Assembly (NCBI RefSeq): GCF_027158005.1
Contig: NZ_JAPVLQ010000001.1
Location: forward strand, 682,001-746,000
Direction of reading: 5' to 3'
DNA: 64,000 nt
DNA from: Rhodococcus sp. H36-A4
GTDB lineage: Bacteria; Actinomycetota; Actinomycetes; Mycobacteriales; Mycobacteriaceae
The translations under genes and the position numbers were made by a program. Every line of letters begins with the position of its first letter. The stretch's first letter is position 1. The notes under the pieces were generated by a model. The model had not been told where the DNA came from. It did not search any database and saw only the letters and a program-made list of their open reading frames with translations. Positions 1-64,000 of the stretch are shown here, piece by piece.

Positions 1-309
1 GTGCACTCGTTCGGCGCGACCGTGTTCTTCGTCGTGGGAAGCCTCGGGCTGATCGTCGCCGGTGGTCACCGCTCTCTCCGCCGCACGATCGGTATCACTG
101 TGACGACTCTCGGCGGGATCGCACTCACCGCGACGTTGATGTACATCGGCGGTCACAGTGTCGGGATCGGGATCGGGGCCGTCGAGCGAATCGTCGTCTA
201 TTCCATCCTTGCCGGGACAGTGATTTTGGCGGTAGCTCATCGATCGACCGCTCGCCGCATGAAGATCGTGGCCTCCGCTACCACCTCGAATCCCCTCGGA
301 GAACGATGA
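1..309 (+). CDS. C-terminal part of a multi-pass membrane protein (DUF998-like, partial)
   Basis: The frame is open from the first base of the window, so the true start probably lies to the left and the GTG at base 1 may be an internal codon. The 102 visible residues form about three hydrophobic segments (roughly 5-22, 30-50 and 58-78) followed by a short basic cytoplasmic tail. The segment HSVGIGIGAVERIVVY resembles the end of DUF998 membrane proteins, whose function is not established. The stop overlaps the next start as ATGA, so the two genes are probably cotranslated. The family call is tentative. Confidence 0.55.
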   Translation: MHSFGATVFFVVGSLGLIVAGGHRSLRRTIGITVTTLGGIALTATLMYIGGHSVGIGIGAVERIVVYSILAGTVILAVAHRSTARRMKIVASATTSNPLGER

Positions 310-1232
310 CGCAACGTGTGGACCCGGAGACCATCGAGGTTTCCCGGCTCCCGTCACCGGGCTCGATTCCGCCGCCGAAGAGCAAGCTCTGGTCTCGTCT
401 GCTGAGCGCTGCGGTAGTTGCGGCAACGGTGGCAGTGTCGGGCACGATCGCCTATCGCGAACTGTGGGCGCAGCCGAGCGAGGACAAGGAAGGTTCCACG
501 GCGAGCGGAAACGGCAGCGAGTTCACCGTCTACGACCAGTTCGACGCCGCTCGCGGTAGCGCTCTCGACCCGAGCAAATGGAGTTACGACACCGGCCGAA
601 CCGGATGGGGAAACAACGAGAAACAGGACTACACCGACTCGACGGACAACTCGGCTCAGGACGGATCGGGAAACCTCGACATCTCCGCGTTGGACACCGC
701 CGGCGGCTACACCTCGGCGCGGGTTACGACGAAGGACACATTCGAGTTCACCTACGGTCGCGTCGAAGCTCGCATCAAAATGCCTGCGGGCCAGGGACTG
801 CATCCGGCGTTCTGGCTGCTGGGCACCGACATCGATTCCGTCGGATGGCCGATCGCGGGCGAAATCGACGTCATCGAGACACTCAATGCCGCCGACAACT
901 ACCACTCCGGCATCCATGCCCCGCAGGCCGACAGCCTGAACAGCCAGAAGTCGGGCACGTCGGGAATTCCGATCGAACCGCTGTCCGAGGATTTTCACAC
1001 TTACTGGGTCGAACGGTCGCCGGGCAAAGTCGTCACGGGCATGGACGAGACCATTCTCTCCACGATCACACCCGCCGATCTGACCGGCGGTGACGAATAC
1101 TGGGTATTCGACAAGCCGTTCTATCTCCTGTTCAACGTTGCGGTCGCAGGAGACTGGCCGGGACCGACCACTGCACAGACGAAGTTCCCCGCCACGATGT
1201 CCATCGACTGGGTTCGTTACCGAATCGACTGA
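306..1232 (+). CDS. Membrane-anchored GH16 family glycosidase (beta-glucanase/laminarinase-like)
   Basis: This 308-residue protein has one N-terminal membrane segment (about 31-50) and then an extracytoplasmic GH16 jelly-roll domain (about 73-306). The diagnostic ExDxxE signature is present as GEIDVIE: E186 is the expected nucleophile and E191 the acid/base. An aromatic, substrate-cleft type segment WGNNEKQDYT occurs near 101-110. GH16 enzymes cleave beta-1,3 or beta-1,4 glucans or galactans with retention; the substrate here cannot be read from the sequence. It sits directly before glycosyltransferase genes, which suggests trimming or release of a self-made polysaccharide rather than feeding. 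The start overlaps the previous stop (ATGA). Confidence 0.85.
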   Translation: MTQRVDPETIEVSRLPSPGSIPPPKSKLWSRLLSAAVVAATVAVSGTIAYRELWAQPSEDKEGSTASGNGSEFTVYDQFDAARGSALDPSKWSYDTGRTGWGNNEKQDYTDSTDNSAQDGSGNLDISALDTAGGYTSARVTTKDTFEFTYGRVEARIKMPAGQGLHPAFWLLGTDIDSVGWPIAGEIDVIETLNAADNYHSGIHAPQADSLNSQKSGTSGIPIEPLSEDFHTYWVERSPGKVVTGMDETILSTITPADLTGGDEYWVFDKPFYLLFNVAVAGDWPGPTTAQTKFPATMSIDWVRYRID

Positions 1233-1275
1233 AGCTCACCGGCACCACCATGGCTGTATCGAAAGGATCTACCCC

Positions 1276-2571
1276 GTGTTGAACCCCGCACTCGAAAGAT
1301 TGCAGTCACCGGAATGGGACGGCGCACTCTGGATCGGCGACGTCGACATCGAGCACGAACTGCCCGAGTCGCTGTCCCTGTCCGATGCGGAGGGGTATTC
1401 ACGTGCACGGCTTCTCGTTCGGCACGGCATGGACCCGATGGGCTTCGTCGAACTTCCGATCGTGGACGGCTGCGTCTGCGTCGACACTCTCATCGACCGC
1501 GTCCGCAAACTCGACGTCGTCGATCCCGGAGAACCTCCCACCGCCGAATCGCCTCTGCACCCGCTCGCGCCTGCTGTCTCCATCGTGATCTGCACGCGCG
1601 ATCGGATCGATCATCTGCGTGGGGCGTTGGCCTCGGTGCTGGCGGTGGAATACCCGGACTTCGAGGTCGTCGTCGTCGACAATGCGTCGCCGACGAATGC
1701 CACCGTCGACTACGTTCGATCGCTGGCAGATCCACGGGTTCGTGTCGTGTCCGAGCCCATCGCAGGGTTGTCCCGTGCACGAAATACCGGTCTGCGTGCC
1801 GCTCGCCACTCCATCGTGGCGTTCACCGACGACGACGTGGCCGTCGACTCGTTGTGGCTTCGGAGCATTGCCCGCGGATTCCGACGCGGCGATCGGGTGA
1901 CGTGCGTATCGGGGATCGTCCCGAGCGGGGAGATTCGAACTCACGCGCAGGCCTATTTCGATCGCCGTGTCGGCTGGGCCAGTTCGGTGACCCCTCGGAT
2001 CTACGACCTCGCGCATCCGCCTGCGGACGTTCCGCTGTTCCCGTTCCAGGTAGGTATGTACGGCACGGGCGCGAATTTCGCCGTCTCCCGCGACCGCATG
2101 TTCGATCTCGGTGGATTCGACGAAGCATTGGGCGTCGGATCCCCGACCAACGGCGGTGAGGACCTCGACATGTTCTTCCGCGTGCTCATGGCAGGGGACC
2201 AATTGGTCTACGAGCCTGCGTCGATCGTGTGGCATCGTCATCGCGCGGATTCGGACGCGCTGGCGGTCCAAGCTCGCGGGTACGGACTCGGTTTGGGCGC
2301 ATGGTTGATGACGGTGGCGACGGATCGACGGTCCGCAACTCTCGCGGCACGCGTCGCTGCGCGAAGGCTGGGCAGCGCCGTTCGCTTGTCGGTGAAGATG
2401 AGCAAAGTCGCTTCTCCCCCGGACGATCTCGCCGCGGATCTGCCCGACGGAATAGGCCGGATGGAGCTTCTGTCCATCGCGAAAGGCCCAGGTGCATTGC
2501 GTCGGAGTCGACGCGAAGGCCGGGTCCGTACACCGTTGTCGGAGGTGAGCCGTGTCCCTGTTCTCGACTGA
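1276..2571 (+). CDS. Glycosyltransferase family 2
   Basis: The 431-residue product has an N-terminal extension of about 100 residues and then a GT-A domain opening with VSIVICTRDR (about residue 101). The metal-binding aspartates are TDDDV (D185-D187), and GGEDLDMFFR supplies the usual acceptor-side acidic motif. GT2 enzymes transfer a sugar from a nucleotide donor to a growing glycan in the cytoplasm. The frame is open much further upstream, but GTG at 1276 is chosen because GAAAGGA lies 8 bases before it and the upstream part overlaps the GH16 gene. The end overlaps the next gene by 20 bases, which argues for an operon. Donor and acceptor are unknown. Confidence 0.85.
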   Translation: MLNPALERLQSPEWDGALWIGDVDIEHELPESLSLSDAEGYSRARLLVRHGMDPMGFVELPIVDGCVCVDTLIDRVRKLDVVDPGEPPTAESPLHPLAPAVSIVICTRDRIDHLRGALASVLAVEYPDFEVVVVDNASPTNATVDYVRSLADPRVRVVSEPIAGLSRARNTGLRAARHSIVAFTDDDVAVDSLWLRSIARGFRRGDRVTCVSGIVPSGEIRTHAQAYFDRRVGWASSVTPRIYDLAHPPADVPLFPFQVGMYGTGANFAVSRDRMFDLGGFDEALGVGSPTNGGEDLDMFFRVLMAGDQLVYEPASIVWHRHRADSDALAVQARGYGLGLGAWLMTVATDRRSATLAARVAARRLGSAVRLSVKMSKVASPPDDLAADLPDGIGRMELLSIAKGPGALRRSRREGRVRTPLSEVSRVPVLD

Positions 2572-4726
2572 TGTCCGCGACGTCGCCCATCGAGTGTCGA
2601 CGTCTCCGCGGCCCGGTATCCGGTTCGCCGACCTAGCAGTTCTTGCCGCCGCCGCGGCGTTGCTGGCGATGGTGCCGCTACCCTCCCCGATTCGTGCTGC
2701 ACTTCTCGCGGTGACCGTGTTCACCGGGCCCGGATCGGCGATCCTGAGCTGGATCTACATTCCACCGCGGGCTCGACTTGCTGCCGTTCCCATCCTGAGT
2801 CTCGCGTCCTTCGTTCTCGTCACGTCGGCCGCTATGTGGGGTTACCAGTGGTCACCTCGTTGGATCACCACGATCGTGGCCTTGGCACAACTCGGATCCT
2901 CGGTGCTGTGGTATCGCAGACACAGTGAATGGCCGGATATGCAGGGGTGGCGAGAGTGGGCTCGGCAGAGTTTCTCGCGTCAGGCGATCCGCGGGCGCGC
3001 ACAGAGTGCTGCCGAGATCGTGTGGGATCGAGAATTCCTCCGCCGCAACATCGCCGGCCTGTTACTTGCGCTGGCCGTCGTGCTGTGGCTGCCCGCTCTG
3101 CCGGGGCTCGAAAGCGCCGGCTATTCACAGTTCGGGCTTCTGTCTGCCGGCACCGGCCCCATCCTGGTCATCTGTATGGCCCTGGTGGTCGTCGCCTTTC
3201 TGACGGCGGTTCGCCGTCATCAGCTGCGTATCGCTGTCGCTGCGATCGGTGTGGCCATTCTCGTGCAGCGCGTGACGGTGACGCTCGTGACCGATACCCC
3301 GGTGTACGAGTGGACGTACAAGCACGTCGCAGTCACCGAATACATTCTGGCGTTCGGGGCGTTGCCGCCCAATGGAATCGACATCTACTCGCAGTGGCCG
3401 AGTTTCTTCGTGGTCACGGCGTGGTTCGCTCAGGTCAGCAACCTCGAAATCCTCTCCCTCGCACACGTCTTCGCACCGATGATTCACGTCCTCACTGCGG
3501 TGTTCGTCTATTCGCTCGCCCGGGTTCTGAAGCTCCGGCGACGCGTCGCGATCACCGCGGCGATGATCGCGGAATTGGTGAACTGGGTCGGCCAGGACTA
3601 CTACGCCCCACAGGCACTCGGTTTCGTTCTGGCCGTGGGCTTTCTGGTACTACTGCTCGCTTCGACGCAACTGCGTGTTGCAGGCTTCCTTGCCATCATC
3701 CCGTTCGCGGCGTTGGTACCCACGCATCAACTGACCCCGTACTGGCTGTTCGCAGTCACCGGTGTCCTGCTCGTCACACGGCGGGCCAAGCCGTGGTGGC
3801 TCATGTTTCCGCTGGCCATCATCCTTCTGGGGTATCTCTATCCCCGGTTGTCCATCGTCGCCCCGTACGGGCTGCTGTCCGGTTTCGATCCGGTGGAGAA
3901 CGCAGCGAGCAACGTTCAGGCGCCGGGAATCCTGGGCAAGCAGGTGACCTCCCTGGTCTGCCGGGCCTTGTCGGCGGGTGTATTCGCGCTGGCGATGGCA
4001 TCGATCGTGTACGCCTGGCGAACCAAGAAGACGTTCTGGGCGCCGATGGTCATGGCTTTCGGCTCGATCGCACTGCTCGCCGGGCAGAGCTACGGCGGCG
4101 AAGCTATTTTCCGCGTCTACCTGTACGCCATTCCCGGCTGTGCGTTGCTCATCGCCCCGATGCTGCTCGCCGCCCTCGACATGGAACCGTCGGAGGCCCG
4201 TTCCACCCTGGGCAGAGTAGCCACCCGCGCCGCACTGGCAGCTGCGTTTCTGGGAACCGTCGGCGCAGCGACCTTCGGGTTGCAGGGTTACTTCGGCTTG
4301 TGGCCGTTGATCATCGAGAATCGTGCCCAGGTCGACCAAACGCGGGATCTGGTCGCGCAAGCGCCCGCGGGCTCGACGTTCACCCTGCTCTATCCCGCCG
4401 GCTACCCGATCAGGTCGACGGCAAAGTACGTCGAACAGGCCGAGGCGAACGAGTTGTTCGACGCGCCCCTGAACTATTACGGCCCCGAGTACATGCTCGA
4501 GTTCCCGACGGCCGAGCAACTCCAAGCCTTCGACTGGGATGCGTCACAGCGCGACACGCCGTCGTACGTGATTTTGACCCGTCAATCGCTCAAGTCGATG
4601 AAGTACTACGGGTTCATGCAGGAGGGTGCTGCGGAGACGTTCGAGCGTTGGTTGAGGTCGAATCCTGCCTGGTCGTTGCGGTCGCAGGACGCTGACACTC
4701 TCGTATTCGAGCGGCCAGTAGTTTAA
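2552..4726 (+). CDS. Large polytopic membrane protein, probable exopolysaccharide assembly/GT-C-like
   Basis: This 724-residue protein is hydrophobic along most of its length, with well over ten predicted membrane segments, and ends in a soluble tail of about 150 residues (after the segment near LGTVGAATFGLQGYFG). The architecture of many helices plus an extracytoplasmic C-terminal domain resembles GT-C or O-antigen polymerase type proteins, but I see no decisive catalytic motif, so no enzyme activity is claimed. GTG at 2552 has GGAGGTGAG 6 bases upstream and lies inside the end of the preceding glycosyltransferase gene, so the two are probably translationally coupled. Its role is inferred from the glycosyltransferase neighbours. 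Confidence 0.7.
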   Translation: MSLFSTDVRDVAHRVSTSPRPGIRFADLAVLAAAAALLAMVPLPSPIRAALLAVTVFTGPGSAILSWIYIPPRARLAAVPILSLASFVLVTSAAMWGYQWSPRWITTIVALAQLGSSVLWYRRHSEWPDMQGWREWARQSFSRQAIRGRAQSAAEIVWDREFLRRNIAGLLLALAVVLWLPALPGLESAGYSQFGLLSAGTGPILVICMALVVVAFLTAVRRHQLRIAVAAIGVAILVQRVTVTLVTDTPVYEWTYKHVAVTEYILAFGALPPNGIDIYSQWPSFFVVTAWFAQVSNLEILSLAHVFAPMIHVLTAVFVYSLARVLKLRRRVAITAAMIAELVNWVGQDYYAPQALGFVLAVGFLVLLLASTQLRVAGFLAIIPFAALVPTHQLTPYWLFAVTGVLLVTRRAKPWWLMFPLAIILLGYLYPRLSIVAPYGLLSGFDPVENAASNVQAPGILGKQVTSLVCRALSAGVFALAMASIVYAWRTKKTFWAPMVMAFGSIALLAGQSYGGEAIFRVYLYAIPGCALLIAPMLLAALDMEPSEARSTLGRVATRAALAAAFLGTVGAATFGLQGYFGLWPLIIENRAQVDQTRDLVAQAPAGSTFTLLYPAGYPIRSTAKYVEQAEANELFDAPLNYYGPEYMLEFPTAEQLQAFDWDASQRDTPSYVILTRQSLKSMKYYGFMQEGAAETFERWLRSNPAWSLRSQDADTLVFERPVV

Positions 4727-4785
4727 ACATTCAATTGGTATGAGCAACGTCTCACAAACAGCACCGCGGATTGTTTACGTGCAGC

Positions 4786-4813
4786 TTGACAATCACAAAG
4801 CATCTTTTAAGGT
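4786..4813 (+). promoter_or_regulatory. Putative promoter for the 4946 glycosyltransferase pair
   Basis: TTGACA (4786-4791) is followed after 16 bases by TAAGGT (4808-4813), which fits the actinobacterial -35 and TANNNT -10 pattern. It lies in a locally AT-rich stretch in the 219-base gap between the membrane-protein gene and the next glycosyltransferase. The implied leader is about 125 bases. Confidence 0.5.
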
Positions 4814-4945
4814 ATATACAGGCTGAAAACAGGATGTCGCGTTCGAAATATCGAACACGCGCTCGTCCAGTCTGTGGGATCCGCCGGGGGTCGCGCCGCA
4901 GATGTTCCAAGCCTAAGTCGGTCATCGCACTAATACCTGTTTGGA

Positions 4946-5806
4946 ATGGAAATGAACTCCATGAACCCGCGCATCAGCATCGTCATCCCCACTCTCAACG
5001 AGGCTGCCAATCTGCGGCATGTCCTGCCGCTACTTTCGCATGACTACGAACTCGTGTTGGTCGACGGCGGTTCCGTCGACGGGACCATCGATGCCGCTCG
5101 TGAGATTCGCGGAGACATCCGCATCATCAAGCAGACCCGCAAGGGCAAGGGCAATGCCCTAGCGTGCGGATTCGAAGCCGCAACCGGGGACATCATCGTG
5201 ATGTTCGATGCCGACGGCTCTGCCAATGCAGACGAGATCCCACGCTTCGTCGACGCACTCCTCGCCGGGGCCGATTTCGCGAAGGGCAGCCGCTTCACCG
5301 CGGGCGGCGGAAGCCACGACATCACTCCCCTGCGTCGCGCCGGTAACGGTGGCCTCCACCTGGTCGCGAACACGCTCTTCGGCACCAAGTTCTCCGATTT
5401 GTGCTACGGCTACAACGCCTTCTGGCGTGATCTGGTGCCGGTGCTGGACCTTCCGGCACTCGAGCAGGAGCACGCCGAGGGCGAGATGCTCTGGGGTGAT
5501 GGCTTCGAGATCGAGACCATCATCAATTGCCGTTTCGCCGAGGCCGACGTTCGTATCCAGGAAGTGCCGAGCATCGAGCTGGCTCGGATCTACGGCCAGT
5601 CCAACCTCCGCACGTTCTCCGATGGGTTCCGCGTACTCCGCACGCTGTTCACCGAACGCCTACGTGCACGCCGGCTTGCCAAGCAGTCCATCCCGCGTCC
5701 GGGCCGCAGCACCAACGATGCGCGTACCGACATGGATCTGGAGTTCGAGGCGTTCGAGGTCTTCGGAGAATTGAATTCGATTCCGCTACACAAGAAATCG
5801 GCGTGA
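4946..5806 (+). CDS. Glycosyltransferase family 2, polyprenyl-phosphate mannosyltransferase-like
   Basis: The 286-residue product begins with ISIVIPTLNEAANL and contains VDGGSVDGT, the FDADGS metal-binding motif and FAKGSRF, the pattern of the DPM/polyprenyl-phosphate glycosyltransferase branch of GT2. There is no obvious C-terminal membrane helix, so it is probably a soluble or peripheral enzyme. Three in-frame ATGs (4946, 4952, 4961) compete; the last fits best to the conserved start of the fold, and none has a strong ribosome site, so the first is recorded. The stop overlaps the next start (GTGA), so it is coupled to the following GT2 gene. Confidence 0.85.
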   Translation: MEMNSMNPRISIVIPTLNEAANLRHVLPLLSHDYELVLVDGGSVDGTIDAAREIRGDIRIIKQTRKGKGNALACGFEAATGDIIVMFDADGSANADEIPRFVDALLAGADFAKGSRFTAGGGSHDITPLRRAGNGGLHLVANTLFGTKFSDLCYGYNAFWRDLVPVLDLPALEQEHAEGEMLWGDGFEIETIINCRFAEADVRIQEVPSIELARIYGQSNLRTFSDGFRVLRTLFTERLRARRLAKQSIPRPGRSTNDARTDMDLEFEAFEVFGELNSIPLHKKSA

Positions 5807-6768
5807 GCGAGCTAACCTCGTCGGTCGTCGTCTGCGCCTACACGCTCGATCGCTGGGACGATCTCAGTGCGGCAGTCGATGCCGTGTTGGGTCAGTCCAC
5901 GGCTGCGACGGAACTACTTGTCGTCATCGACCACAACGAGCAATTGTTCGAGCGTGCGCGAGCGGAGTTTCTGCCACGTAGTTCGGCCGTGAACGTTGTC
6001 GAGAACTCGCATCCACGTGGCTTGTCCGGGGCCCGCAATACCTCGTTGGACCTCGCCTCAGGTGACATCGTGGTGTTCCTCGACGACGACGCAGCACCAC
6101 GCTCGACCGAGTGGATCGAGTCGATTTCCGCGCATTACGCGGACCCCACCGTCTACGCGGTGGGCGGGTCGGCGCACCCGGTCTGGCCCAGTTCACGCCC
6201 GGCTTTCCTGCCGACCGCGGTCGCGGGAGAACCGGGTGAACTGGATTGGATCGTGGGCTGTACCTATCGGGGCCAGCCCACGACTACCTCGACGGTTCGT
6301 AACCTCATGGGCGCCAATATGTCTTTCCGCCGCGCGCCGATCGTGGAGCTGGGCGGCTTCGTCTCCGGGATCGGCCGCATCGGGCGTATTCCGTTGGGCT
6401 GCGAAGAAACCGAGCTGTGCATCAGGCTCCGTCAGACTCACCCCGAAGCGCAGATCCTTTTCGACCCGTCGATCGCCGTCGACCACAACGTCAGCGCCGA
6501 CCGGACGCGGCCTCGGTATCTTCTCTCGCGAAGCTATGCCGAGGGGGTCTCCAAAGCTGCCATCGCTCGGCTCATCGGCCCCGGGGACGCCTTGTCTTCC
6601 GAGCGGTCGTACACGGCCAAAATTTTGCCGCGTGCAGTCGGACGCGAAACCGCTGCGGCGGCACAGGGAAACCCCGCCCGCTTGTGGGGCGCCCTCGCTG
6701 TCGTCACCAGCCTCGGTGCAGCCGGATTCGGTTATGCACGTGGACGATTGAGCCGTATCTCCGGTTAG
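5803..6768 (+). CDS. Glycosyltransferase family 2
   Basis: The 321-residue protein starts with SSVVVCAYTLDRWDDL and has a FLDDDAAP motif (D94-D96) for metal and nucleotide-sugar binding, plus LGCEETELCIRL near 200 in the acceptor/base region. A short hydrophobic stretch near the C-terminus (LAVVTSLGAAGFGYA) could be a membrane contact. GTG at 5803 is chosen because it overlaps the previous stop as GTGA; the frame is open upstream only as an alternate frame of that gene. Its 3' end overlaps the convergent GH2 gene by four bases, closing the plus-strand carbohydrate cluster. Confidence 0.83.
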   Translation: MSELTSSVVVCAYTLDRWDDLSAAVDAVLGQSTAATELLVVIDHNEQLFERARAEFLPRSSAVNVVENSHPRGLSGARNTSLDLASGDIVVFLDDDAAPRSTEWIESISAHYADPTVYAVGGSAHPVWPSSRPAFLPTAVAGEPGELDWIVGCTYRGQPTTTSTVRNLMGANMSFRRAPIVELGGFVSGIGRIGRIPLGCEETELCIRLRQTHPEAQILFDPSIAVDHNVSADRTRPRYLLSRSYAEGVSKAAIARLIGPGDALSSERSYTAKILPRAVGRETAAAAQGNPARLWGALAVVTSLGAAGFGYARGRLSRISG

Positions 6769-9194
6769 CGGATCTGCGCTCGCTTCACCGAATTGAGCGC
6801 GCGCACGTGCCCTGCCGGCTTCGGTCCCCTGCCGGTCAGGGTCACTGTTCGGCTCGCCCCTGCAGCGAGGTGAAACCACGAATCACTGGTGTCGAATCCG
6901 CCGACGTCGATGCATACGTACTGTGCAGCCGAGTCCGTCGACACGGTCAGCGACCACCGACCTGGCTCCACAGATTCGACCCGCGCGGACAGACCCACAT
7001 CGTTCTGGCGGACTTGCGTATCACCGATGAGGTGAGTTGCCTCGGCGACTCGAACGCCGGCGAGGTCGTCCAGCTCCACCACGACCGAGGAGAACGTCTG
7101 GGTGCCGAATCGATACGCATAATTGACGTCGGCGAACGTCCCGATGACCCGGTCCAGTGCAAGCGTCGTCGAACTGTGTCCCGCGAGTTCGATCGACTGC
7201 TCATAGGGCTCGCCGATTCGGCCCGTCGCGCCGTGCAGTGACACGCGAAGAATTCCCAGCAGTGGTTCCGCCGTGTCGTCGACCATCTCGATGCTCAGAC
7301 CGTCGAGACCGTCGTCGACGAGGAACACCCCGATCGGGCTACTGATACGCGCCAGGCTGTACCACGGCGCCTTCGGGTCTCCCGCGGAGTCGAGTAGTCC
7401 CCAACCAGCACCCGGAACCAGGTCGCGAAGCGTCAGCACCAATGCACCGCCGCACTCGGACTCGGTTCTGCGCCAATGCGAATAGGATTCGGTGACGGCT
7501 TCACACACTGCTGCTCGTCCGTAGTCGAGATAGAGTTCGGCGTCGGTTCGACGGACGAGGTGAGGATCGACCGCGAAAATGTTTCGAACGTAGTGATCTC
7601 GGACATCCTCGAAGTCCCAGGACGATCCGCGGTCGCGTGGCACCGCAGACTTCCACTCGGGATGATGACCGGCAACATTGGCGGAGCCGAACATTCGATC
7701 CACCGCTCGCCGCTCCGGCGGTATCGAGAACGCCAAGCATTCCGCCGCGAAACGTACACGCGCCGTGCGTACGTCGGCGATCGGTCGCAGATAACCTCCG
7801 ACACCGAAGTAGTGCGCGATACCGTCACCGACATGGGTGTGCAGTTCACCGGACGTCGACGACGGACTGGAAGTGACATAGGCGGTGCCGGCGAGGCAGC
7901 TCTCGAGAATCTCGGGAATCACATTGTCCAGCAACGGCATCTGCTGATCGGCAGCGGCGATCCCCAGCATCGTGGGCTGTTGCTGCGTCTCACTGCCACC
8001 ACTGACGACCGCCAGAGCCGGGTTACCTCCGATCATCGCGAACAGTGCTTCGAGTTCGCGTTCGACGACCTCGACGAATTCAGGGTCCTGCGGCGGATCA
8101 GTGGTGGCGAACATGACATCCTGCCACACCAAAATGCCCAATTCTCCACAGAGGGACCAGAATTGAGGTTGCTCGTACACCATCGTGCCGACAATGCGGA
8201 TCATGTTCAGCCCCGCGTCGCGCATACGCAGCAACTCCGCGCGCATGACGTCTTCCTCGACCCACAGGCGTGTCGGATCGAGAGGAGTCCAACAACCGCC
8301 GCGAGCGAAGACCTGAACACCGTTGACGCTCAGCTCCACCGACCGTCCGTGCCGAAGCAACTCGGTTCGACGAAAGCCGACCATTGCACGGTGCACACGA
8401 TCCTCGTCTACAGTCACCGACACGGGATACTGGACGGGCTCACCGTGCGTGTGCGGCCACCAGAGGCTGATATCCGGAATGGTCAAGGACACATCGAAAT
8501 CCGCGGAATCGACGGCGTAGGAGAACCGCTGGTCGCCGATGTCGAGGGTTACGGTCGACACCGTCTCGTCGAGATCTGCGCGTACTCGCAGCACCCCGTT
8601 CTTCCCCTCGACCGTGGTGTGGAACCGACAGTGTCGCGCACGGGATCGTGGCCGTAGCGTCACCGGGCGCCACAAGCCGATCGGGGAAGGAACCGGTCCG
8701 TACACGGGGGCGCGGCCGAGCAGGGTGGTGCGTTCGTGCCGCAGGCCCTGCTTGTCCACCAGCGAGGATCGCCAGCGTCCTCGTGGCTTTCTACTGCCGA
8801 GGACGACGTCCATCGACTCGACACGTACCGCGATATCGAGGACCGGGGAACCGGCCGGGATGTCGAGGGTAGTCGGTACGAACATGGATCGAACCTGAGC
8901 AGCCTCCGCGCCGTCGACCCAGATCTTTGCCCTCGTCGCGATGCCCTCGAACGTCAGCGTCGTGGCGATACCGCTGGGCACGGACACCGAGGTGGTGAAC
9001 CACCAGTCGAACGCGTCGAGATCCGGCTGGTCCACAACCGAGGCAACGGTGCCAGGCACGAGGGCAACAGTACGTTCGGCGTCCTCTGCGAGCTCACCAG
9101 GATGCAGACACGATCCTGGTTCGGTCGCAGTCAGGTGCCACTCGGCGCCGTCCAGAAAGTCCTCGAGATCTCTGCTCACCCAGTTATCTTCCAC
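6765..9194 (-). CDS. Glycoside hydrolase family 2, beta-mannosidase-like
   Basis: This 809-residue protein shows the GH2 order: sugar-binding domain with LWRPVTLRPR-type segment, immunoglobulin-like domain, and TIM barrel. SGGSE gives the expected acid/base (about E402) after NPALAVV, and RFAAECLAF gives the likely nucleophile (about E485), matching the beta-mannosidase pattern WSGxxE and FxSExGxQS. The SGGSE and AECLAF versions differ from the common consensus, so specificity may differ. No signal peptide is visible, so a cytoplasmic role is likely. GTG at 9194 directly follows the stop of the DUF1839 gene, so the pair is translationally coupled. It could instead be another GH2 exo-glycosidase. 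Confidence 0.8.
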   Translation of the reverse strand: MEDNWVSRDLEDFLDGAEWHLTATEPGSCLHPGELAEDAERTVALVPGTVASVVDQPDLDAFDWWFTTSVSVPSGIATTLTFEGIATRAKIWVDGAEAAQVRSMFVPTTLDIPAGSPVLDIAVRVESMDVVLGSRKPRGRWRSSLVDKQGLRHERTTLLGRAPVYGPVPSPIGLWRPVTLRPRSRARHCRFHTTVEGKNGVLRVRADLDETVSTVTLDIGDQRFSYAVDSADFDVSLTIPDISLWWPHTHGEPVQYPVSVTVDEDRVHRAMVGFRRTELLRHGRSVELSVNGVQVFARGGCWTPLDPTRLWVEEDVMRAELLRMRDAGLNMIRIVGTMVYEQPQFWSLCGELGILVWQDVMFATTDPPQDPEFVEVVERELEALFAMIGGNPALAVVSGGSETQQQPTMLGIAAADQQMPLLDNVIPEILESCLAGTAYVTSSPSSTSGELHTHVGDGIAHYFGVGGYLRPIADVRTARVRFAAECLAFSIPPERRAVDRMFGSANVAGHHPEWKSAVPRDRGSSWDFEDVRDHYVRNIFAVDPHLVRRTDAELYLDYGRAAVCEAVTESYSHWRRTESECGGALVLTLRDLVPGAGWGLLDSAGDPKAPWYSLARISSPIGVFLVDDGLDGLSIEMVDDTAEPLLGILRVSLHGATGRIGEPYEQSIELAGHSSTTLALDRVIGTFADVNYAYRFGTQTFSSVVVELDDLAGVRVAEATHLIGDTQVRQNDVGLSARVESVEPGRWSLTVSTDSAAQYVCIDVGGFDTSDSWFHLAAGASRTVTLTGRGPKPAGHVRALNSVKRAQIR

Positions 9195-10250
9195 TCACAG
9201 AGCGAGCGAGAGAACATCCATCGCCGCACTCCAACTCGCGGTCATCTCCGCGAGTGGCTCTTCGAGTGACACCGCACGCCCGCGCGCGGCGCGGGCCATC
9301 CGGAACTGAACAGCTTTTGCTCCCTGAGCCACCTGCAGAAAATGAGGTACGGCCGCGCCGATACCGTCCACACCACGAGCCTGGAGGTACCCGCAGAGAT
9401 CTGCGGCGAGTTCAGCGCTCGCCCCGCACTGGCGAAGCAAACCGAACGACCACAGATGGAAGGCGTCGGGGCCGGATCGCTGCACCAGTGGGATATCAGC
9501 GATGACGCGTCGAGCAAGCGCGTCGACGGGGTTGCTCGACGGCCTCCGCGCGAAGTGCGCACGCGCGAGGTCGAGATCGCGGTCACCTACACCGCTCGCA
9601 ATGGTGTTGCGGCCGAGTCCGATCTGCTCGACGTACGGAAGCAGGACCTCGGGATGCGGAGTGGGGGCGAGATTGAAGACGCCGTCGAAATCTGCGCCCG
9701 AAAGCTCGAAGTAACCGCGGTTGTGGAAGTAGCCGAGCACCTTCTCGGTTTCGTCCAGCGAGTTCGGAACGATGGTGGTCTTGGTGTGGTTGTTGCGGTA
9801 GCTGGTGCCCGAGGTGTCGGGCAACCAGAAGCCGTCGACCTCCACGGTGACGAGTACACCGTCCTCGAGCCCTTCGCGGATGTGATCGAGGACCGGACGC
9901 CACACGTTCATCTCGTGCACGTCGACGCCGTAGAGCATGCGGAGGTCCTCGGACTGCATCTTGACGAAGTCCCACTGCCGACCGTCGCAGCCGGCGCTCA
10001 ACACGAATGCCAACGCGGGGATCGGATCGGCGCCCAGCGAATGCAGGAGTTCGATCCACAGATCGACATAGCAGTTGGTTTCGGTCCATACCCGGTCGTG
10101 GGAGTGGATGGAATGCGTCTCGTACGTCGAGGGGTTCAGGCTCAGCAGGCGTAGTTCGGTGGATGACCGGTGACCTGTTTCGGAAGTGCCGGCGCCCTCC
10201 GACGCGACCGCGTCGGCGTACCTGGAGATGACCGAACTGTCTGATGTCAC
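9195..10250 (-). CDS. DUF1839 family protein
   Basis: The 351-residue product matches DUF1839 by segments such as DRVWTETNCYVDLW, FVLSAGCDGRQWDF and VEVDGFWLPDTSGTSYR. The family has no settled function; in other bacteria I recall it beside amino-acid:carrier-protein ligase genes, but no such ligase or carrier is visible here. Here it forms a two-gene unit with a GH2 enzyme: its TGA is followed immediately by the GTG of that gene. ATG/GTG choice at 10250 is supported by the promoter just upstream. A peptide, amino-acyl or glycoside metabolic role is only a guess. Confidence 0.75.
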   Translation of the reverse strand: MTSDSSVISRYADAVASEGAGTSETGHRSSTELRLLSLNPSTYETHSIHSHDRVWTETNCYVDLWIELLHSLGADPIPALAFVLSAGCDGRQWDFVKMQSEDLRMLYGVDVHEMNVWRPVLDHIREGLEDGVLVTVEVDGFWLPDTSGTSYRNNHTKTTIVPNSLDETEKVLGYFHNRGYFELSGADFDGVFNLAPTPHPEVLLPYVEQIGLGRNTIASGVGDRDLDLARAHFARRPSSNPVDALARRVIADIPLVQRSGPDAFHLWSFGLLRQCGASAELAADLCGYLQARGVDGIGAAVPHFLQVAQGAKAVQFRMARAARGRAVSLEEPLAEMTASWSAAMDVLSLAL

Positions 10251-10297
10251 TGTTGCCCCCTGCCGAATGCCCGGATTGCCTGGATTGAGGGCTCAAT

Positions 10298-10326
10298 AGT
10301 AAACGGTCGGTCTGTTTAGCGTCCAA
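10298..10326 (-). promoter_or_regulatory. Promoter with embedded TetR-type operator for the DUF1839-GH2 operon
   Basis: On the minus strand TTGGAC (10326-10321) and TTTACT (10303-10298) are separated by exactly 17 bases. The spacer contains an imperfect palindrome, AAACAGACCGACCGTTT, of the type bound by TetR/AcrR repressors (10301-10317). A repressor here would block RNA polymerase. No regulator gene is adjacent, so the cognate protein is unknown. Confidence 0.5.
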
Positions 10327-10341
10327 TTAAAGACTGTATAA

Positions 10342-10506
10342 TTATTTGAGGCGCTGAATCTGGCGTTCGGCCTGACCGATGAGACGTGACACGACGGGCC
10401 GTCGGAAACGGTTGCAATCACACATCGAGCAGTCGCTTCCCTTGCGGTAATGCTGATGCGCAGTCCGCTGATGACTACACTTGCATACCGCGTCTGAGCT
10501 GGCCAT
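10342..10506 (-). CDS. Small cysteine/histidine-rich protein
   Basis: This is a 54-residue protein if it starts at ATG 10506; a TTG at 10536 would give 64 residues. Seven cysteines or histidines are clustered as CKCSHQRTAHQHYRKG and CSMCDC, which looks like a small zinc-binding knuckle, followed by a basic tail. I recall similar short proteins in other mycolate actinobacteria, without a known role. It is divergent from the endonuclease-fold gene and lies upstream of the DUF1839 promoter region. No ribosome site is clear, so a leaderless start is possible. Confidence 0.55.
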   Translation of the reverse strand: MASSDAVCKCSHQRTAHQHYRKGSDCSMCDCNRFRRPVVSRLIGQAERQIQRLK

Positions 10507-10575
10507 AAGCGTGAGTGTAGTCAACATTTCAGTCAACTATTGCCGCGTGCGGCTCATACGACCGGAGGCGCCACA

Positions 10576-11526
10576 GTGCGACGCGTTCTACGTGGGTCGG
10601 CACTTGTCATTGCATGGGCAATCCTGGCGTGCAGCGTCGCGTTGCTGACCGTTCGCCAGCTGGGAGTGACGCAGATCACGCTGGTGGCGCTCGTGGTCGG
10701 AGCCCCCTACCTCGCGGTCTTCGCCGCCGTGGCAGCGATCCTGTTCGCCGTGACGCACTCGCGCATCGGCCTGGTCACCGCAGTGACGCTGGTGATAATC
10801 CTCGTCGGCGTCCAGGTCCCCCGGTTCATCGCAGACACCGCGACCGCCACCGGGCAGGACATCACTGTCCTGACGGTCAATGTCGCGCACGGTGACGCTG
10901 ATGCTGCAGCCATCGTCGACGAGGTCCGTACGAGCAATGCCGACCTTCTCTCAGTGCAAGAACTCACCCCCGCCGAGGTCGACGACCTCACCCGCGCCGG
11001 GATCGACGATCTGCTGCCGTACAGCTTCACCGCCGCTCTCCCCGTCTCGGACGGCACCGGCATGTGGAGCAGGACTCCTCTCACCGACGGCACAAGACTG
11101 TCCGACTTCGGGTTCGTACCGGTCCAGGCGAACACCGTCATCGAGGGCGTCGCGCTGACCGTGGTGGCGTTTCACGCCATGTCGCCTGCCACACCTCGCG
11201 ACACCGTGCAGTGGGCCGAGGACCTCGACCGCATGCGCGCCTTGATGGAGTCCTACCCGGGGACGGTGCTGGTGGCCGGGGACTTCAACGCCACGGGCGA
11301 CCACCGACAGTTCCGCGATCTGGCGAGCGCAGGCTTCGCCGACGCCGCCGAACGGGCGGGTTCCGGATTGTTCCGGACCTTCCCGTCGGACCGTCCGCTG
11401 GCACAGCTCGACCACGTGGTGACGAGCGATACGGTCGATGCGCTCGAGGTGCACCCCGTACCGATCCCCGATTCCGACCACCTCGCGGTGTCCGCGCGAC
11501 TTCGACTGCCAGGGCGCGTGAACTAG
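10576..11526 (+). CDS. Membrane-anchored endonuclease/exonuclease/phosphatase-fold protein
   Basis: The 316-residue product has about three N-terminal membrane segments (to about residue 80), then an EEP domain. Its motifs are LTVNVAHGDADA, SVQELT (metal-binding Glu), VAGDFNATGDH (catalytic Asp-Asn), QLDHVV and SDHLAVSARL (catalytic His). EEP proteins cleave phosphoesters of nucleic acids, phosphoinositides or other polar lipids. The domain is probably extracytoplasmic. GTG at 10576 is preferred over an upstream TTG because GGAGG lies 7 bases before it. The end overlaps the convergent Hsp70-like gene by four bases. Confidence 0.82.
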   Translation: MRRVLRGSALVIAWAILACSVALLTVRQLGVTQITLVALVVGAPYLAVFAAVAAILFAVTHSRIGLVTAVTLVIILVGVQVPRFIADTATATGQDITVLTVNVAHGDADAAAIVDEVRTSNADLLSVQELTPAEVDDLTRAGIDDLLPYSFTAALPVSDGTGMWSRTPLTDGTRLSDFGFVPVQANTVIEGVALTVVAFHAMSPATPRDTVQWAEDLDRMRALMESYPGTVLVAGDFNATGDHRQFRDLASAGFADAAERAGSGLFRTFPSDRPLAQLDHVVTSDTVDALEVHPVPIPDSDHLAVSARLRLPGRVN

Positions 11527-12899
11527 AACCGCGGCAGCTCGAACACCGGCGGCGGGGGTAGTTGAAACTGTGGAAGCTTCAAGTCCGGCAGACCCGGGAT
11601 CAGAGGCGGAGGTTCGGGTGCCGGCTCCGGAGCCGGAGCCGGAGCGGGCGTGGGGTCTTCGTACTGCGGTGCCTCGTAGGTCTCGACCGTTTCCGGCGCC
11701 GGAATCACCGGCTGGGGTGTCGGCCGGGGCACCGTGGTTGTGGACGGCGCGGGGCGTGTCGTCGACGGCAGGGTCGTCGTAGGTTCGACGTTGTCCGCGG
11801 GCGCACTCGTCGAGTTGTCGGAATTGCCGTACCCGAGAGTGAGACCCAGTGCGGCAATGACTGCCAACCCTCCCGCAACGAGCGCTGCGCCACGAACCTT
11901 TCGGGTGGACGTCGCAGGTCTGTCGACGGGCTCCGGGCTCAGCCATTCGGGGGCACCGGTGAGCGCCAAAGACGACGCGGCCTCGGTGGCCAGGTCCTCC
12001 ACCGGCGTCGCGAGCAGGGCGGCGCCCTTGGCTGCGACCGACTCGGGATCACGAGGCGTCACTACCGGCAGTCCGGTCCACGATCTGATGATGGTCTCGA
12101 CCAACGGAATGCGAGCGCCACCGCCGATCAGGAACACGGCATCGACGTACTGCGGTGACCGAGTGAGCACGTCCCGAAGCAACCGTGCCGAGTACTCGAT
12201 GGGAACCGTGACGAGCGCCTCGAACGCTTCTCGGGAGATGAGGATGACGCCGCTGTCCCCGGGGAGGCAGACTGCGCCGTTGGCAGACAGTTGTTCTTTC
12301 GCGATACGGCACCGGCTGGTGAACTCCGCGATACCGAGTGCGGGAGGTGGCTCCGCCCCGCGCCTGGAGAGTTGGTTGTCGCAGATGAGCCGATCGAAGT
12401 CGTCACCGCTGATGTCGGTAGTTCGTTCGGCCAGCAGAACTTCACCGCTCGCGCGATCGATAACGCTGATGGTCAGACCCGAGCTTCCCAGGTCGTACAG
12501 CCCGATCGTGCCGAAGTTGGCCAGCTCCCCTGACGCTTCCAGATAGGCCAGAGCTGCCCTGGCCTCGGGGACCAGTCGGTAGTTGTAGAGACGCTGATTC
12601 GCCATCGCCTGCTGAATCTCACCGAACTGCTGCTGGTCGCGGTAGGCGACGCCGGTCGCCTCGACTTCAGGGCATCCGTTGCGCTGCGAGAGGACCACAC
12701 CGATCGACTCGGCGGCTACATCTTCCGCACGGTCCTGCCAGTAAGCATCGACCGTGTCACTGTAGAAATCGAGTCCTTGTCTGCCAGTCTGTCTGCCAGT
12801 CTGTCTGCCAGTCTGCCTGCCGGCCGAGTACGGCCGCAGGTCGGGACGAGCCATCCGGACGGCACTCGACCCCACCGAAACACCGAGAACCTCAGTCAT
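11523..12899 (-). CDS. Hsp70-like (DnaK-like ATPase) membrane protein with Pro-rich C-terminus
   Basis: The 458-residue protein has an actin/Hsp70-type nucleotide-binding domain (about 1-310): phosphate-2 like YDLGSSGLTISVID, and adenosine-site like LIGGGARIPLVE. There is no DnaK-type peptide-binding domain. One membrane segment follows (about 335-358), then about 100 residues rich in Pro, Thr and Glu, probably outside the cell. The N-terminal lobe carries a GRQT repeat (residues 27-41) that is not a normal part of the fold. ATG 12899 has GAGG upstream; the longer open frame overlaps the divergent phosphatase gene. Such membrane Hsp70-like proteins occur in actinobacteria, but their role is not settled. 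Confidence 0.72.
   Translation of the reverse strand: MTEVLGVSVGSSAVRMARPDLRPYSAGRQTGRQTGRQTGRQGLDFYSDTVDAYWQDRAEDVAAESIGVVLSQRNGCPEVEATGVAYRDQQQFGEIQQAMANQRLYNYRLVPEARAALAYLEASGELANFGTIGLYDLGSSGLTISVIDRASGEVLLAERTTDISGDDFDRLICDNQLSRRGAEPPPALGIAEFTSRCRIAKEQLSANGAVCLPGDSGVILISREAFEALVTVPIEYSARLLRDVLTRSPQYVDAVFLIGGGARIPLVETIIRSWTGLPVVTPRDPESVAAKGAALLATPVEDLATEAASSLALTGAPEWLSPEPVDRPATSTRKVRGAALVAGGLAVIAALGLTLGYGNSDNSTSAPADNVEPTTTLPSTTRPAPSTTTVPRPTPQPVIPAPETVETYEAPQYEDPTPAPAPAPEPAPEPPPLIPGLPDLKLPQFQLPPPPVFELPRF
12777..12821 (-). repeat. 12-bp in-frame tandem repeat (GRQT units)
   Basis: Three full and one partial copy of a 12-base unit (GGCAGACAGACT on the coding strand) encode GRQTGRQTGRQTGRQ inside the Hsp70-like protein, residues 27-41. 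The unit length is a multiple of three, so slippage changes protein length without shifting frame. Confidence 0.85.
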
Positions 12900-13047
12900 G
12901 ACCTGCCTCACTTGGATGCGCACGTATCGAGCGCACGCCACTGGGACTCGCCGCAGAAAGAGATATAACGATCCACTCCCGGTGCCCCCACTCGGCAATA
13001 CTGTAGCGCGGCCGTTGCTCGATGGCGATCGCCGTAACGTAGACCGC

Positions 13048-13551
13048 GTGCATATCCTCTTCGTTTGTACAGGCAACATCTGCCGCTCCCCCACCGCCGA
13101 ACGTCTGGCCGTGGCGTATGCCACCGAAAGGGGGTTGACGTTGACCGCCTCCAGTGCCGGCACCCATGGGCTGACCGGTCACCCGATGGACCAGTCCGCG
13201 GCCACCGTGCTGCGTCAACTGGGCGGGGACGAGGAGGGCTTCGTTGCGCGACGCATCTCGCCTCGAATAGCGGAGGAAGCGGACCTCATCCTCACCATGA
13301 CAAGCCGCCACCGCGACGCCGTGCTGGCCATCGCGCCTCGTAGGTTGCGCCGGACTTTCACGTTGCTCGAGGCTGCAGAACTGGCGCGATCTTCCGAAGC
13401 CACCTCGCTCGACCAGATCGCCGACGCCCGTGCGAAACACTCGGTACCGACCTTGGACATCGAGGATCCGTACAAGCGGGCGCACGAAATGTACGAAGAA
13501 ATCGGACAACAGATAGCCGATACTCTGCCCGAAATACTTCGGTTGGTATGA
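13048..13551 (+). CDS. Low-molecular-weight protein tyrosine phosphatase (Wzb/PtpA type)
   Basis: The 167-residue protein begins with the phosphate-binding loop CTGNICRS (Cys7 nucleophile, Arg13) and carries the DPYK acid loop near the end (D140), the two hallmarks of LMW phosphatases. These enzymes hydrolyse phosphotyrosine through a cysteinyl-phosphate. The natural partner could be the BY-kinase at 29581-31089, which ends in a tyrosine cluster; that link is inferred from function, not from proximity. GTG at 13048 starts the conserved fold exactly; the longer frame upstream overlaps the divergent promoter area. Confidence 0.88.
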   Translation: MHILFVCTGNICRSPTAERLAVAYATERGLTLTASSAGTHGLTGHPMDQSAATVLRQLGGDEEGFVARRISPRIAEEADLILTMTSRHRDAVLAIAPRRLRRTFTLLEAAELARSSEATSLDQIADARAKHSVPTLDIEDPYKRAHEMYEEIGQQIADTLPEILRLV

Positions 13552-13677
13552 CTCGCGGTCCGTTTGAATCCCACTCGAAGGGCCTACTTGACCACTGGAT
13601 ACGCATTACCGGTCAAACGTACGGTCCGGTATTTTTCCAGTAGGAAATTCTCCATCGCATGATGCAAGATGTGACAC

Positions 13678-13899
13678 ATGCCGATGTATCAGGTCAGAAC
13701 CGAGGACGAAGTACTCGCCGAAGCCGAGCTTCCGACCGACAGCAAAGCGATGACGTGGGCGGTCCGCATGACGACCGTGCACCGCAAAACCCTCCGCGGG
13801 CGGCGATGGCAAGGTCACCGTCTCGTCGGCAGCGTCTGGGAGCACCGGTTCGGTGGAGGCCGCAGGACCGCAGCACGCGGCGATGCCACTGCCGGCTGA
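13678..13899 (+). CDS. Small conserved-looking hypothetical protein
   Basis: The 73-residue frame starts MPMYQVRTEDEVLAEAEL and has GC-rich third positions like its neighbours, an acidic first third and a basic, glycine-rich end (GSVWEHRFGGGRR). I do not recognise a family. No strong ribosome site is visible, and overlapping frames exist on both strands, so it may not be translated. It lies between the phosphatase and a secreted Thr/Pro-rich protein gene. Confidence 0.45.
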   Translation: MPMYQVRTEDEVLAEAELPTDSKAMTWAVRMTTVHRKTLRGRRWQGHRLVGSVWEHRFGGGRRTAARGDATAG

Positions 13900-13985
13900 G
13901 CGCCGCTCACTCCTTCTGCGGTAGCGTTCGCAGGTCATTTCCGCGGTAACGTGGCCGGCGGGAATCGGAGTGAGGGTTGATCTAC

Positions 13986-14411
13986 ATGCGCGACAAAGTC
14001 ATCGCGGTATCGGCGGTGGCAATCGCGGGTGTCGCAATAGCCGTCGGACTGACCATCGGAGCGGTGGGTGGAGCGTTCACCGATACGACCACCACGGTGC
14101 AACCCCCGGCCCTGCGATCGGATCTGAGCTCTGCTGCGCGCGCCGCCCCGCCCACCGGCATCACCGTCCCGCCGTCGCCGACGTGGGAGGTGGCGGTTCC
14201 CACGACGCCCAAGCCCACCACGACGCCCGAGCCCACCACGACCCTGAAGCCCACCACGACTCCCCCGGCAACCACGACTGCAGAGACGACGACGTCAGCC
14301 GCGGCCAAGGACAAGACGACTGGAGACAGGAAGACACCCGGGGTGAGCACCACCGAATCGCCGTCGACGAGGGCGACTCGCACGAAAGCCGAGACCACGC
14401 CGACGCGCTGA
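13986..14411 (+). CDS. Membrane-anchored Thr/Pro-rich protein
   Basis: This 141-residue protein has an N-terminal hydrophobic segment (about 6-27) and then a low-complexity tail with repeated TTPKPTTTPEPTT-type units, resembling O-mannosylated surface proteins of actinobacteria. There is no enzyme domain. ATG 13986 has GAGGG upstream, and a TTG nine bases earlier is a weaker alternative. It converges with the MviN-like pseudokinase gene. A valine-rich frame on the other strand is the mirror of the same repeats. Confidence 0.65.
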   Translation: MRDKVIAVSAVAIAGVAIAVGLTIGAVGGAFTDTTTTVQPPALRSDLSSAARAAPPTGITVPPSPTWEVAVPTTPKPTTTPEPTTTLKPTTTPPATTTAETTTSAAAKDKTTGDRKTPGVSTTESPSTRATRTKAETTPTR

Positions 14412-14428
14412 GGAGATCCGCCTTGGCC

Positions 14429-15373
14429 TCAGGCGGGCGTGAATCCGATTTCCGATATCTCGGACGCGAATCCGGATGTGTCGGGCGCAAGCTCGGCCAC
14501 CCACACCAACACGGCGCGTGAGCCCGGAACCACCTCGGTGGGGATGGTCGTCACGCCGCGGCCCGATACAGCGGACCCGAGGACGCGCGTCGAGCTCAGC
14601 GTGGCGTTCGGTTCCGGTGGCGTCCGGATCTCGACGGTCGTTCCGGCCACCGGGGTCGAAATCCAGACCGCGTCGAAGTCCACCTGATAAGCGAAGTTGA
14701 CCAGAAGACCGATTCCATTGTTGGTCGTGCCGAAGGGGCTTCGGTAGTTGTCCGTGGACCATGCAGTCGCCGGATTCGCGTCGATGGCCAGTTGCGCATC
14801 ACCCGGGTTGTCGGGGCTGCGCACCGCGGACCACACCTCGGCGCCGGCCGGCAGAATCGGTGCCGGCGGCGGCTTGATCGGCATCGCCGACGGCAGGTCC
14901 GGTGCCGCCGCGACGTTGGATACGTCGCCGAGGTTGTTCCCCAAGATCGTGGTGGACAGTAACCACCCCAGCAGGCCGAATGCTCCGACCGCTGCGCCTG
15001 CGGCGAGCACCCACGTCAATTTTCGGCGCGGCCCTACCGCATCCGCGTCGGGTGGCGCCTCGGTCGGTGGTGCGAAGGGGCTGCGAGACCCGAGTTCCTC
15101 GATCACGGCAACGTACGGCGTCGTCTCCAGGACGTCGAACTGTCCTTGTTTTCCTCGACCGTGCGCGCGCGCGTTCTCGATGAATCTTCCGAGCGCGTCG
15201 GGCCTCGGGTCATGGGACTGGATTGTTGCGATCCGGAACAGTGATAGGGAAAAGTCACGACCGGATGTCAGGTCCTTGGCACGCCAGCGGGCGCCCCAGC
15301 CGATGGACGGGCGACGCTGCAGCAATCGATACCGGTCCGCAACCACGGCACCGGGCACCTGCGAAGCATTCAC
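14429..15373 (-). CDS. MviN-C-like protein: degenerate kinase domain, TM helix, discoidin-like domain
   Basis: The 314-residue protein has a short kinase-like N-terminal part (YRLLQRRPSIGWGARWRAKD) without a glycine loop or catalytic HRD/DFG motifs, one membrane helix (about 119-143) and an extracytoplasmic domain with NPATAWSTDNY and GLLVNF. The same order is found in the C-terminal half of mycobacterial MviN/MurJ (Rv3910), where the pseudokinase binds FhaA and the outer domain is discoidin-like. Here it stands alone without the flippase. GTG 15373 is chosen over 15385 because GGAGG lies five bases before it. A role in linking Ser/Thr kinase signals to the wall is inferred. Confidence 0.7.
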   Translation of the reverse strand: MNASQVPGAVVADRYRLLQRRPSIGWGARWRAKDLTSGRDFSLSLFRIATIQSHDPRPDALGRFIENARAHGRGKQGQFDVLETTPYVAVIEELGSRSPFAPPTEAPPDADAVGPRRKLTWVLAAGAAVGAFGLLGWLLSTTILGNNLGDVSNVAAAPDLPSAMPIKPPPAPILPAGAEVWSAVRSPDNPGDAQLAIDANPATAWSTDNYRSPFGTTNNGIGLLVNFAYQVDFDAVWISTPVAGTTVEIRTPPEPNATLSSTRVLGSAVSGRGVTTIPTEVVPGSRAVLVWVAELAPDTSGFASEISEIGFTPA

Positions 15374-15472
15374 TTGCGCCTCCACCCTCGGACTATGTCC
15401 CGATGGGGCGATTGTGCTACTTCACTATGTGCATGTCACGGTATTGGCCGAAGTCGGGTAGTGCGACTCCGG

Positions 15473-15952
15473 TCAAACAGATACGGGTGCGTCCCAGACA
15501 AGGCGGACTGTGGTGCCGTCGTGATCGGACGTCACGGCCGTGGTGTCGGCGAGCGCATGCATCAGGGGGACGCCCCGTCCGCGGGTCGCATCGGGCGCAT
15601 GGACTGCCCACTCACCGTGGTCGCAGATGACCACTTCGATGGAGCCTGTCGCCGGGACGAACTGCGCATGCATGTCCAGTGTCCCCGGTCCAGCAGCTCC
15701 GGCATACGCATGCTCGACGCTATTGGCCAGCGCCTCGTAGGTAGCCAACACCACGTCGTAGACACGGTTGGGATCCACTTCGAGGCCGGTCAGCCATTGG
15801 CTCAGTGCGATCCGGAGTGCAGACGCTCGATCTGCCTCGGCAGCTTCCCCGTCGAAGTCCAGATGCATGGCGTCATCGAGTGGCGGACTGGAGTTCGGTT
15901 CGGTGGCAGGAGGGACCGTCGGGTCGCTCCCACCGAACACAATTGCCATCAT
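15473..15952 (-). CDS. ATP-binding anti-sigma factor kinase (RsbW/SpoIIAB type)
   Basis: The 159-residue protein has a single GHKL ATPase domain: N-box EALANSVEHAY and G-box region ICDHGEW with RGRGVPLM. Such proteins bind a sigma factor or phosphorylate a STAS-domain antagonist. The neighbour 22 bases upstream on the same strand encodes a STAS protein, so the two form a likely partner-switching pair. Two adjacent ATG codons at 15952 and 15949 are possible starts. The sigma factor is not in this window. Confidence 0.82.
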   Translation of the reverse strand: MMAIVFGGSDPTVPPATEPNSSPPLDDAMHLDFDGEAAEADRASALRIALSQWLTGLEVDPNRVYDVVLATYEALANSVEHAYAGAAGPGTLDMHAQFVPATGSIEVVICDHGEWAVHAPDATRGRGVPLMHALADTTAVTSDHDGTTVRLVWDAPVSV

Positions 15953-15973
15953 TGCTCCGTCATACCCAAAGCG

Positions 15974-16354
15974 TCAGGATTTACCCACCTGAAGCGCATC
16001 CAACGCCTCCTCCACCGTCGCAAATATTCCGAATAGCTGATCGAGCCCGACCAGCGTCAGTGGCCGGCCAGTGGCTGGGCCGTCCGCAACCACGGCAAAC
16101 CCCGCCGTGTCACCGAGTTTCTGATGTGTGGAGGCCAGCAGCGACATTCCTGCAGAAGCAAGGAATCCGACGTTGGAGAGATCGATGACGAGGGCCGTCG
16201 GTTGCTTCCCGCACACCAACTCGACCGATTCGGTCAGCTGCGGCGCGGTCACCAAATCGAGCTCACCGGAGACCGTCACGATGGCAGCGGTACCGCGCCA
16301 CTGAACAGCCACGTCGAAATGTTGAGGGCCGAGCCCTGACTCGTCAAGCGTCAC
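15974..16354 (-). CDS. STAS-domain anti-sigma factor antagonist
   Basis: The product (126 residues from GTG 16354) is a single STAS domain. The signature VIDLSNVGFLASAGMSLL carries the serine (S67) that the cognate kinase would phosphorylate, although the usual preceding Asp is Ala. The frame stays open to a GTG at 16426, so a 150-residue form cannot be excluded; 16354 gives normal STAS length. It lies upstream of and on the same strand as the anti-sigma kinase gene and is divergent from crcB. Confidence 0.78.
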   Translation of the reverse strand: MTLDESGLGPQHFDVAVQWRGTAAIVTVSGELDLVTAPQLTESVELVCGKQPTALVIDLSNVGFLASAGMSLLASTHQKLGDTAGFAVVADGPATGRPLTLVGLDQLFGIFATVEEALDALQVGKS

Positions 16355-16463
16355 AGTCGACAAACATACCCGAGGGATACAAGTTCCCTCACCTGATGTG
16401 ATTCTCGACGCCGGATACCCTCTCACCTGGCTTCGCTGCCGATTCGCACTAGGCTGAATTGCG

Positions 16464-16841
16464 ATGAGCTACGACAGAATTCCCACCACCGTCGCAGTTG
16501 CCGTCGGCGGTGCGCTCGGGGCGGTGGTCCGCTACGAAATCTGGGATCGGCGCGAGTCCGCGCGATGGCTTCTACTGAGCACGTTTTCGATCAACGTGGT
16601 CGGGTGCCTACTCCTCGGCGCCGCGTTGGGATACCTGTCGGGCCACGCAGCGCCGATCCTGCGGCCCCTCGTCATCGGGACGTCCTGCGGTTTCACCACC
16701 TTCAGCTTCTATGCGCTGCAGGGAGTCACACATGACAATGCCTGGAATTCGGTCGTCTACATCGTGGTGACGCCCATCGCGGCCGTTGCAGCGCTCGGTA
16801 TCGGCGCGCTCATCACTCGACCACACGAGTCCGTCAGGTGA
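16464..16841 (+). CDS. crcB: Fluoride channel CrcB/Fluc, subunit 1
   Basis: The 125-residue, four-helix protein has the CrcB signatures GGALGAVVRYEI, FSINVVGCLLLG and GTSCGFTTFSFYALQ. Fluc channels are dual-topology dimers that export fluoride. The next gene encodes a second CrcB overlapping it by four bases, so the two probably form a heterodimer of opposite topology. There is no room for a fluoride riboswitch in the short gap from the divergent STAS gene. Confidence 0.9.
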   Translation: MSYDRIPTTVAVAVGGALGAVVRYEIWDRRESARWLLLSTFSINVVGCLLLGAALGYLSGHAAPILRPLVIGTSCGFTTFSFYALQGVTHDNAWNSVVYIVVTPIAAVAALGIGALITRPHESVR

Positions 16842-17197
16842 CCGTCCTCCTCGTCGCCATCGGTGGCGCGTGCGGCGCACTCACGCACTACGTGCTCACC
16901 GACTCGGTCACCGATAGTCGACGGGTCCTCCTGCTGACGATGGTCTCCTGCGGAGTGCTCGGGTTCGTCGTGGCCGCGTCGCCCCCGCAGTGGGCCCTCG
17001 GCCTCGCTGCCTTCGGTTTCCTCGCCTCGTTGGCGCCGATGTCCTCGGTTGCCCTGTTGGCGGTCGGGTATGCGCGTCGACGACGGTTTCGAGTGGCGGC
17101 ACTTTTTCTCACCGCCACTGTCGTAGGTGGGATCGCCTGCGCGATGCTCGGGTACCTACTGTGGCAGTCCGGTGTCACGCTCTACAGCAAACTCTGA
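16838..17197 (+). CDS. crcB: Fluoride channel CrcB/Fluc, subunit 2
   Basis: This 119-residue, four-helix protein starts with the CrcB-type GGACGALTHYVL. The central GTSCGFTTFS-type motif is reduced to FGFLASLAPMSSVAL, as often seen in the second member of paired channels. GTG 16838 overlaps the previous stop (GTGA). It would pair with subunit 1 to give the dual-topology pore. Confidence 0.83.
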   Translation: MTVLLVAIGGACGALTHYVLTDSVTDSRRVLLLTMVSCGVLGFVVAASPPQWALGLAAFGFLASLAPMSSVALLAVGYARRRRFRVAALFLTATVVGGIACAMLGYLLWQSGVTLYSKL

Positions 17198-17202
17198 CTC
17201 GC

Positions 17203-17769
17203 TCAGACGTTCTCGCATCCACCCTGCACGCCGGCTTTCACAAAGCCTGCGAGCTGATACAGGTAGGTGTATTCCCACCGCACGAGCGAAAAGTCATAGG
17301 TGCGTGGGACCGGACGCATAGTGACCTCGCCGTCGAAGCACTGCCCGAAGATGAATCGAGCGCGCGGCAGATGGTAACGCCAGCTCACGACTATGACGTG
17401 CTTCCAGCCTCGTTCCTGCGCAAGCTGTTGGGTGAAGATCGCTTCCCCACGAGTCGTGCTGGGGACAGGATCGACACACAGCACGGTGTACTCGGCCGAC
17501 TTCTTGTCGCAGTACTTCTTCATGACCGGATCCTTGGCACCGTAAGGATCCGACAGCACAACGGTGTCGGCAACACCTTGCTCGGCCAGGGACACGCCGT
17601 ACGCCTCTCGGCCGTCGTGCTCACCGCCCAGGACGATGATCGCGTCGGCAGAGGTCACTGGGTCGATCGCAGCCCTCGTGAACGTCAGGTAGCCGCCGAA
17701 TCCGATCAGTGACACAAGTAGAACCGGAAGCATGATGGCAACAATGGCCAAGGGGCTCCGACGAATCAC
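17203..17769 (-). CDS. YdcF/SanA-like DUF218 membrane protein
   Basis: The 188-residue protein has one N-terminal membrane helix (about 7-27) and a DUF218 domain with ADAIIVLGGEHDGREAYGV, STTRGEA and SWRYHLPRARFIFGQCF. DUF218 proteins such as ElyC and SanA affect cell envelope precursors and drug sensitivity; the reaction is not established. It converges with crcB, only five bases apart at the stops. Confidence 0.8.
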   Translation of the reverse strand: MIRRSPLAIVAIMLPVLLVSLIGFGGYLTFTRAAIDPVTSADAIIVLGGEHDGREAYGVSLAEQGVADTVVLSDPYGAKDPVMKKYCDKKSAEYTVLCVDPVPSTTRGEAIFTQQLAQERGWKHVIVVSWRYHLPRARFIFGQCFDGEVTMRPVPRTYDFSLVRWEYTYLYQLAGFVKAGVQGGCENV

Positions 17770-17857
17770 ACGTCGAGCCTAATCAGCGAGCCCGACCGGT
17801 GCATTTTCAGCGACCAACGTCACCCTGTGGGTCGGCCACGTCAATAGGCCAACCTCC

Positions 17858-18002
17858 CCGCTTGAATGGACCATTCAAGTGGTTGGGCGCACATCTCCCC
17901 GCTTGAATGGACCACCGAAGACATCAGATCGTATGAATGTCACATTGAAGCGATGGGTGGGCTACCGAAAATCCCGAACTCACCGCTTGAATGGACCATT
18001 CA
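17858..18002. repeat. Three copies of a CCGCTTGAATGGACCATTCA palindromic element
   Basis: CTTGAATGGACCATTCAAG at 17861-17879 is a perfect 9-base inverted repeat around one A. A shortened copy (CTTGAATGGACCA) is at 17902-17914 and another nearly full copy at 17986-18002. Each is preceded by CCG and two by a run of C. The gap of 279 bases between the DUF218 gene and the next minus-strand gene holds nothing else apart from a hairpin. These could be operators or an interspersed repeat family. Confidence 0.75.
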
Positions 18003-18003
18003 C

Positions 18004-18041
18004 GCACCGATCGGCCGCCGATAACGGCGGCCGATCGGTGC
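18004..18041 (-). terminator. 17-bp perfect hairpin after the small secreted-protein gene
   Basis: GCACCGATCGGCCGCCG and its exact complement flank a four-base loop (ATAA). It begins eight bases after the TAA of the 18049-18249 gene. There is no T-run, so it is a strong stem without the full intrinsic-terminator signature, as is common in high-GC actinobacteria. Confidence 0.65.
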
Positions 18042-18048
18042 GAATGGC

Positions 18049-18249
18049 TTACTGGCTCGGCTGCGGCAGGTTGCAGTCCGTGACCTTCGGGTTGACGCCT
18101 GCGTAGTTGAGCGGGCCTGCGACGACGGTGAGAGCGATCGTGCCGACACCTGCGCAGTTCTCGGGCGCACTGGAGACATATCCGCGTTGGAATACTGCGA
18201 TACCTCCGACCACAAGCCATACAAGGACGATCAGAGTGACGAACCGCAT
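18049..18249 (-). CDS. Small membrane or secreted protein
   Basis: The 66-residue protein has one hydrophobic N-terminal segment (about 3-20) and a short exported part with two cysteines (NCAGVGTIAL and VTDCNLPQPS) that could form a disulphide. ATG 18249 is preceded by GGGAGG. I do not recognise a family. It has its own downstream hairpin and appears monocistronic. Confidence 0.65.
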   Translation of the reverse strand: MRFVTLIVLVWLVVGGIAVFQRGYVSSAPENCAGVGTIALTVVAGPLNYAGVNPKVTDCNLPQPSQ

Positions 18250-18357
18250 GATGAAACCCCTCCCGTAGCCGACCTTCGGCTACCGCGCATGGAGCGTATA
18301 CCCCAGCCCTCGGGCCCCAAACCCTCTGCGCTGCCGGGTAAAACTATCTGGCGCAGA

Positions 18358-18876
18358 TCAGCCCGCGACACGATTGGCCGCGATCGACCCGGCCGGCGAA
18401 CTCAACGTCACGGTGTCTTCGCCGAGTGTCCATACCGGTGTGGAGTCGAGGAATTCCTGCAGCCAGCGGTCCTGCTCCATGAGCGCATCGTCGCATGCCA
18501 TCATCGTCGATCCCATCGGACCGTTCGACGCCTCGGCACCGGGTCCGTCGATCACCCCGGCCTCGTTGTTCAGGGCTCCGAAGAATGTGTTGCATCCAGC
18601 ATTGAATGCGACGGCATCGCCGGTGGTCGCGATCGAGATCTTCATCGAGGTGCCTGGCACGAGCGCATATCCGCTCACCTCGGTCGCCTCGAACGTCACC
18701 GCGTCGGTATCCGGTTGCGCTCCAGCACTTTCCGAAGTAGTTGCCGAAGCACTCCCCAACCCTGTCGCCGACGAGTCGTTGCCCTGACCACATGCCGATA
18801 TATACGTACCTGCGGCAAACACGAGCGCGATCATCACGCTGTTACGCATTACGACGCCGACTCGAACGAATGTCAT
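18358..18876 (-). CDS. Lipoprotein with META/HslJ-like domain
   Basis: The 172-residue protein has a signal peptide ending in the lipobox ISAC (about residue 29), a Ser/Thr-rich linker and a META/HslJ-like domain with FNAGCNTFFGAL and STMMACDDALMEQDRWL. META domains occur in heat-inducible or antibiotic-tolerance envelope proteins; the molecular role is unknown. ATG 18876 is chosen because GGGAG lies 7 bases upstream; an ATG nine codons in is weaker. Confidence 0.75.
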   Translation of the reverse strand: MTFVRVGVVMRNSVMIALVFAAGTYISACGQGNDSSATGLGSASATTSESAGAQPDTDAVTFEATEVSGYALVPGTSMKISIATTGDAVAFNAGCNTFFGALNNEAGVIDGPGAEASNGPMGSTMMACDDALMEQDRWLQEFLDSTPVWTLGEDTVTLSSPAGSIAANRVAG

Positions 18877-18968
18877 CGATGCACTCCCTGGCAGATGCGA
18901 CGGGCCGGGTACTCGTCCGCGAGCACTGTACTGGGATCCGCGCCGGACGAGCACAGCGTCCGTCCGGT

Positions 18969-19319
18969 TCAATGCAACGGTTTGAGCACCCGACTCGGCA
19001 CCCAATGCGTGACCGTCTCGCTACGATCCTTCGACATCAGCTCGTAGGTGACTCTGCCGATCCAGTCGCCGTCGACGGTCATCGACCATTCCGTCAAGTC
19101 TCCGGGCACCACTTTTCTGACCTCGAACCCTTCCGCGTTGTAGTTGCCGTGATGGTGCGGTGGCTGCGGATAGAGAATCGCCAGGTCGATCAAAACCTTG
19201 ACCGACGGGGTGAGCACCTCGAACGGTCGACGCGAATGTGGACCTCCTCTCGATCTACGCGCAACCATTGTTCGACCATACGTTCGAATCGCCTCGTACT
19301 CAATCCGGCGTGGTGACAT
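18969..19319 (-). CDS. Hypothetical protein
   Basis: The likely product is 116 residues from ATG 19319, with a basic N-terminal third and a region rich in Tyr and Trp (HHHGNYNAEGFEVRKVV and TEWSMTVDGDWIGRV). The last 75 residues look like a beta-rich domain. I do not recognise a family. The frame is open much further upstream, but that part overlaps a convincing divergent lipoprotein gene. An internal start at MVARRS (about 19268) is possible. Confidence 0.5.
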   Translation of the reverse strand: MSPRRIEYEAIRTYGRTMVARRSRGGPHSRRPFEVLTPSVKVLIDLAILYPQPPHHHGNYNAEGFEVRKVVPGDLTEWSMTVDGDWIGRVTYELMSKDRSETVTHWVPSRVLKPLH

Positions 19320-19413
19320 TTCCCAACAAGTGGATGCCCGACTCGACAAGAGGTGCCCTCTCCTGTGACGGTTGTGTGCACCTACGCCCCGATCCGTTTG
19401 GAGACATACCCGC

Positions 19414-19887
19414 ATGAAGCTTTCGTCCTTACCCGTCCTGTGCATTGCTGCCGCTGTCTCCGTGGGGCTGGCCGGTTGCGGATCGGACGACAGCGCAGAC
19501 GCTGCCCCCGATGTAGATATCTGCGCACAGCTGCAGGACATCGCGGACTTCGAAACTTCCTCGATGAGCACCCTGTCCGGAGACCCGAGCGATTGGCCTG
19601 CGATGCAGGCCTCGTTGAAGACGTATGCGGACGGCCTGAGCGAGCATTACGACCCGGCGATCAACGCCGACGATCCCGACGTCTCACCCGATCTCGCAAA
19701 GCTCAAGGATGCCAGCGTCGTCGCCACGAGCACTGCCGCCGACGCGCCGACGTACGAGGCTTTCACCGAAAAGTCGACGACGTCGATGGACGCAGACACT
19801 GCGCAGGACGCAATGGCGGCCAGCGATCGGGTCAACAAGTACGCGACCGAGAAGTGCGGATTCTCGCTCAGTCAGCCACCTGCTTAG
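19414..19887 (+). CDS. Small lipoprotein
   Basis: The 157-residue protein has a typical signal peptide ending in LAGC (lipobox), followed by an acidic, helical mature part with a cysteine pair (DICAQL and EKCGF). ATG 19414 has GGAG about 10 bases upstream; the open frame upstream lacks a signal-peptide start. No enzyme motif is visible, and the function is unknown. A stable hairpin follows the stop. Confidence 0.7.
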   Translation: MKLSSLPVLCIAAAVSVGLAGCGSDDSADAAPDVDICAQLQDIADFETSSMSTLSGDPSDWPAMQASLKTYADGLSEHYDPAINADDPDVSPDLAKLKDASVVATSTAADAPTYEAFTEKSTTSMDADTAQDAMAASDRVNKYATEKCGFSLSQPPA

Positions 19888-19917
19888 GCCGATATCGGTA
19901 GCGAGCCGACACTCGCG

Positions 19918-19950
19918 TCGACGGCGAGAAAGTACACATCTCGCCGTCGA
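19918..19950. terminator. 12-bp hairpin between convergent genes
   Basis: TCGACGGCGAGA and TCTCGCCGTCGA form a perfect 12-base stem around a nine-base loop, 30 bases after the lipoprotein stop and 80 bases after the end of the convergent exporter gene. It could terminate both. Confidence 0.65.
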
Positions 19951-20022
19951 ACCAAAGCCGCCGAACCGAAGCCGCCGAACCCAAAGCCGCCGAACCGTGG
20001 GCTCGAGAAGCGGGCTCGAGAA
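19951..20022. repeat. Short tandem repeats next to the hairpin
   Basis: Three imperfect copies of ACCRAAGCCGCCGA (14, 14 and 15 bases) are followed by two copies of GGGCTCGAGAA (19999-20009 and 20012-20022). They are non-coding and lie immediately past the DHA2 exporter stop. Confidence 0.7.
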
Positions 20023-20028
20023 CCGGTT

Positions 20029-21486
20029 TCAGTGGGCGGCGGTCAGTTCGGCATCGGACGACTCCTTTGACGTCTGCCGAATGAAGAAGGACGCTGCAAC
20101 CGCGACGAGCGATATCACGCCTCCACAGACGAAGGCTGCCTGGACGCCGGATTCGCTCGCGCTGATTCCTTCTGCACCGCCGGCGAGTCTAGATGCAGCG
20201 GTATTGGACATGATCGTCACGAAAAGTGCGGTGCCTGCTGCGCCGGCCAGTTGCTGGACGGTATTGAGGATCGCACTGCCGTGCGAATACAGATCCCTGG
20301 GCAGCGATCCCAGCGATGACGTCATCAGTGGCGTCATGATCAGCGCGAGACCGACCGACAGCAGGACATGGATGCCGATGGCCATCGCAAGCGGGGACTC
20401 CGCGTCGAGCAGGGTCATGAGCCACAACGCTGCGCTGACGACGATGGTGCCGGGCACGACGAGTGGTCGAGCCCCGATGCGGTCGAATGCTCGGCCGACG
20501 AACGGTGCCAGAACGCCCATCATCAGGCCGCCCGGCAGCAGCATGAGACCTGTTGTGAGAGTGTCTAGTCCGCGTACATTCTGTAGATATATCGGCAGCA
20601 GAATCAGTGCGCCGAACAGGGTCATCAGGCTGATCGCCAGCAGCCCGAGGCCGATACTGAACGCGGGCGTGGAGAACGGCCGCAGGTCGAGAAGTGCCCG
20701 CCCTTCCTTCTGGCGCGCTATCTGTCGGAGCACAAAGACGACTAGTGCGACGAAGCCGACGACGAGCGGTATCCATACCGGTACGGACGAGCCCTCGGAG
20801 GAATGTCCGATACCGGCGAGGCCGTAGACGATTCCGCCGAATGCGAACGCGGACAGCACAACCGATATGGCGTCGAAGGGGGGCTTGCCCGTCGCGCCGA
20901 CGTTCTTCACCAGTGCCGCTCCCACCCCGAACGCAACGAGGGCGATCGGCAGCACGAACCAGAACATCGCGCGCCAGGCGAACGAGTCGAGCACGATGCC
21001 GGAGATTGTGGGGCCGACGGCAGGCGCGACGGCAATGACGATCGAGATGACCCCCATCATCTTGCCGCGCTGGTGCACTGGGACGAGCCCGAGCACGGTG
21101 GTGATCAGCAACGGGAGCATGATGGCGGTGCCACCGGCCTGAATCACTCTGCCCGCCAACAGGAGTTCGAATCCCGGTGCCACGGCTGCCAGCAACGTTC
21201 CGGCGCTGAACAAGGTCATCGCCGTGATGAACATCTGCCGCAGGGTGAAACGCTGAAAGAGGTACCCCGTCGTCGGGATGACGACCGCCATGGTGAGCAT
21301 GAACCCGGTGGTCAACCACTGCGCTGTAGTGGCAGTGATGGCTAGGTCGACCATGAGCCTGGGCAGCGCGACGCTCATGATCGTTTCGTTGAGAATCATC
21401 ACGAAGGAAGCGACTACCAAGACGGCGATCAACATCTTGCTCGCCGAGGACAGCTCTTCCTCGGGGACGGTGTCTTGTGTCTGCAT
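20029..21486 (-). CDS. DHA2-family MFS multidrug exporter (EmrB/QacA type)
   Basis: The 485-residue protein has 14 predicted membrane helices. Family marks are MILNETIMSVALPRLMVDL in helix 1, WLTTGFMLTMAVVIPTTGYL, and the antiporter motif C-like VAPAVGPTISGIVL in helix 5. DHA2 proteins use the proton gradient to expel drugs, dyes or other amphipathic compounds. It is divergent from a TetR gene with a palindrome between them, the classic repressor-exporter arrangement, so expression is probably induced by its substrate. Confidence 0.88.
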   Translation of the reverse strand: MQTQDTVPEEELSSASKMLIAVLVVASFVMILNETIMSVALPRLMVDLAITATTAQWLTTGFMLTMAVVIPTTGYLFQRFTLRQMFITAMTLFSAGTLLAAVAPGFELLLAGRVIQAGGTAIMLPLLITTVLGLVPVHQRGKMMGVISIVIAVAPAVGPTISGIVLDSFAWRAMFWFVLPIALVAFGVGAALVKNVGATGKPPFDAISVVLSAFAFGGIVYGLAGIGHSSEGSSVPVWIPLVVGFVALVVFVLRQIARQKEGRALLDLRPFSTPAFSIGLGLLAISLMTLFGALILLPIYLQNVRGLDTLTTGLMLLPGGLMMGVLAPFVGRAFDRIGARPLVVPGTIVVSAALWLMTLLDAESPLAMAIGIHVLLSVGLALIMTPLMTSSLGSLPRDLYSHGSAILNTVQQLAGAAGTALFVTIMSNTAASRLAGGAEGISASESGVQAAFVCGGVISLVAVAASFFIRQTSKESSDAELTAAH

Positions 21487-21535
21487 GAAGGAACTCTCCG
21501 GTTGGTCTCGACTGTTGCGATAGTTTCACGCAGCA

Positions 21536-21550
21536 TGACAGTGACTGTCA
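21536..21550. promoter_or_regulatory. Operator-like palindrome between exporter and TetR gene
   Basis: TGACAGTGACTGTCA is a perfect 7-base inverted repeat around one G, 50 bases from each of the two divergent starts. It is the likely binding site of the adjacent TetR protein. Confidence 0.65.
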
Positions 21551-21599
21551 ATTCGATTCTCGCTGGTAAGTTGACACCGGAGCGACAAGGAGGTGGCCA

Positions 21600-22235
21600 G
21601 TGGGCGCACACAAGACGGACGCTGCCATCAGCGCAGTCCCCGACCTGCGCGAACGACGGCGTAGGGAAACCCGACGTGAGATATCGGAGGCTGCCCTGGA
21701 CTTGTTCGAGCTTCAGGGAGCTGCCGCCACGACAGTCGACGACATCGCCCGTCGAGCCGGAGTGTCGCCAAGTACTTTCTTCCGTTCATTTGCAAACAAA
21801 GAAGAATCAGTATTGATCGCCGATATCGAGTTCGAGGCCGAGTTCACCGAATGGCTCGAGTCTTCGCCATCGGAGCGCATCACACTCGACGCGATCGAGA
21901 ACATCTACGAACGCTCTGTCGTTCGATTCGTCACGGCGTCCGAAGACAGCACCGAACGATTGCTGCGGGTTCGACGACTCGTCCTGTCGGACGCTCAGGT
22001 GCGATCCGCTGCCTACGCCGCCGACGCGGTGATGCTGGCCTGTCTGACCGAGAAGGTGGCGACGAAACTGGACGTACCTTCCACCGCTCGCCTACTCATC
22101 GAGACGGCTGCATTGACCCTCCGAATCGCGGTGGACCGCTGGGCGGAAGTGGTCGACGGCGGTGACGAGTCCGCCGATCTCGTCACTGTTTATCGCGCAG
22201 TTCGGTCCGATCTTCGGCGCCTGGTTCGCGACTGA
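21600..22235 (+). CDS. TetR/AcrR family regulator
   Basis: The 211-residue protein has an N-terminal helix-turn-helix domain with AALDLFELQGAAATTVDDI and AGVSPSTFFRSFANKEE, the TetR pattern, and a helical ligand-binding part. It probably represses itself and the divergent DHA2 exporter through the palindrome in between. GTG 21600 has AAGGAGG 6 bases upstream. Confidence 0.85.
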   Translation: MGAHKTDAAISAVPDLRERRRRETRREISEAALDLFELQGAAATTVDDIARRAGVSPSTFFRSFANKEESVLIADIEFEAEFTEWLESSPSERITLDAIENIYERSVVRFVTASEDSTERLLRVRRLVLSDAQVRSAAYAADAVMLACLTEKVATKLDVPSTARLLIETAALTLRIAVDRWAEVVDGGDESADLVTVYRAVRSDLRRLVRD

Positions 22236-22460
22236 AACCCAGCGTCACCGCCAACGTGCGACGAACGGCCCGGTGTGAGTAGTGATCACGCACGTATCGG
22301 ACGGCGTCGACGTTCGGGATTCCTTCGAGCACGACGGCACACGCGAGCGCTGTCCCGGATCACGACCCGTCAGGTAGATACCGAACTCGGGTTGTGGTCC
22401 GGCCGGCAGCGCTGTGCGCAGGCCTCTCCCCCGAATCAGGCGTCCCGACGGCAGTGGCAT
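22236..22460 (-). pseudogene. Remnant of a dual-specificity phosphatase-like gene
   Basis: The minus strand encodes MPLPSGRLIRGRGLRTAL and PEFGIYLTGRDPG, the start typical of a family of actinobacterial phosphatase-like proteins. After the next few codons the continuation is found in another frame as GTALACAVVLEGIPNVDAV and RYVRDHYSHRAV, the segment that normally follows the catalytic loop. The region between, with the CxxGxGRTG loop, is missing. An internal deletion with a frame change therefore left about 75 codons of a dead gene between the TetR and monooxygenase genes. Family recognition is from memory. Confidence 0.6.
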
Positions 22461-22492
22461 GACTCCGGCTGCGTCCTGGTCCCACACCGGAT

Positions 22493-23956
22493 CTACCTGG
22501 TGAATTCGTATGCGGCGGGGTCTGCGGTGTGCAGGCGTCGTCGCATGGCGTCTGTCGACCAGGGCCAGCTGAAGCTGTTGGTGCCGGTTTTGTCGATGAA
22601 GTAGCTGGTGCAGCCGCCGATGTTGTAGACGGTGGTGGCCAGGGCGTGCGTTCGGTCGTCGTTGTAGGTCTGTTCGGCGTCGGCGCGGGTGTCGAATACT
22701 TCCGCGCCGAGCTCGCGGGTGGTGCGCACGAGGGACCGGATCAGACCCAGCTGTGTTTCGGTGACGGTGAAGGCGGACGCCAGGGTCCCTAGTCCCGGGC
22801 CCAGCAGGATCGCAAAGTTGGGGAAGCCGTGGGTGGTGGTTCCGAGGTAGGCCTTGGGGCTGCCGCGCCAGTGGTCGCTCAAGCTCAGTCCGTCGGCGTC
22901 GAATACTTGTTCTGCCAGAGGCATGTCCGTGATGTGGAATCCGGTACCGAAAATGATGATGTCGGCGGGCACCTCGACGCCGTCGGTACCGATTACTCCG
23001 GTTTCGGTGAGGCGGGCGACGCCGCTCGGGCGCACTGTGACGTCGGGACGGCCCAGTGTCGGATACCAGGTGTTGGCGAACAGTGGACGTTTGCACCCGA
23101 AAACATAAGCAGGCGTGACAGTCTCACGTAGCTCGGCATCACCGATCTGACGTTTGATCTGCCACCGGCCGATGACGTGGGCTATTTTCATGGCTCTGCT
23201 GTGCCGGGTTCCGAACGCGACGAGTTCGAGGATGCGGTAGATGACGGCGCGCTGAATGCGAGAGACATTGGGACTGTGGCGCAGTAGCCAGCGGAATGCT
23301 GTGGGCTGATGGTAGTTCGGCTTCGGGAGTACCCACTGCGGCGTGCGCTGATAGATCGTCACGTGTTCGGCGGCGTCGACGATCTCGGGCACGAATTGCA
23401 CTGCGGATGCGCCGGTTCCGATGACCACGACGCGTTTACCGGTCAGGTCGACGTCGTGCCGCCAGCGTGCGGAGTGGAAGGTGACGCCGCCGAAGTCGGC
23501 CGCGCCGGGGAGATCGGGAGTGGACGGTGTGCTCCACGGGCCGGCTGCGCCGATCGCGAGAGTTGCCGTGATATCTCCGGTGTCGGTTCGGATCTTCCAC
23601 TTTCCGTTCGCGTCGTCCCAGTGCGCGCCGAGGAAGGTGACGCCGAACCGTACGGCGTCGCGCACGCCCCAGCGGTCGGCGGTGGCGACGAGGTAGCGCT
23701 GAATTTCTTGTTGGTTTGCATAGAGTTTCGACCAGTCGGCGTTGTGCGCATCGGCGTACGAGTAGATCGGCGAGGGCACGTCGCATTCGCATCCGGGATA
23801 GGTGTTCTCGCGCCAGGTGCCACCGAACTCGGCGGCGCGTTCGATGATCAGAATGCTCTGCACACCCTCCTCGCGCAGCGCTCGATAGGCGGCGATGCCG
23901 GACATACCTGCGCCGACGATGACGGCGTCGTACTCACCGTCGAGAGTGTGGGTCAT
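22493..23956 (-). CDS. Baeyer-Villiger-type flavin monooxygenase
   Basis: The 487-residue protein has an FAD-binding GAGMSG motif near residue 15, a second dinucleotide site with GTGASAVQF, and the Baeyer-Villiger fingerprint FGGVTFHSARW. Such enzymes use NADPH and O2 to turn ketones into esters or lactones. ATG 23956 has GAGGAG 9 bases upstream; ATG 23962 is too close to it. The divergent TetR gene and a shared palindrome suggest substrate-induced expression. The substrate is unknown. Confidence 0.85.
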   Translation of the reverse strand: MTHTLDGEYDAVIVGAGMSGIAAYRALREEGVQSILIIERAAEFGGTWRENTYPGCECDVPSPIYSYADAHNADWSKLYANQQEIQRYLVATADRWGVRDAVRFGVTFLGAHWDDANGKWKIRTDTGDITATLAIGAAGPWSTPSTPDLPGAADFGGVTFHSARWRHDVDLTGKRVVVIGTGASAVQFVPEIVDAAEHVTIYQRTPQWVLPKPNYHQPTAFRWLLRHSPNVSRIQRAVIYRILELVAFGTRHSRAMKIAHVIGRWQIKRQIGDAELRETVTPAYVFGCKRPLFANTWYPTLGRPDVTVRPSGVARLTETGVIGTDGVEVPADIIIFGTGFHITDMPLAEQVFDADGLSLSDHWRGSPKAYLGTTTHGFPNFAILLGPGLGTLASAFTVTETQLGLIRSLVRTTRELGAEVFDTRADAEQTYNDDRTHALATTVYNIGGCTSYFIDKTGTNSFSWPWSTDAMRRRLHTADPAAYEFTR

Positions 23957-24005
23957 TCGCATGTGCTCCTCGGTTCGAGACGGTTCAAGTACCATGAGCA
24001 TTGAA

Positions 24006-24018
24006 ATACCATTGGTAT
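24006..24018. promoter_or_regulatory. Operator-like palindrome between monooxygenase and TetR gene
   Basis: ATACCATTGGTAT is a 6-base inverted repeat around one T in the 90-base gap between the two divergent starts. A possible half-site (TACCAT) is nearby at about 23990. It is the likely target of the adjacent TetR protein. Confidence 0.6.
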
Positions 24019-24046
24019 CCGAAAGTCAATCGAAGGAGGCGAAGGC

Positions 24047-24637
24047 ATGGCGCGACTGACCCGCGAGGAGTCTCGGGAAAGAACGCGGGCGGCCCTGCTG
24101 GACGTCGCAACCGAGCACTTCCTCGACCGTGGTTATGCGGATACCTCCGTCGACCGGATCGCGGAGGAAGCCGGCTACTCGAAGGGCGCGGTCTACTCGA
24201 ACTTCGGCGGGAAAGACGAACTCTGCCGCGACGTCATTCGGGGGATCCGCGCACACAAGCTGACCGAGGCTGCCCAACTCACCGTGAGCATCACCAGCGT
24301 CGATACGTTCGAGTCAGCCGTTCGCCAGTGGTGCGAGCACGCGATCGGCGACCGCCGGTGGGCGCTATTGGAAATGGAGTTCGGCGCGCGCGGCCGCGTA
24401 AATCCCGTGATCGAGGAAGAGATCAGGGAGTCCAACCGCCAACTTCGCGCCGCGGCGGCCTATATGTTGGCCGACTTCGCTCGCAGACTCGACGTCGAGT
24501 TGACCGATACTCCCGAGAAGTCTGCCGACATCGTCGTGGGCCTCTGCCTGGGGATCGGGGTTCAACGAGCCTTCGATCCCGATATCTCCATCGAAGACCT
24601 CGTACACACGATCGTCAGACACGTGATCGCCACCTGA
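24047..24637 (+). CDS. TetR/AcrR family regulator
   Basis: The 196-residue protein has the TetR DNA-binding domain (LDVATEHFLDRGYADTSVD and GYSKGAVYSNFGGKDELC) and a helical C-terminal domain. It is divergent from the Baeyer-Villiger monooxygenase gene and probably represses it. ATG 24047 has AAGGAGG upstream with good spacing. Confidence 0.87.
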   Translation: MARLTREESRERTRAALLDVATEHFLDRGYADTSVDRIAEEAGYSKGAVYSNFGGKDELCRDVIRGIRAHKLTEAAQLTVSITSVDTFESAVRQWCEHAIGDRRWALLEMEFGARGRVNPVIEEEIRESNRQLRAAAAYMLADFARRLDVELTDTPEKSADIVVGLCLGIGVQRAFDPDISIEDLVHTIVRHVIAT

Positions 24638-24650
24638 CCGAAAAGCAGAA

Positions 24651-24692
24651 ACCCCGGGTGCGGTCCCTGTCGCAGCGGACCACACCCGGGGT
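24651..24692. terminator. 16-bp hairpin between convergent genes
   Basis: ACCCCGGGTGCGGTCC pairs with GGACCACACCCGGGGT with a single mismatch around a ten-base loop. It lies between the ends of the TetR and aldolase genes and could terminate both. Confidence 0.75.
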
Positions 24693-24705
24693 ACTTGTTG
24701 CGTGA

Positions 24706-25740
24706 CTACTTGCGAGCGGCAGCCAAATCCAGTGCGATATCGGTGATCAGGTCTTCCTGACCGCCGACGAGTCCACGTTCGCCGACGGCGAGCAGGATCG
24801 CGCGGGTGTCGAGTCCGTACTGCTTGGCAGCGGACTCGGCGTGACGCAGGAAGCTCGAGTAGACGCCCGCGTAACCGAGGGTCAACGTCTCGCGGTCGAC
24901 CTGGACCGGCCGGTCCTGCAATGGACGCACGATGTCGTCTGCGGCATCCTGCAAGCCGAACAGATCGCAGCCGTGCTTCCAGCCGTTGAGGTCTGCGACG
25001 GCGACGAACGGCTCGATCGGGCAGTTACCTGCACCGGCTCCGTGACCGGCGAGGGAAGCGTCGACACGCATGACGCCTTCCTCCACCGCCACAACCGAGT
25101 TCGCTACCGACAGCGACAGGTTCTGGTGGGCGTGGATGCCGATCTGGGTTTCCGGGTCGAGGACGTCGCGGTATGCGCGCACTCGCTGGCGTACACCGTC
25201 CATCGTCAGACGGCCGCCGGAGTCGGTGACGTAGACGCAATGCGCGCCATAGGATTCCATCAGCTTGGCCTGCTCGGCGAGCTTCGCAGGCTCGGCCAGA
25301 TGCGACATCATCAGGAAGCCGGATACGTCCATGCCCAGTTCGCGTGCCTTGCCGATGTGCTGTGCCGACACGTCGGCCTCGGTGCAGTGTGTCGCAACGC
25401 GGACGGAGGTGACTCCGAGCTTGAATGCATGCTCGAGTTCCTTCACGGTGCCCACGCCTGGCAGCAGCAGCGTCGTCAGCTTTGCGCGATGAACGACCTC
25501 GGCGGCGGCTTCGATCCATTCCCAGTCGGTGTTGCTGCCCGGCCCGTAGGTGAGGCTGTGGCCGGCGAGACCGTCTCCGTGGGTGACCTCGATGGCGTCG
25601 ACGCCTGCACTGTCCAGGGCGCTTGCGATCCGGGCGACGTTCTCCGGGGTGATCCGGTGACGCATCGCGTGCATCCCGTCGCGCAGCGTCACATCTTGGA
25701 TGTAGAGCGCGGCGCCGTCGATTGCGTTGGGGCGAGTCAT
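24706..25740 (-). CDS. 4-hydroxy-2-oxovalerate aldolase
   Basis: The 344-residue enzyme has the HMG-lyase-like barrel motifs [15 protein letters not shown] (catalytic base His and metal Asp), [12 protein letters not shown] and [16 protein letters not shown] (metal-binding His pair). It splits 4-hydroxy-2-oxovalerate to pyruvate and acetaldehyde at the end of meta-cleavage pathways for aromatics and steroids (DmpG, BphI, MhpE, HsaF). Its start overlaps the stop of the acylating dehydrogenase (ATGA), matching the physical complex in which acetaldehyde is channelled. The usual 2-hydroxypentadienoate hydratase gene is not adjacent. Confidence 0.92.
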
Positions 25741-26681
25741 CGTGCAGCCTCCAGAGTCTTGTTCTCAGCCAGCTTCTCCGCGACCTGAAGAGCAGCGGAG
25801 GTCATGATGTCCAGATTTCCCGCGTACGCGGGGAGGTAATGAGCGGCGCCTTCGACCTCGAGGAACACCGACACCTTCCACAGGCCCGGGCCCTTTTCGA
25901 CGCCACCGGTGAGGGTTGCGACGGACTCCGCGTCGTCGAGCTGCGTGAACTGGACTTCCTGCTTGAGCCGGTAGCCGGGAACATAGGCCGAAACCTTCGC
26001 GACCATGTCCAGAATCGACTGACGGATCTTGTCCTGATCGGGGTTCGATACCAGTGCCAGCACCGTGTCGCGCATGATCAGCGGCGGCTCGGCGGGGTTG
26101 AGGACGATGATCGCCTTGCCGTGTGCAGCTCCGCCGACCTTCTCGATTGCTTCCGAGGTGGTTTCGGTGAACTCGTCGATGTTCGCTCGCGTGCCGGGTC
26201 CGGCGGACTTCGAGGCGATCGACGCCACGATCTCTGCGTAGTGCACGTCCGTGACCGAGGAAATCGCGGCGACGATCGGGATGGTCGCCTGTCCGCCACA
26301 CGTCACCATGTTCACGATTGGTGCGTCGAGGTGCTCGTCGAGGTTGACTGCGGGCACCACGAACGGGCCGATGGCGGCGGGCGTCAGGTCGATCAGACGC
26401 TTGCCGTAGGGCCGCAGTGCTGCCTCGTTGGCCACGTGTGCCTGGGCGGACGTGGAGTCGAAGATGATTTCGATCTCGGCGAACTCGGGGTGATCGATCA
26501 ATCCCTGCACGCCCGAGTCGACGGTGGAGACTCCCAACCGCCTGGCGCGAGCCAGTCCGTCGGAATTAGGGTCGATGCCGACCAATACGGCAATTTCGAC
26601 GTTCTTGGCGATCCTCTTCAGCTTGATCACCAGGTCGGTACCGATGTTGCCCGATCCGATGACCGCAACTTTCGTGCTCAT
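25737..26681 (-). CDS. Acetaldehyde dehydrogenase (acetylating)
   Basis: The 314-residue enzyme has an N-terminal NAD site ([14 protein letters not shown]) and the catalytic cysteine in [12 protein letters not shown]. It oxidises acetaldehyde with CoA and NAD to acetyl-CoA, taking the product from the aldolase (family of DmpF, BphJ, MhpF, HsaG). It is first in the two-gene minus-strand unit and is divergent from the IclR gene, which probably regulates it. Confidence 0.92.
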
Positions 26682-26744
26682 ATACTGCCCGCCTTCGCGT
26701 GTCCGATGTTGGTGTCGACGTTATCCACGCTCGTGGCCGGTGCA

Positions 26745-26771
26745 TAGGATCTGTCCCATGGAACGGGACAG
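26745..26771 (+). promoter_or_regulatory. Leaderless-type promoter and inverted repeat at the IclR start
   Basis: TAGGAT (26745-26750) lies 7 bases before ATG 26758, the spacing expected for a transcript starting at the A of the start codon. CTGTCCC and GGGACAG (26751-26771) form an inverted repeat with a seven-base centre containing the start codon, which suggests autoregulation. No clear ribosome site precedes the ATG. Confidence 0.45.
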
Positions 26772-27513
26772 TTCGTCATTGTTGGAGAGGTCGGCTCTGG
26801 TGCTGGACTCGTTTCCCGGCGGGACGGCACTTACCCTCGCCGAGGTCTGCGCTCGGACGGGTCTGCCCAGGTCCACCACCCACCGCGTACTGGTGAGCCT
26901 GGTGAACCTCGGCTGGCTCACCCGGACTGGGAACAAGTTCGAGCTCGGTATGGTCCTATTCGAACTCGGTGAGCGTGTCGCCATCAAGCACAGTCTTCGA
27001 TCGGCGGCGCTCCCGTTCATGCAGGACCTCTTCGCGGTGACCGAGCAGACTGTTCACCTCGCCGTCAGGGATCGGTTCGACGCGGTCTACGTGGAGAAGA
27101 TTCACGGCCGCTCGGCGATGCCGTTTCCCTCTCACACCGGCGGACGGCTGCCGTTGACGTGTACGGCGGTGGGTAAGGCGCTGCTCGCCTCCGAGGATCC
27201 GGACGTGGTGGCAGAGGTCCTTGCCCAGCCGCTGCGACGGTGTACTCCGAATTCGATCACCGACCCCAAAAGGCTTGCACTCGAGATAGATTCGGTACGA
27301 CGCACCGGTGTCGCATCCGAGCGTGAGGAATCCGCGATCGGTGGGTGCTGCGTGGCAGCTCCTGTCACGATGGCAGGCAAACCGGTTGCGGCACTGTCGG
27401 TGTCCGTCCCCAAGGCGCAGTTCAGGCCCGAGTTGCTCGCCCCGGCCGTGCGTACTGCCGCGCTCTCCCTGAGTCGAGTACTCTCCCGTGGGTCGACCGC
27501 TCGGGAAAGCTGA
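26758..27513 (+). CDS. IclR family regulator
   Basis: The 251-residue protein has a winged helix (LTLAEVCARTGLPRSTTHRV) and the IclR effector domain (VGKALLAS and AAPVTMAGKPVAALSVSVP). Proteins of this family control aromatic and acetate-linked catabolic genes. It is divergent from the aldolase/dehydrogenase pair and is the likely regulator. The longer open frame upstream runs across the divergent gene and is not credible. Confidence 0.87.
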   Translation: MERDSSSLLERSALVLDSFPGGTALTLAEVCARTGLPRSTTHRVLVSLVNLGWLTRTGNKFELGMVLFELGERVAIKHSLRSAALPFMQDLFAVTEQTVHLAVRDRFDAVYVEKIHGRSAMPFPSHTGGRLPLTCTAVGKALLASEDPDVVAEVLAQPLRRCTPNSITDPKRLALEIDSVRRTGVASEREESAIGGCCVAAPVTMAGKPVAALSVSVPKAQFRPELLAPAVRTAALSLSRVLSRGSTARES

Positions 27514-27579
27514 GGCGCGCTCCGGCTCGGCGGTCTACGCTCGAACCACCAGATGAGTCCACACCATATGGGGGTTTGC

Positions 27580-28011
27580 ATGACCGAAGCGCAGTTCGAT
27601 CCGCACGATCTCCTCGCGTCGAGCAGGCTCGGGGTTCTCGCGACGATCAAGTCCGACGGTCGACCACAGCTGTCGCCGGTCACGCCGTTCTACGACCGGG
27701 CGTCCGGCGTAATGCGCATCTCGGTGACGGACGGTCGCGCCAAGACCAATAATCTGCGTCGCGATCCGCGGGCGACGCTGGAGGTGACGAGTTCGGACGG
27801 GCGGTCGTGGGCGACGGCCGAGGGCACCGCAACGTTGGTTGGTCCGGGAACCGATCCGCACGGCGAAGAGGTGGACGCCTTGGTCGACTACTACCGAGCT
27901 GCCTCCGGTGAGCATCCGGACTGGGAGGAGTACCGCGCGACGATGGTCTCCGACCGTCGAGTTCTTCTGGTCGTCGACATCGAGCGTGTGTACGGACAGT
28001 CGATCGGCTGA
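27580..28011 (+). CDS. PPOX-class F420-dependent oxidoreductase-like protein
   Basis: The 143-residue split-barrel protein has SSRLGVLATIKSDGRPQLSPV and later YRATMVSDRRVLLVVDIERV, the pattern of the pyridoxamine-oxidase-like F420 or flavin-binding family. These enzymes reduce or bind small compounds; the substrate is unknown. ATG 27580 has GGGGG five bases upstream, and an in-frame ATG 12 bases earlier is less likely. It may form an operon with the IclR gene 66 bases upstream. Confidence 0.8.
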   Translation: MTEAQFDPHDLLASSRLGVLATIKSDGRPQLSPVTPFYDRASGVMRISVTDGRAKTNNLRRDPRATLEVTSSDGRSWATAEGTATLVGPGTDPHGEEVDALVDYYRAASGEHPDWEEYRATMVSDRRVLLVVDIERVYGQSIG

Positions 28012-28195
28012 CCCGAAGGCCGGGCATCCCTTGATCCCGGGCGTCGGCGCACTTCAGGCACCACAACCAGGAGGTCGTTACCGCTTCGTTACATCTCGGT
28101 GTCCGTATCGTGACCGCGAGGTTCCAGCGGAGAGATCTTGCCCTGACAGGGTTGCTGTGTAGAACACGCACAACGTCGAGGGAAGGTGCCGAAAG

Positions 28196-28585
28196 ATGAC
28201 TGTTACCGACATCGCCCGCCTGATATTCAAAGAACGCGACTCCGATACGACAGTTCAGGATGCGCGGTACGCGATCGAAGTGGAGTCCTACTCGCCCTCT
28301 TACGCCGTACTGCGAGTGTCCGGCGATCTCGACATGTCATCGCGGACTGCATTGACCCACAACCTCGCCCGACTCACCGCATCGGGCGCGGATGTGCTTA
28401 TCGACCTGTCCGCGGTGTCGTTCATGTACTCCGGCGCGGTCAATGCTGTCATCACTTCCGCATTGGAGTCCGCTGGCAGTGTGCGTGTGTTCGCCCCCAC
28501 CCGCCCGGCGCGAATGGTCATCGAATCCCTCGGTGCTGCTGCACTTCTCGTCGACCATCTTCCGTCTCCACTACTCCCCCGATAA
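28196..28585 (+). CDS. STAS-domain protein (anti-sigma antagonist-like)
   Basis: The 129-residue protein has an N-terminal extension of about 30 residues and a STAS domain with VLRVSGDLDMSSR and VLIDLSAVSFMYSGAVN. The phosphorylatable serine aligns with S79 but the usual DSxG is changed to YSGA, so partner binding may differ. It is the second STAS gene in the window and has no kinase gene beside it. ATG 28196 has AAGGTG upstream. Confidence 0.78.
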   Translation: MTVTDIARLIFKERDSDTTVQDARYAIEVESYSPSYAVLRVSGDLDMSSRTALTHNLARLTASGADVLIDLSAVSFMYSGAVNAVITSALESAGSVRVFAPTRPARMVIESLGAAALLVDHLPSPLLPR

Positions 28586-28617
28586 GACCGTCTCGTTCAG
28601 CCGAATCAGGAGGCCCC

Positions 28618-28767
28618 ATGACAGATCACGAACTCCCCCGCACCCTCGACTCCGGTAATGCCTCATCGGAACACGATGAGTCCCGGCCGACGTCGTTCCT
28701 CCAGATGTTCGTCGACGCCGACCGAACCCGCCCGCCGTCCGATCGCTCGCAGCACCGGATCATGTAG
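28618..28767 (+). CDS. Small acidic hypothetical protein downstream of the STAS gene
   Basis: A 49-residue frame (MTDHELPRTLDSGNASSEHD to the TAG at 28765) has an exact AGGAGG four bases before the ATG and starts 32 bases after the STAS stop. It is hydrophilic with no hydrophobic segment and no recognised family. The strong ribosome site and position make translation likely, perhaps in an operon with the STAS gene. Confidence 0.55.
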   Translation: MTDHELPRTLDSGNASSEHDESRPTSFLQMFVDADRTRPPSDRSQHRIM

Positions 28768-28822
28768 AGCGCCAAACTTTCGTGGCCCTTTTCAAGGCCG
28801 AGGCACCCCGCACGTGAGCATC

Positions 28823-28882
28823 GTGTTCCAATTGCGCCTTCTACAGGCGGAATCCCGCGCAGATCGGACGCAACTGGAACAC
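28823..28882. terminator. Long inverted repeat between convergent genes
   Basis: GTGTTCCA-A-TTGCG pairs with CGCAA-C-TGGAACAC across a loop of about 32 bases. It fills the 136-base gap between the small plus-strand gene and the minus-strand protease and could end both transcripts. Confidence 0.45.
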
Positions 28883-28903
28883 CCTGCCCATCACTACGTG
28901 TAC

Positions 28904-29584
28904 TCAGGAGCCGATCGGCCGGAAACCCGCGCCTGTTCCGCCGCGCGCACCGAGCATGTTCACCGAGTCGAGAGCCGATGCGTAGACCGTGGGGCTCAGC
29001 AGGGGTACTCCGTCGGCGTGGCTGGCGATGCCGACGAGGGTTGTCCCGCTGACCAGTGCGCTTCCCGAGTCCGCCCACAGTGTCGGGGTATCGGTCACGA
29101 GGTCCGATCCGCGCACTTCCCGGATGGTGCCGCAGGTGACGCCGCTGGCTACTCCGGATTTGCAGACGGGTTGTCCCGGAACGGCTTGTCCGATGCCGGT
29201 GACGGTGACGCCGCCTACCGAGGACACCGGGATCACTTTTGCGGGGTCGAGTGCGATGACTCCGTAGTCGGGACCCCAGTGCGAGGCGACCGTCGTTCCG
29301 ACCGGCCCGGCGCCGAGGTTACCGATGAGCGTCACCGGCAAGCCGGGCGAGAGGATGCAGTGTCCCGCCGTCAGGCCGACGAGGGTTCCCGACGCGTCGT
29401 ATCCGACTGCGGCGAAGGAGCATGCGGTCAGATCGTCGAGGCCGCCGGTGGTGACGTATCCCGTCCCCGGTCCGACGATCGCCCCTGGGGCTGCGACCGC
29501 GCTCGGCCCGGCGAGTACTCCTGTGCCGGCAGCGAACGCGATGGCCGCAGCAACCACCGCTCCTGCGGCCATCGCACGTCTCAT
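28904..29584 (-). CDS. Secreted chymotrypsin-like (S1 fold) serine protease
   Basis: The 226-residue protein has a signal peptide (cleavage near AVAAP, about residue 32) and a compact S1-type catalytic domain. The triad reads LTAGHC (H75), DYGVIAL (D106) and ADSGSAL (S173). Two disulphides are likely (C55-C76, C141-C151). GDSGGP is changed to ADSGSA, as in several actinobacterial S1 relatives. Its start overlaps the end of the BY-kinase gene (ATGA), so it is translationally coupled to a polysaccharide regulator. The substrate is unknown. Confidence 0.8.
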   Translation of the reverse strand: MRRAMAAGAVVAAAIAFAAGTGVLAGPSAVAAPGAIVGPGTGYVTTGGLDDLTACSFAAVGYDASGTLVGLTAGHCILSPGLPVTLIGNLGAGPVGTTVASHWGPDYGVIALDPAKVIPVSSVGGVTVTGIGQAVPGQPVCKSGVASGVTCGTIREVRGSDLVTDTPTLWADSGSALVSGTTLVGIASHADGVPLLSPTVYASALDSVNMLGARGGTGAGFRPIGS

Positions 29585-31089
29585 TCTCGGTGCCGCCGGC
29601 CCGAAGTGACGGTGACGGGAGCCGATGTGTCGGCCTTCTGCGTCGAGACCGGCACACTTGGCCCTTCGGGTTCCGACCACTGCGCAGAGACTGTTCCCGG
29701 AGTGACCGGGCTCGGTGTCTGGCGTGCGATGGTCTTGTCGGTCTCGTAGTAGTACGAGTAGCCGTCGCCACCCTTGCGGGTCAGGGGCATCATCGTGAAG
29801 ACAGCGCCGAGAACGTGGGCGCCGATGGTCTCGAGATTGCCGACGGCCCGGGACACTTCGCTTTCGCTGGTGTGACCGAAGCGTGCGACGATCAGCGCGC
29901 CGTCACTATGCGTGGTGAGCAGTGCCGAGTCGGTGACCGGCAGTAGTGGTGCACCGTCGATGATCACGTAGTCGAAGCTCTTACGCAGTTCTTCGATGAC
30001 GCGGCGTGAAGCTTCCGATCCGAGCAGTTCCGACGGGTTCGGCGGCAATGGTCCCGATGCGAGGACGTCGAGTCCCTCGTAGCTGCTGGGCTGGAGGACA
30101 TCGGAGATGTCTGCTTGCCCGGCGAGGACGGTCGACAGGCCGACCGAGCCGATGAGCCCGAGGTACTTCGACACGCGGGGGCGTCGTAGATCGCCTTCGA
30201 CGAGGACGACGCGGTGGCCTGCTTCGGCGAGAGCGAGCGCGAGGTTCACCGCGACGGTCGTCTTGCCCTCGGCGGGCACTGCACTGGTGACGACGATGAC
30301 GCGCGGCGGATGATCGACCTCGAGGAACTGCAGGTTGGTACGCAGTTCGCGGAAGCCTTCGGCGCTCACCGAGTGTGTTGCCCCGAAGGAGACGATCGAG
30401 GATTCTTTGAATGCCTTGTCGTAGGGGATGGTGCCGACAAGCGCTGTGTTGGCGGCAGCTTCGAGCTTCTTGCGAGTCTTGATGGTGTTGTCGAGCCGGT
30501 CGCGAAGGACTGCGAGCGCGATACCGAGGAGCAGACCCACTGCGGCTCCGAGGGCAAGGTTGCGGGTCGTCTTCGGGCTGATCGGTGACGCAGATTCTTG
30601 AGCTTGCTCGACCACTCGGACGCTCGAGGCAGGCGCGCCGCCGTCTTCGGGGGTTTCGAGCTCACGGACGAGGACTGTCAGCTGGTTGCCGAGTGAGTTC
30701 GCGATATCGCGTGCGGTTCCGGGGTTGGTGTCCACGACGCACGTGTCGAGCAGAACGGTGTCGGGGGTGGACGTGGCGGTGACCTTGGCCGCCAACTCGG
30801 CAGGTGTGATGCCGGTCAAGCCGAGTTCGTCGATCGTGCGGGCGGCCAACGTTTCACCCTTGACGAGCTCCGAGTACGACGCGACGCGCTGCTGCGCGAA
30901 GAGGTTGCCCTGGTAGCTTTCGCTCACTGTCGACCCACCGGAGGTGGAGACGAAGACTCGACTGCACGACTGGTAAGTCGGCGTGGTCAGAAGTGAGGCC
31001 GCTAGTGCGCCCAGGGTGGCGACGGCAACGGTGACGACGATGATCATCCAACGCGTTCGCAGGATCTGGAGGTAGTCCTGGATTTCCAC
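29581..31089 (-). CDS. Polysaccharide co-polymerase with BY-kinase domain (Wzz/Wzc-like)
   Basis: The 502-residue protein has a Wzz chain-length domain flanked by two membrane helices (about 14-36 and 176-194) and a cytoplasmic tyrosine autokinase domain. It carries Walker A SAVPAEGKTTV (about 268-278), Walker A-prime VLVEGDLRRP (about 293-302), Walker B YVIIDGAP (about 374-381), and a C-terminal tyrosine cluster GYSYYYETD (about 441-449). Walker A-prime has EGD instead of the usual DAD. These proteins control export and length of capsular or exopolysaccharide. GTG 31089 has AGGGAG upstream. The phosphatase at 13048 is a candidate partner. Confidence 0.9.
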   Translation of the reverse strand: MEIQDYLQILRTRWMIIVVTVAVATLGALAASLLTTPTYQSCSRVFVSTSGGSTVSESYQGNLFAQQRVASYSELVKGETLAARTIDELGLTGITPAELAAKVTATSTPDTVLLDTCVVDTNPGTARDIANSLGNQLTVLVRELETPEDGGAPASSVRVVEQAQESASPISPKTTRNLALGAAVGLLLGIALAVLRDRLDNTIKTRKKLEAAANTALVGTIPYDKAFKESSIVSFGATHSVSAEGFRELRTNLQFLEVDHPPRVIVVTSAVPAEGKTTVAVNLALALAEAGHRVVLVEGDLRRPRVSKYLGLIGSVGLSTVLAGQADISDVLQPSSYEGLDVLASGPLPPNPSELLGSEASRRVIEELRKSFDYVIIDGAPLLPVTDSALLTTHSDGALIVARFGHTSESEVSRAVGNLETIGAHVLGAVFTMMPLTRKGGDGYSYYYETDKTIARQTPSPVTPGTVSAQWSEPEGPSVPVSTQKADTSAPVTVTSGRRHRE

Positions 31090-31151
31090 TTGGCTCCCTA
31101 ATATTTTCGGTCGAGCTTAAAACTCATGGATTAATGTCTTGGTAGGCAGGC

Positions 31152-34100
31152 TCACTCGGTTCGTACGGGCACCACTTCCGGCGCAAGAGTGAATTGCACG
31201 ACGTCGATGCGCCCGTCTTTGAAGCGCGATGAGCATCCGGTGAGGTAGTGGATGTACCTGTCGTAGTTCTCTTCCGACGACAGGGCGATTGCGTGCGGCC
31301 GTGCGGCGACGAGCCGCTCGGTCCATTCGTCGAGTGTGCGTGCGTAGTGCGGTCCGAGCGCATGCTCGCGCTCCACGCTGAATCCGGCCTCGGTGGACTT
31401 CTTGGTCACCATGTCCGACAACGCCAACTGTCCACCGGGAAATATCTCGCGCATGATGAACCGTACGAAGTGCGCGTCGTCGCGGGTGAACTCCACACCG
31501 CTGGCGATGACTTCCGCGAGCGGACGCATCACGATGGTGTGCAGCAACATTCGACCGTCTGCGGGGAGAACCGAGCGACACTTGTCGAAGAACGCCGAAT
31601 ACCGCTGACGCCGAAAGTGTTCGAATGCGCCGATGCTGACGATGCGGTCGACGGGCTCGTCGAACTCCTCCCAGCCCTGCAGACGGATATCCACCGTGCG
31701 CACACTCGACAGGTCCGCCACAGTTTTACGCGCGTGATCGTATTGGTTCCGACTCAACGTCAAACCGATGACGTCGACGTCGTACTTCTCGGCAGCACGC
31801 TTGGCCAACGAACCCCAACCGCATCCGACGTCGAGCAGTGTCATCCCGGGCTGCAAGTCCAGCTTGCCCAGCGCGAGATCGATTTTCGCCAGCTGCGCTT
31901 GCTCGAGCGTCATATCTTCGCGCTCGAAATACGCGCAGCTGTAGGTCATGCTCGGATCGAGGAACAGCTCGAAGAACTCGTCGGACAGGTCGTAATGCGC
32001 CTGCACATTGTCGACATACGGCTCGAGTTTCTTGACAGCGCTGGATCGGTTCATCACGCCACGCCTTCCGCGAGAAGAGGTGATGCCGATTGCTCGGCCT
32101 ATGGTGTGGGCGCTTGCTTCACCCAGCAGATCTTCGTGTTCAGCATCGATGCGGACGACCGAGAGGTGGCCGCCGACGTACTGTTCCCATTGCTGCGCGC
32201 CGTGTGATCCACGGGCCGCAAAGTACACGACGTCACCGTCGTATATTCGGGGTCGGTGTGCTGCCACCCACCGCGGAGCAGCCACTACCGGGGCATACAT
32301 TCTGCGAAGATGGTCACTGGTGAGGAATCCGAGTTCGCTTCGTGTGTAACGCAATTGCGCCACGACATCCTCGAACGAGGACCCGTTGACTCCCAGTTGC
32401 CGCGCCAGATCCTCTACACCGAAGTCGACGGCGTCGGCAGGCATGTCAGTTGGCACGCTCAGCTGCGGGTCGAGCAATGCGAGTAGCGCGACTTCCTCCC
32501 CCGTGCTCTGCAGGACGGTCGCGACGGCATGCGCGATCACTCCACCGAGCGACCACCCGAGCAGGTGATAGGGCCCGGTGGGCTGAACTGCGCGGATCTC
32601 CCGCACGTATCGGGCCGCGAACGCGTCGATCGAGGCAGGCGAGGCTTCACCGCTGGCGATGCCGGGAACCTGGAGCCCGTAGAGCGGCCGGTCGGTGACC
32701 GAAAGCAACGACAGGTAGCTCCACGCGATGCCGATCGCTGGGTGGATGCAGAACAGTGGCTCTCGTTCGCCTTCGACCCGCAGTGGCAGTACGACATCGA
32801 AGACGTCGCCGCCGGCGTCGACGAGTCCGTCCAGCTTGGCCGCCAACGACGCCGCGGTCGGGTGCGTCAACAGCCAGCTGACGGGGACCGGACGTCCGAG
32901 TTCGTCGCCGAGGTTGTCGATCACGCGCACCACCGACAGCGAGTGTCCGCCGAGGTCGAAGAAGTTGTCGTCGACGCCGATACGGTCGGCGTCGATCTCG
33001 AGAACTTCCGCGAACGACGCACGCACGCTCCACTCCAGGGGCGTCGACGGCGCAAGATGCACGACGGTCGCCAGCGTGGGTTCGGGTAGTGCTCGCGCGT
33101 CGACCTTTCCGGAGATCGACATCGGGAGCGTATCCACGACGGTGACCGAGGCGGGAACCATGTAGGCAGGAATTGTGCGCGTGAGGAATTCGCGGACTAC
33201 GCCGGCATCGGTGTCGCCGGCGATGTAGGCGGCCAGCGAGTGATCGTGCCCGAGGACGCAGGCCTGTTCGACGTCGGGATGCCGCAGCAGTGCCGCTTCC
33301 ACCTCCGCGAGTTCGACGCGATGTCCGCGGATCTTGACCTGCGAGTCGACGCGTCCGAGGTACTCGAGTTCGCGTGTGTTCCGGTGCTCCACCCATCGGA
33401 CTAGGTCGCCGGTTCGGTAGAGGCGCTTGCTCTTGTCGCCCAGCATGTTCGGCACGAAGCGGCTGGCGGTGAGTCCGGGCTGGGACAGGTACCCTTCGGC
33501 CAGCCCTGGGCCGCCGAGGTACAGCTCCCCCACCACGTTGTCCGGTACGGGCCGCAGCCGTGCATCGAGGACGACGGCGTCGAATCCGCGCACCGGTCCG
33601 CCGATGGTCACCGCGGCGAGGTGTTTCAGTGCGGGCGTACAGGTTCCCATGACCGTGACCTCGGTCGGCCCGTATGCGTTGAACACGGTGCTGCTGCGCG
33701 ACCAGCGTTGCACCAGTTCGGTATTGGCTGCTTCGCCGGCCATGATGACTACGTCGACGGTCGGTGTGGCCGCCGGGTCGGTGATCTGCAGGACGGTCGG
33801 GGTCAGGCACACGTGGGTGACGGCTTGGCTAGTGATGAACGTTTCGAGTTCGCGTCCCGCATAGACCTCGGCGGGCACGACTACCACGGCGGCGCCGACG
33901 CCGCAGGCGAGGAGCATTTCGAAGATCGAGGCGTCGAAACCTGGGGATGCGAACTGCAGGACCCGAGATTCGGTATCGACTCCGAACGTATCGCGTTGGC
34001 TCTGCACCAGATTCGCGATACCCCGATGTGTCACGCGCACGCCCTTGGGGGCGCCCGTCGAACCCGAGGTGTAGATGACGTACGCGGTGTCGTCGAGATA

Positions 34101-37100
34101 CGTAGTGTCTTCGAAATACGAGCGAAGCAGGGCCGGCTCGGGGGAACTAGCCAAGCCGTCGACCGTCACCCATCGTCCTCCGACAGGAGCGAGGGCCGCC
34201 CTGGTGATGCCGGTGACGGGCTGGGCGTGTTCGAGGATTTCCTCGATGCGTGTGGCCGGATGGTTCGGGTCGATCGGCAGGTAACCGGCCCCGCTCTTGG
34301 CGACGGCCCACAGTGCCGCTACGAGATCGGCGGACCGCGGCAGCGCGACGGCAACCAGAGTTCCCGGCCGCGCACCTTCAGCGATAATGCTGTCCATCAA
34401 CACATTCGAGCGACGGTCCAGTTCGGCGTACGTCAGTGATTCGCCGCCGTCGACGACGGCTGTTGCGTCCGGCCAGGTCTGGGCGGCCCGGCGCACGAGG
34501 GTGCCGAGGGTGTAGCGGTCTTCGGCATCGTCGGTGTGCGAAACGACGTCCGAGCGGGCTGCAAGAAAGTCGAGGCTGCCGAGTTCGATGTCCGGGCGTG
34601 CGGCGACGAGTCGGAGCACCGACTCCAGCCGTTCGGCGAGAGCGACGCACACGGACCGTTCGAAGCGGTCGCCGGAGTAACCGAGTTGTCCGCTCAGCCT
34701 GTCGACGGTGTGCTCGATGACGATTTCGAGGTCGAACTGGTTCTCGGAGATGTCGATTCGCTGTGGCGATACTTCACCGGTGCCGAGTTCGAAGGTTGGG
34801 ATCTCCAGCGCACCGACGGCGAGGAGCACCTGGAACAGTGGGTGGGAGTCGATGGCTCTGGTCGGTTCCACGGCTTCGACGACCCAGTCGAACGGTACGG
34901 CCGAGTGGGCGAATGCGTCGAGGTCGCGGTCGCGGACGTCGGTGACGAACTGCTCGAATGTCTTGTTCGGTGCCACGTCGGTCCGGAGCACGATGGTGCC
35001 GACGAACATGCCGACCAGGTCGTCGAGCGCGGGTTCGGAGCGTCCCGATACCGGGGTGCCGATGGCGATGTCCGCGGTGCCGCTGGCTTCGGCGAGCACG
35101 GCGGCCAGTGCGGCGTGGATCACCACGAACAGTGTTGCGCCCAGCCGGTTCGCGAGGCCGCGGAGGTCGGCGAAGGTGGCAGCGTCGAGTTCGAACGCGA
35201 TGGGTGTCGCGTTCTCCAAGGGGTTCGGGGTGCCGGTCGGTAGCTCGAGGTAGTCCGGTAGTCCGGCCAGGGTGCGCCGCCAGTAGGCGAGTTGCTCGAC
35301 TGCGACCGAGTCCAGCACGTCGTGCTGCCACAGGCGGTAGTCGGAGTAATCGACTGTCAGCGGGGTGAACTCTGGCTGCAGCCCTGCCGCCCTGGCGGTC
35401 AGCGCGGTGGAGACGTCGCGCGCGAGCGGGGTGAGCGAGAGTCCGTCGACGGCGATGTGATGGGCGACGACCACCAACGACATCTCACCGCCGCTGCGTA
35501 CAACGTTGAGCCGCACGGGGGGCTCGACGGTCAGGTCGAATCCAGTTTCGGCCAGCAGCTTCGCGTCGGCGTGGCGACCGTCGATCGAGGAGACGACGAT
35601 CTCGGCGTCGAGCAGCATCGCGATCGGGCCGTCCGGGGTGGACGGGTAGACGGTGCGCAGCGGGAGGTGACGCTCGAGCACGTCGACGATCGCGGCTCGG
35701 AGAACCGCAAGGTCGGAGTCCGCGGGGAGCGGCAGTGCGAACGCGATGTTGTAAGCGGCAGAGGTGGGGTCGAACCGATTCTGGAGCCACACCCGCCGCT
35801 CGGCGGGAGACAGGGTGCCGTCCTCGCGTGCCTGCGCCCGATGCACCAGCGCGGGCGGGCTGACGTACGCCTCGGACAGCAGGTCGATTGCCGCAGCGAG
35901 GGCGCGCGCGCTCGGCGCTTCGAACAAGGTCCGAACCGGAACGTGGGTGCCCAGCGCGGCGCCGATGCGTGCGGTTGCGCGCGTGGCACTCAGTGAATCA
36001 CCGCCGAGGACAAAGAAATTAGCGTCTGCGGCGGGATCGACGACGTCGAGGGCGTCGGCGAAGATCCCGAGGATGACTTCCTCGGCAAGCGTTCGGGCTG
36101 CCGAGTGGTCTCCGGCTACCGGGGTCGGTGCAACCAGCGCGGAGAGGTCGACCTTGCCATTGGCGGTGACGGGGATGCGATCGACCGCGACGATCACGGC
36201 GGGCACCATCGACAGTGGTAGCCGTTCGAGCAACCACGGTGCGAGTTCGCGCTCGTCGGCCCCGACGGCCCAGGCCACGATTCGGCCGTCGCGGACGTCG
36301 GCGACCGCAGCCTGGACTGCGGGATGGGCGGTGAGGGCAGATTCGACGTCGCCGAGTTCGACGCGCACACCGCGCAGTTGGACTTGCGAGTCGCCGCGGC
36401 CACGGTAGTCGAGCACACCGGATGCCTCGCAGCGGACGAGATCGCCGGTCCGGTATAGCCGCTGTCCACTGGGGCCTGCGACGAAGCGCTCCGCGGTCAG
36501 TGCGGGGCGAGCGCGGTAGCCGCGCGCAACGCCACTGCCACCGAGGTACAGCTCGCCGACGCCACCGACCGGGACCGGCCGTAGGCGAGTGTCGAGCACG
36601 AGTGCATACACGTGCGGCAGCGGTGTGCCGATGGTGATGCGGTCTCCGGCGTCGAGTGGGTCGGTCAGCGTGGCGACGATGGTGGCCTCGGAAGGGCCGT
36701 ACGCGTTGAGCATTCGCCGTCCCGGTGCCCAGTCGTCGACCACTGCGCTTCCCAGGACGTCGCCGCCGACGGCCACGGTGGTGACACCGGCAACCGGGGG
36801 CACGGTGGCGAGCAAGGCCGGTGTGGAGAGATAGTGGGTGACGGAGTGGGCAGTGAGGAACCGCGCCATCTCGTCCCCGTCGAGTATCTCGCTGGGCGCA
36901 AGAACCATGGTGGCACCGGCTCCGAAGGCCAGCACCAGTTCCAGCACAGCTGCGTCGAAGTTCGTCGAGTACCCGTGCAGCACCCGCGAGGAAGCGGTGA
37001 CGTCGTAGCGCGAAACTACCTGCTGCGCAAGTGCATACACAGCCTCATGCGTCACCGTCACGGGCTTCGGTACGCCGGTGGATCCCGAGGTGTGAATGAC

Positions 37101-40100
37101 ATAGGCCGGATGGGCAGGGAGCACCGCCGCAGCGCGGTCGGCGTCGACCAGGGGGCTGTCGTCGAAAGCATCTGCAGCAGCCTCGTCAAGCCACAGCACG
37201 CCCTCTTCGACACCGCCGAAGCCCAGGTGGGTGCCGGTGAGGATCTGCTGGCGTCGCAAAGCCGGGTAGCTCGGATCGACCGGTAGGAACGCAGCGCCGG
37301 ACTTCACCACTGCCCACAGGGCCACGATGTACTCCGCGGATCGTGCGAGCGAGAGTGCCACGGTGGTCTCGGGTGCGGCGCCGCGGTCGATCAGCAGGCG
37401 CGCCAACCGGTTGGATCGGCTGTCCAGTTCGCGGTAGGTCAGCGTCGATTCGCCGTCGAGTGCAATTCGGTCGGGCATCTCGCATGTCAGCACGTCCAGG
37501 AGCGCTCCCTCCGTGCTGCGCTCGGGTTGTGCAGGCAGAGAGACGAGTTCGATATCTCCCACCACGACGAACGGGTTCTCGACGACTGCTTCGAGAACAC
37601 TCACGAAGGCTGCAGCGAAGCGTTCGACGGTCTCCCGGTCGTACAGGTCTTTCGCGTATTCGATGTCGCCCGCGATACCGTCGGCGGTTTCGCGGGCGAC
37701 GACATTGAGGTCGAATTCGGAGGTGTGTGTGGAGATGGGCAGCACGGTGACCGGGAGGTCCTCGATCGACTGATGGTGGGCATTGTCGAATGCCAGCATC
37801 ACTTGGAACAGTGGGTGGCGGTCCAAGGATCGATCGGCGCTCAGGGCGTCGACGATCCGCTCGAACGGCAGGTCGGAGTGCGCGAACGCGTCGAGATCTG
37901 CGTGCCGAACGGTGTCGAGGAGTTCGATGAAGGTGCCGTCACGGTCCACCTCGACCGCCAAGGGCACGGTGCCGACGAACATTCCGACCATGTCGTCGAG
38001 TGCTTGGTCTCCGCGACCGGCCGAGGGTGAACCCAGGACGGTGCGGTCGCAATCGCTGAAGCGACTCAGAGTCAAGGCAAGTGCGGCATGGACGACCATG
38101 AACGTCGTTGCATTCTCACCGAGCGCGAGAGAACGAATCTGTGCGTGCACTTCGGTGCCGATGGAGAGGGGGACGCCTGCTGTCTGCATCGACTGCACGG
38201 CCGGGCGCGGGCGATCGGTCGGCAGCTCAGCGCTTGGCCGGTCCAGAGCATCGAGTGCGAGTGTCCAATAACGCAATTGATCCTCGGCGGCGGAGTCGAC
38301 CACAGCTCTGTTCCACACCGCGTACTGGCTGTACTGGGCTTGCAGGCGCGGCCACGTGGGAGCATGCCCGGCGGAGCGTGCGGCGTAGGCGACGGTGAAG
38401 TCGCGCACGAGAGGATCGATCGACCACCCGTCGACCGAGATGTGATGCATGACGATGACGACAACCGTCGCCTCGGACGAACCCTCATGCGAGGAGACGG
38501 CGAGCAGCGACGCGCGGATGGGGACCTCGGCAGCGACGTCGAAACCCTTCGATGCCAGCTCGGCGATCGCGCCGTCGAGTTCACCGGGTCCTACTTCGCT
38601 GGTGAGAATCTCGGGCAGAACTCCGGCTGTGGGCAGCACTACCTGGCGTGGGCCGCTGCCGTCGTCGGGGAAGTAGGTGCGCAGCGACTCGTGCCGTTCG
38701 AGCACGTCCCGCAGTGCAGCGACGACGAGGCTCGAGTCTCCACCCGAAGGCAACTGCACGGCCACCGGCATGTTGTATGCGGGCGAAGCCGAATCGAACT
38801 GGTTGAGGAACCACATGCGCTGCTGCGAGTACGACAGCGGCACCCGCTCGGGGATCACGGTGTCGAGCAGATCGAGCGAATCCCGCTGATCGACAGCCGA
38901 ATCGATGGCAACCGCAATCGCAGCGACCGTCGGCGCGTCGAACAGGACGGGCAGCGTGACCGCGGAGCCGAGCCTGGCCACCACTCGCGTCGCGCTCAGC
39001 GAATCGCCACCGAGCTCGAAGAACGAGTGCGTGCGGCCGACGATCGGTACGTCCAACACTTCGGCGAACACCGCGGCGACAGCGCGCTCGGTATCGGTCT
39101 GCGGGGCAACGTATTCGGTGACCGTGGTCGGCGCCGGGTCGGGCAGTGCCCGGCGGTCGAGCTTGCCGCTCGCGGAGAGTGGTAATGCATCCAGTTCGAC
39201 GACGCGGTCCGGAACCATCCACCCCGGAAGGAAGGCGCGCAGGTGCGCACTCACTCCTGTGGTCTCGCCGACGACGTACGCGACGAGGTGGTCTTCACGA
39301 ACGTCGACGGCAACGGCATCGACACCCGCCAGCTGCAGTGCAACCGATTCGATTTCTCCGAGTTCGAGGCGACGGCCGTGTAGTTGGAGCTGCTGGTCGG
39401 CGCGGCCCAGGTATTCGAGTGACGTGCCGAAGATCGACCATCGCACCAGATCGCCTGTGCGATAAAGCCTTCGACCGGGCGCAGCCGGATCCGCTACGAA
39501 ACGGCTCGCGGTGACGCTGGGTTGCCCGTCGTATCCGCGCGCGAGAGAGTCACCGCCCAGATAGAGCTCGCCGATTCCGCCGTACGGGACGGGCCGCAAC
39601 CGGTTGTCGAGTACGAGCGCGCGGACGCCGGGAAGCGGACCACCGATGGTGATCCGTTTCCCAACGCCCATGGGTGCGGAAAGCGTGGCGAGGACGGTTG
39701 CCTCGGTCGGGCCGTAGGCGTCGAGCATGTCGGGGCCGGCGTCGGCGAACCGGTCGCGGAGTGCGGGCGGGCATGCTTCACCGCCCACGTCGAATACCTC
39801 GAGGCCTTTGACGTCCAGCGGTTCGAGCGTCGCGAGGACGGTCGGGGAGGTAATGAGGTGCGTGATGCGTTCTTCGGCCAGGAGGTCGGCGAGCGCGGGG
39901 CCCGCGTACACGTCGGCGGGCGCGATGACGAGTGTGGCACCGGCAGCGAACGCCGCCAGGATTTCCTGAATGGACGCGTCGAACACCGGTGAGGCCAGGT
40001 GCAGTACCCGCGAGTCCGATGAGACCGAGTACCGATCCACGACCGCTGATGCAAGCTGCGCGAGTCCGCGGTGACCGACGCTGACGGCCTTGGGCTTTCC

Positions 40101-41939
40101 GGTCGAACCGGAGGTGTGGATGGCGTACACCTCGTTGTCGAGGTGAACCCGGCGAACTTGAAAGGGTAGGGGTTCGGCGTCGAGAAGGTCTTCGATGGCC
40201 AGCCACTCGACTGCGCCGGGGAGCGTGCCGAGCAGTGCGCGTTCGGTGATGCCGACCCGCACTCCGGTGCTACTGAGCATGGAGGTCAACCGGTCGGTCG
40301 GATCGTGCGGATCGACGGGCACGAACGATGCGCCCGCTACCGACACGGACCACAGAGCCAGCACGGAGTGCATCGAGCGGTCCAGCGCGATCGCGATCCG
40401 AGTCTCTGGTGAGGCAAGGAAAGGCGCAAGCTGACCCGCGATATGGCGTGCACGAGAGATGAATTCGACGCCCGCGAGTTCCTGCCCGGCGCAGCGGACA
40501 ACGGTAGAGTCCCGCAGCAACTCGGGCAGCAGAGCAGGTGGTGGACCCTGCGAGTCCACGGCGAGCAGGGCGTCCTCTTCGGCGGGCGAGAGCACTTTCA
40601 GGTCCGCGAGCGGCAAGCCGTCCGGTGCCGCGAGAACGGTACGCAGCAGCCCGAGGAACCGCTGATGGTGCGTGCTCAGTTCCTCGGTGCTGTAGATCGC
40701 GGGGTTACCGAGGAAGTCGACGCGGGTGCTGGCGCCGGCGACCCCCGGGTAGACATTGACCATCATGTCGTCGATCGGGCCGCTGGAGAGCACACGGTAT
40801 TCGCCGATGACGTCGCCGAGCCGAATTGTGCTGTCGTACATCATGATGTTCACGGTCGGGCCGAAAGCTCCGCGGCCGGCGGAGGTACTGCCCTCGAACC
40901 CGCCGTCGGTTTCACGCTGCATGTCCTCGACGCGGAACCTCTGATGCCGCAGCGCACCGGTGAGCTCGACCTGGATGCGACGCAGTAGTTCCTCGATGGT
41001 GACGTCCGGGTCGACACCGATGCGCAGCGGCACGATATTGGACATCATTCCGGAGGAGTCACGCAGTTTGGTGGTCGCACGGCCCGAGACGGGGAGGCTG
41101 AGCATGACGTCGTCGGTGCCGGTCATCCGCGCGAGGTACAGCGCGAACGTCGCGAGCACGACGGGGACGTCGGAGGAGTTGTAGCGCTGGGCCAGCGCGG
41201 CCATTGCGTCGGTGAGCTCGTCGTCGAGCACTGCGCCGACGCTGATCGATACGGCACTGGGCACCGCCGCACCGGAATGCGAGGTGCCTGCAAGACGTGG
41301 CGCATCGGCGTGACCGTCGAGTCGGCCGACCCAGTATTCGCGGTCGGCTTCATAGCGCGTGGAACCGACGTAGGCGGTTTCGTAGTCGTAGATCGCCCGG
41401 ACACCGACGGCGCGCGTCTTGGGTACGTCGGCGCCGGTCAGCAGGGCCGTGTATGCCGCGGCGGTGCGCTCCTGAACCGAAATTGCACCCAGGCCGTCCA
41501 TGACGACGTGGTGAGCTCGGCTGTACCAGAAGTAGTGTGCTTCGCCGACCTGCATGATCTCCGAGGCGATCAGTTGATCGCGGACCAAGTCGACGGGCTT
41601 TCTGTATTGCTCGTCCATGTAGCGGTGGGCGTAGCCGACGGGGTCGCTCTCGTCACGAAGGTCGCGGTAGATCATCGCGTAGGGAACGTTGAGGTCGAAC
41701 CACTGGTATGGCTGGCCGTCGTCCTCACCCAAACGCACGCCAGGCGATTCGAGCTCGCGGCACGCGATGTCGGTTGCCCGGATCAACGTGGCGGGGTCGA
41801 TCTCGCCACGGATCTCGACGAACTGCGCGATGGTGAACGGAACTCCCGGCGCCAGCTTCTGCGCGAAGTAGATGTTGAGCTGAGCGGGCGACAGCGGGAA
41901 CCAGTCGATCCCGCTGGGGGCACCTTCCACTGACGACAC
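31152..41939 (-). CDS. Three-module NRPS (C-A-T)x3-TE fused to a cyclopropane/mycolic acid synthase-type methyltransferase
   Basis: One uninterrupted frame of 3595 residues. Module 1: C domain of EntF type (about 10-460, HHVVMDG near 142), A domain (about 470-935, HTSGSTGKPKA, YRTGDLVR), T domain (GGDSLS near 977). Module 2: C (about 1035-1470, HHISVDG), A (about 1477-1930), T (GGDSLS near 1979). Module 3: C (about 2045-2475, HHIAVDG), A (about 2480-2945), T (GGHSLS near 2995). A thioesterase follows (GWSLGG near 3130, DAEHEDLL). From residue 3296 to the end lies a full-length (300 residues) SAM-dependent CMAS/CFA-type domain with LLDVGCGWGSLAKR, LTLSRNQYDHA, SIGAFEHF and EIFPGGQL. All core motifs are intact. 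Specificity residues read by eye are DAQIFVAVLK, DALLVVAIVK and DAFCIAAVMK, which suggest neutral, non-acidic residues but match no code I can name. No epimerase domain is present. The GTG start has AGGAGGGG 8 bases upstream. Expected product: a tripeptide released by the thioesterase, perhaps acylated by the first C domain and methylated or cyclopropanated by the last. MbtH, PPTase and exporter genes are not in the window. Confidence 0.88.
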   Translation of the reverse strand: MSSVEGAPSGIDWFPLSPAQLNIYFAQKLAPGVPFTIAQFVEIRGEIDPATLIRATDIACRELESPGVRLGEDDGQPYQWFDLNVPYAMIYRDLRDESDPVGYAHRYMDEQYRKPVDLVRDQLIASEIMQVGEAHYFWYSRAHHVVMDGLGAISVQERTAAAYTALLTGADVPKTRAVGVRAIYDYETAYVGSTRYEADREYWVGRLDGHADAPRLAGTSHSGAAVPSAVSISVGAVLDDELTDAMAALAQRYNSSDVPVVLATFALYLARMTGTDDVMLSLPVSGRATTKLRDSSGMMSNIVPLRIGVDPDVTIEELLRRIQVELTGALRHQRFRVEDMQRETDGGFEGSTSAGRGAFGPTVNIMMYDSTIRLGDVIGEYRVLSSGPIDDMMVNVYPGVAGASTRVDFLGNPAIYSTEELSTHHQRFLGLLRTVLAAPDGLPLADLKVLSPAEEDALLAVDSQGPPPALLPELLRDSTVVRCAGQELAGVEFISRARHIAGQLAPFLASPETRIAIALDRSMHSVLALWSVSVAGASFVPVDPHDPTDRLTSMLSSTGVRVGITERALLGTLPGAVEWLAIEDLLDAEPLPFQVRRVHLDNEVYAIHTSGSTGKPKAVSVGHRGLAQLASAVVDRYSVSSDSRVLHLASPVFDASIQEILAAFAAGATLVIAPADVYAGPALADLLAEERITHLITSPTVLATLEPLDVKGLEVFDVGGEACPPALRDRFADAGPDMLDAYGPTEATVLATLSAPMGVGKRITIGGPLPGVRALVLDNRLRPVPYGGIGELYLGGDSLARGYDGQPSVTASRFVADPAAPGRRLYRTGDLVRWSIFGTSLEYLGRADQQLQLHGRRLELGEIESVALQLAGVDAVAVDVREDHLVAYVVGETTGVSAHLRAFLPGWMVPDRVVELDALPLSASGKLDRRALPDPAPTTVTEYVAPQTDTERAVAAVFAEVLDVPIVGRTHSFFELGGDSLSATRVVARLGSAVTLPVLFDAPTVAAIAVAIDSAVDQRDSLDLLDTVIPERVPLSYSQQRMWFLNQFDSASPAYNMPVAVQLPSGGDSSLVVAALRDVLERHESLRTYFPDDGSGPRQVVLPTAGVLPEILTSEVGPGELDGAIAELASKGFDVAAEVPIRASLLAVSSHEGSSEATVVVIVMHHISVDGWSIDPLVRDFTVAYAARSAGHAPTWPRLQAQYSQYAVWNRAVVDSAAEDQLRYWTLALDALDRPSAELPTDRPRPAVQSMQTAGVPLSIGTEVHAQIRSLALGENATTFMVVHAALALTLSRFSDCDRTVLGSPSAGRGDQALDDMVGMFVGTVPLAVEVDRDGTFIELLDTVRHADLDAFAHSDLPFERIVDALSADRSLDRHPLFQVMLAFDNAHHQSIEDLPVTVLPISTHTSEFDLNVVARETADGIAGDIEYAKDLYDRETVERFAAAFVSVLEAVVENPFVVVGDIELVSLPAQPERSTEGALLDVLTCEMPDRIALDGESTLTYRELDSRSNRLARLLIDRGAAPETTVALSLARSAEYIVALWAVVKSGAAFLPVDPSYPALRRQQILTGTHLGFGGVEEGVLWLDEAAADAFDDSPLVDADRAAAVLPAHPAYVIHTSGSTGVPKPVTVTHEAVYALAQQVVSRYDVTASSRVLHGYSTNFDAAVLELVLAFGAGATMVLAPSEILDGDEMARFLTAHSVTHYLSTPALLATVPPVAGVTTVAVGGDVLGSAVVDDWAPGRRMLNAYGPSEATIVATLTDPLDAGDRITIGTPLPHVYALVLDTRLRPVPVGGVGELYLGGSGVARGYRARPALTAERFVAGPSGQRLYRTGDLVRCEASGVLDYRGRGDSQVQLRGVRVELGDVESALTAHPAVQAAVADVRDGRIVAWAVGADERELAPWLLERLPLSMVPAVIVAVDRIPVTANGKVDLSALVAPTPVAGDHSAARTLAEEVILGIFADALDVVDPAADANFFVLGGDSLSATRATARIGAALGTHVPVRTLFEAPSARALAAAIDLLSEAYVSPPALVHRAQAREDGTLSPAERRVWLQNRFDPTSAAYNIAFALPLPADSDLAVLRAAIVDVLERHLPLRTVYPSTPDGPIAMLLDAEIVVSSIDGRHADAKLLAETGFDLTVEPPVRLNVVRSGGEMSLVVVAHHIAVDGLSLTPLARDVSTALTARAAGLQPEFTPLTVDYSDYRLWQHDVLDSVAVEQLAYWRRTLAGLPDYLELPTGTPNPLENATPIAFELDAATFADLRGLANRLGATLFVVIHAALAAVLAEASGTADIAIGTPVSGRSEPALDDLVGMFVGTIVLRTDVAPNKTFEQFVTDVRDRDLDAFAHSAVPFDWVVEAVEPTRAIDSHPLFQVLLAVGALEIPTFELGTGEVSPQRIDISENQFDLEIVIEHTVDRLSGQLGYSGDRFERSVCVALAERLESVLRLVAARPDIELGSLDFLAARSDVVSHTDDAEDRYTLGTLVRRAAQTWPDATAVVDGGESLTYAELDRRSNVLMDSIIAEGARPGTLVAVALPRSADLVAALWAVAKSGAGYLPIDPNHPATRIEEILEHAQPVTGITRAALAPVGGRWVTVDGLASSPEPALLRSYFEDTTYLDDTAYVIYTSGSTGAPKGVRVTHRGIANLVQSQRDTFGVDTESRVLQFASPGFDASIFEMLLACGVGAAVVVVPAEVYAGRELETFITSQAVTHVCLTPTVLQITDPAATPTVDVVIMAGEAANTELVQRWSRSSTVFNAYGPTEVTVMGTCTPALKHLAAVTIGGPVRGFDAVVLDARLRPVPDNVVGELYLGGPGLAEGYLSQPGLTASRFVPNMLGDKSKRLYRTGDLVRWVEHRNTRELEYLGRVDSQVKIRGHRVELAEVEAALLRHPDVEQACVLGHDHSLAAYIAGDTDAGVVREFLTRTIPAYMVPASVTVVDTLPMSISGKVDARALPEPTLATVVHLAPSTPLEWSVRASFAEVLEIDADRIGVDDNFFDLGGHSLSVVRVIDNLGDELGRPVPVSWLLTHPTAASLAAKLDGLVDAGGDVFDVVLPLRVEGEREPLFCIHPAIGIAWSYLSLLSVTDRPLYGLQVPGIASGEASPASIDAFAARYVREIRAVQPTGPYHLLGWSLGGVIAHAVATVLQSTGEEVALLALLDPQLSVPTDMPADAVDFGVEDLARQLGVNGSSFEDVVAQLRYTRSELGFLTSDHLRRMYAPVVAAPRWVAAHRPRIYDGDVVYFAARGSHGAQQWEQYVGGHLSVVRIDAEHEDLLGEASAHTIGRAIGITSSRGRRGVMNRSSAVKKLEPYVDNVQAHYDLSDEFFELFLDPSMTYSCAYFEREDMTLEQAQLAKIDLALGKLDLQPGMTLLDVGCGWGSLAKRAAEKYDVDVIGLTLSRNQYDHARKTVADLSSVRTVDIRLQGWEEFDEPVDRIVSIGAFEHFRRQRYSAFFDKCRSVLPADGRMLLHTIVMRPLAEVIASGVEFTRDDAHFVRFIMREIFPGGQLALSDMVTKKSTEAGFSVEREHALGPHYARTLDEWTERLVAARPHAIALSSEENYDRYIHYLTGCSSRFKDGRIDVVQFTLAPEVVPVRTE

Positions 41940-41997
41940 TTCTGCTACCCCTCCTCACGGTCCTCTGCGCCGGCGGCACAATCTTCACTCCGGAAGA

Positions 41998-42015
41998 ACG
42001 TTGCTGAAGCAACGT
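41998..42015. promoter_or_regulatory. Inverted repeat in the NRPS upstream region
   Basis: ACGTTGCTGAAGCAACGT is a perfect 8-base inverted repeat around GA, 59 bases before the NRPS start. The 255-base gap to the upstream transferase gene is AT-rich and should hold the NRPS promoter; no confident -35/-10 pair could be fixed. The repeat may be an operator or a leader hairpin. Confidence 0.45.
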
Positions 42016-42194
42016 CGATCAGTAGCGCCCAATTACAAACTAGTGGACCGGAGGTATTTGCTCTACTTATCCAATGCGACTTCCGTGATATTAACCGTTG
42101 TGGACGCAGTGCATTTCGGCAAAAACTAGGTGACTCGTATTGAAAAGCGCCATTCCGCTTGTTTCTGGTTATTTCCCTGAATATTTTCAGCCGT

Positions 42195-42779
42195 TCAGGG
42201 GCCGTACCGTACTGCGGCAACTGTCCGGTACAGGATGCGGATGTCGCGCGCGAGCGACCACGAGTCCACATAGCGGCGATCGAGCATCGCTGCGTCCGGT
42301 CCTGAGAGGTCTGCGCGGGGCGCCAACACCCACAGCCCGGTAATCCCCGGACGGCAGTCGGCGGGTACTTCCCCCTCGTGAATGTCGGGTCGATCCGCGG
42401 TGGGTCGCGGTCCGACCAAGCTCATGTCGCCACGAAGAACATTGACCAGCTCGGGCAGATGATCCATCCCGAGCCTCGTCAGGAGTACGCCGAGCCGCTG
42501 CTCAGGAGATGTCCTGAAGCTCAGGAGCCGAAAATTGACGCCCCGGCGACCGATGCGCGTCGAGGACGCGAACGTCGGCTCACCCTCGGCCCCACTGGTC
42601 AGAATCACGCATCCGAGGAATACCGGCGCCAGGACCATCAGGATTGTTGCGGCCACGACCCTGTCGAATATGACCTTGGTCGCAGATTGCACCGGATCGA
42701 GCCGCGCGGGACCCGCCGATCCGCCCTGCTGTGGTATCGGGGAATCCGAACCGCACCCTCCCGAACTACCGCGGATCAC
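42195..42779 (-). CDS. Bacterial sugar transferase (monotopic phosphoglycosyl transferase) with altered catalytic dyad
   Basis: The product (194 residues from GTG 42779; a TTG at 42800 would add seven) has one N-terminal membrane hairpin (about 38-60) and the phosphoglycosyl transferase core with LPELVNVLRG, MSLVGPRP (119-126) and RPGITGLW. These enzymes load the first sugar phosphate onto undecaprenyl phosphate. The catalytic Asp-Glu dyad, normally DELPQ, reads DHLPE here (D106, H107), so the Glu is missing. It may be inactive or use another residue. It is short compared with WbaP types, lacking the N-terminal helical region. AGGGGA precedes the GTG. Confidence 0.75.
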   Translation of the reverse strand: MIRGSSGGCGSDSPIPQQGGSAGPARLDPVQSATKVIFDRVVAATILMVLAPVFLGCVILTSGAEGEPTFASSTRIGRRGVNFRLLSFRTSPEQRLGVLLTRLGMDHLPELVNVLRGDMSLVGPRPTADRPDIHEGEVPADCRPGITGLWVLAPRADLSGPDAAMLDRRYVDSWSLARDIRILYRTVAAVRYGP

Positions 42780-43048
42780 TCTCCCGACTCCCCTCTCCAA
42801 ATGAGACGATCCCCCTGGACCGCCATATTATTATCGACGGTAACCATCATCACGTTACGATTTCAGCGCCTCGAATCCATCTTTTACCTGATTGTATTAA
42901 TTCCCGATACATTCAAACGAATTACCCCACTACCTCAATACCCACTACCGACGTCGACGCACTAGTCTTCCCACGGGCGCGCATATCTTCTTTTCGCAAT
43001 ACCGCGCCCTTCACTCGAACCATCCCTAGCATCAGGAGCCCCGTCGAC

Positions 43049-44821
43049 ATGACCTCTGGCACCGAGACCCGCCCGCCGTCGCGCAAGAACAAGCGCCCCG
43101 TCCTGTTGGGTGTCGGCATCGTTCTGGTCATCGTTCTCGCCTTCCTCTCGTGGCTGGCATACGAGGCCGTGACGGCGAAGTCCAATTTGGAGACAACGCG
43201 GGACGCCGCGAACTCCGCCAAGAACGCGCTGCTCGACGGCGATGTGCCGGGAGCGCAGGCCGCTGCCGCCGAGGCGAGCGAGTCCGCGGACAAAGCCCAG
43301 AGCGCGGCGTCGTCGCTGCCGTTCACGATCGTTGCCGCAATCCCAGTGCTCGGCAGTCCGCTCGAGACGATCGTCGAGATCACCGATGTCGTCCGAGGCC
43401 TCGCTGTCGACGTTCTCGAACCTGCGGCGCAGGCGAGTGCCAGTATCTCCCCCGACAACGTCATCGAGGGAGGCGGCCGAGTGAACTTGCAGTCGCTCAC
43501 CGACGCCGAGCCGATCCTCGCGGAGACATCCGCCGCGGCACAGGACCTTTACGCGCAGGCTAAGGCAATCGAGGCGCCCGCCTATCTCGGTGTGGTCGAC
43601 GACGCCCGTGTGCAGCTCGAGAATCAGACCCACGATCTGTCGGGGTTGCTGAGCAACACCTACACGGCGAGCCGGATCGTGCCTTCGATGATGGGCGCCA
43701 ACGGTCCCCGCTCCTACTTCCTTGCCTTCCAGACCAATGCCGAGGCACGCGGCACGGGCGGCCTACTCGGTGGCTTCGGAATTGTGCGCGCCGACAACGG
43801 AACTGCCCGGGTGGATACCCTCGGCAGCAACCGCGAGCTGGAGTTCGCGGAGCAGCCGATCGACCTCGGCCCCGAGTACACCGCGCTGTGGGGACCACGT
43901 AACACCACGACCGACTTCCGCAATTCCAATGCGAGCCCGCACTTTCCGTATGCAGGCCAGGTCTGGACTTCGATGTGGGCCGAGCAGACCGGTGAGAAGC
44001 TCGACGGCGCCGTCGCTACCGATCCTGTCGCCCTCGGCTACATCCTCGACGCGACCGGCCCGGTCACACTCGCCGACGGTGAGGTCATTTCGGGTGACAA
44101 CGTCGTCGAGGTGACGCTGTCCAGTGCATACGCTCGGTTCGGCGAGGATCAGCTCGCTCGCAAGAACTACCTGCAGGAAATCTCAGCAGCTGTCGTGTCG
44201 AAGATGACGACGGGCGTCGCTCCGACCCGCAAGTTGCTCGACGCGGTCGGCCGGGCAGGCAGCGAGGGACGCATCTCGGTGTGGAGCGCAGATCCCGCCG
44301 AACAGGAAGTCCTGGCGGGTACGAAGGTCGGCCACACGCTCCCGAACGATCCTGCGCCGTACGCCAACGTGATCGTCAACAACGCAGGCGGAAACAAGCT
44401 GGACTACTACCTGACTCGCGATATCTCGTACACCGCGGAATCGTGCACCGGACCGACCCGTAAGTCGACGGTGACGGCGACACTGACCAACACCGTGAAC
44501 TCGGACGGACTGACTCAGTACGTGGCCAGTACTTTCCAGCCCGGTGTCCCGTACGGTACCAACGAGTCGATTGCCTACCTGTACGGAACGCAGGGCGCCA
44601 AGATCACCGGCATGAAGGTCGACGGCGTCAACGCCTTCTCGGTCCAGAAGGGTACCGAGCTGGGTCGACCCGTCCAGGCTGCGTACGTCACGATCCCGCC
44701 CGGTGAATCCTCGACTGTCACTTGGGAACTGGAGGAGCCTTCCGTTTCCGGTGAAGCTACGGTTCCGGTCCAGCCGCTAGTGGACACTCCGACTATCAGC
44801 ATCGATCTTCCCCAATGCTGA
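43049..44821 (+). CDS. DUF4012 domain-containing membrane protein
   Basis: The 590-residue protein has one N-terminal membrane helix (about 18-40), an Ala/Ser-rich helical segment (about 50-105) and a large extracytoplasmic DUF4012 region with SYFLAFQTNAEARGTGGLLG and GAVATDPVALGYILDATGP. DUF4012 proteins often lie in polysaccharide loci; the sequence partly resembles LytR-CpsA-Psr-associated envelope proteins, but the function is unknown. ATG 43049 has AGGAG 10 bases upstream; the longer frame is open only by chance. The 269-base gap to the divergent transferase gene is AT-rich and should hold both promoters. Confidence 0.82.
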   Translation: MTSGTETRPPSRKNKRPVLLGVGIVLVIVLAFLSWLAYEAVTAKSNLETTRDAANSAKNALLDGDVPGAQAAAAEASESADKAQSAASSLPFTIVAAIPVLGSPLETIVEITDVVRGLAVDVLEPAAQASASISPDNVIEGGGRVNLQSLTDAEPILAETSAAAQDLYAQAKAIEAPAYLGVVDDARVQLENQTHDLSGLLSNTYTASRIVPSMMGANGPRSYFLAFQTNAEARGTGGLLGGFGIVRADNGTARVDTLGSNRELEFAEQPIDLGPEYTALWGPRNTTTDFRNSNASPHFPYAGQVWTSMWAEQTGEKLDGAVATDPVALGYILDATGPVTLADGEVISGDNVVEVTLSSAYARFGEDQLARKNYLQEISAAVVSKMTTGVAPTRKLLDAVGRAGSEGRISVWSADPAEQEVLAGTKVGHTLPNDPAPYANVIVNNAGGNKLDYYLTRDISYTAESCTGPTRKSTVTATLTNTVNSDGLTQYVASTFQPGVPYGTNESIAYLYGTQGAKITGMKVDGVNAFSVQKGTELGRPVQAAYVTIPPGESSTVTWELEEPSVSGEATVPVQPLVDTPTISIDLPQC

Positions 44822-44861
44822 TAGTGGAGCACTGACGGCCCCGGATCTGTAGATTGCGCGG

Positions 44862-44902
44862 GCTATGCCGGCCGATGGTTCACCCCATCGAGCCGGCATA
44901 GC
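44862..44902. terminator. 17-bp hairpin between convergent genes
   Basis: GCTATGCCGGCCGATGG pairs with CCATCG-A-GCCGGCATAGC around a six-base loop with a single bulged A. It lies between the DUF4012 and F420 oxidoreductase stops and probably ends both. Confidence 0.8.
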
Positions 44903-44909
44903 TCGTTCA

Positions 44910-45959
44910 TCAGCTGGTTTCGCGATAGACCTCCACGATCGGCGCGAGCTCCTGCGGAGTTGCGCCATGCAGGATCACCGCATCTGCGCCGTAGTCGAAC
45001 TCCTCGCGTATACGGTCGACGCACTGCTCTGCTGTACCGGTCGCAGATGGTTCCAGCCACTCCTCGGGCAACAACGTCGCGATGTGTTCCAGCTGATCCT
45101 TCGTGGCTTTGCTGTCGATACCCCCAGCGATCGAGGTCACCACCGAGTCTGCACGGAAACGTTGCAGCACAGCCGGATCCCAGTTGTTGGTTTTCACCAG
45201 GAGATCTCCGTAGCCCTGCAGGTACGTCGCCAACCGAGCAACGGTCTTCTTCACACGTAATTCCTCGGGTAGGTGATCACCTACCGTCGCCAAGCACGAC
45301 CACACCCTGACACTGTCTGGATCTCGGCCGGCCTGCTCCGCCGCCGTCTTCACCGTCTTCACCGCGCGTTGAAGTGTCTCGGGAGTGAAGTAGGTATGCA
45401 GAACGACGTCGTCGAATTCTCGGCCGCCCAACTTCAGGGTGTTGGGGCCGAAAGCGACTATCGCCAAGCGGATGTCTTCGTCGAAATCGGAATCCAGGAA
45501 CAATACCGGCCATTTACCCAGCGGCCCATCATGATTGACGATGACTTCACCGTGCCACAGCCTTCGGGTGATCTGGGCCCAATCCTCCATCATCGCCGTG
45601 GTCACTGACGGCACCCCGAACGCGCCGCCCATCGCTGCTATGCCGCGTCCGATCCCGAGCGTGAACCTCCCACCCGAGAGTCGGTGCAGAGTCGTCGCCC
45701 ACGACGCCGTGACGAGTGGGTGCCGTGTGTTGTGATTGGTCGCTGCGGTGCCGATGCGCATTCGGTTGGTGACCGCGCACGCAGCGCCGGACAGTGACGA
45801 CGCTTCCTTCACATTCCAGCGTTCGGAGATCCAGGCGGTCCCGAAGCCCATTTCCTCACCGAGTCGGGCCTCGTCCATCAACGTTGCGGGCCCGTCGCTC
45901 CCGGCACCCGCCAGTAAGTAGTAGCCCAGTTCATCCAGGACTCGTGCGCTCGACGCCAT
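44910..45959 (-). CDS. LLM-class F420-dependent oxidoreductase
   Basis: The 349-residue luciferase-like barrel protein has WISERWNVKEAS near the N-terminus, TAATNHNTRHPLVTASWATT and GRFTLGIGRG, the pattern of actinobacterial LLM-class F420 enzymes. It probably transfers hydride between F420 and an alcohol, ketone or unsaturated substrate. ATG 45959 has GGAG 8 bases upstream. It is divergent from the phosphotransferase gene; each start is preceded by a copy of the TTGACG palindrome, so it belongs to the same regulon. Confidence 0.87.
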   Translation of the reverse strand: MASSARVLDELGYYLLAGAGSDGPATLMDEARLGEEMGFGTAWISERWNVKEASSLSGAACAVTNRMRIGTAATNHNTRHPLVTASWATTLHRLSGGRFTLGIGRGIAAMGGAFGVPSVTTAMMEDWAQITRRLWHGEVIVNHDGPLGKWPVLFLDSDFDEDIRLAIVAFGPNTLKLGGREFDDVVLHTYFTPETLQRAVKTVKTAAEQAGRDPDSVRVWSCLATVGDHLPEELRVKKTVARLATYLQGYGDLLVKTNNWDPAVLQRFRADSVVTSIAGGIDSKATKDQLEHIATLLPEEWLEPSATGTAEQCVDRIREEFDYGADAVILHGATPQELAPIVEVYRETS

Positions 45960-46030
45960 ACTCGATTCTCCGATTCTTGCATCAGGCGACGCGGACCATC
46001 CACAGGATTCTTGCCGCTCGACCAATGGAT

Positions 46031-46044
46031 TTGACGGTCGTCAA
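46031..46044. promoter_or_regulatory. TTGACG-N2-CGTCAA operator, copy 1
   Basis: TTGACGGTCGTCAA lies 72 bases upstream of the F420 oxidoreductase start. It is the first of four related palindromes. The 317-base gap between the divergent starts (45960-46276) holds this site and copy 2 and no other recognisable element. Confidence 0.75.
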
Positions 46045-46174
46045 TTAAGCTAGTTGCCCCAGGTCTCGTATGCAATACCCTTCCGGCCCCGAACTTCTTG
46101 CCCGACTCTTCCGGACGTGCACCGTCAGGCAACAAAGACACCCTTGCCTATTGGCCGATGCTCATCTAACTTAA

Positions 46175-46188
46175 TTGACGAGCGTCAA
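46175..46188. promoter_or_regulatory. TTGACG-N2-CGTCAA operator, copy 2
   Basis: TTGACGAGCGTCAA lies 89 bases upstream of the phosphotransferase start. It repeats copy 1 with a different two-base centre. Confidence 0.75.
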
Positions 46189-46276
46189 ATGTCATATCGA
46201 ACCCCATGCGCCGGTTGCGATTCACTCCAGTGCGCCCAGTAGACACCAAGAGCCAGTTCCGTGGAAGGGACCCACA

Positions 46277-47371
46277 GTGAGCACACCCGTATCGATCCCC
46301 CGCTTTCCAGACGAGGTAACCAGCACCTGGCTCACTGGCGTGCTCGCCCCAAGGGGTGAGGAAATCCGGGTAAGCGATGTCATCGTCGATCCCATCGGCA
46401 CAGGTCAGACCGGTGCTACGTACCGAATCTCGGCAACCTATTCGGCCAACCCCGCCGGATTGCCGACCACGTTCGTCATCAAGTTGCCCGTAGTGGACGA
46501 CGAAAGCCGCGCACGGGTAGCTCTCGGCTACCGAAGCGAATGCGCCTTCTACGCGTCGGTGGCCGACAAGGTGCAGATCCCCGTGCCTCGATCCTTTCAC
46601 TGCGAAATTACCGACGACTCGTTGAACTATGCACTCCTGCTGGCAGATCAAGCGCCCAAGGAGCAGGGAGATCAGATCGCGGGCTGTAGCGAACGGGAAG
46701 CGAACCTTGCCGGTGCTGCAATCGCCGGCCTGCACGGCCCGACGTGGAATACTCCGGAATGGCTTACATTCGATGGGCTTGCCATGACATCGCTCGACGC
46801 TGCCGGCGCGAAAGGACTGGGCGACGTCTGTGTCATGAGTGCGGGCCTCACCGCCGAGAAGCTGGCGGCACGACTCAGCAGTGCGGACGTCGAAACCCTC
46901 ACCGCGGCAATGAGCCTGGTGACCCCATGGTTGCTGGCAGACTTCGGACGCTTCAGTTTGCTTCATGGTGACTACCGTCTCGACAACATACTTTTTCACC
47001 CCGACAACGATGAGATTTCAGTTGTGGATTGGCAGACCCTGAGTGTCGGGCTACCCGCTCGGGATCTCGCCTATTTCATGGGCACCAGCGTTCGAACCGA
47101 GCTGCGCAGGTCCATCGAGCGCAACGTCGTCGATACTTATCACGCCGCGCTGAGCGGTTACGAGATTCCCGGATTCGACCTCGAAAGTTGCTGGCAAGAT
47201 TACAGATTCGGAATGATTCAAGCATTGCTGATGCCCTCGCTCGGATGCGCCTTCGCAGTCGACTCCTCTCGTGGTGACGATATGTTCGTGTCCATGATCG
47301 AGCGCGGTTGCCAGGCAATCCGAGATCTCGACACTCTGAAGTTGGTAGCAGAGAAAAGCGTCGACAATTGA
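46277..47371 (+). CDS. APH-like phosphotransferase (ecdysteroid kinase/aminoglycoside kinase fold)
   Basis: The 364-residue protein has the APH kinase-fold motifs LLHGDYRLDNILF (catalytic Asp near 232) and VVDWQTLSVG (metal Asp near 252). The N-terminal lobe has TGQTGATYRI and TTFVIKLPV, giving the nucleotide loop and lysine. Relatives phosphorylate small hydroxyl compounds, and in actinobacteria they lie near lipid or steroid catabolic genes. GTG 46277 has GGAAGGGA upstream; the longer frame has no ribosome site and crosses the operator. The substrate is unknown. Confidence 0.78.
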   Translation: MSTPVSIPRFPDEVTSTWLTGVLAPRGEEIRVSDVIVDPIGTGQTGATYRISATYSANPAGLPTTFVIKLPVVDDESRARVALGYRSECAFYASVADKVQIPVPRSFHCEITDDSLNYALLLADQAPKEQGDQIAGCSEREANLAGAAIAGLHGPTWNTPEWLTFDGLAMTSLDAAGAKGLGDVCVMSAGLTAEKLAARLSSADVETLTAAMSLVTPWLLADFGRFSLLHGDYRLDNILFHPDNDEISVVDWQTLSVGLPARDLAYFMGTSVRTELRRSIERNVVDTYHAALSGYEIPGFDLESCWQDYRFGMIQALLMPSLGCAFAVDSSRGDDMFVSMIERGCQAIRDLDTLKLVAEKSVDN

Positions 47372-47393
47372 TGCCCCAGGGCGACTCAAATTC

Positions 47394-47407
47394 TTGACGT
47401 CCGTCAA
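47394..47407. promoter_or_regulatory. TTGACG-N2-CGTCAA operator, copy 3
   Basis: TTGACGTCCGTCAA lies 52 bases upstream of the FMO start. A second inverted repeat, GTGAC-CGCT-GTCAC, follows at 47421-47434. The whole 65-base leader is repeated near 52130. Confidence 0.78.
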
Positions 47408-47458
47408 ATTAGCACCTAAAGTGACCGCTGTCACCCCCTTGAAGTAAGCGAGTCGATC

Positions 47459-48787
47459 ATGACCACAAAGTTCGATAAGCCCACCACTGCGATCATCGGC
47501 GCAGGGATCTCCGGACTCACCGCAAGCAAGATGCTCGACGACTACGGCGTTCCGCACACCTGCTTCGAAATGTCCGATCGCATCGGTGGCAACTGGGCCT
47601 TCGGTAACCCGAACGGCATGTCGAGCGCCTACAAGTCTTTGCATATCGACACCTCCAAATACCAACTGTCGTTCCGGGACTTTCCGATGCCCGAGAGCTA
47701 CCCGGACTTCCCACACCACACGCTGGTCAAGGAGTATCTGGAGGACTATGCCGAGGCCTTCGACCTGAAGAAGAACATCGAGTTCTCCAACGGCGTCCGC
47801 AGTGCGCGTCGCAAGCCTGGCGGCGGATGGGAGCTGGACCTGCAGGATGGTTCGACTCGTGAGTTCGACTTTCTGGTGGTCGGCAATGGTCACCACTGGG
47901 ACGCTCGGTTGCCGGAGTTCGAAGGTGAGTTCACCGGGGAGAGCATCCACTCGCACCTTTACATCGATCCAGAACAGCCATTGCACCTGCGCGGCAAGCG
48001 AATTCTGGTGGTCGGTATCGGTAATTCGGCTGCTGACATCGCGGTCGAACTATCCAGCCGCACCCTTGACAACGAGGTCGTGATCTCGACTCGCTCGAGT
48101 GCGTGGATCGTGCCCAAGTACATCAGGGGAAAGCCCGCGGACATGGGCTTCAAGACCTCGCCGCACATCCCGCTGAAGTGGCAACGCAAGGTCATCGCCA
48201 AGGTGGCGCCCATGCAGAACGGGTATCCCTCGGACATGGGGTTGCCGGAGCCGAATCACAAATTCATGGAGGCACACCCCACCCAGTCGGTGGAATTGCC
48301 GCTGCGTCTGGGGTCGGGCGATCTGACCGCCAAGGGCAATCTGAAGCGTCTGGACGGCAAGACCGTGCATTTCGAGGACGGCACCAGCGCTGACTTCGAC
48401 GTGATCATCTACGCCACCGGCTACAACATCACGTTCCCGTTCTTCGACCCGGAGTTCTTCTCGGCCAAGGCCAACCACATCAGCTTGTACAAGCGGATGT
48501 TCTCCCCCGGCATCGACGACCTTGCGTTCATCGGATTCGCGCAGTCCACCCCGACGCTGTTCCCGTTCGTGGAGGCCCAGACCCGGATTCTCGGCGCCTA
48601 CCTGGTCGGCCAGTACTCGCTCCCTTCGGTCCCAGACATGAAGCGGGTCATTGCGCAGGACGAGGCTCTGTACCTTGGGCACATGGTTCCAACCGCGCGT
48701 CACACTCAGCAATTGGACTACTTCGTCTATGAGCACCAATTGCGGACGAAGGAACTGCCGATCGGCCGCGCCCGGGTTCCTCGGTGA
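47459..48787 (+). CDS. Flavin-containing monooxygenase (FMO type)
   Basis: The 442-residue enzyme has GAGISG (14-19) for FAD, the FMO-type fingerprint FEGEFTGESIHSHLY (about 154-168), the NADPH site VVGIGNSAADIAVE (about 182-195) and the ATGYN motif near 315. It should oxidise a nucleophilic or carbonyl substrate with NADPH and O2. The stop overlaps the start of the EthR-like gene (GTGA). The pairing of a flavin monooxygenase with an EthR-like repressor resembles ethA-ethR of Mycobacterium tuberculosis, although here the two genes are co-directional. Confidence 0.87.
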   Translation: MTTKFDKPTTAIIGAGISGLTASKMLDDYGVPHTCFEMSDRIGGNWAFGNPNGMSSAYKSLHIDTSKYQLSFRDFPMPESYPDFPHHTLVKEYLEDYAEAFDLKKNIEFSNGVRSARRKPGGGWELDLQDGSTREFDFLVVGNGHHWDARLPEFEGEFTGESIHSHLYIDPEQPLHLRGKRILVVGIGNSAADIAVELSSRTLDNEVVISTRSSAWIVPKYIRGKPADMGFKTSPHIPLKWQRKVIAKVAPMQNGYPSDMGLPEPNHKFMEAHPTQSVELPLRLGSGDLTAKGNLKRLDGKTVHFEDGTSADFDVIIYATGYNITFPFFDPEFFSAKANHISLYKRMFSPGIDDLAFIGFAQSTPTLFPFVEAQTRILGAYLVGQYSLPSVPDMKRVIAQDEALYLGHMVPTARHTQQLDYFVYEHQLRTKELPIGRARVPR

Positions 48788-49407
48788 ACGCTCGGATCGC
48801 TGCTCAACGGAGCCTGTCGAAAGGAGACGCGCGCCGAAGTGCGCTGCTGACGGCGCTCGATGATTCCCTGCGGGAGGTGGACAGTGTCGAGTCGATCAAC
48901 GTCGCCGACCTGTCCCGTCGCGCCGGGGTCACACGCTCTGCGTTCTACTTCTACTTCGAGAACAAGGCGGCTGCGGTCGGCGCCCTGATGGAAGTCATCT
49001 ACGAGGAAGCGGCCGAGGCCGGAGCCTGGTTGACCGACGTCGATCGCGACCCGAACGAGCGCATCAGCAAAAGCATCTCGCACCTGTTCACCGTGACCGA
49101 GCGGCACGAGCATCTCTACCGCGCCGTGCTGGAGGCCCGAGCCACCAACCCGTCCATCCGCAAGATGTGGGAGGCCGACCGGGTCTCGTTCGAAGAGTCC
49201 GTAGCCGCCATGATCGAAGCCGAACGCGTTGCCGGCCGGGCACCGGACGGAGTCGACGCACGAACATTGGCTGCGGTTCTGCTGGACGTCAACGACCGCA
49301 ACATGGAGCGTCGAGTGATGGGCTCGTGCCCCGACCATAACCTCCATGTCGAGGTGGTCACCAGCATCTGGGTGCGCTCCATCTACGGCACCCATCCCCT
49401 TTCCTGA
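48784..49407 (+). CDS. TetR family regulator, EthR-like
   Basis: The 207-residue protein has a helix-turn-helix with VADLSRRAGVTRSAFYFYFE and a C-terminal domain with AVLEARATNPSIRKMWE and SIWVRSIYGTHP, both close in pattern to EthR as I remember it (FYFYF, IWVTSIYG). It is coupled to the FMO gene and is the best candidate to bind the four TTGACG palindromes in this region. It is probably induced by a hydrophobic ligand. GTG 48784 overlaps the FMO stop. Confidence 0.82.
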   Translation: MNARIAAQRSLSKGDARRSALLTALDDSLREVDSVESINVADLSRRAGVTRSAFYFYFENKAAAVGALMEVIYEEAAEAGAWLTDVDRDPNERISKSISHLFTVTERHEHLYRAVLEARATNPSIRKMWEADRVSFEESVAAMIEAERVAGRAPDGVDARTLAAVLLDVNDRNMERRVMGSCPDHNLHVEVVTSIWVRSIYGTHPLS

Positions 49408-49456
49408 GTCGTGATCCCTGCAATTCGACTCCCGTTCAACACCTTTGGAGCCAGGT

Positions 49457-50419
49457 ATGAATGAGAACGACAACACCATGACCCTGTCGGCCACAACATC
49501 GAGCAGCACGGTATCGAGCACCGTCGGCTTCACAGTGGCTGGTACACGCTGCGAGGGCACCCACTTCTCGGCTCACAGTGACGTGTTGGCATCGGCGGCC
49601 GGCCGGCCGGTCGTCGTGTTGGCCCATGGATTGGGTGGCACCCGCGACTCGGGCCTGGACGGCTTTGCCGAGGCGTTCGCCGCAGCCGGATTGGATGCCT
49701 TCACGTTCGACTACCGCGGTTTCGGCACCAGCGGCGGCGACGCGCGCCAGACCGTGTCCTTGGCCGGTCAGGTCGAGGATTGGATGGCGGCGGTCGACGC
49801 TGCCGCACAACTCCCCGGCGTCGATCCGCAGCGGATCGTCCTATGGGGAGTCTCACTGGCTGGCGGCCATGTACTCCAGGTGGCCGCCGACCGTGGCGAC
49901 ATTGCGGCTGTCATCTCTGTGGTGCCGATGGTCGACGGCCTGGCCGCCATGCGGCACGCTCTAGCTGCACACGGACCGATCACTCTGCTCAAGGCGACTG
50001 CGACGGGAATCGCTGCGCGGGTCCGGGTCACCATGGGCAAACCCACGATGCTGCCTGTCGTCGGCAAGCCGGGGCAGCCCGGCGCGCTCACTCTGTCCGG
50101 TGCCTACGAGGATTACCACTCGATCGCAGGTCCGTCGTGGCGCAACGAAGTACGCGCGGACGTCGGGCTGGAACTCGGCACCAGGGCACCGGCCCAGGCT
50201 GCCGCGAAGATCAAGGTCCCGCTGCTGGTCCAGATCGCCGACTTCGACCAATCAGCGCCGCCCCGCGCGGCGGCACTTGCAGCCTTCGCGGGCCGCGCCG
50301 AGGTCCGGCATTACCCGGGCGACCACTTCGATCTTTTCCCGGGCAAGCCGTTCCACGGACCTGCTGTCGAACATGCGGTGCTTTTCTTGAAGCGCCACCT
50401 GACCCCTAGAGCGAACTGA
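49457..50419 (+). CDS. Alpha/beta hydrolase
   Basis: The 320-residue protein has VVVLAHGLGGTRDSGL (oxyanion region), the nucleophile elbow GVSLAG (S133), acid ADFDQSAP and base GDHFDLF. It is a typical serine hydrolase and could open esters or lactones formed by the neighbouring monooxygenase. ATG 49457 has GGAG 8 bases upstream. It is the last plus-strand gene of the FMO operon; its 3' end is partly duplicated at 52197-52224. Confidence 0.83.
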   Translation: MNENDNTMTLSATTSSSTVSSTVGFTVAGTRCEGTHFSAHSDVLASAAGRPVVVLAHGLGGTRDSGLDGFAEAFAAAGLDAFTFDYRGFGTSGGDARQTVSLAGQVEDWMAAVDAAAQLPGVDPQRIVLWGVSLAGGHVLQVAADRGDIAAVISVVPMVDGLAAMRHALAAHGPITLLKATATGIAARVRVTMGKPTMLPVVGKPGQPGALTLSGAYEDYHSIAGPSWRNEVRADVGLELGTRAPAQAAAKIKVPLLVQIADFDQSAPPRAAALAAFAGRAEVRHYPGDHFDLFPGKPFHGPAVEHAVLFLKRHLTPRAN

Positions 50420-50446
50420 GGCAGTGCGGCGGGATGTTGCGGGTGG

Positions 50447-51340
50447 TCAGCGAGCGGCCGTCTTCTCCGCCTTGTGGGCTCGCTGAGCCTGCCACTTGCG
50501 CTGTCGAGCCACGAATAAGATCGACGAGCGCTGCATCAGTCCCGGCGCGAGCCGGTTGAACCGCCATGCCAGGCGAGCCGAGCGCGGCGCGACCAGGATC
50601 GCTCTATTCCCGGCGACGGCCGCCAGCACCTCATCGGCCAGCTTCGCCGGCGAGTACGGGGTCTTGATGCGCTGACCCTTGAGGTAGTAGTCACGGCCCA
50701 CGAAGGCGTCGATCGAACCCTTGTCCAAGATCGGGGTGTCGACCGCCCCCGGACAGATAACGGTGACACCCACGCCCTTGGCCGCTGCCTCGGTACGCAG
50801 CGCGAGCGAGAGTCCGACCACTGCGTGCTTCGTGGCGACGTAGCTGGTGATCAGACCGGCTGCCATCAGGCCACCAGCCGAGGCCGTGTTGACGATGTGA
50901 CCATTGCCCTGGGCGATCATCTTCGGGTAGGCCGCATGGATGCCATGCACCACGCCACGGAGGTTCACGTCGATGATCTGATTCCACTGGGCCAGGGTCA
51001 GGTGCTCGGCCTCGCCGCCGAAGCTGATGCCGGCGTTGTTGAAGATCAGGTCGATCCGACCGTGCTCGGCGACCACCCGGTCCACGGCTGCCAGCACCTG
51101 CTCGGGGTCGGTGACGTCGAGCGCCTCGGCACGAGCTCGCGGCCTCAGTGCCGCTGCCGTGCGTTGCGCAGCCGTCTGGTCGAGGTCGGTACAGACGACA
51201 TACGCGCCCGCCTTGACCAGCGCTGCGGCCAACGCGGCCCCGATGCCGGACCCTGCCCCGGTCACCAGCGCGGCGCGACCGACGAAACGGCCTCGGTAGG
51301 GATCGGCGCCGTCCGCGCCCGCAGACCCGGTGCGGCTCAT
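50447..51340 (-). CDS. Short-chain dehydrogenase/reductase
   Basis: The 297-residue Rossmann enzyme has TGAGSGIG, NNAGISFGG, and the catalytic Ser-Tyr-Lys in NTASAGG and SYVATKHAV. The C-terminal extension (after about 250) is basic. It oxidises or reduces a hydroxyl or keto group with NAD(P). Its start overlaps the stop of the preceding SDR gene (ATGA), so both are made together. The substrate is unknown. Confidence 0.85.
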   Translation of the reverse strand: MSRTGSAGADGADPYRGRFVGRAALVTGAGSGIGAALAAALVKAGAYVVCTDLDQTAAQRTAAALRPRARAEALDVTDPEQVLAAVDRVVAEHGRIDLIFNNAGISFGGEAEHLTLAQWNQIIDVNLRGVVHGIHAAYPKMIAQGNGHIVNTASAGGLMAAGLITSYVATKHAVVGLSLALRTEAAAKGVGVTVICPGAVDTPILDKGSIDAFVGRDYYLKGQRIKTPYSPAKLADEVLAAVAGNRAILVAPRSARLAWRFNRLAPGLMQRSSILFVARQRKWQAQRAHKAEKTAAR

Positions 51341-52101
51341 CCGAAGGCCTTCTCGATAAGACCCAGCAGGTCCGGGTAGCGCTTCAAGTGTGCACCGCCA
51401 TTGACCTGCATGTCCTCGCCGGTTGTCCATGCCGCACCGTCGGACAGCAGGTACTCACACGCGGTCGCGATCTCCAGCCCCGTCCCTGAGCGTCCCAGCG
51501 GCGTGTTCTCGACGTAGTCCTCACCCACACCGGGGATCTCCATGGCCGGCGAGGTCAACGGCGTGACAACGAGACCGGGAGAGACCGTGTTGACCCGGAT
51601 CTGCCGCGGAGCCAACTCCAGAGCCGTCACCTTCGAGAGCATCAGGAGCCCGGCCTTGGCCGTGCAGTAGGCCGCCAGCCCCGATCCGGGTTGGGTCCCG
51701 TTGAGCGAGGCCAGGGTGACCAACGATCCGCCCTCGGCAACGCGACTTCCGGCGTGCTTGAGCACATGGAATGCGCCGACCAAGGAGATGTCCAGAATGC
51801 GCCGAAACTCGGCCGAATCGTGGTTGACCACGGGCGAGAGAGTGCTCGTGCCGGCACAGTTCACCACGCCGGTGAACGAGCCGCGTTCATCGATGATTTT
51901 CTCGAACAGGGCCTGCACCGTTGCCTCGTCGGCGACGTCCACCGGGAGTATCGACTCACTGCTCACCAGATCGGCGCCGATGACGTGGTGGCCATGTAAA
52001 CGCAGGTGCTCGGCGATCGCGGCGCCGAGACCGGAGGCGGCACCGATCACCACCGTGGTCTTGGCGACAGCGGTCTTGGCCGTCTCGGATGAGGGGGACA
52101 T
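51337..52101 (-). CDS. Short-chain dehydrogenase/reductase
   Basis: The 254-residue Rossmann enzyme has GAASGLGAAIAE, NCAGTSTLSP and the catalytic region LASLNGTQPGSGLAAYCTAK (Tyr and Lys). ATG 52101 has AGGAG five bases upstream; the longer frame is open into the operator region. It is first in a two-gene SDR unit whose promoter lies at the fourth TTGACG palindrome, linking it to the FMO regulon. Confidence 0.85.
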   Translation of the reverse strand: MSPSSETAKTAVAKTTVVIGAASGLGAAIAEHLRLHGHHVIGADLVSSESILPVDVADEATVQALFEKIIDERGSFTGVVNCAGTSTLSPVVNHDSAEFRRILDISLVGAFHVLKHAGSRVAEGGSLVTLASLNGTQPGSGLAAYCTAKAGLLMLSKVTALELAPRQIRVNTVSPGLVVTPLTSPAMEIPGVGEDYVENTPLGRSGTGLEIATACEYLLSDGAAWTTGEDMQVNGGAHLKRYPDLLGLIEKAFG

Positions 52102-52129
52102 GCGTACTCCTGACATGTGTCGAAACTTG

Positions 52130-52143
52130 TTGACGTGTGTCAA
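52130..52143. promoter_or_regulatory. TTGACG-type operator, copy 4
   Basis: TTGACGTGTGTCAA lies 29 bases upstream of the SDR start on the minus strand; one base of the right half differs from the other copies. It is also the left end of the duplicated FMO leader. Confidence 0.65.
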
Positions 52144-52224
52144 CTTAGCCGTCGGAGTGACCGCTGTCACCCCTTTGAAGTAAGCGAGTCGATCCAGTGC
52201 TTTCTTGAAGCGCCATCTGTCCCC
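52130..52224 (+). other. Collapsed duplicate of the FMO operon (leader plus hydrolase 3' end)
   Basis: Bases 52130-52194 match the FMO leader 47394-47458 at about 55 of 65 ungapped positions, including the final GAAGTAAGCGAGTCGATC. Instead of an ATG, the sequence continues at 52197-52224 with GTGCTTTCTTGAAGCGCCAT, the 3' end of the hydrolase gene (from about 50379) with one T missing. A second copy of the operon appears to have lost everything between its promoter and its last codons. The rest of the gap to 52320 shows nothing. Confidence 0.7.
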
Positions 52225-52320
52225 GGATCCGGGAAAATGAGGATGCAGGTCCTCGTCGAATCGTTCTATAACGCTAGATCGAGTACGCGAACCAATCGTC
52301 CATTCGTCGAATCGCTTGTT

Positions 52321-53478
52321 TCACAGTCTTTCTATGATTGTCACGTTGGCTTGGCCGCCGCCCTCACACATGGTCTGGAGGCCGAAGCGTCCGCCGGTGC
52401 GTTCCAATTCGTGGAGAAGTGTGGTCATCAAGCGTGCGCCGGTCGCGCCGAGTGGATGCCCCAGCGCGATCGCACCACCATTGACATTGACTTTCGACAG
52501 ATCGGCCCCAGTTTCTTTCTGCCATGCGAGAACGACCGAGACGAAAGCTTCGTTCATTTCGATGAGGTCGATGTCATCGAGTGTCAGACCAGTAAGTCGC
52601 AATGCGTGTTCAGTGGCAGGAATCGGCGCTGTCAACATCATGACCGGGTCCGCACCGCGACCGGACATGTGATGGATGCGAGCACGTGGCGTAAGTCCGT
52701 ATCGGTTGACCGCCGACTCGCTCGCAACGAGTAGCGCTGCAGAAGCGTCTGAGAGCTGACTCGATACCGCCGCAGTTATCAGACCTCCCTCAACAACAGG
52801 TGGGAGCGAGCGAATCTTCTCCCAGTCCGGTGTGCGCGGCCCCTCGTCTGCTGTCACATCTCCGACCGGCACAATTTCTCGCGCGAATCGCCCCTCCTCT
52901 CGTGCACGGATGGCGCGGGTGTGGCTTTCGACGGCGTAGGCCTCCATCTGAGGTCGCGTGATGTTCCATTTTTCTGCAATCATCTCAGCGGCGCGGATTT
53001 GTCCAATCGGATCGGTGCCGTACCGCTGGACCCAGCCTGTCGATCCAAGGAAGGGATCGTCGAAGCCGTATGGCTTTCCGGCCAGCATCGCTGCACCGAT
53101 CGGAATAGCACTCATGTTCTGAACTCCGCCTGCGACAACGAGTTCTGCGGTCCCGGAGAGAACCGCGGACGCCGCGAAATGAAGGGCCTGCTGGGAGGAG
53201 CCGCACTGACGGTCCACGGTGACGCCCAGAACATGTTCCGGGAGCCCGGCCGCGAGCCAAGAGGTCCTCGCAACATTGCCCGCTTGTGGCCCCACTGCAT
53301 CGGAACAACCGAATATCACGTTGTCCACGTAGCCCGGGTCGATCCCCGTTCTCGACATCAACTCCGTGAGGACATGTGCTCCCAGATCTGCCGAATGGCA
53401 GCCCTGAAGCCCACCGCGACGCCGTCCCACCGGTGTTCGGACGGCGTCGACCAAATATGCAGTACCGATTCCTTGCAT
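52321..53478 (-). CDS. Thiolase (steroid 3-ketoacyl-CoA thiolase/acetyl-CoA acetyltransferase type)
   Basis: The 385-residue enzyme has the acyl-accepting cysteine in VDRQCGSSQQAL (C92), the NEAF motif in LIEMNEAFVSVV, the active-site histidine in GGAIALGHPLGATG and the second cysteine in MCEGGGQANVTI. It carries out thiolytic release of acetyl- or propionyl-CoA. The overall pattern resembles side-chain thiolases such as FadA5, but this cannot be settled by eye. ATG 53478 has GAGG upstream. Confidence 0.87.
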   Translation of the reverse strand: MQGIGTAYLVDAVRTPVGRRRGGLQGCHSADLGAHVLTELMSRTGIDPGYVDNVIFGCSDAVGPQAGNVARTSWLAAGLPEHVLGVTVDRQCGSSQQALHFAASAVLSGTAELVVAGGVQNMSAIPIGAAMLAGKPYGFDDPFLGSTGWVQRYGTDPIGQIRAAEMIAEKWNITRPQMEAYAVESHTRAIRAREEGRFAREIVPVGDVTADEGPRTPDWEKIRSLPPVVEGGLITAAVSSQLSDASAALLVASESAVNRYGLTPRARIHHMSGRGADPVMMLTAPIPATEHALRLTGLTLDDIDLIEMNEAFVSVVLAWQKETGADLSKVNVNGGAIALGHPLGATGARLMTTLLHELERTGGRFGLQTMCEGGGQANVTIIERL

Positions 53479-53575
53479 CTCGTAGCACCTCTGTTCTTCT
53501 CGAAAGGGATTCGTCAAGCCCGCGTTTCTACCGCTGTCGATCGACGCAATCCGTCGGTCTCAATACCGTGTGAGG

Positions 53576-54952
53576 TCACTGTGCGCTGATGTCCGCGCTG
53601 GGGTGGGCGGGGCTAGGTTCGACGTCGATCGTGTTGAGGTCGCGCCCTCGGGTCTCTTTGATCATGGTCAGTGCCCCGATCGATATGCCTGCGGTGATGA
53701 CGATGATCAGGCTCAGCGGGACGCTGGAGCCGCCGAATCCGGCGAGCAGGACGCTGGCGATCAAAGGGGTGAAGCCTGCGCCGATGAGGCTGGCGCCTTG
53801 GTATCCGAGGGATGCGCCCGTGTAGCGGACGGTGGTACCGAACATCTCCGACAGCAGCGGGACCAGGGGTGCGAACATCATGTTCTGGAAGATTTGCGCG
53901 ATGACCAGGCCACCCGCCATCAGTGCGATGGAGCCGGTGTTGATCAGCATGTAGAGCGGGAACGCAAAGATGATTGCGCCTGTAGCGCCGATGAACACGA
54001 CCGTACGACGGCCGATTCGGTCGGACAGCGTGGATGCCAGTGGGATGGCGACAAGCGCGACCACGGACAGGAGTATCAGTACCCGGATCACTTCCGACTT
54101 GTCGTAGCCGATGCCCGTCGCATACGCGATGATGTGTGAGGTCATGAGCGCGGTGAGCGCGAAGGGAGCAATACCCGCAGCACATGCCAGCAGTACGGGG
54201 CGAGGACTGCGGATCAGTCGGCTCAGTGGGGTGCGTTCGGGCTTTTCGGTTTCGGCGCGTTCGGCTGCTTGTTGGAACACTGGGCTTTCCGTGACCCGCG
54301 ACCGGACGTAGAGGCCTACGACGACGAGCAGTGCACTGAACAGGAACGGGATACGCCAGCCCCACGATTGCAGGCTCTCGTCCGGCAGTAGAGTCACCAA
54401 GGCGACGGCGACCGTCGACATCAAGAACCCCAGCGGTGACCCCAAATTCATGATGCCGGCCCATTTTCCGCGATTCTCGGCATCGGCATGTTCGACGACC
54501 ATCAGTGCGGCACCGCCCCATTCGCCGCCGACTGCTACACCCTGCAAGATTCGCAGGACGATGAGCAGAATCGGGGCCGTGACGCCGATCGCGGCGTAAC
54601 TGGGCAACAGTCCGATGAGGACGCTCGCCACGCCCATCAGTGCCATCGTGACGATGAGGATGTGCTTGCGGCCGAACCGATCGCCGAAGTGGCCGAACAG
54701 GATTCCGCCCAATGGGCGCGCGACGTAGCCCACGGCCAGGGTGCCGAAAGCGGCGATGGTGGAGACCGCCTGCGATTCCCCCGGGAAGAACACGTCACCG
54801 AACACGAGGGCTGCCATCGTGCTGTACAGCAGGAAATCGTAGTACTCGAGGGCTGTGCCCAACAGAGACGACAGCGCAACTTTGCGTAGTTGCGTCGCTG
54901 AGGTGGCGCTTGGAAGATCGTGAACGCGCCCGTCGACCTCATTGCTATCCAT
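53576..54952 (-). CDS. MHS-family MFS transporter
   Basis: The 458-residue protein has 12 predicted helices and the metabolite:H+ symporter marks GTALEYYDFLLYSTMAAL, GHFGDRFGRKHIL (loop 2-3) and RILQGVAVGGEWGGAALM. MHS transporters import organic acids, shikimate or betaine-like compounds. It probably takes up a carboxylated substrate for the surrounding catabolic genes. ATG 54952 has AGGAG 9 bases upstream. Confidence 0.88.
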   Translation of the reverse strand: MDSNEVDGRVHDLPSATSATQLRKVALSSLLGTALEYYDFLLYSTMAALVFGDVFFPGESQAVSTIAAFGTLAVGYVARPLGGILFGHFGDRFGRKHILIVTMALMGVASVLIGLLPSYAAIGVTAPILLIVLRILQGVAVGGEWGGAALMVVEHADAENRGKWAGIMNLGSPLGFLMSTVAVALVTLLPDESLQSWGWRIPFLFSALLVVVGLYVRSRVTESPVFQQAAERAETEKPERTPLSRLIRSPRPVLLACAAGIAPFALTALMTSHIIAYATGIGYDKSEVIRVLILLSVVALVAIPLASTLSDRIGRRTVVFIGATGAIIFAFPLYMLINTGSIALMAGGLVIAQIFQNMMFAPLVPLLSEMFGTTVRYTGASLGYQGASLIGAGFTPLIASVLLAGFGGSSVPLSLIIVITAGISIGALTMIKETRGRDLNTIDVEPSPAHPSADISAQ

Positions 54953-55262
54953 CTGGATCCACTCCTTTTGCAGGCCCATAGGGCCAAGACTCGCCACGGA
55001 AACACAGCGCATATTTGATGAGAAAGAATAAACCAAGCATTCGCTAGGTTGAACGATAGCGATGTGGTGGCAGTCACGTCAAGGACTACGAGGCCGCAAC
55101 AAACGAAGCTGCAAATGGGCTGGATAGAAGTATAAAACCAGGTAAAAGGACTAGTGGATTTTCATTCTGGAGTCCGATCGTTGGGACCTGTCACCTCCGC
55201 CTGTCTCTGACCAAGCGTTTGTTACTTCGATCTTCCTACGTCTCATCACCGTATTCACGGCC

Positions 55263-55343
55263 TACTATGTCGAGATCGTCGTTGCACTCCCCCGCGACAC
55301 CTCCGGCAAGGTCGATAAGCTGCGACTGCGGCAAAGTGGATGA
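55263..55343 (+). pseudogene. C-terminal remnant of an AMP-dependent acyl-CoA synthetase
   Basis: In one frame the sequence reads YYVEIVVALPRDTSGKVDKL and RLRQSG before a TGA at 55341. This is the A10-type tail (PRxxSGKVxKxxLR) that ends acyl-CoA synthetases. Upstream the frame loses similarity, so the body of the gene is gone. It lies in the 506-base gap (54953-55458) between the transporter and TetR genes; the left half of the gap is AT-rich and probably holds the transporter promoter. Confidence 0.55.
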
Positions 55344-55458
55344 CCCCACTACTCCGCGGATCAGGCCACCAGGGCCTGCGCAGCACGTACCTACCAACTG
55401 GCAACGCGACCGAGATCATGCTCCGTCTTGCGGGGTACTCAGAAGGCAACGGGGAATC

Positions 55459-56091
55459 ATGCCGACGAATGCCACTGCCAACGCCGAGCAGCGGAAACAG
55501 CAGGTGCTGCACACGGCAACGAAGCTGTTCGCAGAGAATGGCTTGGCAGGTACGTCGATGCGCATGATCGCAAGCAGCATCGGCATCCTTCCGAGCAGCC
55601 TCTACCAATACGTGCCCTCGAAGGAGTCGCTCCTGGAGGAGATCGTCATCGGCCACTTACGTGCGATGAATACCGAATTTCATCGGGTTGTCGACCGGTC
55701 ACTGCCTCCGGAGCTCGAACTCGGTGAGCTGATTCGTAGGTCTCTGACGCTGATCGACGAGGATCCACACTCGCCACAGATTTGCCGCAACGAGGAAAGC
55801 ACCATACGACAACTCGGCGGTCACGACGAGATCCGCGCACTCGCGGTGAGCAACCACAAACTATGGATCGCTTCGCTCGAACGCGGAATCAGTGAAGGCG
55901 TCTACCGACGATCGATCGCCCCGAACGTTGCATACGAATTGATCAAAGATGGCCTGTGGCTTACCGGGCGATGGTTCCGCCCCACCGCCGAGTACTCACT
56001 GGCCGACCTCTCGGTCGAATGCGTCGAGTTCTACCTGAACGCACTGATGCCGAAACAGAGCCCAATCGGATCCACTGCTGGAAATCCCTGA
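55459..56091 (+). CDS. TetR/AcrR family regulator
   Basis: The 210-residue protein has a TetR helix-turn-helix domain (ATKLFAENGLAGTSMRMI and IGILPSSLYQYVPSKESLLE) and a helical C-terminal domain. ATG 55459 has GGGG upstream; the open frame further left runs over the ligase remnant in another frame and is not coding. It precedes the PhyH gene by 74 bases and may control it or the divergent transporter. Confidence 0.82.
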   Translation: MPTNATANAEQRKQQVLHTATKLFAENGLAGTSMRMIASSIGILPSSLYQYVPSKESLLEEIVIGHLRAMNTEFHRVVDRSLPPELELGELIRRSLTLIDEDPHSPQICRNEESTIRQLGGHDEIRALAVSNHKLWIASLERGISEGVYRRSIAPNVAYELIKDGLWLTGRWFRPTAEYSLADLSVECVEFYLNALMPKQSPIGSTAGNP

Positions 56092-56165
56092 GCCGATTAC
56101 TGCACCGGCCCAACAATTCTGGTGCACGCTACTTCAACGTCTCGTATATCTAGGGAGTGCCGATC

Positions 56166-57023
56166 ATGACGCAGCCGCCCCGCCTTCACGCCTCGGAGTC
56201 GATGCAGTCAATCACCGATGCTCTGCAAGAGCATGGCGTCGTGATTGTCGAAGACCTGCTTGACCAGGACCTCCTCACCCGTTTCAATGCCGAACTCGAC
56301 TCTCACCTGAGCGAGCGAGCGCAGGGTGCGGAGCGTGGGTTCGTCAATGCTGTGGTGGCGGACTTTTTCGGCGAACACACTGAGCACCTGGCTGGGCTGG
56401 CGGCGAAGTCGACGGTTTTTGCCACCGAGGTGCTCACCCACCCGATTTATCGTGGAGTGTGCGACGCGGTGTTGCTACCGAACTGCGCGGCCTATCAGCT
56501 CAATCTCGGCCAGGTGCTCAATCGCGGCCCCGGAGGGACTGCCCAATATCTCCACCGCGACGAAGCCGTCTGGGTCCATGTACCCAAGCCGCGGCCGACC
56601 CTTCAGTTGGCGTCCGTGGTGGCGCTGCGGGACTTCACTGCGGAGAACGGTGCCACCCGGGTTATCCCGGGCAGTCACTTGTGGGATCCGCAGCGCCAAC
56701 CGACCGACGCCGAGGCGATTCCTGCGGTGATGAAAGCCGGCTCGGGGATCATCTACCTTGGTTCGACCATCCACGCTGCCGGCGCGAACACCACCGCTGA
56801 TCAGTGGCGTCGCGGGTTGCACATCAGCTACTGCGTGGGTTGGCTGCGGACCGAGGAGAACCAGGTCCTGTCGATACCGATGGAGCAGGTGCGCGCCTTG
56901 CCGCGCGAGTCGCAGAATCTTTTGGGATTCGGCGTGCATGATGCGGTCGCGCAGCGCGGCGGCTACCTCGGCACGGTCGATCTTTCCGATCCGGTCGAAC
57001 TGATCGCCGCGGGAAAGCTCTGA
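56166..57023 (+). CDS. PhyH-family Fe(II)/2-oxoglutarate dioxygenase
   Basis: The 285-residue protein has the HxD iron motif in LHRDEAVW (H130, D132), the distal His in STIHAAG (H203) and a likely 2-oxoglutarate arginine in WRRGLHISY. PhyH-family enzymes hydroxylate phytanoyl-type or other hydrophobic substrates. ATG 56166 has GGGAG 8 bases upstream, and a GTG nine bases earlier is possible. It converges with the substrate-binding protein gene. Confidence 0.85.
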   Translation: MTQPPRLHASESMQSITDALQEHGVVIVEDLLDQDLLTRFNAELDSHLSERAQGAERGFVNAVVADFFGEHTEHLAGLAAKSTVFATEVLTHPIYRGVCDAVLLPNCAAYQLNLGQVLNRGPGGTAQYLHRDEAVWVHVPKPRPTLQLASVVALRDFTAENGATRVIPGSHLWDPQRQPTDAEAIPAVMKAGSGIIYLGSTIHAAGANTTADQWRRGLHISYCVGWLRTEENQVLSIPMEQVRALPRESQNLLGFGVHDAVAQRGGYLGTVDLSDPVELIAAGKL

Positions 57024-57045
57024 GTGCCCACCCAGTCGCTGATAC

Positions 57046-58653
57046 TCAGGAGAGCCAGACCTCGTCGAGAAGCATGATGTCGGCGAAACTGTGGGATGCG
57101 CCCTGAACTTCAGGCTGCCAGACCACCAGATTGTCCTGCGCTGCCAGCGGCAGAGTAGGTACCGTTTCGGTGGCCAGCGACTCGATATCGTCGATGGCTG
57201 ATTGGATTTCCTCCTGTGTACCTGCCATTTGCAGTGTGGCAAGCAACTCGTCCATCTCAGGGTTCGAGTACCCGGAGGCGTTCCCCGTCGAGTCGCTGTG
57301 GAAGACCGAGTAGAGCTTGAGGAATGGGGCCGAATCGCGGATGCTGAGGGCGGACTGGCCCAGGTCGTAGTTCTTTTCGACGTTGATCACTCGGATGATG
57401 TCGCTGGTGGAGTTCAAGAACTCGACCTCTGCGTCGAATCCGACGGCATTGAGCATCGCCTGGATCGCGAGTGCCCGGGCCTGCGCCTCCGGTGCCTGGC
57501 GCGTTGTGAACGTGATCTTGCCGTCGTAGCCGTCTGCTTTGGCTTCTTCCAGTAGCGAACGAGCACCTTCGGGGTCGTACTTCGAGGCCGGGGCGCCTGT
57601 ATTCCAGCGTGACGCCTCCGAGAACAGCGCGACGCTCGGACGGCCGATCCCGTCCTGAGTCCGCTCATCGAATGCGACCGGGTCGACGGCTTTGATCAGT
57701 GCCTGCCGCACCCTCAGGTCCGACCCAGGGCGGCCTTCAGCGTTGTTGATCAACACGTCGTTGCCGGCATTCATCACATTCAGATAGCCGGGGTTGCCAG
57801 CTCCGACGACGTCAGCGACGATCTGTGCCTCGACGGTGAAAAACATCTCCAGCTGTCCGGTGTTGAACATGTCCAACTGTTGTTGGCCGCCTGCCGAGGG
57901 GAGGAAACGTACGCCGTCGAGTTTCGCGTCACCACCCCAATAGCCCTCGCGTCGTTCGAGCTGAATCTGCTCGTTCGGCTTGTTCGCTTCCAGCACGAAG
58001 GGTCCGGCCCCGATCGGGGTGAAATTCTCCGCTTGATCGGACTGCGCGGCAACTATCATGCCCGGGCCCGTGGCCAACATAGTCGGGAATGTGGCCCAGG
58101 GACTGGACAGTTCGAAGATCACTGTCGAGTCGTCGGGTGCCGATATCGACGAGACAGCGTTCTTCCACAGCTGCGAGTCGGGACCACGATTGGCGACGTA
58201 CCGATCGATGCTCCACCGAACCGCTTCGGCGTCGAGGCTTTCGCCGTTGCTGAAGGTCACCCCGTCCCGCAGGGTCAACGTCCACGTCTTACCGTCGTCG
58301 CTGACGGTGAGGTCCTCGGCGAGTTGGGGTTCGAACTCGCCGGCCTGACCGTCGAAGCGCACGAGCACGTCGTAGATTGCTGCCATCTCGGTGCCACCTG
58401 TCGAACCGGACGCCATGGTGCGTGCGGGGTCCAGGGTTGCGGGCAGCGCCAGCGAGCCGAACGACAAGGTGCCACCGCTTACCGGTTCGCCGGCATCGGC
58501 CGAGCTACCGACCGGCCCGCTCACGCCGGCCATCGCGTCGCCTGTAGCTGCTTCTTCACTCGACGCACATGAACTCAACAAGAGCGCGGTCGCTGCCGCG
58601 AGCACGATGGCACCGCTCAGTCGAGGCGTACTGGATAGTGCGCGTTCAGTCAC
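57046..58653 (-). CDS. ABC transporter substrate-binding lipoprotein (SBP_bac_5 type)
   Basis: The 535-residue protein has a signal peptide ending in the lipobox LSSC and a family-5 binding fold with FEPQLAEDLTVSDDGKTW, LRDGVTFSNGE and IGAGPFVLEANKPNE. This class binds peptides, nickel or other small compounds for ABC import. No permease or ATPase gene is beside it, so it is an orphan or works with a distant transporter. GTG 58653 has GGAGG close upstream; the open frame continues further left. Confidence 0.83.
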   Translation of the reverse strand: MTERALSSTPRLSGAIVLAAATALLLSSCASSEEAATGDAMAGVSGPVGSSADAGEPVSGGTLSFGSLALPATLDPARTMASGSTGGTEMAAIYDVLVRFDGQAGEFEPQLAEDLTVSDDGKTWTLTLRDGVTFSNGESLDAEAVRWSIDRYVANRGPDSQLWKNAVSSISAPDDSTVIFELSSPWATFPTMLATGPGMIVAAQSDQAENFTPIGAGPFVLEANKPNEQIQLERREGYWGGDAKLDGVRFLPSAGGQQQLDMFNTGQLEMFFTVEAQIVADVVGAGNPGYLNVMNAGNDVLINNAEGRPGSDLRVRQALIKAVDPVAFDERTQDGIGRPSVALFSEASRWNTGAPASKYDPEGARSLLEEAKADGYDGKITFTTRQAPEAQARALAIQAMLNAVGFDAEVEFLNSTSDIIRVINVEKNYDLGQSALSIRDSAPFLKLYSVFHSDSTGNASGYSNPEMDELLATLQMAGTQEEIQSAIDDIESLATETVPTLPLAAQDNLVVWQPEVQGASHSFADIMLLDEVWLS

Positions 58654-58709
58654 CGGTCCTCCAGTATTCAAGTGTGGCAGCCGGTATCCGCGCCACGGAA
58701 TGATTCGGT

Positions 58710-60062
58710 TCACTGCGATACCGCTTGCGGCTCGGTGCTGGGAACTACCGTCACCTTGGGCGGCAACCAGTCATGAGTGTTGACGCTGACGTGCGGGAAG
58801 TAGATGCGCAGGGTGATTCCGAAATTCTCGGGGCGGACGGGCAACCAGTTGCACTCACGACCATGTCCCGGATTTGTCGCACCGATCCAAAGGTCCAGTG
58901 AGCCATCGTCGTTCAGTGTCAGATCCTGGCTGTCATCGAGTGCATAGCGATCGAGTTCATTGTCGAACAACTGTCCGGATGCGGAGTAGGCGGTGAGGGA
59001 CCACCAGCCCCAGTCACCGTATGGCGGCAACTGGCCGGGTTCGAAATGAAGATTGTAGGTTTTTGTCCCGGTGAGCTGTTCTCCATCAGAGTCCACCTGC
59101 GTCGACGGATAGGCCGTGACATCAACGGGATTGGCGAATCCGCCGTGCGCAATTCTTGCGCGGTAGAGGTACTTGGTGCCGAAATTTCCGATGGACTCGT
59201 CCAGGTAGATCCAACCATCGATCGCCGTGACTCGGCGGCTCTCGTTGACCTTGCTACCGCCCATGAAACCAGGCAGCCGACCGGCTCGTTCCTGGACGGA
59301 TTCCGGAAGAGATGCTAAATCGAATGTCAATCCTGCGCCGATGCCCAATGCGGCGAATCGATCCAAGGCCGGCTGGTCTTCGGGGGCACCCGGGTTGCTG
59401 GCTGCCAGGCTGTTGAAGCGATCGAAGTACTCGCTCGCCTCCATCTTCTGAAGATGGAGGACGGGTAAGTAATCGAGATCGGGCGTGTAACTCCCGCGTG
59501 GGTAGGTGTGCTCTTTGCCGTGCTGCGACAGCGGATACAGGTCCATCGAGTCTTGGATTTTGCGCGGCTCTTCCAGGTCCTCGGGCCCGTAGCACCGGAC
59601 GCGCAGGAGCAGCCAGACGAAGTCGGTCGACACCGGGACAGGGATGACATCTTCCGGCAACGCACCGTCGAATCGTGGACCGATCAATGCGTAGGTGACT
59701 GCGTCGTTCCCGCCGACGCCCCCGGTGCCGAGCACCGCCGGGGTGTTCGAGTAGCCATCGAACGGTTGAATCGAGCAGTACCGGTCGGTTTCCGGCTTGA
59801 ACAGCAGGTACGGCTCTTCTCCCAGGTCAAGATAGGCCTGGGAGTACAACGTGTCCACGTTGGGCCGGGTGAGGCTGTGGAGGGCGGGGGTCGCCAAATC
59901 TCTGGAGTGGAACAACTGGTTGAGCGGCGCGCGATCTGCGGTGGGGGTCTCGGTGTTGGTCACCATCGCGCGGATGGTGTCCATCAACACCAAGGGGTAG
60001 GCGTACACATACGCATCTTCGAGATCCTGGGCAGCGTCGCTGGACATATTTTCAACAGCCAT
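58710..60062 (-). CDS. DUF1254/DUF1214 family protein
   Basis: The 450-residue protein has the DUF1254 region (AYVYAYPLVLMDTIRAMV, RPNVDTLYSQAYLDL) and the DUF1214 C-terminal region (GWWSLTAYSASGQLFDNEL). The function is not established; members often lie in catabolic or stress loci. No signal peptide is seen. ATG 60062 has GGAG 8 bases upstream. It sits between the aldehyde dehydrogenase and the binding protein in the same direction. Confidence 0.85.
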   Translation of the reverse strand: MAVENMSSDAAQDLEDAYVYAYPLVLMDTIRAMVTNTETPTADRAPLNQLFHSRDLATPALHSLTRPNVDTLYSQAYLDLGEEPYLLFKPETDRYCSIQPFDGYSNTPAVLGTGGVGGNDAVTYALIGPRFDGALPEDVIPVPVSTDFVWLLLRVRCYGPEDLEEPRKIQDSMDLYPLSQHGKEHTYPRGSYTPDLDYLPVLHLQKMEASEYFDRFNSLAASNPGAPEDQPALDRFAALGIGAGLTFDLASLPESVQERAGRLPGFMGGSKVNESRRVTAIDGWIYLDESIGNFGTKYLYRARIAHGGFANPVDVTAYPSTQVDSDGEQLTGTKTYNLHFEPGQLPPYGDWGWWSLTAYSASGQLFDNELDRYALDDSQDLTLNDDGSLDLWIGATNPGHGRECNWLPVRPENFGITLRIYFPHVSVNTHDWLPPKVTVVPSTEPQAVSQ

Positions 60063-60118
60063 GAAGAGTGCTCCATTTCGAGGTAAGAACGACTAGACGT
60101 TCGATAGCGGTCGTTCGA

Positions 60119-61495
60119 TCAATTGATGACACGGGTGATGAGGAAATCGTCGATGCCGGCACGGCCGCCCTCGCGGCCGAAGCCGCTGGCCTTGACCCCG
60201 CCGAACGGGACGTTCACGTCGAGGGCGTTGTGCTTGTTGATCCACACGGTGCCGGCCTCGATTCCCTCGGCCACCTGCCGGGCCCGGTCGGTGTCGGCGG
60301 ACCACACCGACGCACCGAGACCGAACTCCTGGCCGTCGATACGCGTGAGGACCTCGTCCAGGTTGTCGTAGGCGATGATCGGCAGCACTGGACCGAATTG
60401 CTCGAGCCTGACGACGTCGGCATCGTCACCGAGGTCCGTTAACACGGTCGGCGCCAGGAAGTGGCCGGGCAGTTCACCTTTCGCAGCAGACGGGCCACCC
60501 GTGACCACGCGCGCCCCTCCCGCGATCGCGTCCGCGATCAGCTTCTCGACGAAGTCGCGCTGCGCCCGGGTGTGGAGCGGACCCATTGTGGTGCCGGATT
60601 CCAGGCCGTCGCCGACGACACGCTGCCGCACGTGTACTTCGAGTGCTTCGGTGAAATCACTGTGCTGTGCGCGCGGAACGTAGACGCGCTTGGGTGCGAT
60701 GCACATCTGGCCCGCATTCATGAACGCCCCAGCAGCGAGCCGCTCCGCGGCCTGCGCAATGTCGGCGTCCGCGAGCAGGATCGCGGGGTCGTTGCCACCG
60801 AGTTCGAGCGTCAGTGGCGTAACGGCTTCCGCGGACTGACGGATGATTTCCCGGCCGATCTGCGTCGATCCGGTGAACGACACCTTGCGCACCCTGCGGT
60901 CCGTCACCAATGCCTGCCCGACGCTGGGCCCGCCGGCCACCAACCCGATCACACCCTCGGGAAGGACGGAGGACAGAATCTCGACGAACTCGGTGACCAC
61001 CCTCGATACTGTCTCCGCCGGCTTGACGATGACGGTGTTTCCGGCAATCAACGCCGGTGCAATCTTGGCTGTTGCCAAGTAGATAGGAAAGTTCCAGGGC
61101 ACGATCGCGGCGATAACGCCGTACGGAGCGTGCACCACGGTGGCGTGGTGCCCACCGAGCACCTGCTGGGTCCGGCTGGTCTCCCACTCCACATCCGCGG
61201 CCGCGCGGAAAGCCTCGGCGGCGATCCAGATCTCCTGCTTTGCCTCGGCCAGCGGTTTCCCCTGCTCGCGGGTAAGCAACTCGGCCAACGCGTCGGCGTG
61301 TGCGTGGATTTGCCCGGTGATGAGTCGAGCCAGGTCCTGCCGGGCGGGAAGGCCGCGTCGCCACGTGGGTAGGGCGGCGGTTGCCGCGGCGATTGTTTTC
61401 TCGATCTCGGCCGGGGTCGAGATGGTGGTCTCAGCCACGACCTCGAGGGTGGCCGGGTTGACCGAGGTCAAGACGGATCCGATTTCCTGTGTCAT
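60119..61495 (-). CDS. Aldehyde dehydrogenase family protein
   Basis: The 458-residue enzyme has the NAD-site VPWNFPIYLATAKIAPAL, catalytic Glu in TLELGGNDPAILL (about 230) and nucleophile Cys in NAGQMCIAPKR (about 264). It should oxidise an aldehyde to the acid, here perhaps the product of the P450 and SDR steps. ATG 61495 has GGGAGG 6 bases upstream and overlaps the SDR stop (ATGA). Confidence 0.9.
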   Translation of the reverse strand: MTQEIGSVLTSVNPATLEVVAETTISTPAEIEKTIAAATAALPTWRRGLPARQDLARLITGQIHAHADALAELLTREQGKPLAEAKQEIWIAAEAFRAAADVEWETSRTQQVLGGHHATVVHAPYGVIAAIVPWNFPIYLATAKIAPALIAGNTVIVKPAETVSRVVTEFVEILSSVLPEGVIGLVAGGPSVGQALVTDRRVRKVSFTGSTQIGREIIRQSAEAVTPLTLELGGNDPAILLADADIAQAAERLAAGAFMNAGQMCIAPKRVYVPRAQHSDFTEALEVHVRQRVVGDGLESGTTMGPLHTRAQRDFVEKLIADAIAGGARVVTGGPSAAKGELPGHFLAPTVLTDLGDDADVVRLEQFGPVLPIIAYDNLDEVLTRIDGQEFGLGASVWSADTDRARQVAEGIEAGTVWINKHNALDVNVPFGGVKASGFGREGGRAGIDDFLITRVIN

Positions 61496-62301
61496 GTGTT
61501 GCCTCCCAAGGGGTTCATCAGGGTGAAGATCTGCGCTCCGTAGCCGCCGTCGACGGGTAGGTCCACGCCGTTGATCCAGCTGGCGGACGGTGAGGACATG
61601 AACACGATGGCGTCTGCGATCTCGCCTGGATCTGCATGGCGGCCGGACCAGTCTCGGGCACCGGCAATCGCGTCGGCACCCATTGCCTCGGTGAAATCCT
61701 CCAGCAGTGGGGTTTGCACGGTGCCCGGCGAGACCGAGTTGGCCCGCAGCCCGATGGCACGGTTCGCGGTGGCGGTAGCGAGCATGTTCACCACCGCGGC
61801 TTCCTTCGATATTTGGTAGCACTCGCCCTGAATATCGGGGTGGGAGTCGAACAGTGCATAAGCCTGCTCCCAATCCTCCTGCGCCAGAAATTCTTTGGCG
61901 CGCACATAATTGGACCGCCAGGCGAAGCCGGCCTGGGATGCCGTGGTGACCACGGCGGCCGAATCACGGAACTTAGGGAGCAGCAACCGCGTCAGATCCC
62001 GCGGTGCCAGTGCGTTGACCGCAAGCACCTGCCGCCACGGGCGGGTTGCAGCCACCCCCGCGTTGTTGACCAGGACGTCGATTGGCTCGTTGATGGCATC
62101 GGCGACCTCGCGCACACCGTCCTGCGTCGACAGGTCTGCCTGGATCAGAGTGGCGACCCCGGGCATCGAGGACGCATCCGCGTCAGAAATATCGACTCCG
62201 ATCACTCGCACCCCCGACGCGGCCAACTTTGCTGAGGTTGCGGCGCCGATGCCTGTTGCGCAACCGGTGACTACCGCCGTGCGCTCATGTGTATCGGTCA
62301 T
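61492..62301 (-). CDS. Short-chain dehydrogenase/reductase
   Basis: The 269-residue Rossmann enzyme has TGCATGIGAATSAKL, NNAGVAATRPW and catalytic YQISK. The segment between the NAG motif and YQISK is longer than usual (RSNYVRAKEFLAQEDW), as in hydroxysteroid-type members. ATG 62301 overlaps the P450 stop (ATGA); ATG 62319 is an alternative. Likely role: oxidation of an alcohol to aldehyde or ketone between the P450 and dehydrogenase. Confidence 0.85.
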   Translation of the reverse strand: MTDTHERTAVVTGCATGIGAATSAKLAASGVRVIGVDISDADASSMPGVATLIQADLSTQDGVREVADAINEPIDVLVNNAGVAATRPWRQVLAVNALAPRDLTRLLLPKFRDSAAVVTTASQAGFAWRSNYVRAKEFLAQEDWEQAYALFDSHPDIQGECYQISKEAAVVNMLATATANRAIGLRANSVSPGTVQTPLLEDFTEAMGADAIAGARDWSGRHADPGEIADAIVFMSSPSASWINGVDLPVDGGYGAQIFTLMNPLGGNT

Positions 62302-63536
62302 CGCGGCTGCACCGGGCATGTCCCGTAGCTCACCGGCAGTGATTTCACACTGTTGATGAACGAGGAGTTGAGCCTGCTCGGGGGCCCGATCACGCTGATA
62401 TCCGGCATCTGTTCGGCAATAGCGTCGTAGATCAACTCGATCTCCATCCGAGCGAGATTTGCACCGATGCAGTAGTGCGCGCCGGTGCCACCGAAACCCA
62501 GGTGCGGATTCGGGTCGCGGCCGATATCGAAGGTGTGGGGATTGTCGAACACGGTCTCGTCGTAGTTGGCCGAGGCGTAGAGCATCAGTAGGCGATCACC
62601 CTTGCCGATGGACTGCCCGCCCAACTCGGTATCCCGGGTGGCGGTGCGCTGGAAGGAAAACACGGGGCTGGACCACCGAATGATCTCGTCGATGGCAGTC
62701 TTGGGCCGTTCGCGGCGGAACGTCTCCCACTGCTCGGGGTTGTCTTGAAAAGCCATCATGCCGTGGGTGATGGCGTTTCGGGTGGTCTCGCTGCCGGCGA
62801 CCATCAGCAGCACCACGAAGTAGCCGAACTCCAAGTCGGTGAGCGCACCGTCCTCGTCCTGCGCGCGGACCAGGGCGGTCGCGATGTCCTCTGCCGGGCA
62901 TTCCCGCCGGTCCGCCGCCAGGCCCATCGAGTACTGCATGACCTGGCCGATCGCGGCGACGGGATCGCCGATGATGTCCGGATCATCGCGGCCGGTCATG
63001 ATGTTGGACCATTCGAAGACCTTGTGGCGCTGCTCCTGAGGAATTCCGATGAGTTCTGTGATCGCTTGCAGCGGAAGCTCGGCCGCGATATCTGCGACGA
63101 ACTCTCCAGTGCCATCAGCTAGTGCGTCGGCAACGATCTTGTCGGCGCGCGCAGACAGCGCATCGCGCAGCTTGGCGATAGCTCGGGGGGTGAAGCCTCG
63201 GGAGATGATCTTCCGTAGCGCAGTGTGCTCCGGCGCATCCATGTTCAGCATGATTCCGCGATTGGCATCGATGGCTGCGCGTGGGACATGGTCGGAGTAG
63301 CGAGCGATGGCGGTGTTCTCCCACGAGGAGTACAGGTCACTGTCCCGGGATACCTCTTGAACCAGGGCGTGAGTGGAAACAACCCAGTAGCCCTCGTCCT
63401 CGAAGCCGCCGATCCCACTGGGCTGCTCGTTCCACCACACCGGATGACTCTTCCTCAACTCAGCGAAAAGCTCGTGGGGAATCCCGTTGTTGTACAGCGT
63501 GGGATCGGTGACGTCGATCCCCTTCGGCAGGTTCAT
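62298..63536 (-). CDS. Cytochrome P450, CYP125/CYP142-like
   Basis: The 412-residue enzyme has the I-helix AGSETTRNAITHGMMAF, EIIRWSSPV (ExxR) and the heme loop FGGTGAHYCIGANLARM (Cys near 356). These match CYP125, CYP142 and CYP124 enzymes, which hydroxylate terminal methyls of sterol or branched-lipid side chains. It is the first gene of the minus-strand run, followed by SDR and aldehyde dehydrogenase, giving a plausible methyl to acid route. ATG 63536 has GAGG 7 bases upstream. Confidence 0.88.
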   Translation of the reverse strand: MNLPKGIDVTDPTLYNNGIPHELFAELRKSHPVWWNEQPSGIGGFEDEGYWVVSTHALVQEVSRDSDLYSSWENTAIARYSDHVPRAAIDANRGIMLNMDAPEHTALRKIISRGFTPRAIAKLRDALSARADKIVADALADGTGEFVADIAAELPLQAITELIGIPQEQRHKVFEWSNIMTGRDDPDIIGDPVAAIGQVMQYSMGLAADRRECPAEDIATALVRAQDEDGALTDLEFGYFVVLLMVAGSETTRNAITHGMMAFQDNPEQWETFRRERPKTAIDEIIRWSSPVFSFQRTATRDTELGGQSIGKGDRLLMLYASANYDETVFDNPHTFDIGRDPNPHLGFGGTGAHYCIGANLARMEIELIYDAIAEQMPDISVIGPPSRLNSSFINSVKSLPVSYGTCPVQPR

Positions 63537-63608
63537 ATCGAATCCTCACGGGCAGATTGGTAGACCGGCCAGTGCGCACCAGGCACCGACCTGAACTAGT
63601 CCGAAAAC

Positions 63609-63627
63609 GTTAACGAGTTTCGTTAAC
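63609..63627. promoter_or_regulatory. Operator-like palindrome O1 upstream of the P450 operon
   Basis: GTTAACGAGTTTCGTTAAC is a perfect 8-base inverted repeat around GTT. A second version lies 20 bases further right. Both sit in the 137-base gap between the P450 and TetR starts. Confidence 0.75.
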
Positions 63628-63646
63628 TAGAGTGATGTGGATCATA

Positions 63647-63663
63647 CTAACGGAGTTCGTTAG
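63647..63663. promoter_or_regulatory. Operator-like palindrome O2 next to the TetR start
   Basis: CTAACGGAGTTCGTTAG is a 6-base inverted repeat sharing TAACG and CGTTA arms with O1; it ends ten bases before the TetR ATG. Repression of both divergent genes by the adjacent TetR protein is likely. Confidence 0.75.
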
Positions 63664-63673
63664 GCTGTCAACC

Positions 63674-64000
63674 ATGAGCATTCATCCACTGAGTGCCGAG
63701 CCTGATTCGGCGCGTGAGCGACTGATGCGGGCGGGCGAGACTCTGTTTGCGGACAATCGTCCGAATGGTGTGCGTCTGCGCGAGCTGAACACGCTCGCGG
63801 GCGTGCGGAACGACTCCGCAGTGCACTACTACTTCGGCTCCCGCGAAGGGCTGCTCGAGCAGATAGTGGCTGCACACATGGCAGACGTGCGGCAGCGCGT
63901 AGACGAGTGCACCCAGCAGCTATGCAGCGGCGATCAGTCCTCGCCCGCCGCCGTGCGGGATGCCATCGCAGCCCTCTCCATCCCGTACGCGGAGAAGCTC
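63674..64000 (+). CDS. TetR/AcrR family regulator (partial, runs off the window)
   Basis: The first 109 residues are visible, with a TetR DNA-binding domain (RLMRAGETLFADNRPNGV, VHYYFGSREGLLEQIV); the C-terminal ligand domain continues beyond base 64000. It is divergent from the P450 operon and faces two matching palindromes, so it is the probable repressor of both. Confidence 0.82.
   Translation, partial: MSIHPLSAEPDSARERLMRAGETLFADNRPNGVRLRELNTLAGVRNDSAVHYYFGSREGLLEQIVAAHMADVRQRVDECTQQLCSGDQSSPAAVRDAIAALSIPYAEKL

Follow-up and report, generated by a model that had tools for sequence, protein, structure and literature searches.

The placement of a methyltransferase after the terminal thioesterase (TE) of a nonribosomal peptide synthetase (NRPS) in Rhodococcus sp. 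H36-A4 is a single-lineage frameshift fusion of an overlapping gene pair, and not a designed NRPS architecture. The methyltransferase is of the cyclopropane mycolic acid synthase type (CMAS). Probably, the locus is a two-gene NRPS-CMAS unit of one Rhodococcus/Rhodococcoides lineage, with a dedicated tailoring CMAS, fused here by a one-base indel. The fusion looks recent and accidental, and the pairing of the two genes looks old. The analysed stretch of 64,000 nucleotides is called the window below.

Table 1. Features of the fusion locus and adjacent genes (window coordinates)
Feature	Position	Strand	Protein	Remarks
NRPS-CMAS fusion ORF	31152..41939	minus	3595 aa	(C-A-T)x3-TE, then CMAS in frame
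C1, starter-type condensation domain	40620..41939	minus	aa about 1-440	boundary approximate; HHVVMDG
C2, elongation-type condensation domain	37539..38846	minus	aa 1032-1467	Pfam
A3 adenylation domain	33105..34493	minus	aa 2483-2945	Pfam; specificity residues DAFCIAAVM
T3 carrier domain	32838..33026	minus	aa 2972-3034	Pfam
Type I thioesterase (TE)	32103..32759	minus	aa 3061-3279	Pfam
Net one-base insertion	32076..32076	minus		creates the fusion; aligner's placement, against the two nearest CMAS-bearing relatives
TGA matching the relatives' NRPS stop	32054..32056	minus		out of frame here; overlaps the CMAS start codons (GTGATG)
CMAS, mycolic-acid-type SAM methyltransferase	31152..32054	minus	300 codons	from ATG, plus stop
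Wzz/polysaccharide tyrosine autokinase gene	29581..31089	minus		Pfam and NCBIfam; directly downstream of the fusion
DUF4012 gene, divergent	42731..44821	plus		Pfam; annotated start uncertain

The fusion ORF starts with GTG and has no internal stops. The TE-CMAS join exists in the assembly (4.65 Mb, 29 contigs, completeness 100, contamination 0.12). The Pfam matches are three each of Condensation, AMP-binding and PP-binding, and one each of Thioesterase and CMAS. This agrees, as do the NCBIfam matches, with the first-pass annotation, which had read three C-A-T modules, a TE and a complete CMAS in one open frame. The HHxxxDG motifs of the C domains, the GG(D/H)SL motifs of the T domains and the GWSLGG motif of the TE are intact. 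The expected Ser/Asp/His triad of the TE (S80, D107 and H218 of the TE stretch) is invariant in all 12 aligned sequences. The CMAS match covers aa 3305-3583 (E 4.9e-109; PF02353, 364.3 bits against a cut-off of 27), some 25 residues from the Pfam match of the TE. NCBIfam model NF040660 (mycolic_MTase, cut-off 390) scores 428.9 on the whole protein and 435.8 on the CMAS part. The SAM motif TLLDVGCGWG is present together with this family signature, and the CMAS motifs are indeed intact, as annotated. The CMAS ATG at 32054 directly follows an in-frame GTG at 32057; the gene retains these start codons of its own and an upstream GGAAGG resembling a ribosome-binding site.

Related loci were collected by searching 37 genus genomes, one of them the window's, for matches to the first A domain. 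The named relatives are Rhodococcus species and Rhodococcoides kyotonense, and we take the lineage of the window genome to be "fascians-type". The NRPS frames found are mostly about 3190-3380 aa long, as expected without a CMAS. The comparison covered 26 loci, twenty of them surrounding the best matches (from 19 genomes, of which one has two copies) and six shorter pieces; TE and CMAS are adjacent in 21 of the 26 (20 genomes). In every one of these 21 loci the NRPS ends at its own TGA, 6-15 codons past the end of the TE match, and the CMAS lies in another frame. A possible CMAS start (GTG or ATG) overlaps this TGA, forming the pattern RTGA, in 20 loci, and in locus L012 possible starts are found 4 or 7 nt after it. 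The overlap of stop and start suggests translational coupling. The five uncounted loci are L008, L009, L022 and L024, which have no CMAS match, and L014, where both TE and CMAS matches are missing; the genome of L014 has a TE-CMAS piece on another contig, counted as L116. In that genome (G031), L014 is an NRPS frame of 2870 aa and L116 lies near a contig end.

A conserved TE-CMAS domain architecture is thus ruled out, as none of the 21 related loci is fused. The first-pass annotation had treated the methyltransferase behind the TE as an unusual NRPS layout, and had itself named homologues with two always separate genes as the observation that would speak against this; such are the homologues in 21 of 21 loci. 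It had also proposed to look for the same junction in related genomes, and outside the window the junction was seen neither in these loci nor, with the whole TE-CMAS stretch as the query, in a match spanning both parts in any of the 395 other genomes of the phylum (396 with the window's; E<=1e-50, three candidates scored per genome). Genus genomes among the matches listed in this phylum search are G000 and G001 only. A search with the CMAS alone, with five candidates scored per genome, gave matches at E<=1e-60 in 156 of 401 genomes of the family. Among the matches listed, a CMAS within a frame longer than 1000 aa occurs in two cases only, the window and the second copy in genome G011 (L013).

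L012 and L013 (G011:C158) are tandem copies of the NRPS-CMAS unit. In L013 the NRPS start and the CMAS share one frame of 3591 aa, which is broken early in the TE. Since neither of them shares its frame with most of the TE, L013 is a frame-broken copy, and its candidacy as an independent TE-CMAS fusion was rejected.

In TE and CMAS, the window has 94-98% identity to its two nearest CMAS-bearing relatives. On the coding strand, the local difference at about 32076 is GG in the relatives and TTC in the window. The window reads CTCTTCTCGCGG, against CTC-GGTCGCGG in L007 and L010, and has one extra base, about 20 nt or six codons ahead of the old NRPS stop. L007 has protein identities of 98% in C1, 96% in TE and 97% in CMAS. 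In comparison with it, no indel other than the extra base shifts the frame without compensation inside the coding stretches of NRPS, CMAS and Wzz: the remaining gaps in these stretches sum to multiples of three, and another single-base gap falls between CMAS and Wzz.

The extra base could have arisen in the assembly only, by an error of base calling or assembly, in which case the organism would have two overlapping genes. Such an origin would fit the NRPS stop kept in all 21 related loci with both parts, and the high similarity of the nearest relatives, but it seems unlikely. The extra base does not fall in a homopolymer, and the neighbouring letters differ as well, so that the change is compound rather than a bare one-base indel. 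Further, the window was compared over its 64 kb with the orthologous stretch of a relative, genome G029 (aligned DNA 91.4-94.4% identical; NRPS protein 93.5%, CMAS 97.3%). The C-terminal ends agree for 39 of 50 matched window ORFs. Eight of the 11 disagreeing ORFs are shadow ORFs, overlapped by another ORF whose ends agree. The remaining ones are an ORF cut by the window end, ORF 13606-13938 (110 aa against 100 aa in G029, with a gap-free DNA alignment) and the NRPS-CMAS fusion. In these full gene comparisons with G029, no gap-caused break other than the fusion was seen across the 64 kb, and general frameshift errors in the assembly were rejected as an explanation. A real mutation is favoured by the non-homopolymer site, the compound change and the intactness of the other ORFs, and the fusion is likely to be present in the organism.

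The best PDB relative of the CMAS is CmaA1 (1kp9; full-length, E 3.5e-109). The Cys, Glu, His and Tyr positions of the catalytic site, whose roles we assume to be those in CmaA1, are invariant in 22 of 22 NRPS-linked and 19 of 19 other CMAS copies aligned. Model score, SAM motif and active-site residues all place the protein in the mycolic acid cyclopropane synthase/methyltransferase family. For the CMAS of the window and L007, dN is 0.012 and dS is 0.180, a low ratio. In a tree of 42 rows the NRPS-linked copies form one group (support 100/99), apart from ten other copies from the genus and nine from the family that were sampled. The tree is unrooted and allows a single event: judging from the sequences, the CMAS was apparently recruited into the NRPS unit once.

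In L008 and L009, whose A1 domains are 93% identical to the window's, an internal deletion has cut the CMAS to a short remnant (about 6893-7062 in L008 and 12916-13085 in L009; about 27 codons, as counted by eye in L008); the flanking NRPS and Wzz are retained. Thus the CMAS may be dispensable in the window lineage too. L022 and L024 have no CMAS trace between NRPS and Wzz; these two carry more distant NRPSs, with TE identities of about 48-50%. The CMAS is absent beside the NRPS in genomes G006, G007, G020 and G030, which therefore keep the NRPS without it. The simplest reading would be one recruitment of the CMAS and its later loss in at least one branch.

Alternatively, the CMAS could serve mycolic-acid or membrane-lipid metabolism and only happen to be located in the NRPS operon. 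Its family signatures do match the mycolic CMAS, and within the host genome the only CMAS match at E<=1e-40 is the fusion CMAS itself; the other strong Pfam CMAS match, at C22, is a longer and distant relative. We nevertheless find this doubtful, as the NRPS-linked copies group apart from the 19 other copies sampled, two species have lost the CMAS by deletion but retain the NRPS, and the CMAS start overlaps the NRPS stop. A dedicated tailoring enzyme is preferred. Counting the window's, 21 genus genomes tie a CMAS to one NRPS, which suggests the use of a mycolic-acid enzyme on a natural product. This underlying pairing matters more than the fusion itself.

The best PDB relatives of C1 include the first C domain of CDA synthetase I (4jn3), 7c1k (from an unnamed NRPS set), ObiF1 and EntF. 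Those of C2 are mostly internal C domains, with weak matches to CDA C1 and ObiF1. By these nearest solved relatives C1 is of the starter type, in line with the acylated starter proposed in the first-pass annotation. The NCBIfam models MxcG and EntF align best over the first module, with scores below their cut-offs. The nine specificity positions of the A domains, as we place them by PheA numbering, hardly differ between the related loci (20 of 20). The near-constant codes suggest one conserved product; those of A2 and A3 look aromatic-like, a resemblance on which the product proposed here does not rest. A scan of 30 neighbouring window proteins turned up no acyl-AMP ligase, no desaturase and no dedicated gene for acyl or aryl loading, which counts against the explanation preferred here; such genes may sit elsewhere in the genome. 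Most likely, the product would be a tripeptide with an acyl chain that carries an added methyl group or a cyclopropane ring. Action of the CMAS on the acyl chain or on the released product is plausible, for the fused protein and for separate genes alike.

The Wzz/tyrosine autokinase gene probably belongs to the same operon. In 14 of the 26 related loci a homologue with 77-99% identity to it follows directly downstream; the remaining loci lack it in the stretch, have it at another place, or show only a distant partial match (about 40-44%). The DUF4012 gene is found beside 19 of the 20 related NRPS copies checked, the exception being the first tandem copy in G011. Genes of the DUF4012 and Wzz/tyrosine-kinase families are usually linked with surface polysaccharides, and here they flank a peptide synthetase across much of the genus. 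A cell-surface setting is hinted at by these neighbours, as a lead only. Two family 2 glycosyltransferase genes lie at window positions 1090-6768, about 23-28 kb from the Wzz gene. A gene for an APH-type phosphotransferase-like protein at 46175-47371 has no match in the orthologous stretch of G029.

The following scenario may account for these observations. The ancestral unit would have paired a trimodular NRPS, primed by an acyl or aryl group, with a dedicated CMAS, the stop of the one overlapping the start of the other. This CMAS would be a SAM-dependent methyltransferase recruited from the mycolic-acid CMAS family. The NRPS with its TE would build and release an acylated tripeptide, and the CMAS would modify an unsaturated acyl chain with a methyl or methylene group, either ahead of loading or afterwards. 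A net one-base insertion near the NRPS end would then have shifted the frame to that of the CMAS, so that translation would read through into it, giving a TE-linker-CMAS tail. This would be roughly neutral, as the indel lies beyond the end of the TE match and the CMAS keeps its start and the ribosome-binding-like sequence.

It is also conceivable that the fusion is real and functionally selected, the CMAS being tethered in cis to act on a lipopeptide released by the TE or bound to a carrier. The open frame, the intact TE and CMAS with the short spacing of their Pfam matches, and the low dN/dS of the CMAS agree with selection. It is, however, highly improbable: the fusion is confined to one lineage, with 0 of 395 other phylum genomes matching across TE and CMAS, and the CMAS has its own start, so that its expression needs no fusion. 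An accidental fusion of the two-gene unit remains the preferred explanation, and the locus provides a clear example of a gene pair with overlapping stop and start becoming one gene by a single small change. The stronger version, that a CMAS recruited once as a tailoring enzyme of an acyl-tripeptide, and just now fused behind the TE, has been caught at the moment of fusion, is offered tentatively.

In the literature searched, no paper was found on a Rhodococcus NRPS with a cyclopropane mycolic acid synthase, on DUF4012 linked to a nonribosomal peptide, on a methyltransferase domain downstream of a thioesterase, or on CFA synthase, lipopeptide clusters and condensation domains together. The portions consulted of PMC5550956, PMC7504157, PMC11433410 and PMC12130866 do not describe an NRPS-CMAS cluster.

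In the portions consulted, PMC5550956 reports a C-starter domain at the head of most rhodococcal NRPSs, in keeping with the starter-type C1, and clusters peculiar to the R. fascians clade. The putative lipopeptide NRPS clusters in those portions are like the window NRPS in mostly having a C-starter first; the word "cyclopropane" occurs 0 times in the main text, and the portions consulted contain no CMAS-linked cluster. The fusion CMAS shares with CmaA1, PcaA, UmaA and MmaA1-4 a full-length match, the NF040660 signature and the catalytic-site residues; unlike them, it is paired with an NRPS gene and belongs to a separate, lineage-specific group. C1 resembles the C domains of CDA synthetase I, EntF, ObiF1 and MxcG, which have starter C domains and make acyl- or aryl-capped peptides. 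The window NRPS differs from these systems in having three modules and different A-domain codes, and in being followed by a CMAS.
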